From Rhodamnia argentea (lineage: Eukaryota; Streptophyta; Magnoliopsida; Myrtales; Myrtaceae), in assembly GCF_020921035.1 (NCBI RefSeq), contig NC_063157.1, positions 11,320,001-11,384,000 of the forward strand: 64,000 nt of DNA, in the 5' to 3' direction. The notes below the pieces were generated by a model that saw only the letters and a list, made by a program, of their open reading frames with translations, was not told the origin of the DNA and made no database searches. The position numbers were made by a program, and so were the translations under genes. The first letter of the stretch is position 1. Every line of letters begins with the position of its first letter. Shown in pieces: positions 1-64,000 of the stretch.

Positions 1-209
1 ATTTATTATATTATAATTCATTATTTAAAAATTAAATTTAAAAATGGGAACTAAAATGGGCGGTTCCATTTTCGATTTTGAACTAGAACCGGGCCTTAAA
101 CCGACTCGGAACCGCTAGTTCAAAACTAGAACTCGAATCGTCGATTCCCCCGTGGCCACTAATTAGAACCGCTAGTTCATGAACCGAAACCGGCCCGTGG
201 CCATCACTA
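1..209. mobile_element. hAT transposon end, truncated by the window start
   Basis: AT-rich sequence followed by several reverse-complementary gaaccgg-type subterminal motifs and a final ggccatcacta. The order (ttaaaaattaaatttaaaaa, then accgg-rich DNA) closely resembles the 3' end of the hAT element that finishes at 43789. Only this end is inside the window, so neither the target duplication nor the coding part can be seen. Confidence 0.55.
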
Positions 210-299
210 CTTGGAAGTGATCGTTGAATTGCTACGACCGTAAAATTTTTGGAAGTTGAAATTACAAAACCCCATTAACTTTGAGAATAGGGATAAAGG

Positions 300-680
300 C
301 GTGAATCATCCATAAACCGTGTGGTCTAGTATATAATGTGATCTATGAATTTTTTAATTTGTTCAGTATGACTCTTAAATTTTAATCCAATGTGCAATAC
401 ATTCTGTGGACTTTTAATTTATTCAATATTGTACATAAACTTTTTGTACATATTCAATTTAGTCCTTAAATATCGTCCTTCTATTTTTTTCAAGATCAAG
501 GATAATATTGAACATTTTCCTGTGATTGTAACGACTAAATTGAACATTTACTAAAAATTCAGGGATCATACTGAACACTAAGTTAAAGTGCATGAACTAT
601 ATTAAACAAATAAAAAGTTTAGAGACCACATTGCATATTGGATTAAAGTTCAATGGTCATTTGTGTCATTTCCCTTGTGA
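300..680. repeat. foldback (inverted-repeat) element, MITE-like
   Basis: The left half holds phrases such as tttaatttattcaatat and aatttagtccttaaat. The right half holds their approximate reverse complements (gactaaattgaacat, attaaacaaataaaaagtt). This gives a long imperfect hairpin of about 380 bases with no coding capacity. Exact ends and target duplication were not resolved. Confidence 0.4.
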
Positions 681-2990
681 ATAATACATATTCATTTCGA
701 ACTTTCAACTCTTACACGATATTCTTTAAATTTTCATTTTGTTATGGTCTTATTCTCTGTTATTTTTTTCGTTAGCACGTGTAATGCATGCGATTTTTAA
801 GGGACAAAAATATATTTCCATCTCCTTTTTTTTTTATAAAGAAAAATTCTCATTTACCTTTGAATACAGTGAATAAAATTAAAAAATATTGAAGATGGGA
901 AAAAAATTAAATTAACTAATAAATTACCAAGAAGAGGAAAAAAAATCAATAATAAACACAAATAACAACTCATGCATCTCAATGCCCACGGGAGTCTTGT
1001 CTCGGCCTTTATGATTATGACAAGGCCACCTCGTCCGAGTTGCCTCGAGTTGAATTTGCATTCACTTGACCTTTTCTTTTGCTTTGAATCATGCATTTAT
1101 TGTATTTTTTTTTTTTGTATGACCAAACAGAAAATCTTGCATTTATTGTCATAAGATTTGCAGGATTAGGAATGAAAAATGAAAATATTGCGGGAAAGAA
1201 AATGATTATCTCAAAAAGAAAAAAAAAATGTATGGGTAACAAAAGCCTACGGTAAAAGTTCCTATAAAACTCCCCACCCCTAAATCTCCGGCTCGCAAAA
1301 ATAGAGCGGCTCATAACCGATCTGGAATAGAGTACCGGCGGCTCTCTTCTTGTTCCATCGGTAACTTCTTTTACTCATATATTTTTTCTTACCAACATCT
1401 ATTTAGTCGTGGTATTTGTAAAGTTGGTCTTGCTGTCGTAAGCGAAGAAAAAAAATGTTTGAACCCAACAATTAGATAGGCAAGATCTTGATTTGTTAAT
1501 GCGGTATGATTATAAACTTTAGGAATTCTACGGATAGGTTCTTGACTTCTTATACGAGCTATATATTTTCAATCTTTTTCTTTTTTGGAAAATAAAAATT
1601 ATTACATTGAGGTGGTGCATTGGATTCCCTTTTTCATTTTATCCAAAAAGACACAAATGGATTTTTTTTTTTCAATTTTAGCTTCGGGCCTCTTTGATAT
1701 TAATTTTTGCTACAAATACTATTCATGCCCTTGGAAAGTAAACTTTTTTTTTAGCTCGGCTCTTTTGAAATGTAAAGGGGTGTGGCAAGAATAGAAGGTT
1801 GAGTTGGAAAGATTAAGGGAATATAGATTTGAACCAAGCAATAACTTTAAATTTCAATGACAATAGCCATACTTAAAAATAGACATGCATGTCCAATGTT
1901 TAGAGGGATTTTTGGAGGCTTTGGTGAGAGTGGTGGTTATGAAAATAGTTTGCTTTCATATCAATGAGAGCAAAGTTTGGCTTACATCGAAATTATTTAT
2001 TAAAAAAATAATCAACAACTTGAAGGGACTGATAGCTCGTTAATAAAGTGATAAACAATACAATGTGCTATCAAGGGCCCTCACTAATTGATGAGGGTCG
2101 TTGATGCCAGTTACTGCCGCTTTGCTAAGTGGTGGGATTCGGAAATAAAGACAATTTTTCGGCTCAAACATATGATTGCCAGATGATTACACCTACAATT
2201 TAGGAATTTGTAACTTCTGATGGATAATCAAATAATAGTAGCTAGTGTCGGGAAATTATCTATGATTCCAAATTCATAATTATTTGTAAAATAAGCATCG
2301 ACAATAAAATATAAATAATCACCTTGCCCTCATTGCATGTACTCTTGCTCAATCCATCACACAACAACACCTATTCTTGCAAATTTATGTTGACCTTTAA
2401 CCTTCAATCCCATTATGCGAATTTTCAATTCTTTTAATTTCCAGCCTTTTACTTTTTTATTCTTTCCAAAGTCAACAAAGATTCCATTTTCCTTGAAAAT
2501 CCATCAACTTAGAAAAAGATTCAATTTTTCTTAAAACTCCATCAACTTCATCTAAAATAATAGATTTTCACTTTTCGATAAAAACATTATCTTTTTTTGA
2601 CAAAAAAATGGCAACATTTTCTTTACACTTATTTATTAAAAATACTTTTATTTGATAAACTCATGGTATAAAAAAAGGAATAATCATCACATAATCACAA
2701 TCCATGCGCCGCCGACACATGTAACGATTGTCAATTTCGATTAAGGCAATTCGTTTCATCGCCAGATTAGGGTTTCCGCATTCGCGATCGCTTACGCTAC
2801 GGAAGGCATTCTCGGAAAGTTTCTAAAAATGGATAAAAAAATTAACTTTCTTCCCTGGATTGATTAGATTCGCCTTCTTCGCCGTCCCCATCCTCTCCAT
2901 CAATGATTCTCCATAAAAAAACAAAAAAAAAAACGTAGTGTTTCCCATAAATCTATTTTGGACCAAATCTCAAATTCCTGAAATTGGCCA
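681..2990. other. intergenic region upstream of the DRB gene
   Basis: AT-rich DNA with many homopolymer runs. Only short chance reading frames are present and no gene could be recognised. The last 300 bases become less AT-rich and contain attagggttt at about 2766, a telo-box-like motif common in promoters of housekeeping plant genes. This part may belong to the promoter of the downstream gene. Confidence 0.4.
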
Positions 2991-3237
2991 GTCCAGGGTC
3001 ACGTGCGCGTCAGTCAGTCATGAGGTCATCCTCTCCTCCACAGCGAGAGAGTGCACGTGAGAAGATAAATTCGTACCGTTTCGTCCCATTTTGCTGAGCT
3101 CGCTCTGGCAGTTACTACTCCCAAAAGCCTCTCTCGCCTCAACCGCCCTAACTTCGCCGTACCCGGAGCTCCTCCGCTGCTCGCCTTCGTCGTCAGCCGT
3201 TCCGTTCCAGCGACAGACCCTGAGCAAGGGAAGAGAA

Positions 3238-6200
3238 ATGAGCGATCTTTGCCAGTTTCCTGGGCTGGAGCTTCCTCGCTCGGCTCCGGCTCCTGCTCCT
3301 GCTCCGGCTCCGGCGAAGGCTCCGGCTCCGGCTGCCGGTGCGATTTCTACTCTGGCTTCTGCTCTGTTTCGGGTCCCGTCGGCTTCTTCACGTAATTCTC
3401 TCTCTCTCTCTCTCGTTCGCGCGCGCGCTGAAAAATGCGCTCTGTGCTTGAAAAGACGCCTGTTGTCAAGTTTCGGTCCAGAGAAATGCATTGTTCGTGC
3501 GTTGGAGGACAAAATGACGCTGTGCTTGAAAAATGCTGCGAAATTTGTTTGATTGAATGAGATGACCTGGGAAGTTTTGACGGAAAAGAAAACCCTAAGT
3601 TAGAAAGCTCTTATTTTGAGTCCATTTTTCTGATGAACATCGAGTCCTTGTGCATTACCTTCGGTGATCAGGTTGTGTGAGAAGTTGGCGTTGGTAAATT
3701 GATTGATCGGTTTCTTTTGGCGAATTGGTTTGCCTCTGTTCTGGAATTTCAAATCGGTTGAGGTATATTTTGTAAACCAGGTATCTAAGAGTTGATTACA
3801 ACGTTAGCAGACACGGGAGTTTCCGTTGATAGCTGTTGGTTGAAGATGTGGAGTTTCTTTGCAAAATACTTCTAAATTACCATTGCATAAACAGACAAGA
3901 TTAAATGTCTCTTATTGTGGAGATGAACTTCGAGAGTAGATATGGTTACTACAGTTCCTCAGCTCATCCCCCATGGGAAAGGCTGCTCCTCTCATGCTAT
4001 GATTACTTTTTTCCATGATCTGTAATGGAAAGCTGTAAAAAGTGCGGCACAGGCATCGTTTGTCTGTGCCTTTCAATATGACAGTTACCTATCTCGTTTT
4101 TCAGCTGTGCCTGTCAAAAAGGACAATCTCAGTCAATTTCCTCAATCGGGACTTCCTCTTGCTCAAGCCCTGGCTCCGACTTCATCTCGGGCTCCCATGC
4201 AAGCTCAGGGGTCTGACCCTTCTTTACGTAAGTCCTGCTAATGAACAGTGATTTATAATGAGATTTGCGATAGCATAACGTAATCAAGAACGATTGGCTG
4301 TCCTGATCTGTAACGGAAAGCTGTAAGAAGTGCGGCACAGGCATCGTTTGTCAGTGCCTTTCAATATGACAGAATATGACAGTTACCTATTTCGTTTTTC
4401 AGCTGTGCCTGTCAAAAAGGACAATCTCAGTCAATTTCCTCAATTGGGACTTCCTCTTGCTCAAGCCCTGGCTCCGACTTCATCTCGGGCTCCCATGCAA
4501 GCTCAGGCGTTTGAACCTTCTTCACGTAAGTCTTGCTGATGAACATTGATTTATAATGAGATTTGCGATGGCATAAAGTAATCAAGAACGATTGGCTGTC
4601 CTGATCCGTAACGGAAAGCTGTAAAAAGTGCGGCACAGGCATCGTTTGTCAATGCCTTTCAATATGACAGTTACCTATTTCGTTTTTCAGCTGTGCCTGT
4701 CAAAAAGGACAATCTCAGTCAATTTCCTGAATCGGGACTTCCTCTTGCTCAAGCCCTGGCTCCGACTTCATCTCGGGCTCCCATGCAAGCTCAGGTGCTT
4801 GAACCTTCTTCCCGTAAGTCTTGCTGATGAACATTGATTTATAATGAGATTTGCGATAACATAACGTAATCAAGAACGATTAGCTTCTGCACGCACTTAA
4901 GTGGGACTAATAATTTTATTCTGATTGAAAGGATATATTACTGTATATGTGGACTTTGAACAACTAAATTCAACAAGGGTTTATAATCTGGTTAGGATAT
5001 ATTAGAAATTTGCATTCATTACTTTTTTTTTTGGTCAAATTTGCATTCATTACTTGATTGACCAATTTGTTTAGGCAAAGGTGCTTGAAAGTTGTTTTGC
5101 CTTTTTTCTGGAATCTCAAATGTGGTTGAGGTATATATTCAAAACCTGATATATAAGTTGATTACAATGTTAGCAGAAACAAGGATAGTGCACATCTAAT
5201 GTTTTGATCATAGCTGTTGGTTGATAGATGTGGAGTTTCTTTCCTAAATTACTTCTTACTTAACCATCCAAAAAACAAACAGGATAGCGTGTCTTTTGTC
5301 GTGGAGATGATATAGGGGGCTGGGTACGGTTCACGATAGTTCCTCATTTCATCCCCCAGTAGGAAAGGCTGTTCCTTACATGCTATGATTCCTTTTTCCA
5401 ATGATTTGAAATGGAAGGCTGTAAAGTGTGTGTCACAGGCATCATTTTCCAATATTACAGTCACCTGTCTCGTTTTTTCAGCTATGCATGTCAGAACGGC
5501 CAATCTCAGTCAACTTCCTCATGCTGAGCCTGCTCAGGATATGGCTCCACCTTCATCTCAGTCTCCCATGCAAGCGCCAGTGTTCAAACCTTCTCCGCGT
5601 AAGTCTTGCTGACGAATATTGGTTTATAGTACGATTTGCGTTAGCATAACGTAATCAAGAACGATTAGCTTCTGCATGCACTTACATGGGACTAATAATT
5701 GTTATCCTGATTGAAAGGATATATTACTATGTATGTTGACTTTAAACCACTAGATTCTCCAATGGGTTATCATCTGATTAAATGTGAAGTTGGCATACAT
5801 AAATTGATTGACCAATTTTTTTTTTTTGTGGCTAAAATGCTTAACAGTTAGTTTTTCTCTATACTGGATCATTTGAGATATAAATGGATAATGTGGTGTT
5901 AGAACTAAAAGTTGTACGTTATGTTTCTTTCTCCCAATTCTTTTTCATCAAGATTACACTATTTACGGCATACCTGATAATTGGCTACATAGGTTGGCTA
6001 TGATTGCGGCAGAAATAAAGGACAGTGCATGTTTTTTTTTTTATTTTTCAAGATGATCTCCTAATCGTTTGGTCTGAAAATGTGGAATCTCTTGGCTAAG
6101 TATTTCTTACTATATCATTCCAAAAGCAAACAAGACAGGTGTTTATTTTTATTTTTATTTTTTATGGGGGAGGCTTGCTATCAATTCTATCAATGAAGAA

Positions 6201-9200
6201 TAGGAGGGTGGACACTCTGGAGTACCCAATTCATCCCCCCATGTTATAGGCTGTTTGTCTCATGCTATGACTTTTTTACCCATGATCTAATATCAAATGT
6301 TGTAAAAAGTGCTAGAGAGCCCTTGTCTTTCAATATGACAGTCATTGTCTGTTGCATTTTTCCAGTTGTACCGGCCAGAATGGAAGATCTCAGTGAATTT
6401 TCTCAACCAGAACTTCCTTTAGCTATCCCTGCTCAGGCTCTAGTTCCAACTTCAACTCAAGATTCAGAGGAAACTCAGGTTTCCTGTGCTCCTCCTGGTA
6501 AATCTTGCCTTCTGTTTTGGTCTCTCATCTGATTTTACTTGTTCTTGGTAAAAAAATCAAGGTTAATAATCTTGTATAGCTTAAACATTTACCTAACTTT
6601 GGGCTTTGTCTCACTTTGCTCTCCATTGTTTCATTTTCTATGAATGTACCCTATGTATCCTGATTTCTACAGACCAAGTTTTTTCCGAATCGTACTGCAT
6701 GGCCCACTGTGTTCACATAGGGTCAAAACTATGTTTTTTGACAATAGATCCATTCGAATAGTCGACATTTGGCCCATGACTTTTAATACTTTGTTTTCAA
6801 GAACTTTCTTACTAACTATTGGCTATGAATCTTATTGACTAGAACGATAATTAGAGGGAAAATTGAAGTAATTTTGAGGACAAATGTGACTCTATGTGGG
6901 AATAAATAGATATCTGAGGTGTTGTGACAAATTTTAGCAACTTTACAAATGATGGTTATTTGAGAGAAAATTGAAACGACTTTGTTAAATCTAAAAGGTG
7001 AACCGGGAAAAATGATGTAACAATTAGTAAAAAGAGACCAATCCATAGCTTCATATGTATGACTCGATACTCAGGGAAAGGGTCCTTTTTTTTATTTGAT
7101 GTGTTTTGGATTCTTTCATCTACTTTGGAACGATAAATCTGACTTACTCGCAGAAAAAACTGAAAAATAAAAAAGAAATAAAAGATCTGCTACCTTTAGA
7201 GGTGGTAACATGCTTTTCGAGAAATTTTACTGCCCTGCTTGATGTGTCACATCCTTGTATCCCCATATATCCAGAAACGACTTCTAATTTGGCATTTACT
7301 TTAGTATGACCTTCCTATGAAGTGAAAAGGTTTGTGGTTGCTAGTTGTCAGTTGAGTGTAGAACCTGACATTTATTCTCTTTTTCACTCATGTTACCAAA
7401 TGGTCAAAAAGGACCGTCAAAATCCTGAAAATGGATGATGCTACTAGACAGTGGGCAAAAGACTAGTGATGTCTGTATCATTAATAACCAAAAAGCAGAC
7501 CTTATCTATGACATATGTAATTTATTCAGGTGTTCCGGAGCATATGATGTACAAAAATCGGTTGCAGGAGTATACGCAGAAGTTAATGGTGCATTTTCCT
7601 ATTTACAATACTATTAATGAAGGGTCCCAACATGCCCCGAAATATAGGTCAACGGTATTCGTAGATGGGAAAAGCTTCACATCTCCCGACACATTTCCCC
7701 AAAAAAAGGAAGCTGAGCAAAATGTTGCTCAAATTGCATTGGATCTTTTGTCGCAGAAGATGAAGGATGAAGGCTGTCCTCTCATCCATGAGGTTTGAGA
7801 ATTCTTTACCTATTGCTGCTATCTTGATATACATTGCGAGCGATTCACTTGAATTGTTAGTTAGCATATGTTGTATAGTTGAAATGTTGGAAATCTTTAT
7901 CTTTGAGTTACGGCCATATTGTTATCTTGCAAGTGGATATCTTGAGGAAACCTTGAACTGAACCAACATATCATTTGAGACCTTGCTATGACCGTACATC
8001 AGGCGGATTTCTCTGCAATTTCTACTCATTAATATTGTCTTATAAAAGCTAATCACAAGAACGTGCCTTTCTATGGTTGATGATATAATTATCCTTCTAT
8101 GTGCATGTCCAGAGGAGGTCAACATTTGATTCTCATTATCTAAATGTTCTTGTCATGTTGTCATGTTCCTGGTGTCTTGTCTGATCTTTAGATTGATTTT
8201 CCTGGTATTGTTTCTATCGAATGACTGGCAGTTATTATCGACTATTTGGAACCACTAAATCCATTGAGGAATATGAAGATAGGAGGTATGAAGGTGCCAC
8301 TTGGGTGCTAACTTAGATAATAAGACACTAGGAAGTAGTCTTCAATATTTTACAATCTGTTTCAACCAATAGCAACTAGAAAACAAGATTTTTGCTTCAC
8401 ACTCACAATGCTATATTTTGATTCTTGATTCATCCTTCTGTTTTTTTAACTAATTCACTGGTTGTTTCATTACTGCACAGGATGCAATTTTTTGCAAGTC
8501 CATTCTTAATGAATATGCAGCCAAGATGAACTTGGAAATGCCCAATTACACAACTATTCAGCCACAAGGGGCAGTTCCAGTTTTTGCATCTTCTTTGGTA
8601 TTCAATGGTGTAACTTACACCGGCGGCGTTGGTAAAAGCAAAAAGGAGGCTGAACAATTGGCAGCTCGTACTGCCATTCAATCCCTATATGGTATGCCAG
8701 TTTTTACACTTTATTTTGAATGATTCTACCCATTCAACTAATAAAGGATGTAATGCAGCTGATAGCGAGTCGAAAATGGTTCTTTTGAGGACGATCAAGT
8801 CTAAGTGCAAACTTTATGCTGCATACCGGGAGCCCAAGTATTCATGTCCTGTTGGAGCGAATGTGGGAGGCAATTCTGAAATCTCAAATACCGAGCATAA
8901 AGAAGCTTTAGCTTCCGGGCCAGCTGATTATATTCTTGGTCGTGCTATTCCCGAGGCATGCTCAGAGGTACCTAAAGCACATCATTTGTTCCAAATACCA
9001 AGACCAGTGGCTACTGCAGTAGGGAATCCCTTGATTTCCTTTGTTCCTTCGAGTACCGAACAGCAGCCTATTGCTGCTACTAGTTCTGGTAAAAAGCGAC
9101 GCAAGAACAAGAAGAAGGCCAATAAGAAACCGCGTGTTGATCCTCAGTAGGTTCTACTCTTTACTTCTAAAATCCTTCTTTTAAACCATATTAACTGAGC

Positions 9201-9696
9201 TTTTGTCATCGTATAGGGTGGCTACTTTTCTTTGAACTTTGTTTCCTTAGTTTCCTAGATGTGTGCTATATAAGTGTCAATTAATATGCATACTAATGAT
9301 AATTTTCAGGAGGATATCTTTAAAGACACCTTTACTCCTGTTACCATTTCCTCTTTAACAGATCGGTGAAAAATCTTGGAATATTTTTTTACTGCTTCCT
9401 AATAAAATCTTTCTCAATAAAAATAGTCGACCACCTTGTTGGACACTTGTGCGGTGACCGTGAGCGATGAATTGTTGCTGGACAAAGTGTTAATGTTTGC
9501 TTTTGCAGTTTTTGGGTTGACGTCTCCACTTATGTCGGTCAAAATGCATGTGATGCATGCTTGTCTGCCTGCGTTTCTTCCTGTTTTAGAAGTTGGATCA
9601 TTCATTCTGTTGCCTAATATTCGTAGTCTTTGCAGGTTACCCAATGCTGTGATGATGCCTTCTGACCAAGCCCCGCCTTGTTCTGTTGCACAGTAG
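3238..9696 (+). CDS. double-stranded RNA-binding protein (DRB family), ten exons
   Basis: Exons read by eye: 3238-3391, 4105-4227, 4403-4525, 4691-4813, 5482-5598, 6366-6497, 7530-7792, 8481-8691, 8759-9146 and 9636-9696. All have GT-AG borders and compatible phases, giving 1695 nt and 564 residues. Residues 1-257 are a Pro/Ala/Gln-rich extension: exon 1 holds an Ala-Pro run, then come five homologous copies of one exon. Two dsRNA-binding domains follow at about 260-345 and 346-415; each ends in the expected basic helix region (PQKKEAEQNVAQIAL and GKSKKEAEQLAARTAI). The tail has a strong basic cluster (GKKRRKNKKKANKKPR), probably a nuclear signal, and ends APPCSVAQ. DRB proteins partner Dicer-like enzymes in small-RNA processing; which one this partners cannot be told. 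The ATG at 3238 is chosen because exon 1 shares the phase and composition of the repeated exons. If the last intron is retained, translation stops at 9150. The acceptor at 8758 is the least certain junction. Confidence 0.88.
4023..4890 (+). repeat. three tandem repeats of about 290-298 bp, each holding one DRB exon
   Basis: Three head-to-tail units each contain intron sequence (gtgcggcacaggcatcgttt), a 3' splice site, a 123-base exon and the following donor. Exon starts are 4105, 4403 and 4691, giving spacings of 298 and 288 bases. The intronic parts are nearly as alike as the exons, so these duplications look young. Two older diverged relatives of the same unit lie at 5482 and 6366. Confidence 0.9.
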
Positions 9697-10260
9697 ATGG
9701 AACAAATGTATGAGCTTTCTAGTTAGACATTAGCTTTCGAGGCTTGGCACCGGGGCCCTCTCTCTCTTTTGAGCCGTATACGTACTTCTTTGCGATGTAG
9801 CCCTAAATGCAGGATTTTGTAATGTCATATTGGATGGGAGGTCCATGTGTATATAATGGTGAGCGGTAAGGCCAATCCTCCAATGCCTGTTCAGTTAGAG
9901 GAATTTGTGCTTTTTGAATTTGTTTGGTTCCATAGCTGTTTTTCTAATTTTTATGTGTTATGTGATTATGATATTGTATAGGTATATACCAATAGCCGTT
10001 ACTTTATTGAGGCATGATTTTGAATTAGGAACGAGAAATGACCTTTTCAATATCCCCAAGGCTGAATGGCTTTTGACAGAGGTCAAAGTTAACCACAAGA
10101 TTTGCGTACCCGACTTACAGGGAGCTCATAACCAACTTTCTAACAGTCAATCTGAATCCGTCTTTCTTAACTAGTAAAAATTAGTGTACAGAGGTTCTTC
10201 AACTGATTAAGAAACAAACGTATTATTGTAACGGGCGTCAGCTTCAAAACCTCTTAAAAG
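9697..10260. other. 3' untranslated and downstream region of the DRB gene
   Basis: The first 200 to 300 bases are probably the DRB 3' UTR. They include a TC run at about 9760, and no convincing polyadenylation signal was singled out. After that I see only short reading frames with no recognisable protein. Confidence 0.4.
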
Positions 10261-10274
10261 TTTCTAATGTCCGA

Positions 10275-11215
10275 GTGACGATGTTCTCAGAATATCTTGC
10301 TATGGAAGAGAATTTCTTTGCATCGGGTTTCATTTGTATTGCCAAGTTATGTTATAGGCATCATCGTCGTCACCTCGAGGTCGGAGGACTCAGGTCCTGG
10401 AGCAATCGGGACAAAATGCAAAAATGGGTGCGCACCAGTCCAAATCCTAGTTCCTCCGTGGAAGATAGATGTCCGGGTCTCTTAATACATTTCACTGTCC
10501 CTCGAATCTCGACCGCTCACGCTTCTTCACAATTCGCAGTTTACGCATCAACATATAAGCAGCCACAGGAGTCATACGACTCGCCTCAGGATCGGTTTCA
10601 TCCAACAATAATGAGACCGCAGGACATCGAGAGCATTGGGTCCATAAATTTTTCAGACTTTCAACTTTTGATGAACTCGTTACAATCGGACGAGATCAGA
10701 AGCTCTCAGAGGTCAGAAGGAGGTGATTGTGTTTGAAATATGAATCCCCCACCCACCTATTTCGTCTGCTTGCACTTTGCTTTCTAATAACGTAAGCTAA
10801 CCACCTGATTCTAGGTGATAATAATGAATGCGGTTTGGTATGTTGATCTCATGGCCTGGTTCACTCCCCAAAGTTGACCTGGAATCTCCCCTCTGTTGGC
10901 AATTTGTTGCACTCCATATTTGCTCGTTCGGTTCGGTAGAATATTTTATTCGTGAAGAGAAGACAACCAGAGGAAGTTCAGAGAACCAGGAAAACCGCGG
11001 ATTGCAGATTGAATTATCTGAAGAAGAAGAAACCAATTCTGCTGACATTTCGAGAACGCCATGACATTAATTTGATTCGAGAAAAACAGTTCAAAACTAT
11101 ATGTCCTGGTCTTCTTCTGATTTTTTTTTTTTTACTCGAAAGACCCCTGTTTTCTTTGCTTTTCCTCAGCATTGAGGTTTTTGTAATTTTTTTTTTTCCT
11201 GAATTGACATGATTA
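10275..11215 (+). other. unassigned ORF-rich stretch
   Basis: An open frame runs from 10275 to 10736 (153 residues, with a hydrophilic Ser/Gln/Asp-rich second half). Another runs from 10828 to 11064 with a Glu-rich end. The composition is more protein-like than the flanks and gtgattgtg near 10724 could be a donor, but I recognise no domain and could not join the frames convincingly. It could be part of an unannotated gene, a decayed gene or chance. Confidence 0.2.
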
Positions 11216-11511
11216 AGCGCTTCTTCTTCACATAATGCAGCTAAAACAGGCTACCGAGTTCTCTTCCCTGATGATTTGCAGCAAGAATTAATCCCAAAGA
11301 ACTAAACAAGGTCCCTAATTCACAACAGAACACAGCATTTTGTAACTTTGAACCTATATAAAAATTTGAACTTTTGAGGGCCAGGATCCTATTACTTTCT
11401 GGGCATCCTGCCACATTGCTACACAGGAGAAATAGCAGCAACTTTGAGGCGAAAGAGCACAACATTGTCATTATAACTAGGTAGAGACCATAATGTAGCT
11501 GCAAAAACTAC

Positions 11512-11985
11512 TCACCCGAAGAGAGCTAAGCTCACGATCATCAGCAGAAGAGAGAGAACCACGACCCAGGATCGCGTGCGGCGCATTTCCGACGAAGAGT
11601 TTGGCACCAGAGGGTGCTTGTAGTACCATGGATAGTAAGGCAACATGGGATCAGGAGGGGGAGGTGCATTGCCCAGGTACCACGGCGGCGGAAAATAGTA
11701 CGGAAAGTACCCGCCAGGCGGTGCTGGATAGACCATGGAAGGCGGCGGGTAGACCTCAGTAGGTGGCGGCGGCGGCGGAGCCGGCAGAGATGGCGGCAGC
11801 GGCTGCGGGTACATTGTGGGCGTCGTTGGAGGCGGGAGACAAGGATAGGGGCAGTCGCTAGGCGGCGGCTGCGAAATCGTCACTATAGCTTGTCCGTGCA
11901 CCATGGCTCGCGGCGATGCAGCGAATACAAGCATAACCAGGGCATACGCACATGCACCGCGACCATTTCTTATGGCGCTTGCCAT
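11512..11985 (-). CDS. proline-rich cell-wall protein, secreted or GPI-anchored
   Basis: This is a single open frame of 157 residues. An N-terminal hydrophobic stretch (about 12-28, AYALVMLVFAASPRAM) looks like a signal peptide. A short DCPYPCLPPP motif comes next, then a Pro/Tyr-rich domain with PPPPPP runs and YPPP, YFPP and YYPWYY elements typical of hydroxyproline-rich glycoproteins. After a small-residue site (NSSS) the protein ends in a hydrophobic tail (VVVLSLLLMIVSLALFG), which is the layout of a GPI signal or a C-terminal membrane anchor. The ATG at 11985 is preferred over an in-frame ATG 20 codons upstream because only the shorter form puts the signal peptide at the N terminus. A CTATTTAAG box lies about 65-75 bases upstream. 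The last codons overlap a good donor (GGGTGAGT), so a spliced longer form is possible. Expected site: cell surface or wall. Confidence 0.7.
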   Translation of the reverse strand: MASAIRNGRGACAYALVMLVFAASPRAMVHGQAIVTISQPPPSDCPYPCLPPPTTPTMYPQPLPPSLPAPPPPPPTEVYPPPSMVYPAPPGGYFPYYFPPPWYLGNAPPPPDPMLPYYPWYYKHPLVPNSSSEMRRTRSWVVVLSLLLMIVSLALFG

Positions 11986-12048
11986 TTCTGTGTAGCTACT
12001 GACTTCACCTGAGAGGGAGAAACGAAAGGGCCGAACACAACTCAAAAG

Positions 12049-12057
12049 ACTTAAATA
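12049..12057 (-). promoter_or_regulatory. probable TATA-like box for the proline-rich gene
   Basis: On the minus strand this reads CTATTTAAG, about 65-75 bases upstream of the ATG at 11985 and followed by no other in-frame start with a better signal peptide. A TC microsatellite lies just upstream (about 12090-12112). Confidence 0.4.
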
Positions 12058-12119
12058 GATGAAAATGGGGGAGTTCTGGAGGAGGTCCCAACTCTCTCTC
12101 TCTCTCTCTCTCCGAACAA

Positions 12120-13555
12120 CTTTTGTCTTCTACATGAACAAATTAAACAAATGAAGGGTCACATTGTATTATTCCTCTGTGTGGGTTTCCAAGGCACGAG
12201 AATGCCAAATGAAGAAGAGAAAATCGTTGCAAAATCAGAAGATCCATCGTTTTAAAAAGAACGAGGACGAATTATTCACATTTCATTTTATGATTAGAGG
12301 CGAATACAATAAATCGAGACATAATTGGGGCTTTTGCAAAGCTTTTTTTTATTTTTTCCCACAAAGGAAACCTCTAGGTCTTAGGTGCTACCCCCATTTG
12401 CCTAAAGGGTCCATCATCTATAGGTTGGGAACATCGGCCAACTTTCGCTTTCTCAGCCACTGCCCTAAATTAGGACAAACCTTTATACTAAAAGTAACGT
12501 AGGCGTGCCCTAGAATTCTGTCCATTATTTCCCATAAGTAGGAGTGAAGCTCACATGTTGCTCAATTCCTGTCCTTTTATGGATTAACATAAGCCCAAAT
12601 TGGATTGGGACGACACTTCAACTACTACCCTTTGGGTTCAAAAGGGCAAACTTATTTTTCCCTCAATTTCTACCAACTCCTAGAATTTCCGAGATTAAAG
12701 AATTGTATGAATATAATCCGGTCATAGCAACAACTTAAAAAAACAAAGAAACATTAGTGGGACCAGAGATCATTAAGTATGAGTCCAAACATTGTCTCAA
12801 GCTTTGTTCGTCGAAGAAGTTTATTCCTTGACGACGATGAGGTCTTTGGTGATGTTTCTCATGAATTGTATAGGAGTCCCTGTCAGTCACGAATGATGAT
12901 TACCAACAAGATAATAAAACATGACGTAAACTCGGCATGAATTTACTCAAGAGATATTCGAACTTGATGCAATGCGGCTTTGATCGAAAGTGACATCAAT
13001 CCACATTCGATATGAACACGACATGCAAACTCGAATTGACAACACTATTATCGCTGCCAAGTATGTCAAAATTTGACCCAAAAGGAAAAAAGCTAAGTTT
13101 CGCAAATCATCAATGTTTCGAAAATCCACCCAAAGTACAAAAAATGAGCAACAATCATCTGTAGGGCTAAGTAATAAGTTGACGAATTATTATTGCTAAT
13201 TTTATTTTCCATTTCCTTAAGAGTGTCCTGCTCCCTATTTATACCTTTAATTTAATAAAAAAAAGAGTCACCGAAATAACACGTAGGAAAATCCTGACAA
13301 ACCTCGAACTATTGACCTTTCTGGGTGCACTTTATGGTTCATCTTGAGTGGCACATTGAGTAAATTTAATGTCGTAATTATGAGAATTGGCAACGAAAAA
13401 ATTGTTGTAATGAGACGGTTCGGGAGTGACATGTGTTATGATAAATGGGGTTAGGGACGAATTAACTTTTCTGAGTGACGTGTCCTTTTTCCCCCCCGGG
13501 GCATAACCGTACTATATTATGCGAAGTAATATTAAGTGATACCCAATAATGGGGC
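12120..13555. other. intergenic, no gene seen
   Basis: Mixed AT-rich sequence with short chance reading frames. A C-run occurs at about 13491. No domain, RNA gene or clear repeat structure was recognised. Confidence 0.4.
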
Positions 13556-13735
13556 TACAAATTCTATACAAATTTCCATAAAAAATTACCTAATCAGTCA
13601 TAAATGTATTATCTGGATGCTAATTCAGTCATAAATTTTTCAATTGTGCCAATTTAGTCCTAAACCTTTTTGTGTGAAATTTCAATGTAATGCTTTCAAT
13701 TTTTCGTCGAAAATCTCTAATGTAGCTGTCCAGTT

Positions 13736-14507
13736 TAGGGGTGAACAAAAAAAACGGCTGAACCAGGGACCAATGGTTCGGTTCCCGATTTTAGAGGGAT
13801 CTGATCCGGTTCTCGGTTCCTAAAATTGGAACTCATGACCGGGCGGTTCGATTCTTGGTTCTAGAGCCCAAGACCGGCAAGACCGGATCGGTCTTTTTTT
13901 TTTTTATAGATTTTTTTAAATGTAAACCTAATGTTCTTGTTTAGGCTTAGGGTTTGCTTTGCTTCACTTCAGGCGCATACCTCTTTTCTTGCCTCTCCAG
14001 TCTTCATTTCTCTCGTGACTCGCAAGTCCTAGTAGCCGATCTTGTCTCTATGCCTCACCCTAGGAGCCCGACCGCTCAACCTTCGTCTCTCATGCGTGCG
14101 TTCGCCTCCGCTTGATGCCTTCGGCATCCCTCAACTCGTTCGGTCCCATCTCACGCGTGAGCCTCTCGCTCGGCTCACTCGGTCCCTCTTGCCCGCATCG
14201 AATTTCTCTTGCTCGACGCCTCTCGCTTAATATCTCAGCTCAAGTCTAAACTCTCGCCTCCCTCTCTCGCTCTATTTTAGCCGATCGAGGCCGCAATCGC
14301 GTCTCGTCAAGGTAAATGTTCAATGCTCTATTTTCTTAGCCCCTGTTGAGATTTTAACGTTATAGGTGCATAATTTTTTCCGGTCTAGTTCTCGATTCCG
14401 AGAGTGGCTGGTCCGATCCACGATTCCGAAAAATGGGAATCAAGACCACCGGTTCGGTTTTCGATTTTTGATGGGAACCGGACCGGACCGGGAACCGCTC
14501 ACCTCTA
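13736..14507. mobile_element. non-autonomous hAT element, about 770 bp
   Basis: The ends are inverted repeats (taggggtgaac at the left, gctcacctcta at the right). Imperfect 8-bp target duplications flank it: gtccagtt at 13728-13735 and gtctagtc at 14508-14515, six of eight matching. The subterminal regions are rich in ggttcggt/accggacc motifs. The interior (about 13930-14320) is a CT- and CG-richer segment containing cttagggttt and ending in a donor-like caaggtaaatg. No transposase is present, so it must have been moved in trans. Confidence 0.7.
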
Positions 14508-14515
14508 GTCTAGTC

Positions 14516-14815
14516 ATATTTGACGTGTGGGCGTGCATGACAATACTTACGGAGTAGAAATCCATTTAGTAATGCAACTTATGGAGCAGAAACTCATTTG
14601 ATTACACAACTTCATTTTATACTTTTGGAGTAGTTTTTTGCTCCATAAGTAGTTTTGGAACCATTTGAAGAAGTAAAAAAAATATTATTTTTCTCCAGTA
14701 GTAGAACAATCAATTTCTACTCGGAAGAAGCAGAAGTATAAGAATCAACTTCCGGGCTAGAAGTTGATTTCTAGAGCAGAAGTGTTACCGTGCGCGCGAA
14801 GCACCGGCACATTAG
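14516..14815. repeat. inverted-repeat stretch, possible MITE remnant
   Basis: Repeated and inverted variants of gagtagaa, gagcagaa and acttatggag, with ttctactcggaagaagcag and reverse-complement partners, form an imperfect hairpin. No coding capacity. Boundaries are uncertain. Confidence 0.3.
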
Positions 14816-15258
14816 CAATTTTCGTTAAAAATTAACCGAAAATATTGCATTAGAATTTTGCGCAATAGTTTATGACTAAATTGACAAAATTAAAAAGTTA
14901 GCACCGAATTGATAACCGTATAATAGTTTTAGAATTGATGGGACAATTTCTCCCAATTTTTTTAGTTCAAAATAGAGGGGAATACGTTCTTAGGTCCCAT
15001 CCACTGCATAAACAGGTTTCTTAGTTGACTTCCATGTGATGAATGCATTGATCGAGCATTTACGAATATGCCTTCGCTAGTAAGAGTTGGGATGGTTTGG
15101 TGTAAGAATCTGACGACCTAAACTTGCAAATTTCTCGGGACTTCATTGTACTAGCTCTGGTGCAATAAGATGCCCTAGAAAAGGATTCATATTACCTAAT
15201 TTAGCCGAAGCCTCAAGATGTTGACAGCTAGAAATTGCAAAAAATAATACATGTCTGT

Positions 15259-15660
15259 TCAGCATGCAAATGTATAGTCGGCTATCGACGAACAAAGGGG
15301 CGACCTTGAAGTCCGTGGTCTAACCGACTTCGTAGTAATACAACCGAAACCTTGTCCGTGAGGAGGTCGCCGTTTTCGACTACCTTGATCTATAGATGGA
15401 CGGTCTTCGTTCCTCCAAATCGGAGGTAGATACCGTCTCAATGGACCTCGACCTTAATGTCGATATGCAAGATTGGCCCGTGAAATGTGCAGATGTTGGT
15501 GATACATAAGTAAAATTCGTGGGATACATTAGCGTCGATTGTGGCAACAGATGAACGAAAACCATCGATGGATTCAATGCCAAGGACAGGATGGTTGGGG
15601 GTGGTTTGGTCTATGGGCCAGATCGTGGAGTTTGGTGGGCAACCCGGTGACATCTCCAAG
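15259..15660 (-). pseudogene. unidentified broken coding-like block
   Basis: Three overlapping minus-strand frames (15259-15441, 15380-15583, 15438-15659) each carry protein-like sequence that seems to continue from one frame to the next, as a frameshifted gene would. I do not recognise the family. It may equally be a transposon-carried fragment or chance. Confidence 0.2.
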
Positions 15661-15734
15661 ACCCGAAGCCCAGATTAGAACACCAGTAATGCTTTTAGTG
15701 GGGGAAGTACGTTGAAGATTACGGTAAGTAAACA

Positions 15735-15960
15735 GGAAAAGTATCAAAGTCCTAAAATTATTGTATTAGTGTTAATTTAGTTATAAATATTTTAATTAGT
15801 CCAATTTAGTCCTAAATATTTTTACATTGATATCAATTAAGTCCATCGAAGTTGCGAGACGTGAACGCCGGTCGTCTTATGTGGCACGATCGGCATTGAC
15901 TGCCGTGGACATTCTTAATAATACCTTAAAATTTTTAATAATTTTTTTCCTTTTTTTTTG
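15735..15960. repeat. single arm of the foldback/MULE-like family
   Basis: Contains ccaatttagtcctaaatatt and tggcacgatcggcattgac-type sequence also seen, in related form, near 13640 and 44700. No matching second arm was found close by. Confidence 0.35.
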
Positions 15961-16221
15961 GGTATATTTCCCGTAGGTAAACTGTATAATTCTATGATCT
16001 CGCTACCACCGGCTGAGGAGGTGCTGTGGACGAGTGTCTGGATCTCCATCCGACACCGGCGCCACGTGTGCTCCCACACTGTCCGTGAGGACGACACGCA
16101 GCAGCATGGGTCCCACCCTATCTCTCCCAAGTCAAAGCAGAGAGTTTTCTAGGGTTGGAACCAGGACTGTGAGGGAGGGGTTCGCAAGGACAAGGGAGCA
16201 GACACGAGAGTGCGGATCGCG

Positions 16222-16347
16222 ATGCTGGACCTGGTTAGGCTCCTGGACTTCGTGGCGCAAGCCGTGGTCATCATCTTCTGCTCCCCATGGATCCTCAACC
16301 TGGCCATCACCCCCACGTTCCTCGGGGTTCACTACTATCTGCCGTGA
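16222..16347 (+). CDS. possible small hydrophobic protein, 41 residues
   Basis: An ATG in a GC-richer island opens a short frame whose product begins MLDLVRLLDFVAQAVVII and continues FCSPWILNLAITPTFLG. It has a plausible membrane segment at about 10-30. I do not recognise a family. The island (16000-16430) also has open frames in other phases, so this may be coincidence or the end of a spliced gene. Its main support is the uneven hydrophobic pattern and the local composition shift. Confidence 0.2.
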   Translation: MLDLVRLLDFVAQAVVIIFCSPWILNLAITPTFLGVHYYLP

Positions 16348-16429
16348 TCGGCGCGAGGTTCCGTCGGTCCGACAAGACGTTAGCGCCTCGGCTCGTCCCG
16401 AATCGTCGTGCTTTCAATCTTAAGCCTCG

Positions 16430-18110
16430 GTCGTGTTATGGCTGCTGATGTTGTCGGTGGTATTGCCCGTTTTTGGCGGATGCATTGTGGATTGACGTTT
16501 CGATCCTACGTCAAGTTGATACTATCCATGAGTATTCCTGGTTTGATCATCTGTTCTTTGATTATCCTGTAGATGTGATCGTCTTTTATAACCAATTGTA
16601 GATTTGGATGTGCGATTTAGAAATTAGTGTTAAAAAAAAGAAAAACAGGATTGATGGATGTATTATATTATACCGTGCCAATCTTCTTATTTTTCTTGAG
16701 CTTTTTCCGTTTTCGCCTTACAAAATCTTAGGAGACCTCATTCGCTTAGGACCGATGGGTTACATGACAAGTGCACAATCGACTTTGTTAGTCTAAATTA
16801 AATATGGGTCATAAATTCATTTCTTAAGCCAGTATGATGTATTGAGTTAGTTGTGTGGATTAATTATATTTACTAAATAATTAGAATATAAGTATTAAAT
16901 AGATCTTAAATATGCCATAAACAAAATTATAATTTATTTAGATTCAATCTCTCTTTATGGTTTTTCCTTCATCCTTTCTCATTTATTTTGCGCTCACTCG
17001 TTCCGCATTCTCAACTCAATTTAACTATGAGTTTTTTTTTATTTGATTAAATATGAAAGTGTTTTGAAGAATACAAATCGAGTATGGATCACTAGAATGC
17101 AATAAATGAGTCATAAACAAGTTAAATGTATATTTAAGTCGGATTATTTATGGCTGGACACAAGCTTGATGCGACAGAATTCATTTGACGAGCTTATGCT
17201 CAACAGTTCTTATGCCGTCACAAAGGCTGCCAATAAAGCGCAGCATTAAGTTTGATCCTATGTGCCCACTGGGTGCTATTTCTTGAATATTGGGACTATA
17301 CTTTTGCAGTACTCTTTTGGTATAACACAACCGTGAAAAACAAAAAGGCTTCGTAGTGAAACTCTGCCGTACATATCGGCTATAGACGCTTGGATATGCA
17401 ACGCAACTACTTGCATCACGGAGTCAACCTTTTGACTACCAACATCAAAGCTACTGAAAAAAAACATAATTCAAAGTCGACTAGTGAAAAGGGGAGAAGA
17501 GGACTCGGACGCGGAGTCGAATCTCCGGAACGGGGCCCCTTTAGGAGCTGCTCAACCGCCCCCGGAAATATGCGCTTTCGAAACACGGTGTCTCCCTCCG
17601 TCCTTGACATCCTTGCGCCCGTTTGCGCGTATCGATCTTACGACGACCCGGGTTGAATTTCTGGACGGATCTCTCCTCCTTCCGTCGGATTGAATCTCAC
17701 CCTCCTCTGCAAAATTTATGCAATAAAGTGTTGAGACGGCTTGCAAGCATGAAGATTCTTGCTGGAATGAGTATCAACACACCCTCGTCCGCAGTTATCT
17801 CGCAATAGTGCCGGCTTCGCAGAGGATCATTTTGTCGATTCAAATTACCAACCGAGCCACGTAAATCGAGCACCCTATGGCGAATCAGTCATATATAGAC
17901 TAGATAGAAGATTAATGCGGCAAAAAGATTGGCTTATCCAATGATTCTCGATAAATTTGGACTGAACATTAGAGTAACTCTAGAACTTGATTGAACTTTT
18001 GCATTTATTTAGGACTTCGACAACGAACGGGCAAAACTTCTGGTGTCCAAGTTATCCATTTCAATCATCCATATGATTTTGAAGTAAGATTCACTATTCT
18101 AGTATTACTT
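16430..18110. other. intergenic, no gene assigned
   Basis: AT-rich DNA to about 17270, then a more balanced segment (17300-17820) with several overlapping short frames on both strands but no recognisable domain. The downstream flank of the PADRE gene lies at its right end. Confidence 0.35.
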
Positions 18111-18120
18111 ACACTAATTC

Positions 18121-18804
18121 TTAAACTCCTGTGAAGTTGTCATAAATTGGAATTAATTTGAGAGGGGGATTTACCTCGGGCAACTTGATGCTGCTGCTTT
18201 TTTCTCTAGTGCCACCGTGACCATGCGTCCAATTCGACCCGCCTTGTCGCAACACATTCTCATCACCGTAGCACAAGCTCACGATCCTCTCCGCCACCTC
18301 CGTCTCGTCCCTGCTCTCCTCCACCAGCCTTGCCATCTCCGCCCTCGTCAGCCTCATCTTCACCGTCAACGGCCCCCCGCCTCCGCCGCCTCCTCCTTGC
18401 TGCGGCGGCTGCCTGTGGCCCTCCGGCCCCCGGCTCGGCGGTGGCCTGGCGAGCGAGAGGTCGGACGCAGCCCTCCGCGACAGCATCAGGCACTCGAGCC
18501 GGTCCTTGGCGCTCATCTGGATGGCCGCGGACCGGACCCGCCTCGGGAACTTGTTCTCCTCCTCCTCCTCCGGGAACTTGGGCAGCTCGACAAGGAAATA
18601 CACCCGCTTGGGCTTGAGCTCTTGCTGGGGCTCAAGCGGCTTCGCGCGGATGCCGTAATGCCTGACGGCCTCGGAGTCCATCAGGACGTGGCCCGGGTAG
18701 TCCTTCACGACGTCGCCGACCCTAACCGGGGTCGCCAATTTGAAGGTGTCGCCGTTTATCTTCATCACTTTCGCCCTCCTCTTCCCTCCCAAACTGTTTC
18801 CCAT
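18121..18804 (-). CDS. PADRE (DUF4228) domain protein
   Basis: A single-exon frame of 227 residues begins MGNSLGG, a consensus N-myristoylation site seen in many members of the family. The PADRE/DUF4228 pattern follows: a basic start (KRRAKVMKINGDTFKLATPV), a VGDVVKDYPGHVLMDSEAV segment at about 28-46, then KPKRVYFLVELPKFP at about 64-78. The middle is Pro/Gly-rich with a run of eight Gly. A conserved-looking LTRAEMARLVEES helix (about 152-166) and a C-terminal IYDNFTGV complete it. PADRE genes are commonly induced by pathogens and abscisic acid; the biochemical role is not known. The ATG at 18804 is the first in frame after an upstream frame break and gives the myristoylation motif. The strong GC content against the AT-rich flanks supports coding. 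Confidence 0.85.
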   Translation of the reverse strand: MGNSLGGKRRAKVMKINGDTFKLATPVRVGDVVKDYPGHVLMDSEAVRHYGIRAKPLEPQQELKPKRVYFLVELPKFPEEEEENKFPRRVRSAAIQMSAKDRLECLMLSRRAASDLSLARPPPSRGPEGHRQPPQQGGGGGGGGPLTVKMRLTRAEMARLVEESRDETEVAERIVSLCYGDENVLRQGGSNWTHGHGGTREKSSSIKLPEVNPPLKLIPIYDNFTGV

Positions 18805-18829
18805 CTCCCTGAGACAACAATACTACGCG

Positions 18830-19257
18830 TAATCTACTAGAGATCAAGTGATAAGATATTGAGGGGGCGTTAAAACAAGTGTGAATCCGAAAGGGACTCG
18901 CGAGATTCCAACGGACCGTCACTAACTTTCTACGACTTTGAAGCTTGAACTTGTTCACACGGGGAGCATTGGGATGAGGGAAAGTCTGAAAAAAAAAGGA
19001 GGAAAGGGACCATGCCAATCCAAACTTATCCCAACTTTAAAGCATTTCCCACTAGGAGCCAAAAGGGGTTTGTCATGATTATAAATATATTCCTTTTACA
19101 CACACTATTTTTAGTGTGTACAGCCCCTTTGGGGAGGCAAGATTGTGACGCAATGGTGATGAAATTGAAAAGTATTTTTGTATGCTAATGTTTATATGTC
19201 CTAGAATATTTCTTGTGTGTGTGAATTACAAATCAAATTGTGAGTTATAAAGCTTGT

Positions 19258-19292
<35 letters not shown>

Positions 19293-19975
19293 TACTCTGG
19301 CTGAGATGAATCATGAATAGTTTCGAAGTAGAGAAGAGCCATCCAAAAACAGTTAAAAGCTCGAGTGTCGCAATGACTAGCGTCTAGCTGTCCGTCCAAT
19401 TTCCAAACCGCCTTCAACGGTGCCGTCACCCTCAAAAAAGAAAAATTTGAACCCATTTCATGGACTAACACTGTCTTGTTACTTTATTTTCCCTCCCTTT
19501 GAAAAGAAATTAATCCACTTTAGATTTCTCTTCAAGTTGCTGGTAGGTGGAGGGTTTACAGCTCGTGCTTAAGGGATCAACATCAATTATTCTCGGAGGA
19601 CTTTTGCTTAAGTCGATCGAAAGTATCCCCGCCATCTTCGGCTAATCAGTTTATTCTACTGTTGACGCTCTTGAACGAGGAACATTTGTCAGAGATGGAG
19701 ACCACATCTATGCATATCAAATATTTCGGGCAAATAAGCTATAGACCTATTAAAATGAATCTTAAACTCATTTCTTAACTCACGTATGATGGGGTAAATT
19801 GTTATATTAGCTAGTTATATTCAATAAATGAAATGACTTGAAACCTAAAAATTAGCTTGATTTATGGCGTCACCTGTCGATTTGTTCGCCCTTATTTCTG
19901 GTTGCGGACATCGTTTAATTGCTCACCTTTGAGGGGGGTACAACAATGGACAGTGAAGGAGATGGAAACTTTGTC
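18830..19975. other. intergenic, upstream of the PADRE gene
   Basis: No gene seen. Contains a TA microsatellite at about 19260-19289 and AT-rich single-copy-looking sequence. The promoter of the minus-strand PADRE gene must lie in the left part; no single TATA box stood out. Confidence 0.35.
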
Positions 19976-19980
19976 GTGTG

Positions 19981-22702
19981 TAGACATGGCTAGTTCAGCC
20001 GAACCGCCGGTTCCGGTTCCACGAAAAGGTGGAACCGACAGTTTCGGGCCGGTTCCGGTTCCATATTTTTTAATTTTAATTTTTAAAATAATAAATAATA
20101 AAATAAACATAATAAATTATAAATTATAATCAAATTGTACATTGTAATTAAATTTGGGGAAAAAAAGAGAGAGAGGAGGAATGGGCTTGAACGTAATGAA
20201 TTATCATTAAGCGCCTACATATCTTCTTGAGTATAGAAGAATCAAAGCCCATATAGTTCTTTTACCTTTGATAACCCCAACTTACCTCATCGTCAATCGT
20301 TGCTACCCGTGGCGGTGATATCTGCACAATCCTCATTAAAAAATTCGTGTTTTCGATCCAGCTCTTGATGTCGAAATCTAGCCTTCGTCCAATCGTCGAC
20401 ACAAACTTGAGCTTCCACAAACTCCGGACTTAATCTTGAACAATGAGAGTCCAAAACTAATCCTTCAGCACTAAATGCTTGTTCAACCGCAACTGTCGAA
20501 GAAGGAGTTGCTAATATCTAGCGAATGATGATGGTGAGAATTGGGTAATCGATTAAGTGACTCTTCTACCACTCCAGGATTTGGAAATCTGTACTATGTT
20601 TGGCATCACGAAACTCAAATTGAGTGGTTAAATATTTTTCTAATTCAAAAATACTACCTGTTGCCCTTTTTTATTTTTTTTGTCTACTCTTGAGCATATT
20701 GTACCATCTACTAAGTGAGCTACCAGCTTCCCTTCGTGAGGCAATAGATTGTAAAGATCCACAATCACTTAAACCATATCTAGTATAAAATTCTCCATAT
20801 AATACTACTATAGATTCTTTAACCTCTCATTGTATATTTGAAATATCTATTGCATCTTCCAAATGTAAACAATCATAATAATACACATTCAGATAATCTA
20901 GTAAACCACTAATTTAATACGTGGATAAAAAATAATACCAATTAAATAGGCAAGAGGATTTTTGAAATAATAATGCAACCATTTTTCTCGCATTACTAAA
21001 ATAGTCCGAGCTAATTCAAGTATCTTTTTATATTCACTAAAAACACCACCAATATTGACACACTCTATTAAAAATAAATGCGTAGTAGGATAATAAATAC
21101 CAGATAAAGTATTAGTAGCATCATTAAAAATTTTCAAAAAATCTAAATTTTTGTTTGCAAATGTCCCAATATTGCGGAAGTAAAGTAATTTCGGGAATAT
21201 TTTGCGAAATAAACATATGTAATAAATCTTTGTAATCAAAAGTTTGATGAAGCAACTCGTAGGTAGAATTCCAACAAGTCGGAATCTCTTTTGGAAACCT
21301 TTTTGCCCTTCTTCCATGTTATTTACAAAGTTTTCTCCATGCTTTCATAAAATGGGCACGACTCCATAAAAATTTAATTGCACCCTTTATTGGGGTGAAA
21401 GAAGTCTTAAGAGTTCGTAAACCATCTTGTACACATAAATTTAAAACATGGCAAACATATTTAATGTGAAAAAATTGTCCGCCAAAAGAGGGTTTGCAAA
21501 TATTTTCTAATTCGGGAATGGAAACGGTATTTGCGGCTGCATTATCAAAACCAATTGAAAATACTTTATTTATCAAATTATATTATTCTAAAACTTGCCT
21601 AATTATTTTATAAATATTATGAGCTGAATGTTTTTCATCAAAAATTCGAAATGTAATAAATCTTTTTTGAATGGTCCAATCGTCACCTATCCAATGACAC
21701 GTGACACCCATATAAGAATGAATTTGTCAAGAATCACTCCAAATATCGTTACCTAAATGCACATGTCCATTGAATTCCACAAAAATTTTTGCTAAAGATT
21801 TTTTTTTATTTTTTATAAAGATGCAAAAGTTCATGTTTAAGAGTACTTTTTGGAATAGTTGCTGCTTGCGGAACCAACGCAGTATTTATCAAATATTTCA
21901 AATTAAAATTTTCACCAATAGTAAACGGAGCATGATCAAGGGTAACATATTTAGTTAATGTTTGTTTATAAAGTGTCTCAGTGTAACGGAATAAATGATG
22001 AGTATTAGAATTGGTATACCCGGAAATTTGTTGTTGCATAGTGTTGATCCCGGCTTGCGTTGGATGTTTTTTCCTCAGACGCCGACGGAATGTTCCGTAG
22101 CCGTCTCCTTTCGTAAATTTGTATGTTTGCGAACAATATTTACAATTTATATTATACTTACATTCGCTTTCATCATATACCTTGTCGAAGTGCAAGAACA
22201 AGTCTGACGTACTCTCTCGGCCCTTTCGTTCCGGCTCATTTGCTGTCGACGTTTTTTCGACACCGGTAGGAGGATGAAAACTTTCTTGTGTTGGGACGTG
22301 CTCGACGTTTGGAATGGGAACAACGTTGATATTATCATCTCATCTTCCCAATATGTATACTCACGAGGATCATATCCGGGAATAGGATACTCGGAATCTC
22401 TCATCGCCATCTTGGCCTTTCCAGTATTTTTGCTTCCACTTGTCATTTTTTAGAGAATTGATCGGAAGTTCAATTGAGAGAATTGATGCGGTATTGAGAG
22501 AATTGAGCGGATTGAAATAATTTGAGAGAATTGAGCCGTTTGTAGGGGGCCCGAGGGGGAGAGGGGGGGAAGAGCCCAACGGCTCTTTCCCCATCGGGCC
22601 CCACCCCCCCACTTTTTAAAAAAAATAAAATTAAACTGGTCGGAGCCGGTGGTTCCGGCCCGGTTTCGATTCCAGGCCCAAGGTTCCATTTGGCCATGAC
22701 TA
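19981..22702 (-). mobile_element. decayed hAT transposon with BED-finger transposase, copy 1
   Basis: Element ends are tagacatggc at the left and tggccatgacta at the right. The 8-bp flanks gtcgtgtg (19973-19980) and gtcacgtg (22703-22710) match at six positions. On the minus strand, broken frames resemble a plant hAT transposase: a BED-type zinc finger (about 22200-21990, FDKVYDESECKYNINCKYC then HPTQAG), then central and C-terminal parts down to about 20900. Several stops and shifts interrupt it, so it cannot be active. The right subterminal region has repeated gagagaattga units and g/c-rich accgg motifs. It is a relative of the element at 40928-43789 in opposite orientation. Confidence 0.85.
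20898..22446 (-). pseudogene. hAT transposase remnant (copy 1)
   Basis: Pieces in order on the minus strand are 22446-22147 (Lys-rich start and acidic YDPREYTYWED segment), 22201-21806 (BED zinc finger), 21576-21319 (FDNAAANTVSIPELE, CHVLNLCVQDGL, core of the RNase H-like fold) and 21317-20898 (LSGIYYPTTHLFLIE, insertion and C-terminal region). The frame is interrupted at least at each of these joins. The dimerisation domain near the end is not in one piece. Confidence 0.75.
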
Positions 22703-22710
22703 GTCACGTG

Positions 22711-23115
22711 CTCCTTAGAAGAGCAGACATGCATTGATTTCGTTAGATACAGGTGAAATGTTGACTCTCTTGTCTGTGTCAATCCGTTCGTCGATTCAAT
22801 ATATATAAATATGGTCGGGAGGGTTCAGTTTGCAAGCAAATCGGGCCAAACTCTGCCACCAATTCGCAGGGCTTGAAAAGGTCAACAAGTGGTTGGCGAG
22901 TGTGGATTCTAATGATACTTTTGACTTTGCTTTCATCTTTTGGTCTTTGGTGATGATTTTAGGGATGTTTTGCTTGCAAACTGAAGCATGGCACTTAAAA
23001 CTTCATAACCTCAACGTCGGAAAATTATCAGCACTTATCTTCTTGCCCTTACGAATGATTATTTTCCGTTTACTTTATACTGTGATTGATATCAACACCA
23101 CTCTTTGAAAAATCT
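22711..23115. other. intergenic, no gene seen
   Basis: A frame of 92 codons at 22830-23108 is the longest. It is hydrophobic with no recognisable domain and is probably chance. Confidence 0.3.
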
Positions 23116-23541
23116 ATTTTCCTTATTGTAAGGCGAGAAAGTCCATCCAGTTTGGTAAATCATAAATCCATAGAAACAAATATGCTAGTGGCCTCACGAA
23201 TAAGATAAAACGCGAGTCAAAATCCAAAGAGAAAGCTAAAAATATGAAAATTATTGGTGTCAAATGACGCGAGCAAATCATGCCGGTCCTGCTCTCCTCA
23301 TCCGCACACGTCTCGTATCTCGAAAGAACATGAGAAATGAGAGAGAAAAATAGGGTTTTTGGCCACACCGAGGTGTACGCTCGAACAGGTCCCCTTCACT
23401 AGCTTGCAGGCATCATCAGTAATGATTCACTACGCACTAATCTGCGCAAACGCACTTAAGAACAACCGAAAGAAATATGGTCGTCAGCAGCATGATTAGT
23501 CTCGAAGAGTGCCATTATTTTCTAAACATTCCATCTCAGTT

Positions 23542-25110
23542 CACTACAAAAAAAAATAAGATTTTAACAACGAAATTTGCAACGAAAATTTGGGAAAAAT
23601 TCGTGGCAAATTGATTTTGCCACGAATTTTGCAACGAAACTGTATTCGGCCCTCCCTCCCTCCCTCCCTCTAGGGACCCAGATCAGAGCTGCGACCATGA
23701 TCTCAGCCACCATCAAAATCCCCCGCCTTCTCCCTCCCTCCCTCCCTCCCTCTCTCTGTCTCTCTAAGAACCCAGATCAGAGCTGCGACCAGTGAGCGGA
23801 CTAGCCTTATATAAACAAGAATGGGAAGGGAAAATTCTAAAAGAAGCACCATTTTTGAGCGGGAAGGCAAAGATAAAAGTGCGCCAAATGAAAGTGAGAT
23901 TAGCGACAAATATTGGCCTGTTCGTCGCTGACTCTTGCGACGAAAACTGGCCTTCTTCCCTAGTTCGTCGCAAATTGCTAACATAATTTAAATAAACAAA
24001 AAAAAATTGCGACGAAAATAGGATTTCGTCGCATATTTTCAGAAAAATTAAAATAGTTTGTGACGAATGATGACATTCGTCCCAAATTTCTGACGAAACC
24101 AACTACTCGTTGCAAATGGCTAATATAATTTAAATTAAAAATTCATGGACGAACGAATATTTCGTTGCAAATTTCCATAAAAAATTAAATTCATTTGCGA
24201 CTAAAGGTATATTTCATGGAAAATTTTGCAACGAAATTCACCTTTCGTTGAAAAATGCTAATATAAGTTCAATAAAAATAAAAAATAAAAAAAATTTGGC
24301 GAAAAGGGTGGATTTTAAAGAGGGAATCTTTAATCAGCCATGAAATTACCCACGAAAAAATGTCATTGCAAACTGTCGGTGGAATTTCGCGACGAATTTT
24401 AGCCACGACAACGTTTGTGGCAAAAAAATTTGCGATGAAGAAACAATATTCGTGGTCATATTGCGACGAATATAGCGTTCGTTGCAAATTTTGCGTTAAA
24501 AATATCTTATGTTAAATATTGCGACAAAACAATGATCGTGGCAACTATTGCGACAAAAAGAAATGTTTGTCCCAAACTTTGCCACAAAGAAGTCTTCGTC
24601 GCAAAACATGCGACGACCACAAATATTTTGTTGCAAACTAGACGCTAGAATTTTGTGACGAAACACAATTTCGTCACAAAACAAGACAGAGGAGTTTGCG
24701 ACGAAATAAAGACATCGTTGCAAATTTTTCGACCAAAAATATTTTCGTGGTCATATTGCGACGAAAGATTTCTCATGGAAAATTTTGTCACGAATCTCTA
24801 TTTTCGTTGCAAAACAATTGCGACAAAAATACCATTTCGTCCCAACGTAAGGAAACGAAACTTGATTTGTCTCCATTTGCGACGAAAAATTTCTTTTGTG
24901 GCAAATTTTGCGACGAAACTTTCCCTTCGTGGCAATGTTGCGACGAAACTTTGCTTTCGTAGCAAATTTTGCGACGAAGTTTTTTTTCGTCGCAAGATTT
25001 GTCGCAAATTAGTGACGAAATTGGTTTTCGTCGCAATTTGCGTCGCAAATTGGCCACGAAATGTTTCCGTTGCAAATATTTCGTGGCAAAAGCGCTGTTT
25101 TTTTGTAGTG
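23542..25110. mobile_element. non-autonomous CACTA transposon, 1569 bp
   Basis: The ends are cactacaaaaaa and ttttttgtagtg, the classical CACTA terminus, with a 3-bp target duplication GTT at 23539-23541 and 25111-25113. The related block at 29635 keeps the empty site with a single GTT. No transposase is encoded. The interior carries at least fifteen copies of tttgcgacgaaa or its reverse complement, in both orientations, and a directly repeated ccctccctccc...cccagatcagagctgcgacca segment (about 23649-23698 and 23728-23791). Confidence 0.9.
23960..25080. repeat. array of GCGACGAAA motifs inside the CACTA element
   Basis: Near-copies of tttgcgacgaaa occur at about 24001, 24389, 24463, 24691, 24757, 24879, 24909, 24940 and 24969. 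Reverse copies (ttcgtcgcaa) occur at about 23966, 24025, 24595, 24986 and 25030, with many degenerate ones between. The spacing shortens toward the right end. In CACTA elements such as En/Spm, repeated subterminal motifs bind the element's DNA-binding protein; that role is inferred here. Confidence 0.8.
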
Positions 25111-25489
25111 GTTGAGCAGTAACCCATGATCAGAGATGGTGCAAGACTTGCAGGTTAAGTCTTTGGCAATCTACTGTCTGTCACTGCTTGAGATTCGATC
25201 TAAATGCTTGGCCTTCGGTCTAAATTGAGAGAAAAGATTGAGAAAAATAGTGGGTCAAAGCAAGTTTTGACTATGTATGTTGGTACCCATCTAATCGAAT
25301 ATATCATACTAAAAATGATATTTGCACATCAAATACATCACATAGGGAGTCCTTTTTTCCCAAGTGAAAATTCTTTTTTTGCAAAAAAAGGGTAGCAGCT
25401 TAGATGAAAATCTCTTAACGATAAGTAGTAAAAATGGCCTATGAGAGCGAGAAAATTGAGATCAAAAGTTCTAAAATATTATGTAGATA

Positions 25490-25975
25490 AAACAACGGTT
25501 GCAAGATTGAACCGGAAAATTGAACCAAACCGCTAACCGAATTAAACTGAAATTTTCGTGCATTTCGGTTGGGTTTGATTTTCGATTTGGGTAGTTGAAA
25601 AGTAACCATTCTTTTTTTCAGTTTGGTTATTTCAAACCGAATTGAAAATCTCTATTCTTTTTAATAGTAGCAATTAGGGAAAAAATAACCAATATTTTTT
25701 ATTTTCATTTTTAATTTTATTTTCTTTTTTGGTGAAAAGAGACAGTGGAGGTGTCGCAGCCCTCGGCTAGTGGCCAATGGCCCCACCGGCCCTTTGAACC
25801 AATAAAGGGAAAAAAAGAAAATAAAAAATCGAAAAAAGAATCGAAAAAGCTGAACTGAAATTTTGGTTCCTATTTGGTTTTGTCACAATTTGGTTTGATT
25901 CAACTGCTTACCCTAACGGTTCGATTCGGTTCGGATCGAATTGAAAAAAAAAAAAAAACCGAACCGTTGACACCC
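25490..25975. mobile_element. non-autonomous hAT fragment
   Basis: Begins with ttgaaccggaaa / aaccgctaaccgaatt motifs and ends ccgaaccgttgacaccctta, the same right terminus as the element at 27759-29045. The left terminus is degraded and no target duplication was clear. The interior has a GC-rich patch (about 25741-25800, gtgtcgcagccctcggctag). Probably an old relative of the Pack-type element. Confidence 0.5.
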
Positions 25976-26097
25976 TTAGGTATAAGTATAGATATAGATA
26001 TAGATATTATATCTAGTAAGGAAGGATCAGGTTTATGTATTCACCCCAATTTTTAAAAGCATGTAAATGTTAATAATCCAAACTATCATGTTCACGT

Positions 26098-27406
26098 GAA
26101 GTCTTGTCATCTGATTTGGTCGGACCTGCAATACAGATTCAAGTCTCACCCTTTGGCGTCCACCGAATTCATGAATGGCTACTAAATTTTAGTCATACCT
26201 CTACAAGTTTCTTTTTTTTTGGGTCCAAACAAACTTCATTCATTACTAACTCGAAGGTGGAAAACAAGAGTTTTCGAAGTCAAAACATAAAATCAGCCAT
26301 AGGGGATGGGGAGGTTTGGAAATCCGATAAGGCAGAAGGGAGTCTGTTCTGTGGGCCTTCGCCACCCAATCCGCTGCCTGGTTTGATTCTCTGGGCTCAA
26401 ATATAACACTAACGTTTTGCAACTGGGCCAACAGTGAGGTGCAATCATTTATAATTGTTCGAGCAGCCCATGGAGTTCCCTGTCGGCCCGATACGTAGTT
26501 CACCACTGATAGATTATCTGTTGATATTTGCGCGCGCGGATCAGTTCCATTACTCAGTTTAGTTCGTGCACCTCTTGTCTTCTTCAGCCTCGACAGTGCC
26601 TCCCTCACAGCTAGGGTTTCGGCGACAAGGACGGAAGGGGCGTGGATCTCCTTTGCGAATCCATACGTGATGAGGCCGTGACTGTTCCTGCATATGCCCG
26701 CGACTGAACCGACCAAGGTAGAGCAGCACCATGAGCTATCCACGTTAAATTTGAAGCCGTTTGTCGGCGGGGAGGTCCACTGTGCCGGTGGGTGTCTATT
26801 TCCTCTTACTGTTCTGCCCTTTCTCGGATTCGACTTCGCATGAAGCTTATTCATCAAGATTGCTTCTTCTACGTATGCTCTGGGGTTGGGTCGCCTGGCT
26901 TGGAAAACCCCCTGGTTGCGCGCCTTCCATGTCAACCACAATACTCCTGCGAACAGAGCTTTCTGATCTGGGTCGACTTTGGGGGTGAGATTTCCTAAGA
27001 CCCATTTGTCAATTCGAGTGATTTTTCTAGGGGAAGTGTCGGCCATGAGATGCGAATTTGCAAAGAAAGAAACAATGCCATTCTCCGAAAAAAGATGCCA
27101 AACCCAACGATCTCGTCAGCAGAACCATGGCGGAAAATCTTTGCTGTACCTCGGATCTGGTTATGGGCTTCAAGGACTTAAAAGCTATATAGCCCATTGT
27201 AGCATGAAATCTAACCCGGTTGCGGACTGGCTTGCAAAAGCCCGTTGCAATAGGTCTTTACCCTTTAATTAGTTGTCTAGTCCGTCGAGACCCTTATGAG
27301 CTTTACTTTATTCGGAATCTAGTTTTTTGTACTCAAACTTTTGAGTTAGCTAATGAATTTCCTTTTCTGACCAGTAGCAAAAAAAAAAGAAGAAGTCTTG
27401 TCATCT
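26098..27406 (+). mobile_element. LINE insertion with perfect 15-bp target duplication, nested
   Basis: gaagtcttgtcatct occurs at 26098-26112 and 27392-27406. The second copy directly follows an A-rich tail (about 27379-27391), as expected for a plus-strand LINE. Just before the tail, about 27205-27270 encodes NPVADWLAKARCNRSLP, the last part of a plant LINE RNase H-like domain. Most of the interval is occupied by a second LINE fragment in the opposite orientation. Confidence 0.75.
26209..27150 (-). mobile_element. 5'-truncated LINE with RNase H-like (RVT_3) domain
   Basis: On the minus strand an open frame (27046-26246, 266 residues) continues upstream out of the track start as RWVWHLFSENGIV. 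It encodes the tail of a plant LINE ORF2: a zinc-binding connection region followed by an RNase H-like domain. Visible acidic residues are FNVDSSW, ETLAVREAL and STDNLSVV, and the last motif is NQAADWVAKAH. The 3' end reads through aatgaagtttgtttgg into an A-run (T-run at 26212-26220 on the plus strand). The reverse transcriptase proper is missing, so it is 5'-truncated. The long uninterrupted frame suggests a fairly recent insertion. Confidence 0.8.
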
Positions 27407-27758
27407 AGATGAAATGTGCTAATAATTTGAGGAGACGGTTAAACTTGACTGAAAAGAGTCTTTTGTTAGATATTGTTAATGTCTTTACTACTTGCTAAGT
27501 GCATGGATGACTAAAGTTTTTGCTACATCATGCAATGGGATTGCGGATAGATTAACTATATCATCACTCGGGATCGAGTAAAAAAGTTCCTTATTTTCAT
27601 TTTCTAGCAAAGTTTTGAAATTTAAATGAACGAAATGAAAAATCGTAGGATTTAAGTGTAATATTGCACAAATTTTAGGACTTCTGATAGGATTGCCCCT
27701 ATGAATTTTGAAAAGGTCGCCAACTTCGTATGTGTCTCGAATTCATTTCCCCATACAG

Positions 27759-29045
27759 TAGGGGTGTCAAAATAAAACCGAAAAACCGAATCGAACCGTT
27801 AACCGAACCGAACCGAAAATTTCACGCATTTCGGTTCGGTACGGTTTCGGTTTAGGTAATGAAATAAAAAATCATTTTTGTTTTTTGGTTCGGGAAACTT
27901 ATGACTGATTTGGTTCGGTACGCGGTTAACCGAACTGAAAAAAGGCCCATCTTCTTAAAGGCCCGTTTTATTATCTTAATGTTTTACAATACCTCTCTTC
28001 TTTTTCACCCCTAAAAAAAGCGGTCCCCGTGAAACCTAATCAGCCTCTCCTTTAGTATCCCGTCATTGAAGCCCCTCGAGCTCGACCTCACCATCATCAA
28101 TGTCGAGCACCTCATCAAGCACCTCATCAAGCACCTCATCAAGCATGCCAACTGGAAGAACGGCGACCTCAAGCCATACGCCATCTTCTGGATCGATCTT
28201 GATTGCCGCCTCGCCACAAAGTCCGACAATTACGGCTCAACCCGACGTATCTGCAACAAACAGTTCACAATCCTCACCTCCTTCCTCAGCTCCTCCCAAC
28301 CAGACTCCTGCAACTCTAGGCTCGAATCGCCCACCATCGGGATCTCCGACTCCAGATCCTTCCAGAGGAAAACTCCCCGATCGCTCTCGTCCTTCCGCGG
28401 ATGCCCGCGACGACGCAATGGCGGACACCTTGGGGCGCGATTGCTCACTCCGCCATCTCGCTTCCCACGTAAAACTTGGGCGGATAGTCAAAAGCGCAGA
28501 TTTTTCCACCACTCACTGGATCTTCACTTTCCCTCTGTACTCCCGCTAGTTCATTTTTCTCTCTCACCTTGTTCGATTCGTTGAAGGCCAGCGAGAGGGC
28601 GAGCCAGAGTCGGGCACAGAGAGAGAGAGAGAAAGAGGGGGAGACATGGGCCTTTATCGGGTCGGGTCAAGCCTTTGATTAAAGCAAACTCGAGCTCGAC
28701 TTGATCGTTTTGAAACAAATTTTTTTCCCTTTTTTGGTTCAAAGGGATTATTTTCTTGTTTTAAACAAACTTTTCGGGTCAAGCCTTTGATTAGCCCTTT
28801 CGATCTGATCCGAACAGGGTTATTTTCTTGTTTTAAAGGGTAAATTCTTTTCTTAAAAAAGGGGAAAAAAACAATTAGGAAAACCGAAAAACCGAACCGT
28901 ACCGAACCAAAAATTCGGTTTAGTTTGGTTCGGTTTGGTACGTATTCGGTTCGAGTGATAATGCGGTTCGGTTCATCCGTTTACCATAATGGTTCGGTTC
29001 GGTTATTAAAAAAACCCGAACCGAACCGTACCGTTGACACCCCTA
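27759..29045. mobile_element. Pack-type non-autonomous hAT carrying a C2-domain gene fragment
   Basis: Perfect inverted ends (taggggtgtcaa and ttgacaccccta) are flanked by a perfect 8-bp duplication, ccatacag (27751-27758 and 29046-29053). Both subterminal regions are packed with aaccgaaccg/cggttcggt motifs. Between them lies GC-rich DNA (about 28050-28590) that resembles a host gene. No transposase is present. The intact duplication suggests a recent insertion. Confidence 0.92.
28066..28557 (+). pseudogene. captured fragment of a C2-domain (SRC2/BAP-like) gene
   Basis: The first third of the plus-strand frame reads PLELDLTIINVEHL, then NWKNGDLKPYAIFWIDLDC and RLATKSDNYGSTR. This matches the start of a plant C2 domain of the SRC2-like type (strand 1, the KNVNW...KPYA loop and the STR...W.E.F segment). 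After QFTIL the resemblance fades, with the likely continuation spread over other frames. There is no ATG at the start. A 12-bp unit (cacctcatcaag) is repeated three to four times at about 28106-28145, expanding HLIK inside the domain. It lies wholly inside the hAT element. Confidence 0.7.
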
Positions 29046-29215
29046 CCATACAGTCATTTTAGTTATGACTTTAATTAGTTAAATTATTAGAAGATATTGC
29101 ACCTCTAACTCCTTAAATTGTCTAAAAAATAGTGATAGTGTATATTTTAATTGACAACACTGCAATTTGTATTTTACGCCTTGCCACTTGCTTAGTACAC
29201 CTAAATAAAAAATTT

Positions 29216-29980
29216 CTTTTTCTGAAAATTAAAATCGAAATGAAAATCATGGATCGGATAAGACGCGAGCCGAAACCTAAATAGATAATTCAAAATGGGA
29301 GATTATTCGCACCAAATGACGTGAGGAAATCAAACCAGTCCCGATCTCCTAATCCACAGGCGCATATCGTTCGCATACATCTTGTTTGTTGAATGGAAAC
29401 TAGAAAAGAGAAAACGAATATGGTTTTTCGCTGCACCTAGTCGTACGCTTGAACCGGTCCTCCTCCATTGCACTTTTTTTTTGGGCCACAGTTCTCGCAT
29501 TGCCTTTCACTTCCTTGAAGCATTATTCGTAATGATTCACTTACGTACTAACCTGCGCAAACGCACTTAGAACAACTGAAGGAAATAGAGTCGTCAACGG
29601 CGTGATGAATCTCGAAGAATGCCATTATATCTCAGTTGAGAAGTAATCAATAATCAAAGATGGTGCAAAACTTACACGATAAGTCTTTGGCAATCTACTG
29701 TTTGTCACTGCTTGAGATCCGATCTTAATGCTTGGCCTTCGATCTGAATTGAGAGAAAAGATTGAGAAAAAATAGTGGGTCAGAGCAAGCTTGACTATAT
29801 GTATATGTTGGTACCCATCTAATCGATTTTGGCACATAAAATGCATTCAATTTAATGCAGGGGGGGTCTTGTTTTTATTTCGAATGAAAATTCAAGAGTT
29901 TTTCAGGAAAAAAAAAAGTTGAAAGTTTATAGGAATATCTCTTGACAATAAGTAGTAAGAATGACCTATGAGAATGAAAA
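29216..29980. repeat. duplicated block, copy 2 (empty CACTA site at 29635)
   Basis: Uninterrupted counterpart of 23116-25450. At 29631-29640 it reads ctcagttgag, exactly the sequence expected before the CACTA insertion, with one GTT. No coding frame spans it. Confidence 0.8.
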
Positions 29981-29989
29981 AATGTTTTT

Positions 29990-31670
29990 AGAAACAACTA
30001 CGAGAAAAAAAAATCAAAATTTTGACATAGGTATAAATACTATAATGCCACATAAAATTAGCTCTATTATGCATGATACACGATATTTATATACTTACTC
30101 AAAAAGATTACTTATACATCTATAGCTCAATGTGGAGAAAAAAATGACTTTGTCACTTACAATAAAATGCAGCAAAAGAAATAAAATCAAGGTCCATCAT
30201 TCTTATTGCTTTGCTAAGTTCCTTTCTAATTTGCCTAGTCTCCTTGTATTTCCTTGTTATCCGACAAGTACCCTGTTATTAGACTGTCGCACTAGATAGG
30301 AGTTTGGGAGAACCCGTGCCTAACTTAGGGTTGTCGGTCCGCCTTTAGCATTATTTGTAAACACATTATTTTCCCGACACGCCCTTGTCGAAAATGAGGG
30401 TTGTGACAGCTCACTATCACTTGTATCCGCGTGTTTGTATTTGGAATCATGGTCCGAATTGTTATCTTCTACCTCACTGGTAGTCTCCACCTAGACTCGT
30501 CAAACGACTGAATTGGGTCAAGTTTGGATTCCAAAATGGGTCGGACACAAATTAACCCCTATTGAACTATCTTTTTAGCAAATTGATACAATTTTAGCAA
30601 CCCATACCCCGACCGACCTAAACCTAAATCGAGCTCTAGTTCTTAGCAAATATTCCCCTTATATATGGAAAAAGCATGCTGAAAATAAAATTAACTAATG
30701 AAAAAAAAAAATAATCATGCAAACAATTGGAAAATAAGAAATTACTAAAGAATTTGACAGATCAAGCTACTAGAACACATGTCCTGTTATTTCTCTTAGT
30801 ATTAGAAATTTGATCTAATTTATCAGAAGAGACCATACATATATGATGTTCACTTCTACTCTCGCGAGCACTAAAAGATCAGAAGAGACCATACATACTA
30901 CTACCCATTAATGGACTGATTTGCAAAAATTTTCAATAAAATATATTTTATTCACCAACGATGTAATCGCGGGTTGCTTGATATATTTATTTCAAATTTC
31001 GTATTGACAACTCGCTTATCGTAAATTTCAACTTAAATTTTAGAAGTAGGTAATGAGAGTTAGCCATGAATACTCATACCTAAATTACTCCCGATGGGTT
31101 AATTATCTGGAAAGCGCACACAGCACAAATCACGGGTCTTAGCAATCTTCTTCGCGGCGGAAAGCAAGTCAAAGTCTTCATTATCTTGCTTGCTTAGTCA
31201 CAAACCATGGGATTGCAGAGATCTACTTGTTCAATCAGGAAACTTTTGCGGGTCTAAATTGAGTAATTAATGGGTTAAAGATGGGTCTGTCACATAATTT
31301 ACGTAGGTTGCAGCCTAACTTTTCTGCGGCCATTATCAATTTCGCATACGTTTAGTCACTCCACCCAACATGAAGTATGACTCTGAAAACGTCCGCCATC
31401 TGTGAAGGTAATATACAGTAAGAAAATGCATAGCTAGAGGAAAATATTATCAATTTGCGGGAGTGCGACTTCAGAATCTTCTCCTACACAAACCCGAAAT
31501 CGACCTACAATGGATTAAACTTGAAGTAGATTAAAACCGGGACGTCCTCAACATAGATAAATGACCACTTAAATGGGCTTTAATTTGCTAATACGTAGAG
31601 TTATGGATTTTCTATTGCGTAGAATCTAGAATCTAGAGACTAGAGACTAGACAGCCATTGCACTTATTCA
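29990..31670. other. intergenic, no gene seen
   Basis: AT-rich sequence. Phrases such as agaagagaccatacatat occur twice (about 30827 and 30883), a local direct repeat. No domain or RNA gene recognised. The right end is the 3' flank of the HMA gene. Confidence 0.35.
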
Positions 31671-31684
31671 TGCTGTAATCGCAA

Positions 31685-32667
31685 TCACGGAGTGAAGTGA
31701 ATTTCGGGTTGCCTCCCATAAAGCCATGAGAGATACGAGCTATAGTCACTCGGGCCGTCCTTCACCATTAATTCGTCGTGGTTATGGACGTGCATAATCT
31801 CAGGAGCCTGCAATTGGTATGGGCGAACCCAAATCGGCATTTGTGGGAGATGGTGGTGAACGGCGGAAAGATTTTGGTAGTCAGTCGGATGGCCTCCGAA
31901 GCCAGCGTAACCGAGGCCGTTTCTTCGTGTATGGACATCAGGATTCATGTCTCCCTTCCAATGGAGAGCATCAACCCTCCTGGCCATTGAGGCGCTCTCT
32001 CCGATGTTCTGGTTGAGATAGTTTCCAAGGGTCCTATCTCCTTCAAAGAATGCGGAGGGCATTGTATCCGCTCGACGTAGGATCTGTATATCGTTGTCTG
32101 AGTATGTCTTTGATCCATCTCCTTCTTGCTTCTGATTCGTTTTGAAGTCTGGAAGGAAAAGCTCTGCGTGTTTACCAGAACCTGCCAACTTCTCAATCAA
32201 AATATCGGAATCCACCGTGCCGGAAACAGTTACCAACTCTTGCTCCGAATCAATGTGTACCGTGTAAACACCTGGACTCATAAAACCACGTCACCAGTTA
32301 AGCAAATAAGACCAACAAAACGCATGAGGAATTGAAGGAATATGTCAAGAGGAAACTAACTACGGGGACCGGAACTTGATCAGGCACCATTAAACCATCT
32401 TTAGTTCTGTGATGCATAGATTTTACAATGCTGACTGGACATTCATTAAGCAATCTTCAGAACGTAGAAGCAAGAGACTCTCTAAGTAAGTTCGCCGATG
32501 ATTGTCTCAAGAAACAGAAGAAACCAACTCTAATCACCTGAAGTCTGAAACATGTAAACCCTATTGGGCGAAACCTAGACGAGATGAGTACCGTCGATCT
32601 TCCGGAGGAGTTTCTTCACTTTCCGCCGGCATCCTAGACAGTTAATGTGCACTTTGAGCAAATGTGT
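31685..32667 (-). CDS. heavy-metal-associated (HMA) domain plant protein, HPP/HIPP class; first exon not located
   Basis: Two exons are clear on the minus strand: 32667-32592 (76 nt) and 32271-31685. The joined frame reads THLLKVHINCLGCRRKVKKL, then LRKIDGVYTVHIDSEQE and GTVDSDILIEKLAGSGKHAE. This is a complete HMA domain with the copper/zinc-type CxxC (NCLGC). The junction GAC-G|GT restores Gly exactly. A good acceptor (ttttctctgcttcgcag) before 32667 shows that a short first exon lies further upstream, as is usual in this family; I could not find it. The C-terminal part is His/Tyr/Pro-rich (VHHHLPQMPIW, HVHNHDEL) and ends EIHFTP. There is no CaaX box, so the protein is not predicted to be farnesylated, unlike true HIPPs. 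Such proteins bind metal ions or act in stress signalling; the substrate here is unknown. Confidence 0.8.
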
Positions 32668-32679
32668 CTGCGAAGCAGA

Positions 32680-34290
32680 GAAAATTCGGTTTCAAATGAG
32701 CCAAGAAACATGGCTTGAACTACAGGTCACCAAAGGGCAAGAGCCAAAAAGGTGGAGGACCAAGATTAGAAAGAAGAACCTTCATCATCTGATGTTGACC
32801 AAGTTCATTGGTTGACATTCTTAGCACACAAGTGATACTGTCTGGGATCTGCTACAGGAACCCTTTTGCTTCAATTGACCCATGAAACTCCAAAAGTTGA
32901 GACAAAGTGGCTTCTTTATGAGGAAGACAGAGACAGGGACTTCTGCGTGAGTCTGGTTTGGTCTGGAAGGTGTCAAAGCGATTGACCAAGTCCAAAGGGC
33001 GTGACACTTTTTCGGATTTGCGTGAGTCGCAGATTCGCACCTCCATCGCCTCGTGAAGGTGCGGTTGCATCTGCACACGGTCATTTCGTTACCGGGATTG
33101 ACCATTTCTCCATTTTTCCTTTCTGCATTCAGAATGAGGACGGTAAAAAATAAGATTAGTAATCAAATATATATGGATGGGTGACCATCATATCAGGAAG
33201 CATGGACAGAGAAATTTTCAGTTCCACCCATAAAAATGGGCTGTATTCTCATCACGAACTGCATTAGAACATTATATGCACTAGAACATTTTATGTGAAA
33301 CTCTCCACCAAACACTTTACCTCCGATTAGACCGTATCGCAGGCTGCGGACCCGAGCCATATGGGTCTGTAGACTTTTCGGGTGGTCTTCGGCATTCAGT
33401 GAGAAAACCTAGCCGCCGCCCGGACTTGACCCAACCCGAGGGCTTGTAAGTACCACTTTGATGGTTAGCAAGCTTGGGCAATAGGCCTGACCTTAAGGTC
33501 CGGCCCGACTGCCGTTGACTAGATTTCTGAGACAAAAAAAGATTTAATAAGAAAGTTTCTGCAAGTTCAAGGGCATAACTAGATAAATTGAAAGTTTAAA
33601 GATCTGATTAGACAAATTAAAATGATGCGTTTACTAGTATATGCCTATTAAATTTCGTCATCTTTATTTTCGTTCTCCAAGAATATGATAAATCAATTAA
33701 TTAAACTATCCTTCTACTTTTAAGCATGTCTTTTTCCTTCCTCTTTTCAAAATGCTATGAGCAAATTTTTGTTTAGAATATGGGTTATGTTAACAATTGT
33801 CCATCAGGCATTTGCTGGACATACTGATTAAGGAATGTTTTTTTATTTCTAAACCAGTGATTACACATAATACAAAAAATTAGTACATTGAAAACTATAA
33901 AATTATTTTTAAATGGTTTCTTAACAAGTGCAATGGAGGCATCTTTAACAAAAATAAAATAAAAATAAAATATATGGATGAGAGGAGAACTATAAATACA
34001 CACACACACACACACACAAGTTTACTCATATATATTATACTTTTTGTTTCTAAAACACATCTACTTAATTCATGAATTTCAATCTCATACCATTCACTTC
34101 TCATTGCATTTTCTCAATTAAACTAAGGCTCCTTTTTGTTTACAAATATTTAAATTTAAATTAATTACAAATAGGCTATTAAGTAGGCATATTAACTAGC
34201 CAATATAAAAGCTGAATAATTGATATCAATTGCTTGTCTAGGATTTTCTGTTCATGGCAAAAGAAAACTTTTGTCAATTATTCACTTACG
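32680..34290. other. upstream region of the HMA gene and intergenic DNA
   Basis: The missing first exon should lie in the left part of this stretch. A minus-strand frame (33105-32821) is hydrophilic but not like an HMA N terminus. 33310-33540 is GC-richer with no recognised protein. An AC microsatellite lies at about 34001-34018. Confidence 0.35.
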
Positions 34291-34299
34291 TTTTTTTAG

Positions 34300-34730
34300 G
34301 GGTTCATACCACAGAAACCTCAAACCGGTACACCTATGATAAATTTACCACAAACCAATTTTTTAACAACTAACCTTTGACAAATTTACCTCAAACTGAT
34401 TTTGTAACCACCAAAATCCCAAACCGGTATACCTCGTGACAAATTCACCTCTCGTAGTTTCCGTCAAGTTGGATTAGTACTATGAATAAAACCCAAACTG
34501 CTACTTTTGTGACAAACAGAGGGTAAAACTTCAAACTGTTGCACCGGTCAACCGCCACGTGTCATCCAACTCAACAATGTGATGGTAAAATTTTAACAAA
34601 AACTAACGGATAGTAAATTTATTACAAGTGTTCTAATTTGAGGTTTTTGGTGGTCAAAAAATTAGTTTTGAAAATTTTTTATCACAAATATATTAATCTG
34701 AGATTTTTCGTGATATTAACTCTTTTTGTA
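34300..34730. repeat. foldback element, MITE-like
   Basis: The left half has cctcaaaccggtacacctatgataaattta and related phrases repeated. The right half has their approximate reverse complement (attacaagtgttctaatttgaggtttttggtgg). A third partial unit is at about 34379. No coding capacity. Confidence 0.45.
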
Positions 34731-34739
34731 ATAACATCA

Positions 34740-37700
34740 ATATGTCGAACATTACGAGGATAAGACCAATGAAGAACCGAACTTGCAAAATCTCAAGTGC
34801 ATTAAAAATGAAGGCCAATTCTATTAAATTTGACCGTGACAAGTAAACTCGACTCCTCTTGAACGAGGCGAATTATTTGTGATGTTTTAAATTTATTAAA
34901 TCATTATGTAGTTGCTTTTTTTTACTAATATGTAAATTTGATATAATTACACATGGCAATTAATTGGGGGAAATGCCGTAAATCCTGTGGTGTCAGCTAA
35001 TTTCTCAAAGTACCCTATGAAGCTGGCAACTTTGAGTCAATCGACCCCCTCCCTCTCCGGAAAGTGTGTGGACTTTTTGGGTTGTTTCCTGTTTACTGGG
35101 TCACAGAACTCTTTGACCGACAATAAAAAACTATTGTAACAGGTTCTAAACTAATTGCAAGTGATTCACTAATCAACTTTAGCTAATCAACTAAATTCTC
35201 AAGTATGGTATATGTTCCTTCCTGACAACTTTGCACATATTTTAACACATATTTACTCAAAACTTTTTGTTTGGCATGCTTTTGAGCTTTCCATAAAATC
35301 GTATATGATTATAATACCAGTAGAAGAGCATACGCATAAGTTTGTGAAAGAGAAGTTAAAAAGTTCCAAGGTATAGTGAATCAAAATATTTACAATATTA
35401 AACCTTCGGACATTTAAGCAATTAATTGTAAAATGAGAAAGATTCAAACGTGAATTTAAAATTGGTTACGACAAACAATTATGGGATTGCATGATAATTA
35501 TATTAGGATCTAGGAATTTCAAATCGTAATCCTATTTTTGAGATATGAACGCACTGTTATGTTGGTATTACGCACGGGCTTTCATGGAGCTTCCTTGCGA
35601 AAGTTTATCGGGGGAAATCTACTCATTTTTTAAGGGAAAAAGTCACAAAAAATCCTAAACTATGTTCACATTGGAAATAAATTAAAAATAAATACAAAAT
35701 AAAAATAAAAATTCATTAAAAATTCATTAAAAATTCAATTTTTTTTAATGGAAAATTTATAACGATTGTCCACATTAGCACCGGACATACATGTAGGTTG
35801 GCTGGCTGTCCACGTCATTATTTCTAGCCAAACCATGACGTGGAAAATCAAAATAGAGTTTCCTTTTATCAAATGTCGAAAAGTATTTTCCAATTCCTTT
35901 CCAAGTCTCAGTCGAACTCTGGCAAATATTATCATTTTCTTGGAAGATGACTTTTTGGAAATCAATTTCCGGAAGCATAACATTTTTCGTGAAATAAACG
36001 GAGCATAAACAAACAAATTTTGGTATTTTTCTTATTTTACCGTGGGAAACAATAATAATGATAATCTATTTCAGGAGACATGCAACTCTTCATATCAAGT
36101 TGAATATTTTTTAGAGGTTTGTTTTTAAAATTCACAATTATTTTCTTAACTGACACAAGCTCTCGAGCACATGCTATGTGCGTGTGGTTACTTTCATGCT
36201 CTTTTAATTAGTGGATTAGTTGAGCAAAAACATATTGGTTCTGCTATGATCTTTTGCATGAATGGATAACTTGTATGCATTTCTTTAACTGTTTTGATTT
36301 TTTCGCGGGCGATGAGATTTTAGTGTACAATAAAGGATCTCAACAAAATTATAAAAGGAGAGGGAAATTAAGGATACTTTTGCAAAAAAGATGTGATAGA
36401 TGCCAAAAGATTATCATAAGCTCACTTTGTTTGATATACATCACTCAATCTTGCAATAATTAACCAGTTTAAACATTTGAATACTATGTCAATAAAATGT
36501 GATAGGTGTTTTATACTAAAAACTCGCGCATCGTGCTATCTGAAAAGCTAGTTTATACCACACGTGATAATCTTATCCTTTAACAACGAGCTAGACTATT
36601 TACTTTGCATATGAGAGCACTTGCAATTTCTGTGCGCGCATATTCTTCTTTATGCAAAACATAAAGATATATCTGTCTAAATCGTAAATAATTTTTTGAA
36701 GTAATACGATCCCATGTGGTAATTTTAAATATATAAGGAAAAAAAAATCAAGATATGCTTCTAACTTGCCATGGTCAATCTTGTTGGACATAGCTGAAAG
36801 AGCACAAAAATATATCAATATTTTTGAATAAGCTGAAAATGCAATTATTTTGTGGTAAATCATATATGTTCAGCGCAAAAATACAATTCTTAGGCAAACT
36901 GATAATTTGAAAAATTAAAATGCACAATATGGATGACTCTAGGTTATCTAGCTGAAAAAACATTATGTTATCACTCTTATGAATGATAAATGCAGCAAAA
37001 GAAAAAGAAAAACATATACAAGTTTTCATTAGAGAATGTAGCTTATTTGTTGTCTCCTGTACCGAGCCATATCCAAATTATCAAATCAATAAAACAGTAC
37101 TGGATAATTGTTTAAGTTACACAAATCTAGGAAAATCGTCATATTTAAGGTTATTTTTCCTTAAACTTCCTTTCGAGCTGTTAACATCCACATGAACCAA
37201 TCATGTCCTTCCCTACAGAGGAGGAGAATAGGCAATATTTCGACACGTGGTGCAATCAAAGAAGGTTATACAGCTTGACCTTTTTTTTATATAGGTAGGC
37301 ATAGATGGATAGCATAGATGGTAATGGTTAGGATAAGATACTTATCCTTCAATTTTTCGGATAAGATTATATCTTCTTTAGAAGACAATATCAGATACAT
37401 TACCAATGAAATGAATTTATCATTACAAATTAATCAAAGAATAACATTTAATTTCTTACTTAAAATTAAAAATTTTCCATAAAAGTATCACCAAGTTTTA
37501 GGTTTTACGAGTTTAACGTCATAACGTTAATTTTTTGCAATTAATACTCCACATATTGTTTGATTCTAATCCTGAATCCGAACACAAATTTTCTATTATT
37601 CTTTTCAACACCCAATTGGATTCTTCAATCGAGTGTAAAAATAAATATGCTCCTCTATATTTTAAAGGAAGGCTTTAATTACTCTGAAATAAAATAGACA

Positions 37701-37820
37701 TAAATAAAACATCTAAGATCATAGGGTTACAAGAGACATTCACTCAATCCTACGGATTTTCTCAATTTTTTTGGATAAGGTTAAAATCTTTTTTAAGGAT
37801 AAGATGGAATGTCTTTAAGA
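34740..37820. other. intergenic, no gene seen
   Basis: Long AT-rich stretch with only short chance frames. 35740-35850 has the cacattagcacc/ggctgtccacgtcat style seen in MULE-like foldbacks. 35865-36005 carries a frame on each strand without a recognisable domain. The last few hundred bases are the beta-glucosidase promoter. Confidence 0.35.
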
Positions 37821-37837
37821 ACGGCAAGTCTACTCTC

Positions 37838-37848
37838 TATATATATAG
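37838..37848 (+). promoter_or_regulatory. TATA box of the beta-glucosidase gene
   Basis: tatatatatag lies about 40-50 bases before the ATG at 37889. A start site some 30 bases downstream would leave a short leader of about 20 bases. The next in-frame ATG (37904) would then be an alternative start. Confidence 0.6.
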
Positions 37849-37888
37849 AGTTTAACCCTTTCCTGCTTACCGCATCGAAAATCATCTG

Positions 37889-40532
37889 ATGTCTTCGGTA
37901 GTCATGGGAGGCTCGTTTACGTTGCTTGTAGAAGTTCTCTTCCTTCTTCTTGTTTTGTGTATGCGCAGAGGAAATGTCGAAGCAGTTCGTTCTTCAAGAG
38001 TGAAGTTCGACATGGGAGGTCTCAGCCGAGCGAGCTTCCCCAAAGGTTTTGTATTCGGTACGGCCACATCTGCTTACCAGGTCGAAGGCATGGCCAGTGG
38101 AGATGGCAGAGGTCCTAGCATTTGGGATGCTTTCGTTCAAGTTCCAGGTGCGTCTGCGAAAATTTCTTTTACTTGAGAAATGATTCGTCTTTTTATTCAT
38201 CCGTTTATTCATTCGTCGGACAGGAAATATTGCCGAAATGGATTCCGGAGAGATTGCGGTTGATCAGTACCATAAATACAAGGTATTATCTCTTGGAATC
38301 GCAGAATTTTGCAAAATTGCCATTTGACGAGATCTTCTCTATTCATTGCCCTTTTTTTCTAATGCAGGATGATATTGATTTGATGCACAAATTGAATTTC
38401 GATGCATATCGATTTTCAATCTCATGGTCAAGGATATTTCCGAGTAATTACTCTTCCATAAACGTAATTTATTGTGAATAATATTGTTATGTGCTCATTC
38501 TAAGTTGATTTGGTTATGTAGATGGCACGGGGTATGTAAATTGGAGAGGTGTGAGTTACTATAACCGGTTAATCGATGCATTGATCGAGAAAGGTAGGAT
38601 CTAGTTCTACTTTTTTGAAGAATTAGAGTTTTTTAGGCGAATTGAAAATTGTTATTGAGCATTTTCCCTATTTTAGTTTACGCATTGACGTATTAACTTT
38701 TGCATTTTGATATTGTATGTAGGAATAACTCCTTATGCAAATCTATATCATTATGATCTTCCTCTAGCACTTCAACAGAGATACGAGGGATTGCTTAGCA
38801 TCAATGTTGTGTAAGTTTTGTATCATACTATGTTTCATTTCCCCAATTAAATATTTCAATGCAAATGATTCAATTGATAAACACATTTTCACGTCTTGCT
38901 AATATCATCATTTTCGAGTTACTGTTGGTTTAATTGCCTTGTAGAATGTATTATTCAACTAAAATGTTTCGCACCTGCAGGAAGGATTTTGCTGATTATG
39001 CTGAGTTTTGTTTCAAGACATTCGGTGATAGAGTGAAGAACTGGATGACCTTTAATGAACCGAGGGTCATTGCAGCTCTCGGGTTCGATAGCGGAATCAA
39101 TCCTCCTTCTAGGTGCTCCAAGCCGTATGGGAACTGTACGGCAGGCAATTCGGGCACTGAGCCGTATATTGCAGCACATCATATGATACTGTCTCATGCT
39201 GAAGCAGTCAAAAGATACCGCAGAAGATACCAAGTAAGAGTCACTATCAGCTATCCTTCAATTTTCTTTTGAACAAAGTTATTATCCCTGCAGTCTTCCA
39301 TCTAACTTCCTCGTCTTATGACAGGCGAAGCAACAGGGAAGAATCGGGATTCTGTTGGATTTCGTTTGGTACGAAAATTTGACAAGTTCACTGGAGGACA
39401 ATTATGCTGCTCAAAGAGCAAGAGATTTCCATATTGGCTGGTAAGGAAACATAGAGAATCGATTGAAGCAATGGTTGTGTGCCTCTTCTAACATCAACGT
39501 CATTTGACAGGTTTCTGCACCCTTTGGTCTATGGAGAATATCCAAAAACGATGCAGGAGATAGTTCGTGAAAGGCTTCCGAAGTTTACTAAAAGGGAGCT
39601 CAGGATTGTGAAGGGCGGTTTTGATTTCATTGGCGTTAACCACTACACATCTTACTACATGTATAATCCGAATTGGACTGAAACCTCTCCACCAGGCTAT
39701 CAGGCAGATTGGCATGTTGGATTTGCTTGTAAGACCTAGCTTTTAAACTGAAAAAAGCCCATCATTGTTAATTCGCAAAACTGATTTTTCTTTTGCTTGA
39801 ATTTGCAGTTGAAAAGAACGGAGTTCCAATCGGGCCGAGGGTAAACCTTCTGAATTCCTAAAACAATAGCTTAGAACTACATTGTTAGCCGAATCTCTTA
39901 GGAATTCTGTCATTCAAAGCAGTAGACATTCTTTGACATGCTCATGAAAAGAAAAGCTATGCTTCCAAGTCTGTTGTCATTACTATCTCTTCCGTGTTGT
40001 AAGTTGCTTGATTTGTTTATATGCTAATTGGCTTAATTTTACTTGGAATGTCAAACATATGCAGGCAAATTCAGGTTGGCTTTATATAGTGCCATGGGGT
40101 ATCAATAAGGCCATTACATACGTGAAAGAGAACTACGGAAACCCGTACATGTTTCTCTCCGAAAACGGTATCGGAAAATGATATTACTACTAATCATATC
40201 TTGCATCCTTTTTAGGGTTTTTGGTTTAGGCATCTCATGACTTTGTTTGTACTTTCACAGGCATGGACGACCCGGGTAATGTAACTTACGCGGAGGGATT
40301 GCACGACACTACGAGGATAAACTACTACAGGAGCTATCTGCAGGAGTTGAAGGCAGCCATTGATAATGGAGCGAATGTGAACGGCTACTTCGCTTGGTCG
40401 CTGCTCGACAACTTCGAGTGGCTGTTGGGCTACACCGCTCGGTTCGGCATCACGTACACGGACTTTAGGGACCTCTCTAGACACCCGAAGATGTCCGCCT
40501 ATTGGTTCAAGCAATTGCTAGAAAAGAACTAA
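37889..40532 (+). CDS. GH1 beta-glucosidase, BGLU44-like, eleven exons
   Basis: Exons: 37889-38147, 38224-38282, 38368-38443, 38522-38593, 38723-38810, 38981-39233, 39325-39440, 39511-39728, 39809-39840, 40065-40167 and 40261-40532. All borders are GT-AG and phases agree throughout: 1548 nt, 515 residues, the normal size for plant GH1 enzymes. Residues 1-32 contain a hydrophobic signal peptide ([16 protein letters not shown]), so it enters the secretory route. GH1 landmarks: [18 protein letters not shown] at the start of the barrel, [14 protein letters not shown], the acid/base in TFNEP (Glu211), GVNHYTSYY, the nucleophile in LSENG (Glu424) and WSLLDNFEW for sugar binding. The sequence most resembles the BGLU44 group, which prefers beta-glucosides or beta-mannosides of oligosaccharides and phenolics; the actual substrate is inferred. 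N-glycosylation sites are visible (NCT, NLT, NVT). The full set of catalytic residues and clean splice sites indicate a working gene. Confidence 0.95.
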
Positions 40533-40717
40533 AGCATTTGCTAGTTATGCAGACTCTAGTTTTCGTCGGCTAAATGTTTCCAAATTCCGTTAGTAGCTTG
40601 TCAATAGCTCTTCTGGATTATTTTTGCTTCGAAGTCGCCAGTTGAACCGGGCAAGATCCTTTCTAGGATGAACTCTTCAATCAACGCAGTTATTTCTCCC
40701 CGACTTCAGATTGATTA

Positions 40718-43700
40718 TAGGTTCATAAGATGTCTCTCGATTGTGGAATGGATTGGTGATTGATTTATAAGTGTGAGGGAAACCTCATCCTTTGAGCATT
40801 TATAAGTGTAAGGGAAAATCTCATTTTTTGAGCTAGCTTTTGAATGAGAGAGGTTTAAGACCACCACACACTGGTATTTTGTACCTAACAGTGATAGGGG
40901 AGAGGTATGAGTTGTTGCTGCTTCGACTAGACATGGCCAAATTGAACCATGGGTCCGGAACCGGCCCATTGACCTAGCCCACAGTTTCGACCAATTTAAT
41001 AATTAAAAAGGGGGAGCTGGTGGGGAAAGAGCCGTTGGGCTCTTCCCCGGTTCCCCCCCTCCCCCAAACGGCTCTTTGGGCAGTTGCTTCACCAAAAAAA
41101 AAAGTAATTTTTTTTAAAGTTAAATAATCCTCTCATTCTCTATAAATATCTATCCTCCCCTTTCATTTTTCTCATAAATCCTCTCAACAATTCTCTCAAA
41201 TTCCCTCAATCCACTCAATTCTCTCGGTCCCTCATCAATTCTTTCAATCGGATTTCTGATCAATTCTTTAAAAAATGGCAAGTGCAAGTAGAAATACTGA
41301 AAATGCCAAGTGGTGATGGGAGATTCCGAGTATCATATTCCTAGATATGATCCTCGTGAGTATACATATTGGGAAGACGACGATAATATCAACGTTGTTC
41401 CCATTCCGAACGTCGAGCACCTCTCAATACAAGAAAGTCTTCATCCTCCTACTGGTGTCGAAGAAATGTTGATGAAAAATGCGCCGGAACGGAAGGGCCG
41501 AGAGAGTACATTCGACTTGTGGTTGCACTTCGACAAGGTATATGATGAAAGTGAATGTAAGTATAATATAAATTGTAAATATTATTCACAAATATACAAA
41601 TTTACGAAAGGAGACGGCTACGGAACATTCTGTTGGCACCTGACGAAAAAACATCCAACGTAAGCGGGGATCGACACTACGCAACAACAAATTTTCGGGT
41701 ACGCCAATTCTAATACTCATCCTTTATTCTGTTACACTGATGCACTTTATAAACAAAAATTAGCTGAATATGTTGCCCTTGATCATGCTCCGTTTACTAC
41801 TGGTGAAAATTTTAATTTGAAATATTTGATAAATACTGCGTTGGTTCCGCAAGTACTAACTATTTCGAAAAGTACTCTTAAACGCGAACTTTTGTATCTT
41901 AATAAAAAACAAAAAAAATCTTTAGCAAAATTTTTTGTGGAGTTCAATAGATGTGTGCATTTAGGTAACGATATTTGGAGTGATCCTTAGCAAATTCATT
42001 CTTAGATGGGTGTCACGTGTCATTGGATAGGTGACGATTGGACCATTCAAAAAAGCCTTATTGCATTTTGAGTTTTTGATGAAAAACATTCGGCTCATAA
42101 TATTTATAGAATAATTATGCAAGTTTTAGAATAATATAATTTGATAAATAAAGTATTTTCAATTGATTTTGATAATGCCGCCGCAAATATCGCTTCCATT
42201 CTCGAATTAGAAAATATTTGCAAACTCTCTTTTGGCGGACAATTTTGTCACTTAGATGTGCTTGCCATGTTTTAAATTTTTGTGTACAAGATGGTTTACG
42301 AACTCTTGAGATTTCTCTCGCCCCAATAAAGGGTGCAATTAAATTTTTATGGAGTCGTGTCCATTTTATGAAAGCATGGAGAAAATTTTGTAAACAACAT
42401 GGGAGAAGGACAAAAAGGTTTCTAAAAGATATTCCGACTCGTTGGAATTCTACCTACGAGTTGCTTCGTCAAATTTTTTATTACAAAGATTTACTATGTA
42501 TGTTTATTTCGTAAAATATTCTCGAAATTACTTTACTTCCGTAACATTGGGATGTTTGCAAAAAAAATTAGAATTTTTGAAAATTTTTGATGATGCTACT
42601 AATACTTTATCTAGTATTTATTATTCTACTTCGCATTTATTTTTAATAGAGTGTGTTAATATTGGTGTTTTTTAGTGAATATGAAAAAGATACTGAATTA
42701 GCTAGGACTATTTTAGTAATGCGAGAAAAATCGTTGTATTATTATTTCAAAATTCCTCTTGTCTATTTAGTTGGTATTGTTTTTGATCTACGTATTAAAT
42801 TAAATGGTTTACTAGATTATCTGAATGTGTATTATTATGATTGTTTACATTTGGAAGATGCAATAGATATTTCAAATATACAAGGAGAGGTTAAAGAATC
42901 CATAGTAGTATTATATGGAGAATTTTGTACTAGATATAGTTTAAGTGATTGTGAATCTTTACAATTTACTGCATCACGAAGTGAATCTGGTAGTTTAATT
43001 AGTAGAGGGTACAATATGCTCAAGAGTAGACAAAAAAAAAAAATAAATAAAAAGGGGCAACATGTAGTATTTCTGAATTAGAAAATATTTAACCACTCAA
43101 TTTGAGTTTCGTGATACCGAACATAGTACTGATTTCCAAATCCTGAAGTGGTGGAAAAGTCACTCAATTGATTAACTTGTTTTCGCCCTCATCGCTCGCG
43201 AGATATTAGCAACCTCTTCTTCAACAGTTGCGATTGAATAAACATTTAACGTTAGAGGATTAGTTTTGGACTATCGCCATTCAAGATTAAGTCCGGAGTC
43301 GGTGGAAGCTCAAGCTTGTGTCAACGATTGGACGAAGGCATTTAGCGTAGGAGCATTTCGACACCAAGAGCTGGATCGAGAACATGAATTCTTTAGTGAG
43401 GATTGTGGAGATACCACCGCCACGGGTATCACAACGGGTAGCGACGATTGACGATGAGGTAAGTTGGCGTTATCAAAGGTAAAAGAACTACATGAGTTTT
43501 GATTCTTTTATCCCCAAGAAGATATGTTGGCGCTTAATAATAATTAATTAAGTTCAAGCCCATTCCTCCTTTCTCTTTTTTTTTCCCCAAATTTTATTAC
43601 GATGTATAATTTGATTATAATTTATAATTTATAATTTATTATGTTTATTTTATTATTTTCTATTTTAAAAATTAAATTTAAAAAACGGAACCGGAACCGG

Positions 43701-43945
43701 CTTGGAATCGCCGGTTCCATCTTTTCTTGGAACCGGAACTGTCGGTTCTCGAACCTGAACCGGCGGTTCGGCAGAACCGACCATTTCTAGTTCCGACCCA
43801 TGTCCCAATGTGTGAGAGGGAGATTGTTAGAGTTGTCCTACATCGGTTGTGGAATGAACTGGTGGTCGGTTTATAAGTATGAGGGAAAATCTCCCTTTGA
43901 GCTAGCTTTTGAACGAAAGAGGCCCAAAACTATTCAACACATTTT
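40718..43945. mobile_element. small LTR retroelement fossil (TRIM-like) with a hAT inserted in it
   Basis: Two similar LTR-like segments lie on either side of the hAT at 40928-43789. The left one is about 40718-40890, ending gtacctaaca. The right one is about 43825-43945 or a little longer, starting tgttagagttgtcc. They share ttgtggaatg, tttataagt and gagggaaa phrases and a gagctagcttttgaa motif. A purine-rich tract (gagagggaga) directly precedes the right segment, as a polypurine tract would. Between the segments only about 70 bases are not hAT, so no coding region existed, as in TRIM elements. It is old and broken. Confidence 0.5.
40928..43789 (+). mobile_element. decayed hAT transposon with BED-finger transposase, copy 2
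   Basis: Ends tagacatggcca and accatttcta, with flanking 8-mers gcttcgac (40920-40927) and gttccgac (43790-43797) that match at six positions. Plus-strand pieces: 41310-41663 (YDPREYTYWED, then FDKVYDESECKYNINCKYY and KKHPT, a BED finger in which the second Cys of the CxxC pair reads Tyr), 42218-42514 (CHVLNFCVQDGL, FLKDIPTRWNSTYELL), 42442-42675, and 42653-43081 (SEYEKDTELARTILVMREK). Multiple stops and shifts. Near-identical architecture to copy 1 at 19981-22702, so both derive from one autonomous family. Confidence 0.85.
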
Positions 43946-43949
43946 ACAT

Positions 43950-44430
43950 TACTTTTTTCATTTCCAAGACGGCTTATATCACCTTGTGAAGCAACCACAT
44001 CCCCTTCCAATCCACCATTCTTGAGGGAGATCCACCATTGAGAGAAACAAAAATTATCTCAAAATTTCAGAAATTTTCAACTTAATAGCATAAATTTTTA
44101 AGATAATCAGATGTTCATTTTAATCGGTGTTAAGTTTGTACTTAATGCTTTTGTCATTCTCCTAAATCTTGTCGCTGATCACTCCAACTATGTATATATA
44201 TATTGCCTAGTTTGGTTGCAATACATCATTCCAATATGAATTAATTTAAACCTTCCTTAGTAATAGAGATATTCAAATATCCCTCTGTGGATTGGATCCG
44301 ATCAGTGTTGGATCCTAGAGATTTGACATATCTATAGTTTGTTGAGTTTAGAAATGGAGATGGCATTTTTATTTTTATTTTTGTTTAGGGAGATGCCAAT
44401 TAAAAGAAATGAAAGAAGAGACAAATATAA
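43950..44430. other. intergenic, no gene seen
   Basis: AT-rich DNA between the LTR fossil and the PLATZ array; nothing recognised. Confidence 0.3.
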
Positions 44431-44649
44431 ACTGTGCAAATAATTTTAATAATTGAACATAAAAAATGCGAAAAAGGTCAACATTGCCCACTCTCTCTCT
44501 CTCTCTCTCTCTCTCTATGTTTTTTTTGTCCTTCTGATTTCGTGACCTAAGTCCAATTTCACATAGGGTATTATCGGAAACCTAAAATGAGATGAATGTC
44601 CCGAATTTTTCCTTAAATATAGGCCAAATCAGAGGAAAAATGCAGCAGT

Positions 44650-45140
44650 AATTATCAAAAAAGTCCTAAATCTGTTGCAATTGTGTCACTTCAGTCCAAT
44701 TTCTTTTTTTGCCAATTGAGTCCAAACCTTTTACAATTATACTAATTTTGGTCACTTTGTTGACTGACATTGATGTGGACGAGTTTTAATAATATTTTAA
44801 CAATTTTTTTTAAATTTTTTTTCCTTTCCTACCTCTATTGTGGCTGCTGAGGGTTGTAACTCATTGGCCACTAGGCAAGGGCTTTGCGGTCTTCGGCAAA
44901 GCTGCCTTTGCCCACAGCTGGCGAGGCTGGCCTTGCCTTGATTTGGGCTTCGCGGCCCCCGCTCGGCCTCGTCCAATAGCGTGTGAGTTTCGGCGACCCT
45001 CGCCGGCCACGATAGAAGTAGGAAAGGAAAAAAAAAATATAAGGAAAAAAAAAGAAATATAAGGAAAAAAATAATATTATAAAAAATTATCCACGTTAGT
45101 GCTGGCAAGCCACGTAAGCTCCGGCCGACAAAATGGACCG
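44650..45140. repeat. MULE/foldback-like element inside unit 1
   Basis: Starts with aaaaagtcctaaatctgttgcaattgtgtca and gccaattgagtccaaacc, related to arms near 13640 and 15790. The interior (44830-45010) is GC-rich (ggcgaggctggccttgcctt). The right side has ccacgttagtgctggcaagcc. Ends were not resolved. Confidence 0.35.
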
Positions 45141-45307
45141 CAAATAATGAAGAAGTTCGTCCATCTTTGATTGTTTGAAAATTTAAATAGTTTTGTGGCT
45201 TGATGGTTTCAATTTTGGCTAGCCATTGAAATTCTCTCTCTGTCTATTTTTGGACATAATGCATATTCTAAATGAAGAATTGTTTGGATTGTTTACTTTG
45301 AATTAAA

Positions 45308-45945
45308 GGGTGCGTTTGTTTGAGGGAAAGTATTTCAGAGAATAGGTTTTCTAGACTCTCCCCCGTTTGGTTCGCCAAAAACGATTAAGTGAAATCCCTA
45401 ATCCGAAGAGGTGAAAACACTTTCCGGAATTGCTTCTCTCAAATTTTTAATATTTTATTTTTTTAATATATCAATATATATATAATATATTTTTTTATAT
45501 CTTCTTTTTCTTTATCTTTTTAAATTTTTTTTCTTTAGCCGCGAAGCCTCGGTGATGGCTAATGACAGGCACCCTTGTCGGCTGCCTGTCGAGCTCAAGC
45601 TCGTCGACCACTTTAGGCGAGATGATCCTTGCCGGTCATCTCGTGTGGTTAGTTGTTGGTCATCGCTGAGGCCCGACAATCGGTGGAGGAAGAAGAAAAA
45701 GAAAAAAATAAAAATAAAGAAAAAATGATACAATATAAATAAAAAGTTACTTAAAATTCGAATTTAAATTTTTGGTCTCAGATAAAGTAATGAGATTGAA
45801 ATAATTTTGCAAATGTGTAACAAACACCTTAAAACATTTTTAGTAACATATCACCAAACAAAGGAAAATAAACCGTTCTCTTGAAAAATGATTTCTAAAA
45901 AATCACTTTCTTTTTTTATGGAGGTTTTCCCCAACCAAATGCACC
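45308..45945. mobile_element. MITE with gggtgcgtttg / caaatgcacc ends, about 640 bp
   Basis: Left end gggtgcgtttgtttg, right end aaccaaatgcacc, an imperfect inverted repeat. Subterminal parts are complementary (agagaataggttttctag versus ttctcttgaaaaatgattt). A GC-rich core (about 45536-45690) has inverted gccggtcatctcgtg/cgagctcaagctcg sequences. Flanks ttaaa and ataaa do not give a clear target duplication, so the superfamily (hAT or PIF/Harbinger) is open. Confidence 0.55.
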
Positions 45946-46165
45946 ATAAATAAATCCGGCCAAAAAAAAAAAATGCACCATAAATAGATGTTCCCGTTAA
46001 TACATATGCTACAAGATTTGCTTTTGCAACCGTGTGCCACCTTTTTTTAGTACATATGCTACACTCAGTCCATTAATACATCTTTTTAACCAAGTATATC
46101 TTCCGGAAGTGTTTTAGCCAACTCAACAAAATTAATGGCAGTTATTAGCTTTTTACAAAGATAAA

Positions 46166-46380
46166 GTTAATCTACATAACCCACCCACGCATGGCGTGGT
46201 TGGTTGAGAGCGTGCCCTTCTTCGTCCACGTCAAGGGTTCGAAACTCCCGACCGCGTTTCGTGATTTAAGTGGGGGGGCCTGGCGGTGGGTTGTTGGGCT
46301 AGTCTCCCCCGAGGTATAGTCGCGGGCGTAAGTCGTGCGGATCCTCGGATAAAAAAAAAAAAAAAAGTTAACCTACATAA
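46166..46380 (+). mobile_element. tRNA-derived SINE with 14-bp target duplication
   Basis: The SINE body is 46180-46366. An A-box-like ggcgtggttggttgagagc lies near the start, and a B box ggttcgaaactcc about 30 bases further; together these are the RNA polymerase III promoter of tRNA-derived SINEs. It ends in a 16-base A run. Flanks are gttaatctacataa (46166-46179) and gttaacctacataa (46367-46380), 13 of 14 alike. The corresponding spot in unit 2 (about 49519-49533) lacks it. Confidence 0.9.
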
Positions 46381-47305
46381 TAATTACTATAACACATCGC
46401 CGGTGTAAATATTTAAAAGAAACACTTATAAAATGAAAATACATATCTTGTATTACGTAGGGACATAGTAAAAATCGCTATGATGCCATCATTCGAGATC
46501 ATATTTGTTGTGATATTAAAAAGAGGAATAGTCACTTGACTTGAAGCACAAGTTTTCTAAGAACACTTCCTCAAGTCTATCACCAAATATTCAAAAGATA
46601 TCGCAAAAGATACCAAGCTAGAATTCTCATTCGAATTTTGTGCCGAGAAGACTTGGAATTCTTTTGGAAATTTTTTTTATTATGAAGAACGAAATTAAGG
46701 TTCATTACCCTTATAATTCCTTTTAATAATATGACCAACGGAGTGGTCAATTTAAATCAGAACAATAAGCATGTTTCAAAAATCAATTTGGCTAACCCTC
46801 ATTTTTCTCAAGTTCCTTTCCAAGTTTTTATGCACACATCTTAGATAGATATAGATAGATTGAATAAATAAATGTAGGTACTAACTAATCTAAGTAATAC
46901 TTTTGATTAAAATTTTCATTAATTTTTTATAAGTTGATGTGATAAAATTATTAATGCAAGTATAAACAATTGAATTACATTTAAGCACGCAGCAAAAGTA
47001 CGCTAATATCGATTCATAATATAATTTTCTTGAATATAATGGACCTATACGAAAGACTCTTTAATATAAATGACTTGGATAATTTCTCAGACTGACGTTG
47101 CCAAAATTGATTTACCATGTTTTAAAATAAAAATTCAGTTAGAACAATTTAAAATCAAAGAAACCCGGTTTTTTTTCAAATGTTGATCTTTTATTTTTTC
47201 TTCTGTTTTTATTGTTTGTGAAATGCTATTGTTATCACATTAATTGCCACCCTCTCCAGTTGGCAACGGTAATTAACTAACCCACGTCATCAATTGGAAT
47301 TATTA

Positions 47306-47308
<3 letters not shown>

Positions 47309-47368
<60 letters not shown>
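47309..47368. repeat. (TA)n microsatellite in the PLATZ A promoter
   Basis: About 60 bases of TA lie between gaattattacga and ttaagtttgacttcaaagtg. In PLATZ C (52556) and E (62808) the same flanks enclose only about 15 bases. Confidence 0.9.
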
Positions 47369-47370
<2 letters not shown>

Positions 47371-47706
47371 GTTTGACTTCAAAGTGCAATTTCCTAAATT
47401 AAACCTACTTCTCCCACTCACCACACCACACGCACAAAATCATCTTGATATATCGGAATGTCTTATTTTATTTCCTATTGTGACTTTGAATTATCATATA
47501 TACTTGAACCCCACTAATTCCTTCATTCACCTTCGCTTACCTTACCCTACAGTTCTAACAAAGTCTCTCTGGTCTCACCTACCTCCCCTCTCTCTCGCAA
47601 AAGCTCAATTTCCATTAGATCTTCTTCGCCACCTCCTCTCTTTCTTCTTTTGGTCCCAATTATAGAAACGAGGCGAGCCACGACAAGAACGGTGACTGAT
47701 GGATTG

Positions 47707-48578
47707 ATGGTCTCGTCAGAAGATGATCAGGAGAAGGCCGTTCCCCGGTGGTTGAGGCCGATTGCGGGTGCCAAGTTCTACTGCTCGTGCGAGACTCATC
47801 GCTCCAAAGAACGCAATTACTACTGTAGAGTTTGCATGGTCTCTTTCTGCAAAGATTGCAAGGAGCAACACGATCGCTCCAAGCACGAGATCCTCAAGGT
47901 AACAATTTCCATTCAGAATCGTCTACCATCCAACAATTTTAAGGGCATTTTTTTTTTTAAGAAGTGGGTTGCAAAACTGTGCTATGTAGTACTCTCTTTC
48001 TTTGTATGATGAAGAAAACGGGAAATTAAGGTTACTTCTGTTGATATTGAATTTTTCCCCTTGTTAAGATTTTGTTTATGGGTTTTAACCTTCTTAGGTA
48101 TATAAAACTTCCCATGCGGCATCCTTCAGGGTAGAAGACTTGAAGCCGTTGTGGGATATTTCCGGTATCTGCATGTACACTTCCAACGGGTGGCTGGTCG
48201 CCCTCATATACAAAAGGGGAATTGGGATCTCTGGCTCCCGCGGTAAGAAGGGCATCGCAGAGTGCGAATCTTGCTTGTATGGGCTCAAGTCGCCGAGTGC
48301 CAAGTACTGCTCCGTGGAATGCAAGGTGACGATCAAGCACTTCTTTTCAAACCAACCTCGTTGTTTCATGTTCTGCAAATTCGAAGAACATTTTCTCACA
48401 TTTGGGTCCTTTTTTTTGTTAGGTTGAAGCTGCGTTGAAGATGAATGGAAGTGGAAGTATTACCGAGAAAGCAAAGAGGAAGCTAGAAACAATGTTAGAG
48501 GAGATTGCTCATGATGTTCACTCATTCAGAAAACGAGCAAGAAAGCAAAAAAAACCGCAGAGAGCTTTGTCTCATTAA
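47707..48578 (+). CDS. PLATZ zinc-binding transcription factor, array member A
   Basis: Exons 47707-47898, 48098-48325 and 48423-48578 have GT-AG introns and phase 0 throughout, giving 191 residues. The PLATZ pattern is present: VPRWLRPIAGAKFYCSC, then CETH, CRVC, CKDC and EQHDRSKHE (first zinc site, residues about 32-61). LKPLWDISGI follows, then CESC...YCSVEC (second zinc site). The C terminus is Lys/Arg-rich (KRARKQKKPQ), probably nuclear. PLATZ proteins bind AT-rich DNA and often repress transcription or assist RNA polymerase III. The start used here lies seven to eight codons inside the start of members B and C, whose ATG position is ACG in this copy. A two-codon upstream frame (47699-47707) overlaps the start codon by one base. 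Confidence 0.85.
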
Positions 48579-48599
48579 ATTGATATTTTGTGTAAATTG

Positions 48600-49855
48600 G
48601 GAATGGGCTAATGGGTTTTGGTAAATATGATTACTTTTCCTTTTAATTTCAGTGGTATATTCCTAATACGAAACAATTCTAATTTTTTCCTCACATTTGA
48701 AGTGCAGTACTGCAACAATTATATTTTTTTCTTGTATTATGTGGCAGCGGTGCTGGTGTTTTCTTTTATTAAGTATTAGTTACATTAAACTCTGCTAATT
48801 TAAAATGTGAATAATTTAACTAGATAAACATAAAAATGTGAAAATATCAAGATTGCCCACTCTCTTTTTTTTCTTTCTTCCTTCTGATTCCGTGACCTAG
48901 GTTCAATTTTGCACACTAGGTATTTTCGGAAACCAAAAATGAGACGGATGTCCCAAATTTTCCCTTAAATATAAGCCAAATCAGAGGGAAAATGTATCAA
49001 ACTTATACCCGCTGGATAAAAATATCATCACTTTTACTTGAGGAACAAAATTACCGATTGTCTTCCGGTTATAAATTTATGCATTTGTTGAAATCTAGCC
49101 CTTAAATAACTAGATTCACATGATTTTTTGGACCAGGACTCTTGTAAGCCACCCCATCAACTAAATCCATTAGCAAGAATTTTGGGCTAGACGGTTTCAA
49201 TTTTGGCTAGCCATAGAAATTCTCTATCCGTCTATTTTTGGTAACCTCCAGTTTGATCGGGGAAACCACAGAAAATAAATCTGATAACGAGGGTTACAGG
49301 CTCGGTCAAGAGGAAAAACTATAATAATGTAGCTGCTAAAATTCATTTTGAATATTGAAAACCATTGGTCTTATCTCATTAGATCTGGCCATCTAGATGT
49401 ATTTTAGTACATGTGTCACATATGTCCATTCTTATTTCTTTTTAAGCAAGTATAACTTTGAGAAGTGTTGTGGCCTATTCAACAAAATTAAGGACGATTA
49501 AATTTTTAAAGAGGAAAAGTTAATCTTACAGAATAATTATTAAAAACACCGCTAGTGTAAATATCTGAAATAAGCCGTTATATAATGGAATTAACCACTT
49601 GTAATACACAGGGACTTAATAGTGATCGATGCTATGATGTATGATGTCATAATTCGTGATCAAATGTGTTGAGATGTTAGAAAGAAGGATAGTCACTTGA
49701 CTTGAAGCACAAGTTTTCTAAAACCACTTCGACAAGCCTATCACCAGAGATTGAAAAATAATCTTATAAATACCAAGCTACAATTCTCATTCGCATTGTT
49801 TTTTTTTGTTTTTTTTTCTTTTAATGAAAATGTTCCAGCAATTTTCCTTCTAACT
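48600..49855. other. spacer between PLATZ A and B; upstream part of array unit 2
   Basis: No gene. From about 48850 it parallels 44430-46650 of unit 1 without the foldback, MITE and SINE found there. The paralogous SINE-free site is near 49519. Confidence 0.6.
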
Positions 49856-50620
49856 AATGCGTTTGAAGAGAAGACTTGGAATTCTGTGGACTTTTTTTAT
49901 TATTATTATGAAGAACAAGATGAAGGTGGATTGCCTTTATGATTCCTTTTTTGAAATGACCAAGGGAGTAGTGAATTTAACTCAGAAAAATAAACATGTT
50001 TAATAAACCAATTTGGCTAACCCTCATTTTTCTCAAGTTCGTTACCCGGTTTTTATTCACATGTACTTAGCTAGATATAGAAAGATTGAATAAATAAATG
50101 TATGTACTAATTGATCTGAGTAATATTATGGGTGAAAATTTGATTATTATTTTACAAACTGATGTGATAAAATTATTAATGCAAGTATAAACAAATGAAT
50201 CACACTTAAGCACGCAATAAAAGTATGCTAACATATCAATTCATAATATGATTTTGCTGATTCTAATGGACCAATAACAAAGACTCGTAAATACAACGTG
50301 AGTGCCAGTGACTCAGCGAGACTTATATAAAGGTAACGACTTCGATAATTTCACAGATTAATGAATAAAAAAAAAGTTACAGTTTTATTTGTTGCCCAAA
50401 ATTGATTTACCTTGTTTTAAAAAAAAAATCAGTTAGAACAATTTAAAATGGAAGAAATCCGTTTGAAAATCACAATTTATTTTTCTCTTTTTATTGTTTT
50501 TGAAATGTATTGTAATCGCATTAATTGCCAGCATCTTCTTCGCTACTGCCTCCTCTCTTTCTTCTTTTGGGATTTCCTTCCTCTTTTTCAAATTTTGAAG
50601 AAGCGAGCCAAGCCGCGAAA

Positions 50621-51428
50621 ATGGTGGTGACTAATAGATTGATGGTCTCGTCAGAAGATGATCAGGAGAAGTTTGTTCCGCAGTGGTTGAGGCCGATTAC
50701 GGTTGCCAAGTTCTACAGCTCGTGCGAAACTCATCGCTCTAAAGAGCGCAACTACTACTGTAGAGTCTGCATGCTCTCTTTCTGCAAAGTTTGCAAGGAG
50801 CAACACGATCGCTCCAAGCACGAGATCCCAACGGTGATAATTTCCATTTAGAATCCTCTGCATCTCAGGACTTTTTAATGGATTTTTTTTTTTAGTTAGT
50901 AGGGTTACGAAACTGTGCAATGCAATACTCTCTATCTTTGCATGACAAGGAAAACTGGGAAATTAAGGTTACTTATCTTCATATTGAATTCTTTCTCTTT
51001 TTCTGATTCTCTTTATGGGTTTTAATCTTCCCAGGTATATAAAACTTCATGCATGGCGTCCTTCAGAATAAAGGACCTGAAGCCGCTATGGGATATTTCT
51101 AGTATTCATCTGTATACTTTCAACGGGTGTTTGGTCGCCGTCATATACAAAAAGGGGATAGGGATCTCTCGTTCCTGCTATAAGAATCGCGTCGCGGAGT
51201 GCGAATCTTGCCGGTATGGGCTCAAGTTGCCGAGCGCCAAGTACTACTCCGTGGAATGCAAAGTGACGATCAAACACATCTCTTCAAAGCAACAGTGTTT
51301 TTTTAATGTTCCATAAATTCGAAGAACGTTTTGTCACATGTAGGTCGTTACTTTGCTTTTTGTAGGTTGAAGCCCCGCTAAGGATGGATGAAAGCATGGT
51401 TTTAATGAAAAGGCAAAGAGCAAGCTAG
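50621..51428 (+). CDS. PLATZ zinc-binding protein, array member B, altered C terminus
   Basis: Exons 50621-50833, 51035-51262 and 51366-51428 encode 167 residues, about 24 to 31 fewer than A or C. The first zinc site is partly changed (CETH, CRVC, then CKVC in place of CKDC). In the second site the third Cys of CESC...YCSVEC is Tyr (KYYSVEC). Exon 3 has lost one base relative to member D (after GATGAAAGC), which shifts the frame to an early TAG at 51426 and removes the basic tail. Splice sites are intact. It is either a young pseudogene or a truncated protein; loss of a zinc ligand favours the former. Confidence 0.7.
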
Positions 51429-52820
51429 AGACAACAGTAGAGGAGATTGCTCACAATGTTCACTCAATCGAGAAACGAGCAAGAAAGCGGATAAAACCGC
51501 ATAGAGCTTCGGTTCATTAGATTGATTCAAAGATTGGAAATTTGGTAAATTTGGTGTAAGTTTAGGATGGGCTAATGGTTTTGGTACATATGGTTAATTT
51601 TCCTTTTAATTTTATGGGTGTATTCTTAATACGGCTGATTGAAACTACTAAGATTTTCGTTATTTTTGTCTCTCTCTCTCTCTCTCTCTCTTTTATTTTT
51701 ATTTTTATTTTTTGTGTAGGAGATAATAAGAGTGCTATTAGCACCCACTAGATCCGCCTTGTATTTAGAGAAATAAACTCTATTGATTTTTCCTCCCATT
51801 TGAAGTACAGTAATGCAACAATTATATATGTTTTTCTTGTCTTATGTGGAATCGGTGCTTGGGTTTTCTTTCGTAGGTATTAGTTACGTTAAACTCTGCT
51901 AATTTAGGTTCTACCGACCGAAAAGAGTTACTATTATTATTGTCGTTGTTGTCATTTGCTTATTAATTCAATTTGTTTATTTTGGGATTAATGCTTTCTC
52001 ATGTTCCAAAGAGGTGGAAAACCAGCGTCGCTTTTGGTTCTCTCAATAAAAAAGTAAAAGTAGAACACCTTTTGTCTAATTAAGTGGATAAAATCGGTGC
52101 ATGCTGAATATGATTATTTATGTAAAGATAAATCGACGCATTGTGCCTAAATAAGGGGGGCCATAAATGGAACAGAAACAAAACATTGACGCCATTAATC
52201 TCTTACTCCACCACGCCAAATGGGCACTTCGAAGATTGAGGCCCAAGCAATCATTGAAGAACCCCTCTTGCCACCGAAGATCTCAATTTTCAATGTAATG
52301 ATTCTTAATAAAAGAGGGTAGCAAAAAAATTACAATGCCGCTAATAAAAAATCTCAATTTAAAAAAAATGGAACAACTAAAAATCGATGGAAATCACGTT
52401 TGGAAAATGCTAATCCTTCTTTTCGTAATTAATTTTTTTTAAAAAAAATTTTACAAATGGGGATTGTTATCTCATTACTTGGCAACTGGAGATGATTGCC
52501 AATATATGACATCTAGCGAGTAACGGTAACTAAACCAATCCCATGTCATCAAATTGGAATTATTACGAAATATTCGCAAAATATAGTAAGTTTCGACTTC
52601 AAAGTGTTGTTTCCCGAACCGAGATCTTTTGCGCGTGGTGTGATGAAAATCTTGATATATCAGCATCTTGGATTGTATTTCCTGTTTCTTACTGATACTC
52701 AGTCCTCTCCACTCCTCGTTTCTTCTCTCTCGCGCAGTTTCCTTACATCTTCGCTGCCCTTCTCTCTTTCTTTTTCTGGGATTTCCTTCTTTCATCAAAT
52801 TATAGAACCGAGCCGCGACA

Positions 52821-53737
52821 ATGACATTGACAGATGCCATGATGGTCTCGTCAGGAGAAGATCAGGAGAAGGTCGTCCCCCGGTGGTTGAGGCCGCTCGT
52901 GGACGCCAAGTTTTACAGCTGGTGCGAGACTCATCGCTCCAAAGAGCGCAATTATTACTGTAGAGTTTGCATGCTTGCTTTGTGCAAAGATTGCAAGGAA
53001 CAACATGATGGTTCCAAGCACGAGATCATCACGGTAATATTTCTCGTTTTGAATCGTCTTCGTCTCTATTATTTATAACGGCACTTTCTTTTCACAGTGG
53101 GTCGCAAAACTGTGCACTATTGTGCTTCGCTATCTTCGTTTGAACTGGGCAACGGGAAATTAGGGTTTCTTCTCCTTATGCTGAATTCTTTACCCTTTAG
53201 TTTACTTTTTGTTTATGGATTTTCACCTTCTCAGGCATATAAAGCTTCACACATGGCATCCTTCAGAATGGAGGACTTGAAGCAGCTGTGGGATATTTCT
53301 GATATCTGCCCATATACTTTCAATGGGTGGCTTGTTGCCTTCATATACAGAAAGGGAACCGGGATATCTCGTTCCCACTGTAAAAGCGGTGTTGCAGAAT
53401 GTGAATCTTGTCGGTATGGGCTCAAGTTGGCGAGCGCCAAGTATTGCTCCGTGGAATGCAAGGTGATGAGCCGAACATATCTCTTTGAACTAATCGGGTT
53501 TTTGATAGTTTACTACGATGTGAAGATCTTTTTCTCACATATGGTTCGCTTGTTATTTTTTTTTTTTCCCTTTTTTTGTAGGTTGAAGCGGCGTTGAAGA
53601 AGAACGGAAGTGGAAGTATGGATTTGAAAGCAAAGAGGAAGCTAGAGACAATAGTGGAAGAGGTTGCTGAAGATGTTCACTCATTTAGGAAACGAGAAAG
53701 AAAGCAGCAAAAACCGCAAAGAGTTCCGTCTCATTAG
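52821..53737 (+). CDS. PLATZ zinc-binding transcription factor, array member C
   Basis: Exons 52821-53033, 53235-53462 and 53582-53737 are all phase 0 and give 198 residues starting MTLTDAMMVSSGEDQEK. PLATZ elements are complete: VPRWLRPLVDAKFYSWCETH, CRVC, CKDC, EQHDGSKHE, LKQLWDISDICPYTFNGW, CESC...YCSVEC, and a basic end (KRERKQQKPQ) that suits a nuclear protein. The upstream 300 bases contain a block (ccatgtcatcaaattggaattattacga) shared with members A and E, a candidate conserved promoter. Its twin E differs at only a handful of residues (for example Leu/Val near the start, His/Arg in SRSHC, Arg/Gln in CRYG, Thr/Ala and Val/Ala near the end). Confidence 0.88.
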
Positions 53738-54247
53738 ATTGATAATTGGTTTTGTTTGGTACATATGGTTAATTTTCATTTTAATTTTTGTGCTACATTC
53801 ATGATGTGGCTCATTGATACTACTGGGATCTTCCTAATTTTTCCCTTTTGTGGATCTGGAGAAATAAACTCTAATTTTCTTTTACTTCTATTTTGAAGTA
53901 TAGTTATGCAACAATTCTCTCTTTTTCTTGGTTTATGTGGAATCGTGTAGGTGTTTCTCTTTTCTTAGTATTAGTTACATTACTCTGCTAAATTCAGTTC
54001 TACCTGTTCTCTGTTTTTCCCTCTTTTTTTTTTTTTACTACTACTACTACTACTGTGTCTAATTAGCAGAGTCTTAACTTTTCTGAGTACAATTCATCGT
54101 TTCATCAAGAAATGTCTTGTGGGTGAAGAATTTGAAGCAAGAGAACACTAATTCAATTGATTATTTACAGCGAAAGTTCAATCAACAGCATATTTGGGAA
54201 AAAATAAATATAAAAATGAATGAACGAAAAAGGAAATATCAACAGCA

Positions 54248-56834
54248 TTAAACTGTAGCTCCGCTACACCATATACACACTTCAAACTTGAGGTCCAAGA
54301 AATCATCAAAGAACACTCTTGGGACCAAAAGGTACAGCAACAGATTCGGATTATATTCAAAGTCATATGAATAAGCCGCCTTTGGCAAGGGGCCGATGCA
54401 ACGGATCCTAATCTTGCTGCCCAGGTCTACCGTTTCGATTTTCAAGACAAAAAGAGGAACGTCTTCTCTCTTCATTGAGAGAGAGGTGCTGAAGTAGAAA
54501 CGGAACGATGTCGCACAAGCCCCATGCTTGGTGCTGAAGTGCTTCACTAACATCCTAAGCAGAGCCAATGTAGCTGCAACTCAAAAAGGGAACGAACGGG
54601 CAGCGAACGAACACATCTTCTCGTGGTTGCTTTTCACGTGGTAACCGAACTTCAGATTGCAGCCAAGCTTTGCATTTTGACATGCCATCTGGACAGACTC
54701 CAGGACCTTCGCGATGGCGCGGCATCTGTTGTAGCCGATAGGCATAGACCAGGACGGGCATTTGTTGCTGATCTTTTTGCAGCATGAAGAGCAAGCTATG
54801 TGCGCATTAGCGCACTGTTTCACAATACGAAGACAAAGGATTATCAGTTCAGCCATATAACAGCAACCATCACAAAGAATGCCACTTCGTTCAGTATATA
54901 CAAAATCTTATCCTGAAAAATGTTCATGTACATGGACTTTACTCATGATAAGAGCATAAGATTAAGTGGCACAAGCTAAAATAAGAGCCAAGGTGAAAAA
55001 GAAATTGACACAACAGTAGATTCGGTCAAAATTAACATCTGAAAAAGCCAGATCATCATATATAGTCCCACAAAGAGACGCAATTTTTAGTTTAATCCTC
55101 AAAAGAGATATCATACATACAACTAGGCTAGTGTACTAACCAGACAACACAATAATGAAGAAACCCTGTTATTTTTCTGAAAACACTGAGGTCAGTGAGA
55201 GTAGCACACCCTTCTTCAATTCTCTTTGATCGAGAATCAAGCTTCCTGTGAGGCTTAGTGATTAGAGACAAAAGATTTCTCAGGAAAAAAAATATAAATG
55301 TGTTGGCAGAAAAATGATCTGGGGGCCAAACACCCTGAAAGTCCCCATCTAGCGAGATATTCATGCTTTGAACATGAATTCCAGGAGCTCTCCTACTCCA
55401 AACAAAAAAGTACAAGACTAAGTGACACTCTCAATACATCCAGACTTCCTTGTCAGGGCTAATTACATATCAAGAGAAGCGCCAAAAGAGTCACCAAGAA
55501 GAGGGAGCTTTAGCATGGCAAATTGGTGGATTCTGATTAGGCTACCATCCTCGGTTGATCACGGACGCAGACATTTCATGGTCGGTGATTTTAAAAGATG
55601 CAGACATTTCATGATCTAGTGATCCTAAGTGTGTTTTACCTTTTATGTGAACCCACTTCCCAGGTGGAACAGTTCAAAAGACAGCACCAAAAGATAAATG
55701 CGTTTCATATGACATAAATCTAGGCCAACCGGCTCTCAGCTACATATGGGTCAAAGAATATCCACTATTTTTCATTAAGACCCTAAAGATTGATTGCCTA
55801 CTTTCATCCAAATCACTAACTTGTTACCATTTGCACCCAGAATTCTACAATGGGTTTATTGGTCAGAGATTTCTACATTTATTACAACACCAATTTCCAA
55901 CTTTGGGATCCACTAAGGGCACCAAAAAACACTGCCGATTGCAGCAATTCTAACACGACTCAACCGATAAAGTAACACTGATTCAACATTGCTCAATAAG
56001 GTAAACTACTACCAGCACACCCCAGAGACGCCGGTACAATCTGGTCATGTCTGAGGCCAACCGCATGGCCTTTGTCAACGATCAATTACTGAAATCAAAT
56101 GATAGAGGCCAAGAAAAAACCGTATTTCGACCAGAAATGAAGCAAAAAAGGGCATCCCAACAGAGACCTTAGGCCTTCAATTTACATGCAGGGACTAATA
56201 CTAATCGAGCAGCTCAATTTCATTTACAATTTGACCCCAAACAAAAACGAATTCACTCACAACCCCCAACTAGGCACGAAAGAATCGAAATTCATCAGAA
56301 AGATGCGAGCTTCTCCTCCAAATTCAGCAGTTCTGCTCTCACACAGTCAATTCATGCCCACCAACAACCACAATGGAATCACCAACAAGCAATCAACCAA
56401 GAAATGAATACCCGCTCCAAGGAAAATTCAACCTGAAAAACGAGGGCTCGTCAAGGGCTCGAGACAGACGGCGCAGTCGAACACATCCGGGTCCGTGAGA
56501 GTGACCTCCAAAGACCCAACCGCCCGGCCACATGGAGGGGACCAACTACGACCGTACGAGTACTCGTCACCGTACCATCTCGCATGCGCCGATCGCCCCC
56601 GATCCTGTTCTTCTAATTCTTCCTCGCTTGGGCTCGATTCGTCCGATCGATGTCTTTTTCTCTGCCTCCCACTTCTTCTTCTTTAGTGGGTCGGCTTCGG
56701 CTGCGGCTTCGGCTTGGGCTACCTTCTTCTTCTTCCGGTTGATGGCTAGAAGAAGGAAAGCGGCGCCTCCTGCCAAGCCGGGAGCTGCTGGGTACATCGT
56801 CATCGTCTTCTCCGTCCACTGAGAATTTCGCCAT
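54248..56834 (-). pseudogene. SINA-like (SIAH-type) RING E3 ubiquitin ligase, broken
   Basis: Two exons on the minus strand: 56834-56433 and 54814-54248, separated by a 1.6 kb intron with good borders (CAG|gttgaa; gaaacag|TGC). Exon 1 starts MAKFSVDGEDDDDVPSSS and later holds the first RING half VFDCAVCLEPLTS, but in another frame. Exon 2 continues CANAHIACSSCCKKISNKCP, then the SIAH zinc region (ACQNAKLGCNLKF, NHEKMC) and the substrate-binding end down to LKFEVCIW. Frame changes occur within exon 1, just before the exon end (one extra base by comparison with the expected VFQ|C) and after AARSFPF. CPSW replaces the expected CPSC, losing a RING zinc ligand. The family attaches ubiquitin to target proteins. 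Here the gene is probably dead, unless the breaks are assembly errors. Confidence 0.75.
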
Positions 56835-56839
56835 TACCG

Positions 56840-58440
56840 TCCTGCTTTATTTCCCTCCCAGTTTGTTAGGCTAACCTGCGAGGCTCGAACTAGATACTAC
56901 TACTTATAGTTAGGTACATTGGCTTATACGAATGCGAGAGGAAATTATTTCCAACAGTTTAATTTCATTTTATCTTTAATTTTAGGACATTATCTTACGT
57001 TTTTTTTATTTGTTTAAGAGATAGATATTAGTCCATTTTATTACTCGTTCGATACACGGAAAAAGTTCCGAAAAGTTCAAGTAAATTTTGTCGACATTCG
57101 ATAATAATCTCGATACCTATAATTAAGGTATCGAGATTAATTATTTGTCATGTTTGAGACAACTTTTATCATTGATTTTCTAAATAGGAGGGAATTTCAA
57201 CTTGATTTTAACCTGCTTCTGTGTGGATGTTTTAAACTGATACATTCTCATTGTTTGTCCTTTTTGCTGTATCGGATCGTCATAACAAATTAATTAAAAG
57301 TTAATAAACCTAATTAGTCTATCTACCACCTTGGACCTCTAGTTCTACGCTCTCGGCTGCCAGTCGCCAGTCTTCGGCGACAAATTCCATAATCAAAAGC
57401 ATGAAAACACTCAACTCAAACAATTAGCAAGCTCACGCAACCAATCATCAGAGTAAGAATTTCGAATTTGGCTTTGGTAATTTGATGTCGATCATGGGGT
57501 TCGAATGGCATTTTTAATGCCTTCTCCGAGCCTCTGCAAGTGGATAACGAGCCGTTAACCCCACTCAGAAGTTCCGCGTGGACGGAGAAGCTAAAAATGG
57601 CATCCAAAGTTCCCGGTGATAGTTTTCTCAGAGGAAAGCATGGAACACGGGACGAAGTCTTGGATGAGAGCTTGTGATGAGAATGTGCAGGCTCTCCGAG
57701 AGCTTCGTGATCCGATCTCCGGCGTCGCGAAGGAGCTCTTCGATCTCCCTCAAGAGACTAGGGTTTGAAACTCCAATAGCGCTCACTCAAATAATTATGT
57801 TGGATTTTGTGGATGGGTACCGGGCCGCCCAAGATGAGCTAACCCAGCTCATAACACACAAGAATTGAAATAACTGCAAAAGGTGATTAAAAAGAATCAC
57901 GTTCCTTCGTCGTTTTCTTCTAACGTTCCACAAAAAGAGAGAGCATAGAGAACAGAACAAGAGAGAAAACGATGATGACGACGTTCCTTCTCCTCTCCCC
58001 GAATGTGATAACGGGACGAACAATCTCTCGAGGCTGCAATGGAAACGTTTAATCCGTGAAAAACGAGTTGCGTCCGTTACATGGCATACTCCTACGATAG
58101 TGATTCAAATATGTTCTTGGACATATTTTTTGAGTAATCTGTTGCATTTATAGTGGGAATCGTTCCCTTCCGGTTACATAGCCAGAGTTCCTAGAACTCG
58201 ATGTTGCTGAGAAACTCGAAGCTGAAGCTTGTGAGAAGTTCGCAGCTCTCATGTGGCCGTCTGGGAATGCTCTCTTCTAGTAACGACCTTTCTAAAAAAA
58301 TATTCCTTTGGGTGTCCCTTTCATATAATTTAAATGTTGTTTGTAGATGGAGTGCATGTGTCATTTCCGCGCATAATGTAAGTTTAACTCTTTATAATCT
58401 CATACATTTTGGCCACTGACTTGAGCTTCGTTTCGTACTT
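56840..58440. other. flank of the SINA-like gene with an unidentified coding-like block
   Basis: On the minus strand about 57790-57640 reads EIEELLRDAGDRITKLSESLHI, which looks like a real helical protein segment, but a stop follows and I could not identify it. The right part (58000-58440) shows nothing recognisable. Confidence 0.25.
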
Positions 58441-59260
58441 TTAGTTTTACTCGTTTACAAACATTTTAAATTTACTAACTTGTTTTAGAACTTGCCGATC
58501 GCAGTTAGAATAATTACAACTTTTCTCCAATTGAGTTACCAACTAGTTTTGCTTACCAACTTTTCTTACTAACATTTGAATGTATCAACAATTTTATGAA
58601 ATCGTTAACCTTGTTATATGACATACTAACCTTTCTTCCAGTTTAATGACCCACTAGAATAGTTGGTAAATTAAAAAAAAATAAATCAAATAACTGTTGA
58701 TAACTAACTCAAATGAGAGTTGATAATTAAGAATTGGTTGATAACTTAATCGGAGAAAAATTGATAAATTATTTAAAGTAAAGTTGGTAATTTCATATGA
58801 ACGTCGGCAAGTGTAAGGGATTGGTAAGAAAAGTAAACAAAAGTTGGCAAAACATAAGAAAAAGTTTGTCATTAAAAGAAGAAAATAAACTTGCAAATTA
58901 ATGCAAATGAGAGCTGGCCATAAAAAATTATAGTAACTTAATCGGCGAAAAGTTAATAAGCCACTTTAATTTTTGCTTGCAATTTCTAAAAAAGTTGGTA
59001 AAGTTAACGCATTAAGAAATGCAAACACGAGTTTGTATAAGAAAAGTTGGCAAATAAAAAGAAATCAAAAGAACGTCATTGAGTAACTCGTATGAGAGTT
59101 GGTAATCCTATACTAAATGGTATATTTATAGGAGAAAAGTTGGTGAGTCACTCTAATTTAGCTTATTAACTTCAAAAGGAGTTAGTAAATATAGAGTTTT
59201 GCTAACCAGTGCAAATAAAAGTTGACGACTCAACAAAATAGTCAATAAAACAAAACAGTG
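58440..59260. repeat. degenerate repeat region with inverted gttggtaa motifs
   Basis: The left part is rich in ttaccaacttttctt-type phrases and the right part in their reverse complement (aaaagttggtaa, gagagttggtaat), repeated many times with variation. Together they form a long imperfect foldback with simple internal repeats and no coding capacity. Confidence 0.5.
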
Positions 59261-60405
59261 ACTTAGAAGTCTATCCAAAGATAACATTCCGAATTTTCCA
59301 AGACTAATAGCGCAATATTCAACCTGTACCCGGAAAGATTCAGATATGGCCAAAGCAGTGACTCGGTGAGGACGATCTGAGACACGTTGAGGGCAGCAGC
59401 AGGGGATGGCCAAACGGGTAGGATCATCGTTGTCGATGGGACTCGGCTAGATTCATGCGCGGGCACTAGTTGTGAAGCTCGGTAAGCCCGGAGGCGTGGC
59501 AGCCTCATCGTCTTTGGAGGGGAATTGCAGCCGCTCGTAGACGGACCCGGTCAGCTGTAGCTACGTCGACCAGAGTTGGGGGCGTTTCTCGGTCGGCTTG
59601 GTCTCGGCCACGAATGGGGAAGCCTTGGCCGAGACTCCCTCTCTCTCTCTCTATTCTTACGTGTTTCTATGTTGATCTTGGCTGTAGCCTCGGCCGAGAC
59701 TCCCTCTCTCTCTGGCTCTCTTCATTCCAGTGGGTTTATTTTTAACCACACTAAGCTCAAAGCCTTTTTATCAGTTCTAACTCCAATGCAATTGAATAAT
59801 TAAACTTACATCATGATATGGCTTAACAAAATAAAAGAGAAAACTTAGACTAATGCACCCGGCAATCGAGACATTGACGTTCAATTCTCATGCATAGATT
59901 AATTTGTATCAATCTTCTTTGACTTCATCGTGATAATTGCATTGTCCCTCACAGTAATTTTGATCTTTAATATAAAAAAAACTCATGAAACGAGATTAAG
60001 CGTATGACGGTTGAATTAGAAATAACTGCTAATCTTGAAATTCAACGACTAATGGGCTCTGTCAAGGGCCGGGGCAGCAAACTTATTAGTATTTATTTTC
60101 TTTTCGACATTCAATTTATTGGATGTGTATTACATTCGCCTGTCAAAATTTAATATATTTTTTCCATGTGGGTCTATAACTACGTACTCTCCTATACCTG
60201 GCTTAACGATAGAACCGTTCAAGAGGCTCTTCACGTCGGACCGGCATGCAATGAGTAATGCTACAGCAAAACGCATTTGACTCTCCTACCTAATTATACT
60301 ATTATTTATCTGTTTATTTCATCCTATTTTGGGTTTAAAAAAAATGATATGCCAGGGAACAATTAGGAAGTGGGCAAGGTGCAACGTGACATTGTCTTTT
60401 TAAGT
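59260..60405. other. intergenic, no gene seen
   Basis: A direct repeat of ggccgagactccctctctctct occurs at about 59629 and 59690, with gtctcggcc motifs around. Otherwise AT-rich without recognisable features, up to the breakpoint of the segmental duplication. Confidence 0.35.
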
Positions 60406-61001
60406 AATGCGTCTGAAGAGAAGACTTGGAATTCTGTTGGACCTTTTTTTTATTATGAAGAACAAGATGAAGGTGGATTACCATTATGATTCCTTTTTTT
60501 TTTTTTAAATGAACAATAGAATAGTGAATTTAAATCAGAAAAATAAACATGTTTAATACATCAATTTGGCTAACCCTCATTTTTCTGTAGTACCTTACCC
60601 GGTTTTTATTCACTCGAACTTAGATAGATATAGAAAGATCGAATAAATAAAGGCATGTGCTAATTGATCTGAGTAATATTATGGGTGGAAAATTTGATTA
60701 TTATTTGACAATATGATGTGATCAAATTATTAATGCAAGTATAAACAAATGAATCACATTTAAGCACGCAGCAAAAGTATGCTAACATCAATTCGTTATA
60801 TGATTTTGCTGAGTCTAATGAATCAATAACAAAGACTCGCAAATATAACGTGAGTGGCAATGTGACTTATATAAAGGTAATGACTTCGACAATTTCTCAT
60901 ATTGATGTATAAAAGATAGTTACATTTTTATTTGTTGCCCAAAATTGATTTACCTTTTTTAAAAAACAAATCAGTTAGTACATACATTTATTTACTCAAT
61001 A

Positions 61002-61781
61002 GTTGTACAGCTCATGCGAAACTCATTGCGCCAAACAGCGCAATTACTACTGTAGAGTCTGCATGCTCTCTTTCTGCAAGGAGCAACACAATCGCTCCAA
61101 GCACGAGATCCTAAAGGTAATAATCTCCATTTAGAGTCCTCTGCATCTCAGGACTTTTCAACGGCATTTTTTTTTTTTTAATTAGTGGGGTCACGAAACT
61201 GTGCAATGTAATACTCTCTATCTTTGCATGACAAGGAAAAAAATAATAATTTAGATTACTTCTCTTCATATTGAATTCTCTCTTTTTTTGATTTCCTTTA
61301 TAGGTTTTAATCTTCTCAGGTATATAAAACTTCACACGCGGCGTCCTTCAGAATATTTCTGGTATTCACCCATACACTTTAAACGGGTGACTGGTCGCCT
61401 TCATATACAAAAAGGGAACAGGGATTTCTCGCTTCCGCTGTAAGAACGGCATCGCGGAGTACAAATCCTGCCGATATGGGCTCAAGTCACCAAGCACCGA
61501 GTACTACTCCACGGTACACAAGGTGATGATCAAGAACATCTCTTCGAACCAACGGTTTTTTTTTTTTAATGTTCCGCGAATTCGAAGAACGTTTTGTCAC
61601 ATGTGGGTCACTTTGTTGTTTGTAGGTTGAAACCGCACTAAAGATGGATGAAAGTGCAAGTATTAATGAAAAGGCAAAGAGGAAGCTAGGGGCAATAGTA
61701 GAGGCGATTGCTCACAATGTTCACTCATTCGAGAAACGAGCAAGAAAGCGGATAAAATCACACAGAGCTCCGTTTTATTAG
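61002..61781 (+). pseudogene. PLATZ array member D, pseudogene
   Basis: Remnants of all three exons: 61002-61116, 61321-61522 and 61626-61781. Exon 1 has lost its start and first half, with the join falling just before YSSCETH. It also lacks three codons in the CKDC region. Exon 2 is 202 instead of 228 bases: a 26-base deletion removes the EDLKxLWD segment and shifts the frame. A TGG to TGA change follows (aacgggtgactgg). Splice borders and exon 3 are still recognisable, and exon 3 has kept the frame that member B lost. It cannot make a PLATZ protein. Confidence 0.85.
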
Positions 61782-61943
61782 ATTGATTCAAAGATCGGAA
61801 ATTCGGTAAATTTGGTGTAAATTGAGGATGGGCTACTTGGTTTTGGTACATATGGTTAATTTTCCTTTGAATTTTATGGGTGTAATTTTTAATACCGCTG
61901 ATTGAAACTACTAAGTTTTTCGTTATTTCTATCTCTCTCTCTT

Positions 61944-61963
61944 TTGTGTGTGTGTGTGTGTGT
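61944..61963. repeat. (TG)n microsatellite
   Basis: Ten or so TG units after a TC run. The matching place in the left copy (about 51671-51700) has only a longer TC run, so this is a difference gained after the duplication. Confidence 0.8.
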
Positions 61964-63072
61964 AGGAGATAATAAGAGTGCTATTAGCACCCGCTAGATC
62001 CGCCTTGTATTTAGAGAAACAAACTCTATTGATCTTTCCTCCCATTTGAAGTACAGTAATGCAACAATTATATATGTTTTTCTTGTCTTATGTGGAATCG
62101 GTGCTTGGGTTTTCTTTCGTAGGTATTAGTTACGTTAAACTCTGCTAATTTAGGTTCTACCCACCGAAAAGAGTTACTATAGTATTATTATTGTCGTTAT
62201 TGTCATTTGCTTATTAATTCTATTTGTTTATTTTGGGATTAATGCTTTCTCTTGTTCTAAAGAGGTGGAAAACCAGCGTCGCTTTTGGTTCTCTCAATAA
62301 ATAAGTAAAAGTAGAACACCTGTTGTCTAATTAAGTGGATAAAATCGGTGCATGCTGAATATGATTATTTATGTAAAAATAGATAGAGGCATTGTGCCTA
62401 AATAAGGGGGGCCATAAATGGAACAGAAACAAAACATTGACGCCATTAATCTCTTACTCCGCCATGCCAAATGGGCACTTCAAAGATTGAGGCCCAAGCA
62501 ATCATTGAAGAACCCCTCTTGCCACCAAAGATCTCAATTTTCAATGTAATGATTCTTAATAAAAGAGGGTAGCAAAAAAATTACAATGCCGCTAATAAAA
62601 AATCTCAATTTAAAAAAAAAAATAGAACAACTAAAAATCGATGGAAATCAAGTTTGAAAAATGCTAATCCTTCTTTTCGTAATTAATTTTTTTTTAAAAT
62701 TTTACAAATGAGGATTGTTATCTCATTAATTGGCAACTGGAGAAGATCGCCAATATATGACATCTAGCGAGTAACGGTAACTAAACCAATCCCACGTCAT
62801 CAAATTGAAATTATTACGAAATATTCGCAAAATATAGTAAGTTTCGACTTCAAAGTGCTTTTTCTTGAACTAAGATCTTTTGTGCGTGGTGTGATGAAAA
62901 TCTTGATATATCAGCATCTTGGATTGTATTTCCTATTTCTTACTGATACTCAGTCCTCTCCACTCCTTGTTTCTTCTCTCTCTCGCGCAGTTTCCTTACA
63001 TCTTCGCTGCCCTTCTCTCTTTTTTTTCTGGGATTTCCTTCTTTCATCAAATTATAGAACCGAGCCGCGACA

Positions 63073-63987
63073 ATGACAGTGACAGATGCCATGATGGTCT
63101 CGTCAGGAGAAGATCAGGAGAAGGTCGTCCCCCGGTGGTTGAGGCCGCTCGTGGACGCCAAGTTTTACAGCTGGTGCGAGACTCATCGCTCCAAAGAGCG
63201 CAATTATTACTGTAGAGTTTGCATGCTTGCTTTGTGCAAAGATTGCAAGGAACAACATGATGGTTCCAAGCACGAGATCATCACGGTAATATTTCTCGTT
63301 TTGAATCGTCTTCGTCTCTATTATTTATAACGGCACTTTCTTTTCACAGTGGGTCGCAAAACTGTGCACTATTGTGCTTCGCTATCTTCGTTTGAACTGG
63401 GAAACGAGAAGTTAGGGTTTCTTCTCCTTATGCTGAATTCTTTACCCTTTATTTTACTTTTTGTTTATGGATTTTCACCTTCTCAGGCATATAAAGCTTC
63501 ACACATGGCATCCTTCAGAATGGAGGACTTGAAGCAGCTGTGGGATATTTCCGATATCTGCCCATATACTTTCAATGGGTGGCTTGTTGCCTTCATATAC
63601 AGAAAGGGAACCGGGATATCTCGTTCCCGCTGTAAAAGCGGTGTCGCAGAATGTGAATCTTGTCAGTATGGGCTCAAGTTGGCGAGCGCCAAGTATTGCT
63701 CCGTGGAATGCAAGGTGATGAGCCAAACATATCTCTTCGAACTAATCAGGTTTTTGATAGTTTTCTACAATGCGAAGATCTTTTTCTCACATATGGTTCG
63801 CTTGTTTTTGTTTTTTCCTTTTTTTTTGTAGGTTGAAGCCGCGTTGAAGAAGAACGGAAGTGGAAGTATGGATTTGAAAGCAAAGAGGAAGCTAGAGGCA
63901 ATAGTGGAAGAGGTTGCTGAAGATGTTCACTCATTTAGGAAACGAGAAAGAAAGCAGCAAAAACCGCAAAGAGCTCCGTCTCATTAG
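63073..63987 (+). CDS. PLATZ zinc-binding transcription factor, array member E
   Basis: Exons 63073-63285, 63487-63714 and 63832-63987 are phase 0 and give 198 residues starting MTVTDAMMVSSGEDQEK. Every PLATZ zinc ligand seen in member C is kept (CETH, CRVC, CKDC, H..H and CESC...YCSVEC), as is the basic C terminus. Introns are collinear with C and nearly identical, so the pair is a very recent duplicate. Promoter sequence back to about 61800 is also shared, so similar expression is expected. Nothing argues against function. Confidence 0.88.
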
Positions 63988-64000
63988 ATTGATAATTGGT

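Follow-up and report, generated by a model that had tools for sequence, protein, structure and literature searches.

Tandem duplication of a phase 1-1 exon in a diverged HYL1/DRB1-clade gene, and a putative weakly constrained N-terminal spacer

Introduction

How does a gene for a double-stranded RNA-binding protein come to hold a row of related exons in front of its RNA-binding domains (dsRBDs), and do these exons do more than lengthen the protein? A locus of this kind lies in the window, the 64,000-nucleotide stretch of Rhodamnia argentea DNA analysed here. In Arabidopsis HYL1/DRB1, a plant Dicer partner, PMC4237382 describes six 28-aa repeats within a presumably unstructured C-terminal region, and considers the two dsRBDs to be enough for miRNA processing. 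PMC4701949 describes the C-terminal region of HYL1 as dispensable and poorly conserved.

Results

Anatomy of the gene and its predicted frame

Joining the nine exons listed below gives a predicted frame of 1638 nt, encoding 545 aa and closed by a single terminal stop.

3238 to 3391, + strand: exon 1, 154 nt, with the ATG and a phase-1 end; possible founder unit; contains MSDLCQFPGLELP
4105 to 4227, + strand: exon 2, 123 nt, phase 1-1
4403 to 4525, + strand: exon 3, 123 nt, phase 1-1
4691 to 4813, + strand: exon 4, 123 nt, phase 1-1
5482 to 5598, + strand: exon 5, 117 nt, phase 1-1
6366 to 6497, + strand: exon 6, 132 nt, phase 1-1
7530 to 7792, + strand: exon 7, dsRBD1 (Pfam dsrm; relatives in PDB)
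8481 to 8691, + strand: exon 8, dsRBD2 (Pfam dsrm, two stretches)
8759 to 9150, + strand: exon 9, C-terminal tail to the stop, with a basic KKRRKNKKKANKKPR stretch at its end

The first-pass annotation had described five homologous phase 1-1 exons that could be gained or lost without shifting the frame. This description held: five related exons (123, 123, 123, 117 and 132 nt) stand between exon 1 and the dsRBD1 exon, all with GT-AG borders and phase 1-1. Inclusion of all array exons in the mRNA is predicted from these splice sites. The segments had also been called Pro/Gln-rich. In the 264-residue N-terminal part proline does lead (18%), but glutamine accounts for just 9% and is exceeded by alanine (15%) and serine (13%).

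Tandem units extend from the exons into the introns

The exons are embedded in larger repeated units, whose homology continues from exon into intron.

4016 to 4303, + strand: tandem unit U2 (head, exon 2 and tail), from TRF and repeat search
4304 to 4601, + strand: tandem unit U3, from TRF, repeat search and unit comparison
4602 to 4890, + strand: tandem unit U4, from TRF, repeat search and unit comparison
5034 to 5700, + strand: older unit U5, with an intron head of about 450 bp and a tail of about 100 bp, from repeat comparison
5772 to 6497, + strand: oldest internal unit U6, B type, a diverged head with exon 6, from repeat comparison

TRF reported 3.0 copies with 92% matches at 4016-4885, and the first three units start 298 and 288 bp apart, close to the near-identical 290-298 bp units first proposed. 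When the peptides of exons 2, 4, 5 and 6 were compared pairwise (exon 3 being left out of this test), none of 2000 shuffles attained the score of the real pair in five of the six cases, and 3 of 2000 did so for the weakest, exon 5 with exon 6. Judged from these scores, the resemblance among array exons is not due to chance. Adjacent homologous exons of equal phase, flanked by homologous introns, are what defines tandem exon duplication, and the serial duplication of one symmetric exon that had been suspected is borne out by units related in both exon and intron.

Unit-exon peptide searches at E up to 10 returned 11 and 9 matches, all of them, among the best candidates scored, in the window gene and the three sister genes described below. 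A unit spread by a transposon was rejected because, of the candidates scored, no other gene matched the unit exons or the 298-bp unit. Among the papers listed in literature searches, none described the exon array.

Units 2-4 are 93-95% identical and lie in tandem, as would be expected if they were an artefact of assembly. We regard this explanation as highly improbable: the three units differ from one another at 4.9-7.3% of sites, the U3 head is longer (99 vs 89 bp), there is no N across 3001-9500, and the older U5 and U6 would make the locus an array even if U2-4 were set aside.

Sister genes carry two array exons each

Three sister genes on another contig of the same genome (C5; the window gene lies on C8) have the same layout but only two array exons each, A and B, as against five in the window gene. 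In all three, no stop interrupts the frame from the array to the end of the second dsRBD. Copy number may still be changing, as the first-pass annotation proposed. The A/B split stands at 34-44% divergence; A-type and B-type heads differ by 36-44%, the heads of U2 and U5 by 27.5%, and those of U2 and the C5 A units by 18.5-19.0%; the C8 and C5 genes themselves diverge by 10-19%. Ranked by divergence together with the mutual difference of U2, U3 and U4, the events run, oldest first, from the A/B split through the A/exon-5 split and the C8/C5 gene split to the tripling of exons 2-4.

In the head tree, U2 and the C5 A units were joined at 100/97 with U5 outside, and holding U2 with U5, a grouping chosen after the head tree was seen, was rejected (AU p 0.011). 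Since the exon-5 split thus predates the gene split in this tree, the probable history is loss of one unit on the C5 side and gain of two in C8. Over whole units, U5 is about equally distant from C5 A (19.5-19.9%) and from U2-4 (19.4-21.7%); only the heads resolve its placement, with a long U5 branch, whereas the trees of whole units and of tails do not. Gene conversion may have occurred. The idea that C5 exon A arose by recombination was dropped, the signal (313 of 10000 label shuffles) being suggestive only. Two further dsRBD lookalikes, at C8:29.54 and C2:16.76, contain stops, with no recognisable unit exon within the 9.9 kb examined.

The dsRBDs group with HYL1/DRB1

Pfam dsrm was found in two stretches (E 4.1e-25), the two dsRBDs that characterise plant DRB proteins, and the PDB matches of these domains were DRB4, DRB2, DRB3 and HYL1. 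The best solved match across both dsRBDs was DRB4 (PDB 2n3f, E 1.6e-18), which suggested a DRB4 identity. However, in a tree built from 13 rows and 141 columns, in which the HYL1, DRB2 and DRB3 rows came from PDB and covered dsRBD1 only, the window pair grouped with HYL1 at 98/97, and at 98/96 with two rows left out, on a long branch to that pair (1.34 and 1.53). Forcing the pair to join AtDRB4, C7_9, C6_22 and C11 was rejected (AU p 0.017), and the DRB4-like rows formed no supported clade of their own. DRB4 identity was therefore dropped on the evidence of the trees, and the initial assignment to the DRB genes can be narrowed: the predicted protein groups with HYL1/DRB1. The genome has a closer HYL1 relative elsewhere, at C2:20.13 Mb; among the best candidates scored, no unit-exon match fell at that locus.

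The array keeps its frame and diverges like introns

Between C8 and C5, 12.5-16.3% of sites are substituted in the array exons and exon 1 (20.5% in the older pair, exon 5 and A), compared with 10.4-15.9% in introns and 7.6% in the dsRBD exons. Non-redundant indels in the array exons and exon 1 are all multiples of three (4/4), vs 9/36 in five compared intron stretches. The array exons thus keep their frame yet diverge at the pace of introns.

This bears on whether the array is translated. Translation might instead start at the ATG ATG heading dsRBD1, leaving the array mostly untranslated, either as a leader or as an alternative 5' end; dsRBD1 opens with EHMMYKNRL, which supplies the two ATGs, and the solved DRB2 and DRB3 chains start at MYKN. 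We consider this decidedly unlikely in view of the indel pattern and of the frame, which stays open across all five array exons here and across exons A and B of the three C5 genes, whereas 176 of 3268 overlapping 120-nt windows are open in five introns of the window gene. The exon 1 ATG also has A at -3 (AGAGAAATGA).

The first-pass annotation further proposed that the added segments could form a low-complexity tail that tunes localisation or partner binding. On such an account, every unit would bring a short motif for interaction or localisation, with the core NLSQFPQ..LP; selection would act on copy number, and alternative skipping would vary tail length. The core does recur in all units, with L9, S10, P25 and S27 invariant in seven aligned exons, all five array exons are frame-neutral, and pooled dS exceeded dN (p 0.029), so that some constraint may exist. 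With exon 1 removed, however, the pooled difference was not significant (p 0.10); dN/dS lay at 0.37-0.67 in the five pairs of array exons compared between C8 and C5, with 0.36 in the joined dsRBDs; and each of the six variable codons of exons 2-4 alters the amino acid. No known motif was matched, and Pfam at E up to 0.01 gave no family outside the dsRBDs. GW/WG repeats are the motif of Argonaute-hook tails; the 264 N-terminal residues contain no Trp and hence no such repeats, and a tail of this type was rejected. Selected tuning is therefore doubtful, and with array exons diverging like introns the claim went unsupported: the array appears to be under weak constraint, and its copies show little sign of doing more than lengthening a floppy tail.

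In one of the six variable codons, exon 3 also differs synonymously from exon 4. Since six codons are too few for a test, positive selection on exons 2-4 was dropped as a candidate.

Exon 1 is a plausible founder of the units

Exon 1 had been proposed as the founder of the array, and the evidence on this point is mixed. Scores of the whole exon 1 peptide against exons 2, 4, 5 and 6 were reached by 6, 33, 103 and 3 per 2000 shuffles, but without its first 13 residues the signal faded (123, 667, 1252 and 933 per 2000). At the DNA level, window exon 1 gave 0, 1 and 0 per 200 dinucleotide shuffles against exons 2, 5 and 6, and C5 exon 1 gave 0 and 4 per 200 against C5 A and B, scores that the GC-rich repeats of exon 1 raise. 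In eight tests of the 5' part, against exon 4, exon 6, C5 A and C5 B, the counts per 2000 were 4, 26, 1 and 132 for window exon 1 and 7, 247, 0 and 80 for C5 exon 1.

The tails of units 4 and 5 matched C5 intron 1 at 2/2000 and 15/2000; the unit 4 tail matched window intron 1 at 118/2000, vs 972/2000 for a control, the intron after exon 6. Intron 1 against later introns gave 0/200 in three tests and 88/200 in a fourth, with matches mainly inside the head of the next unit. A founder role for exon 1 is thus plausible.

A bolder account would have the start exon of a HYL1-clade gene copied downstream as a frame-neutral cassette, its copy number fluctuating by unequal exchange in each sister gene to give a small-RNA cofactor a length-adjustable N-terminal arm, with exon 6 able to serve as an alternative first coding exon. 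Exon 6 has an in-frame ATG that aligns with the exon 1 start; its position -3 is A and its position +4 is G. As a whole, this account seems unlikely.

Discussion

The reading that we favour, and think probable, is ordinary tandem exon duplication in a diverged HYL1/DRB1-clade gene, yielding an elastic, disordered and weakly constrained N-terminal spacer. One phase 1-1 exon, which may itself have been copied from the start exon, would have multiplied several times within this dsRNA-binding-protein gene by tandem duplication, most simply via unequal crossing over within the repeats. Because copies bring their own splice sites and a length that is a multiple of three, the protein would stay in frame at every gain or loss. 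The outcome would be a Pro/Ala/Ser/Gln-rich spacer before the two dsRBDs, with each unit adding about 40 aa to its variable length.

Tandem duplication of symmetric exons is a recognised general class, and the window gene resembles it in that phase 1-1 exons were copied with their intron flanks and the frame was kept. It differs in that all copies seem to be used together and not as mutually exclusive alternatives, as far as predicted splicing indicates, and in that exon 1 may be the founder. With Arabidopsis HYL1 it shares two dsRBDs, which group with those of HYL1, and a repeat-built tail; in contrast to the 28-aa C-terminal repeats of HYL1, its repeats are separate exons N-terminal to the dsRBDs, with units of about 40 aa.

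On sequence grounds, the evidence favours near-neutral drift of the array, and the wider importance of the locus is modest for that reason. A single genome nevertheless shows how one exon was gained and probably lost, and at what relative ages. The locus would also offer a natural test of whether tail length is neutral in a Dicer-partner-like relative of HYL1, a protein with tail repeats that are themselves reported to be dispensable.

Anatomy of the gene and its exon array

The predicted nine-exon gene for a dsRNA-binding protein spans 3238-9150 on the + strand, all of its introns are GT-AG, and its joined predicted frame of 545 aa is open throughout.

Predicted exons of the window gene
3238-3391, + strand, exon 1
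4105-4227, + strand, array exon 2, phase 1-1
4403-4525, + strand, array exon 3, phase 1-1
4691-4813, + strand, array exon 4, phase 1-1
5482-5598, + strand, array exon 5, phase 1-1
6366-6497, + strand, array exon 6, phase 1-1
7530-7792, + strand, dsRBD1 exon
8481-8691, + strand, dsRBD2 exon
8759-9150, + strand, last exon

This predicted anatomy bears out the first-pass annotation, which had described five related exons in phase 1 on both sides, the first three in tandem units; start-to-start spacing of these three is 298 and 288, and Tandem Repeats Finder reported 3.0 copies of a 298-base unit at 4016-4885. The duplicated units (U2-U6, around exons 2-6) exceed the exon limits and include intron sequence. 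The intron upstream of exon 2 (from ~3667) is similar to that upstream of exon 5 (from ~5034) and matches more weakly that upstream of exon 6 (from ~5772). This intron homology indicates three old units, the first of which was tripled later, taking with it ~90 bp of upstream intron (head) and ~80 bp of downstream intron (tail). Exon 6 (6366-6497) also contains an in-frame ATG (GCCAGAATGGAAG), aligned with the exon 1 start codon.

Identity of the protein

Pfam dsrm matched the protein in two stretches, and a DSRM_2 match was below its cut-off. In a protein tree of 13 rows and 141 columns, with a long branch to the window pair and three PDB rows covering dsRBD1 only, this pair grouped with HYL1 and a HYL1-like gene at C2:20.13 (98/97; 98/96 without two rows). 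The best PDB match was DRB4, the sole plant chain among those listed to cover both domains; holding the pair with DRB4-like rows was nevertheless rejected (AU p 0.017), as was holding it with DRB2/3-like rows (AU p 0.020). The GPxH loop, a feature of canonical dsRBDs, is missing in the alignment from the second domain of the window gene and likewise from the HYL1-like one.

Sister genes in the same genome

We searched the window's own genome (346.66 Mb, 74 contigs) for relatives. Three sister genes lie on contig C5, ~72 and 81 kb apart by dsRBD1 position, each with exon 1, one A-type exon (A, 123 nt, like exons 2-5), one B-type exon (B, 120 nt, like exon 6), dsRBD1 and dsRBD2. In each of these genes the frame stays open across the array and through both dsRBDs, and their predicted C-terminal ends are unlike. 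Searches with unit-exon peptides, which scored just their best candidates, gave 11 and 9 matches (E up to 10), only in the window gene and the three C5 genes.

The C5 genes, at 22.83, 22.75 and 22.68 Mb, carry extra tandem 3' copies of part of dsRBD2 and the last exon, spaced 928-930 bp apart: two in the 22.83 gene, one each in the 22.75 and 22.68 genes (9.9 kb each). A partial fourth copy at C5:22.656 Mb has dsRBD2 and the last exon, and the 5' half of the gene was not matched within the 9 kb examined. In C5 exon 1 a small duplication, which the window gene is without, adds one more DLCxFP motif in frame (DLCQFPDLCLFP).

Exon 1 at C5:22.83
4109-4262 of the locus's reverse complement, exon 1 with the extra DLCxFP motif

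Two further degenerate dsRBD lookalikes, at C8:29.54 (several dsRBD1 fragments) and C2:16.76, both contain stops, and a recognisable unit exon was found at neither in the 9.9 kb examined. A DRB4-like gene at C7:9.48 Mb has its dsRBD1 in two pieces in different frames. The cause may be a frameshift, an error in the assembly or a short intron between the pieces.

Order of the duplications

Across head, exon and tail, U2, U3 and U4 differ pairwise by 4.9, 5.6 and 7.3%, and from C5 A by 13.6-17.6%; U5 differs from U2-4 by 19.4-21.7% and from C5 A by 19.5-19.9%, and A-type units, U5 included, differ from B-type units by 34-39%. Over longer heads the values were 18.5-19.0% for U2 against C5 A, 27.5% for U2 against U5, 29.2-29.5% for U5 against C5 A, and 36-44% for A-type against B-type. 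The head tree placed U2 with C5 A (100/97) and U5 outside, and forcing U2 and U5 together, a group named after the tree was inspected, was rejected (AU p 0.011); neither the whole-unit tree nor the tail tree gave a position for U5. The simplest account would start from three units in the ancestor, A, U5-type and B; one would have been lost on the C5 side, and A tripled on the C8 (window) side. A breakpoint scan of C5 A gives no more than a hint that the loss took place by crossing over within the A exon: 77 sites were U2-4-like and 29 U5-like before the best breakpoint and 3 and 7 after it, a result equalled in 313 of 10000 shuffles.

Exon 1 as a possible founder

The evidence for the proposal that exon 1 founded the array was mixed. 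In-frame similarity to the unit core covers its first 35-39 nt (DLCQFPGLELP in exon 1, NLSQFPQ..LP in the units), and the scores of its peptide against exons 2, 4, 5 and 6 were reached in 6, 33, 103 and 3 of 2000 shuffles. Four of eight DNA tests of its 5' part gave 0-7/2000, and the other four gave 26-247/2000; a unit-tail stretch is present in C5 intron 1 (2/2000 shuffles) but was not found in intron 1 of the window gene (118/2000). Exon 1 is a plausible, though unproven, candidate founder.

Selection on the array

Between C8 and C5, substitutions affect 16.3% of sites in exon 4/A, 12.5% in exon 6/B and 14.0% in exon 1, as compared to 10.4-15.9% in five intron stretches and 7.6% in both dsRBD exons; exon 5 and A, whose split would be older on the topology of the head tree, differ at 20.5%. 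All four non-redundant coding indels are divisible by three, against 9 of 36 in introns (hypergeometric ~0.008); two are 18-nt gaps in repetitive sequence of exon 1, perhaps an alignment effect, the others fall in exon 5 vs A and exon 6 vs B, and the exon 4 vs 5 indels (2/2) were excluded as redundant. With rounded counts, pooled dS exceeded dN (p 0.029; exons 4-A, 5-A, 6-B and exon 1), with p 0.10 when exon 1 was left out. dN/dS was 0.37-0.67 in five array exon pairs and 0.36 in the joined dsRBDs, and all six variable codons of exons 2-4 alter the amino acid. From these rates, indels and codons, the array exons look coding and weakly constrained, and the newest copies look neutral.

Other features of the window

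The two arms of a large inverted repeat pair (20001-22533 and 41188-43748, 83-95% complementary) may be hAT transposon remnants in opposite orientation: in the left arm, two frames resembled zf-BED and hAT RNase-H weakly, below the cut-off, and neither was found in the one frame checked in the right arm. An open frame at 26249-27115 has a reverse-transcriptase-like domain (RVT_3, E 5.1e-15). At 46645-64000 several repeat families cluster in five copies, with one frame matching PLATZ transcription factors (E 1.1e-11) and another matching B-box below cut-off.

Implications for the N-terminal array

The array was not described in the open-licence literature, among the matches listed. The tuning function proposed earlier for the tail is a possibility that the evolutionary rates tend to disfavour. 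Arabidopsis HYL1 has repeats in a tail C-terminal to its dsRBDs (PMC4237382), unlike the N-terminal array of the window gene; PMC4237382 and PMC4701949 describe the dsRBDs as sufficient and the tail as dispensable. By analogy, this favours an N-terminal array that would act as a spacer. The array itself is well supported as an ordinary tandem exon duplication whose history is unusually readable.
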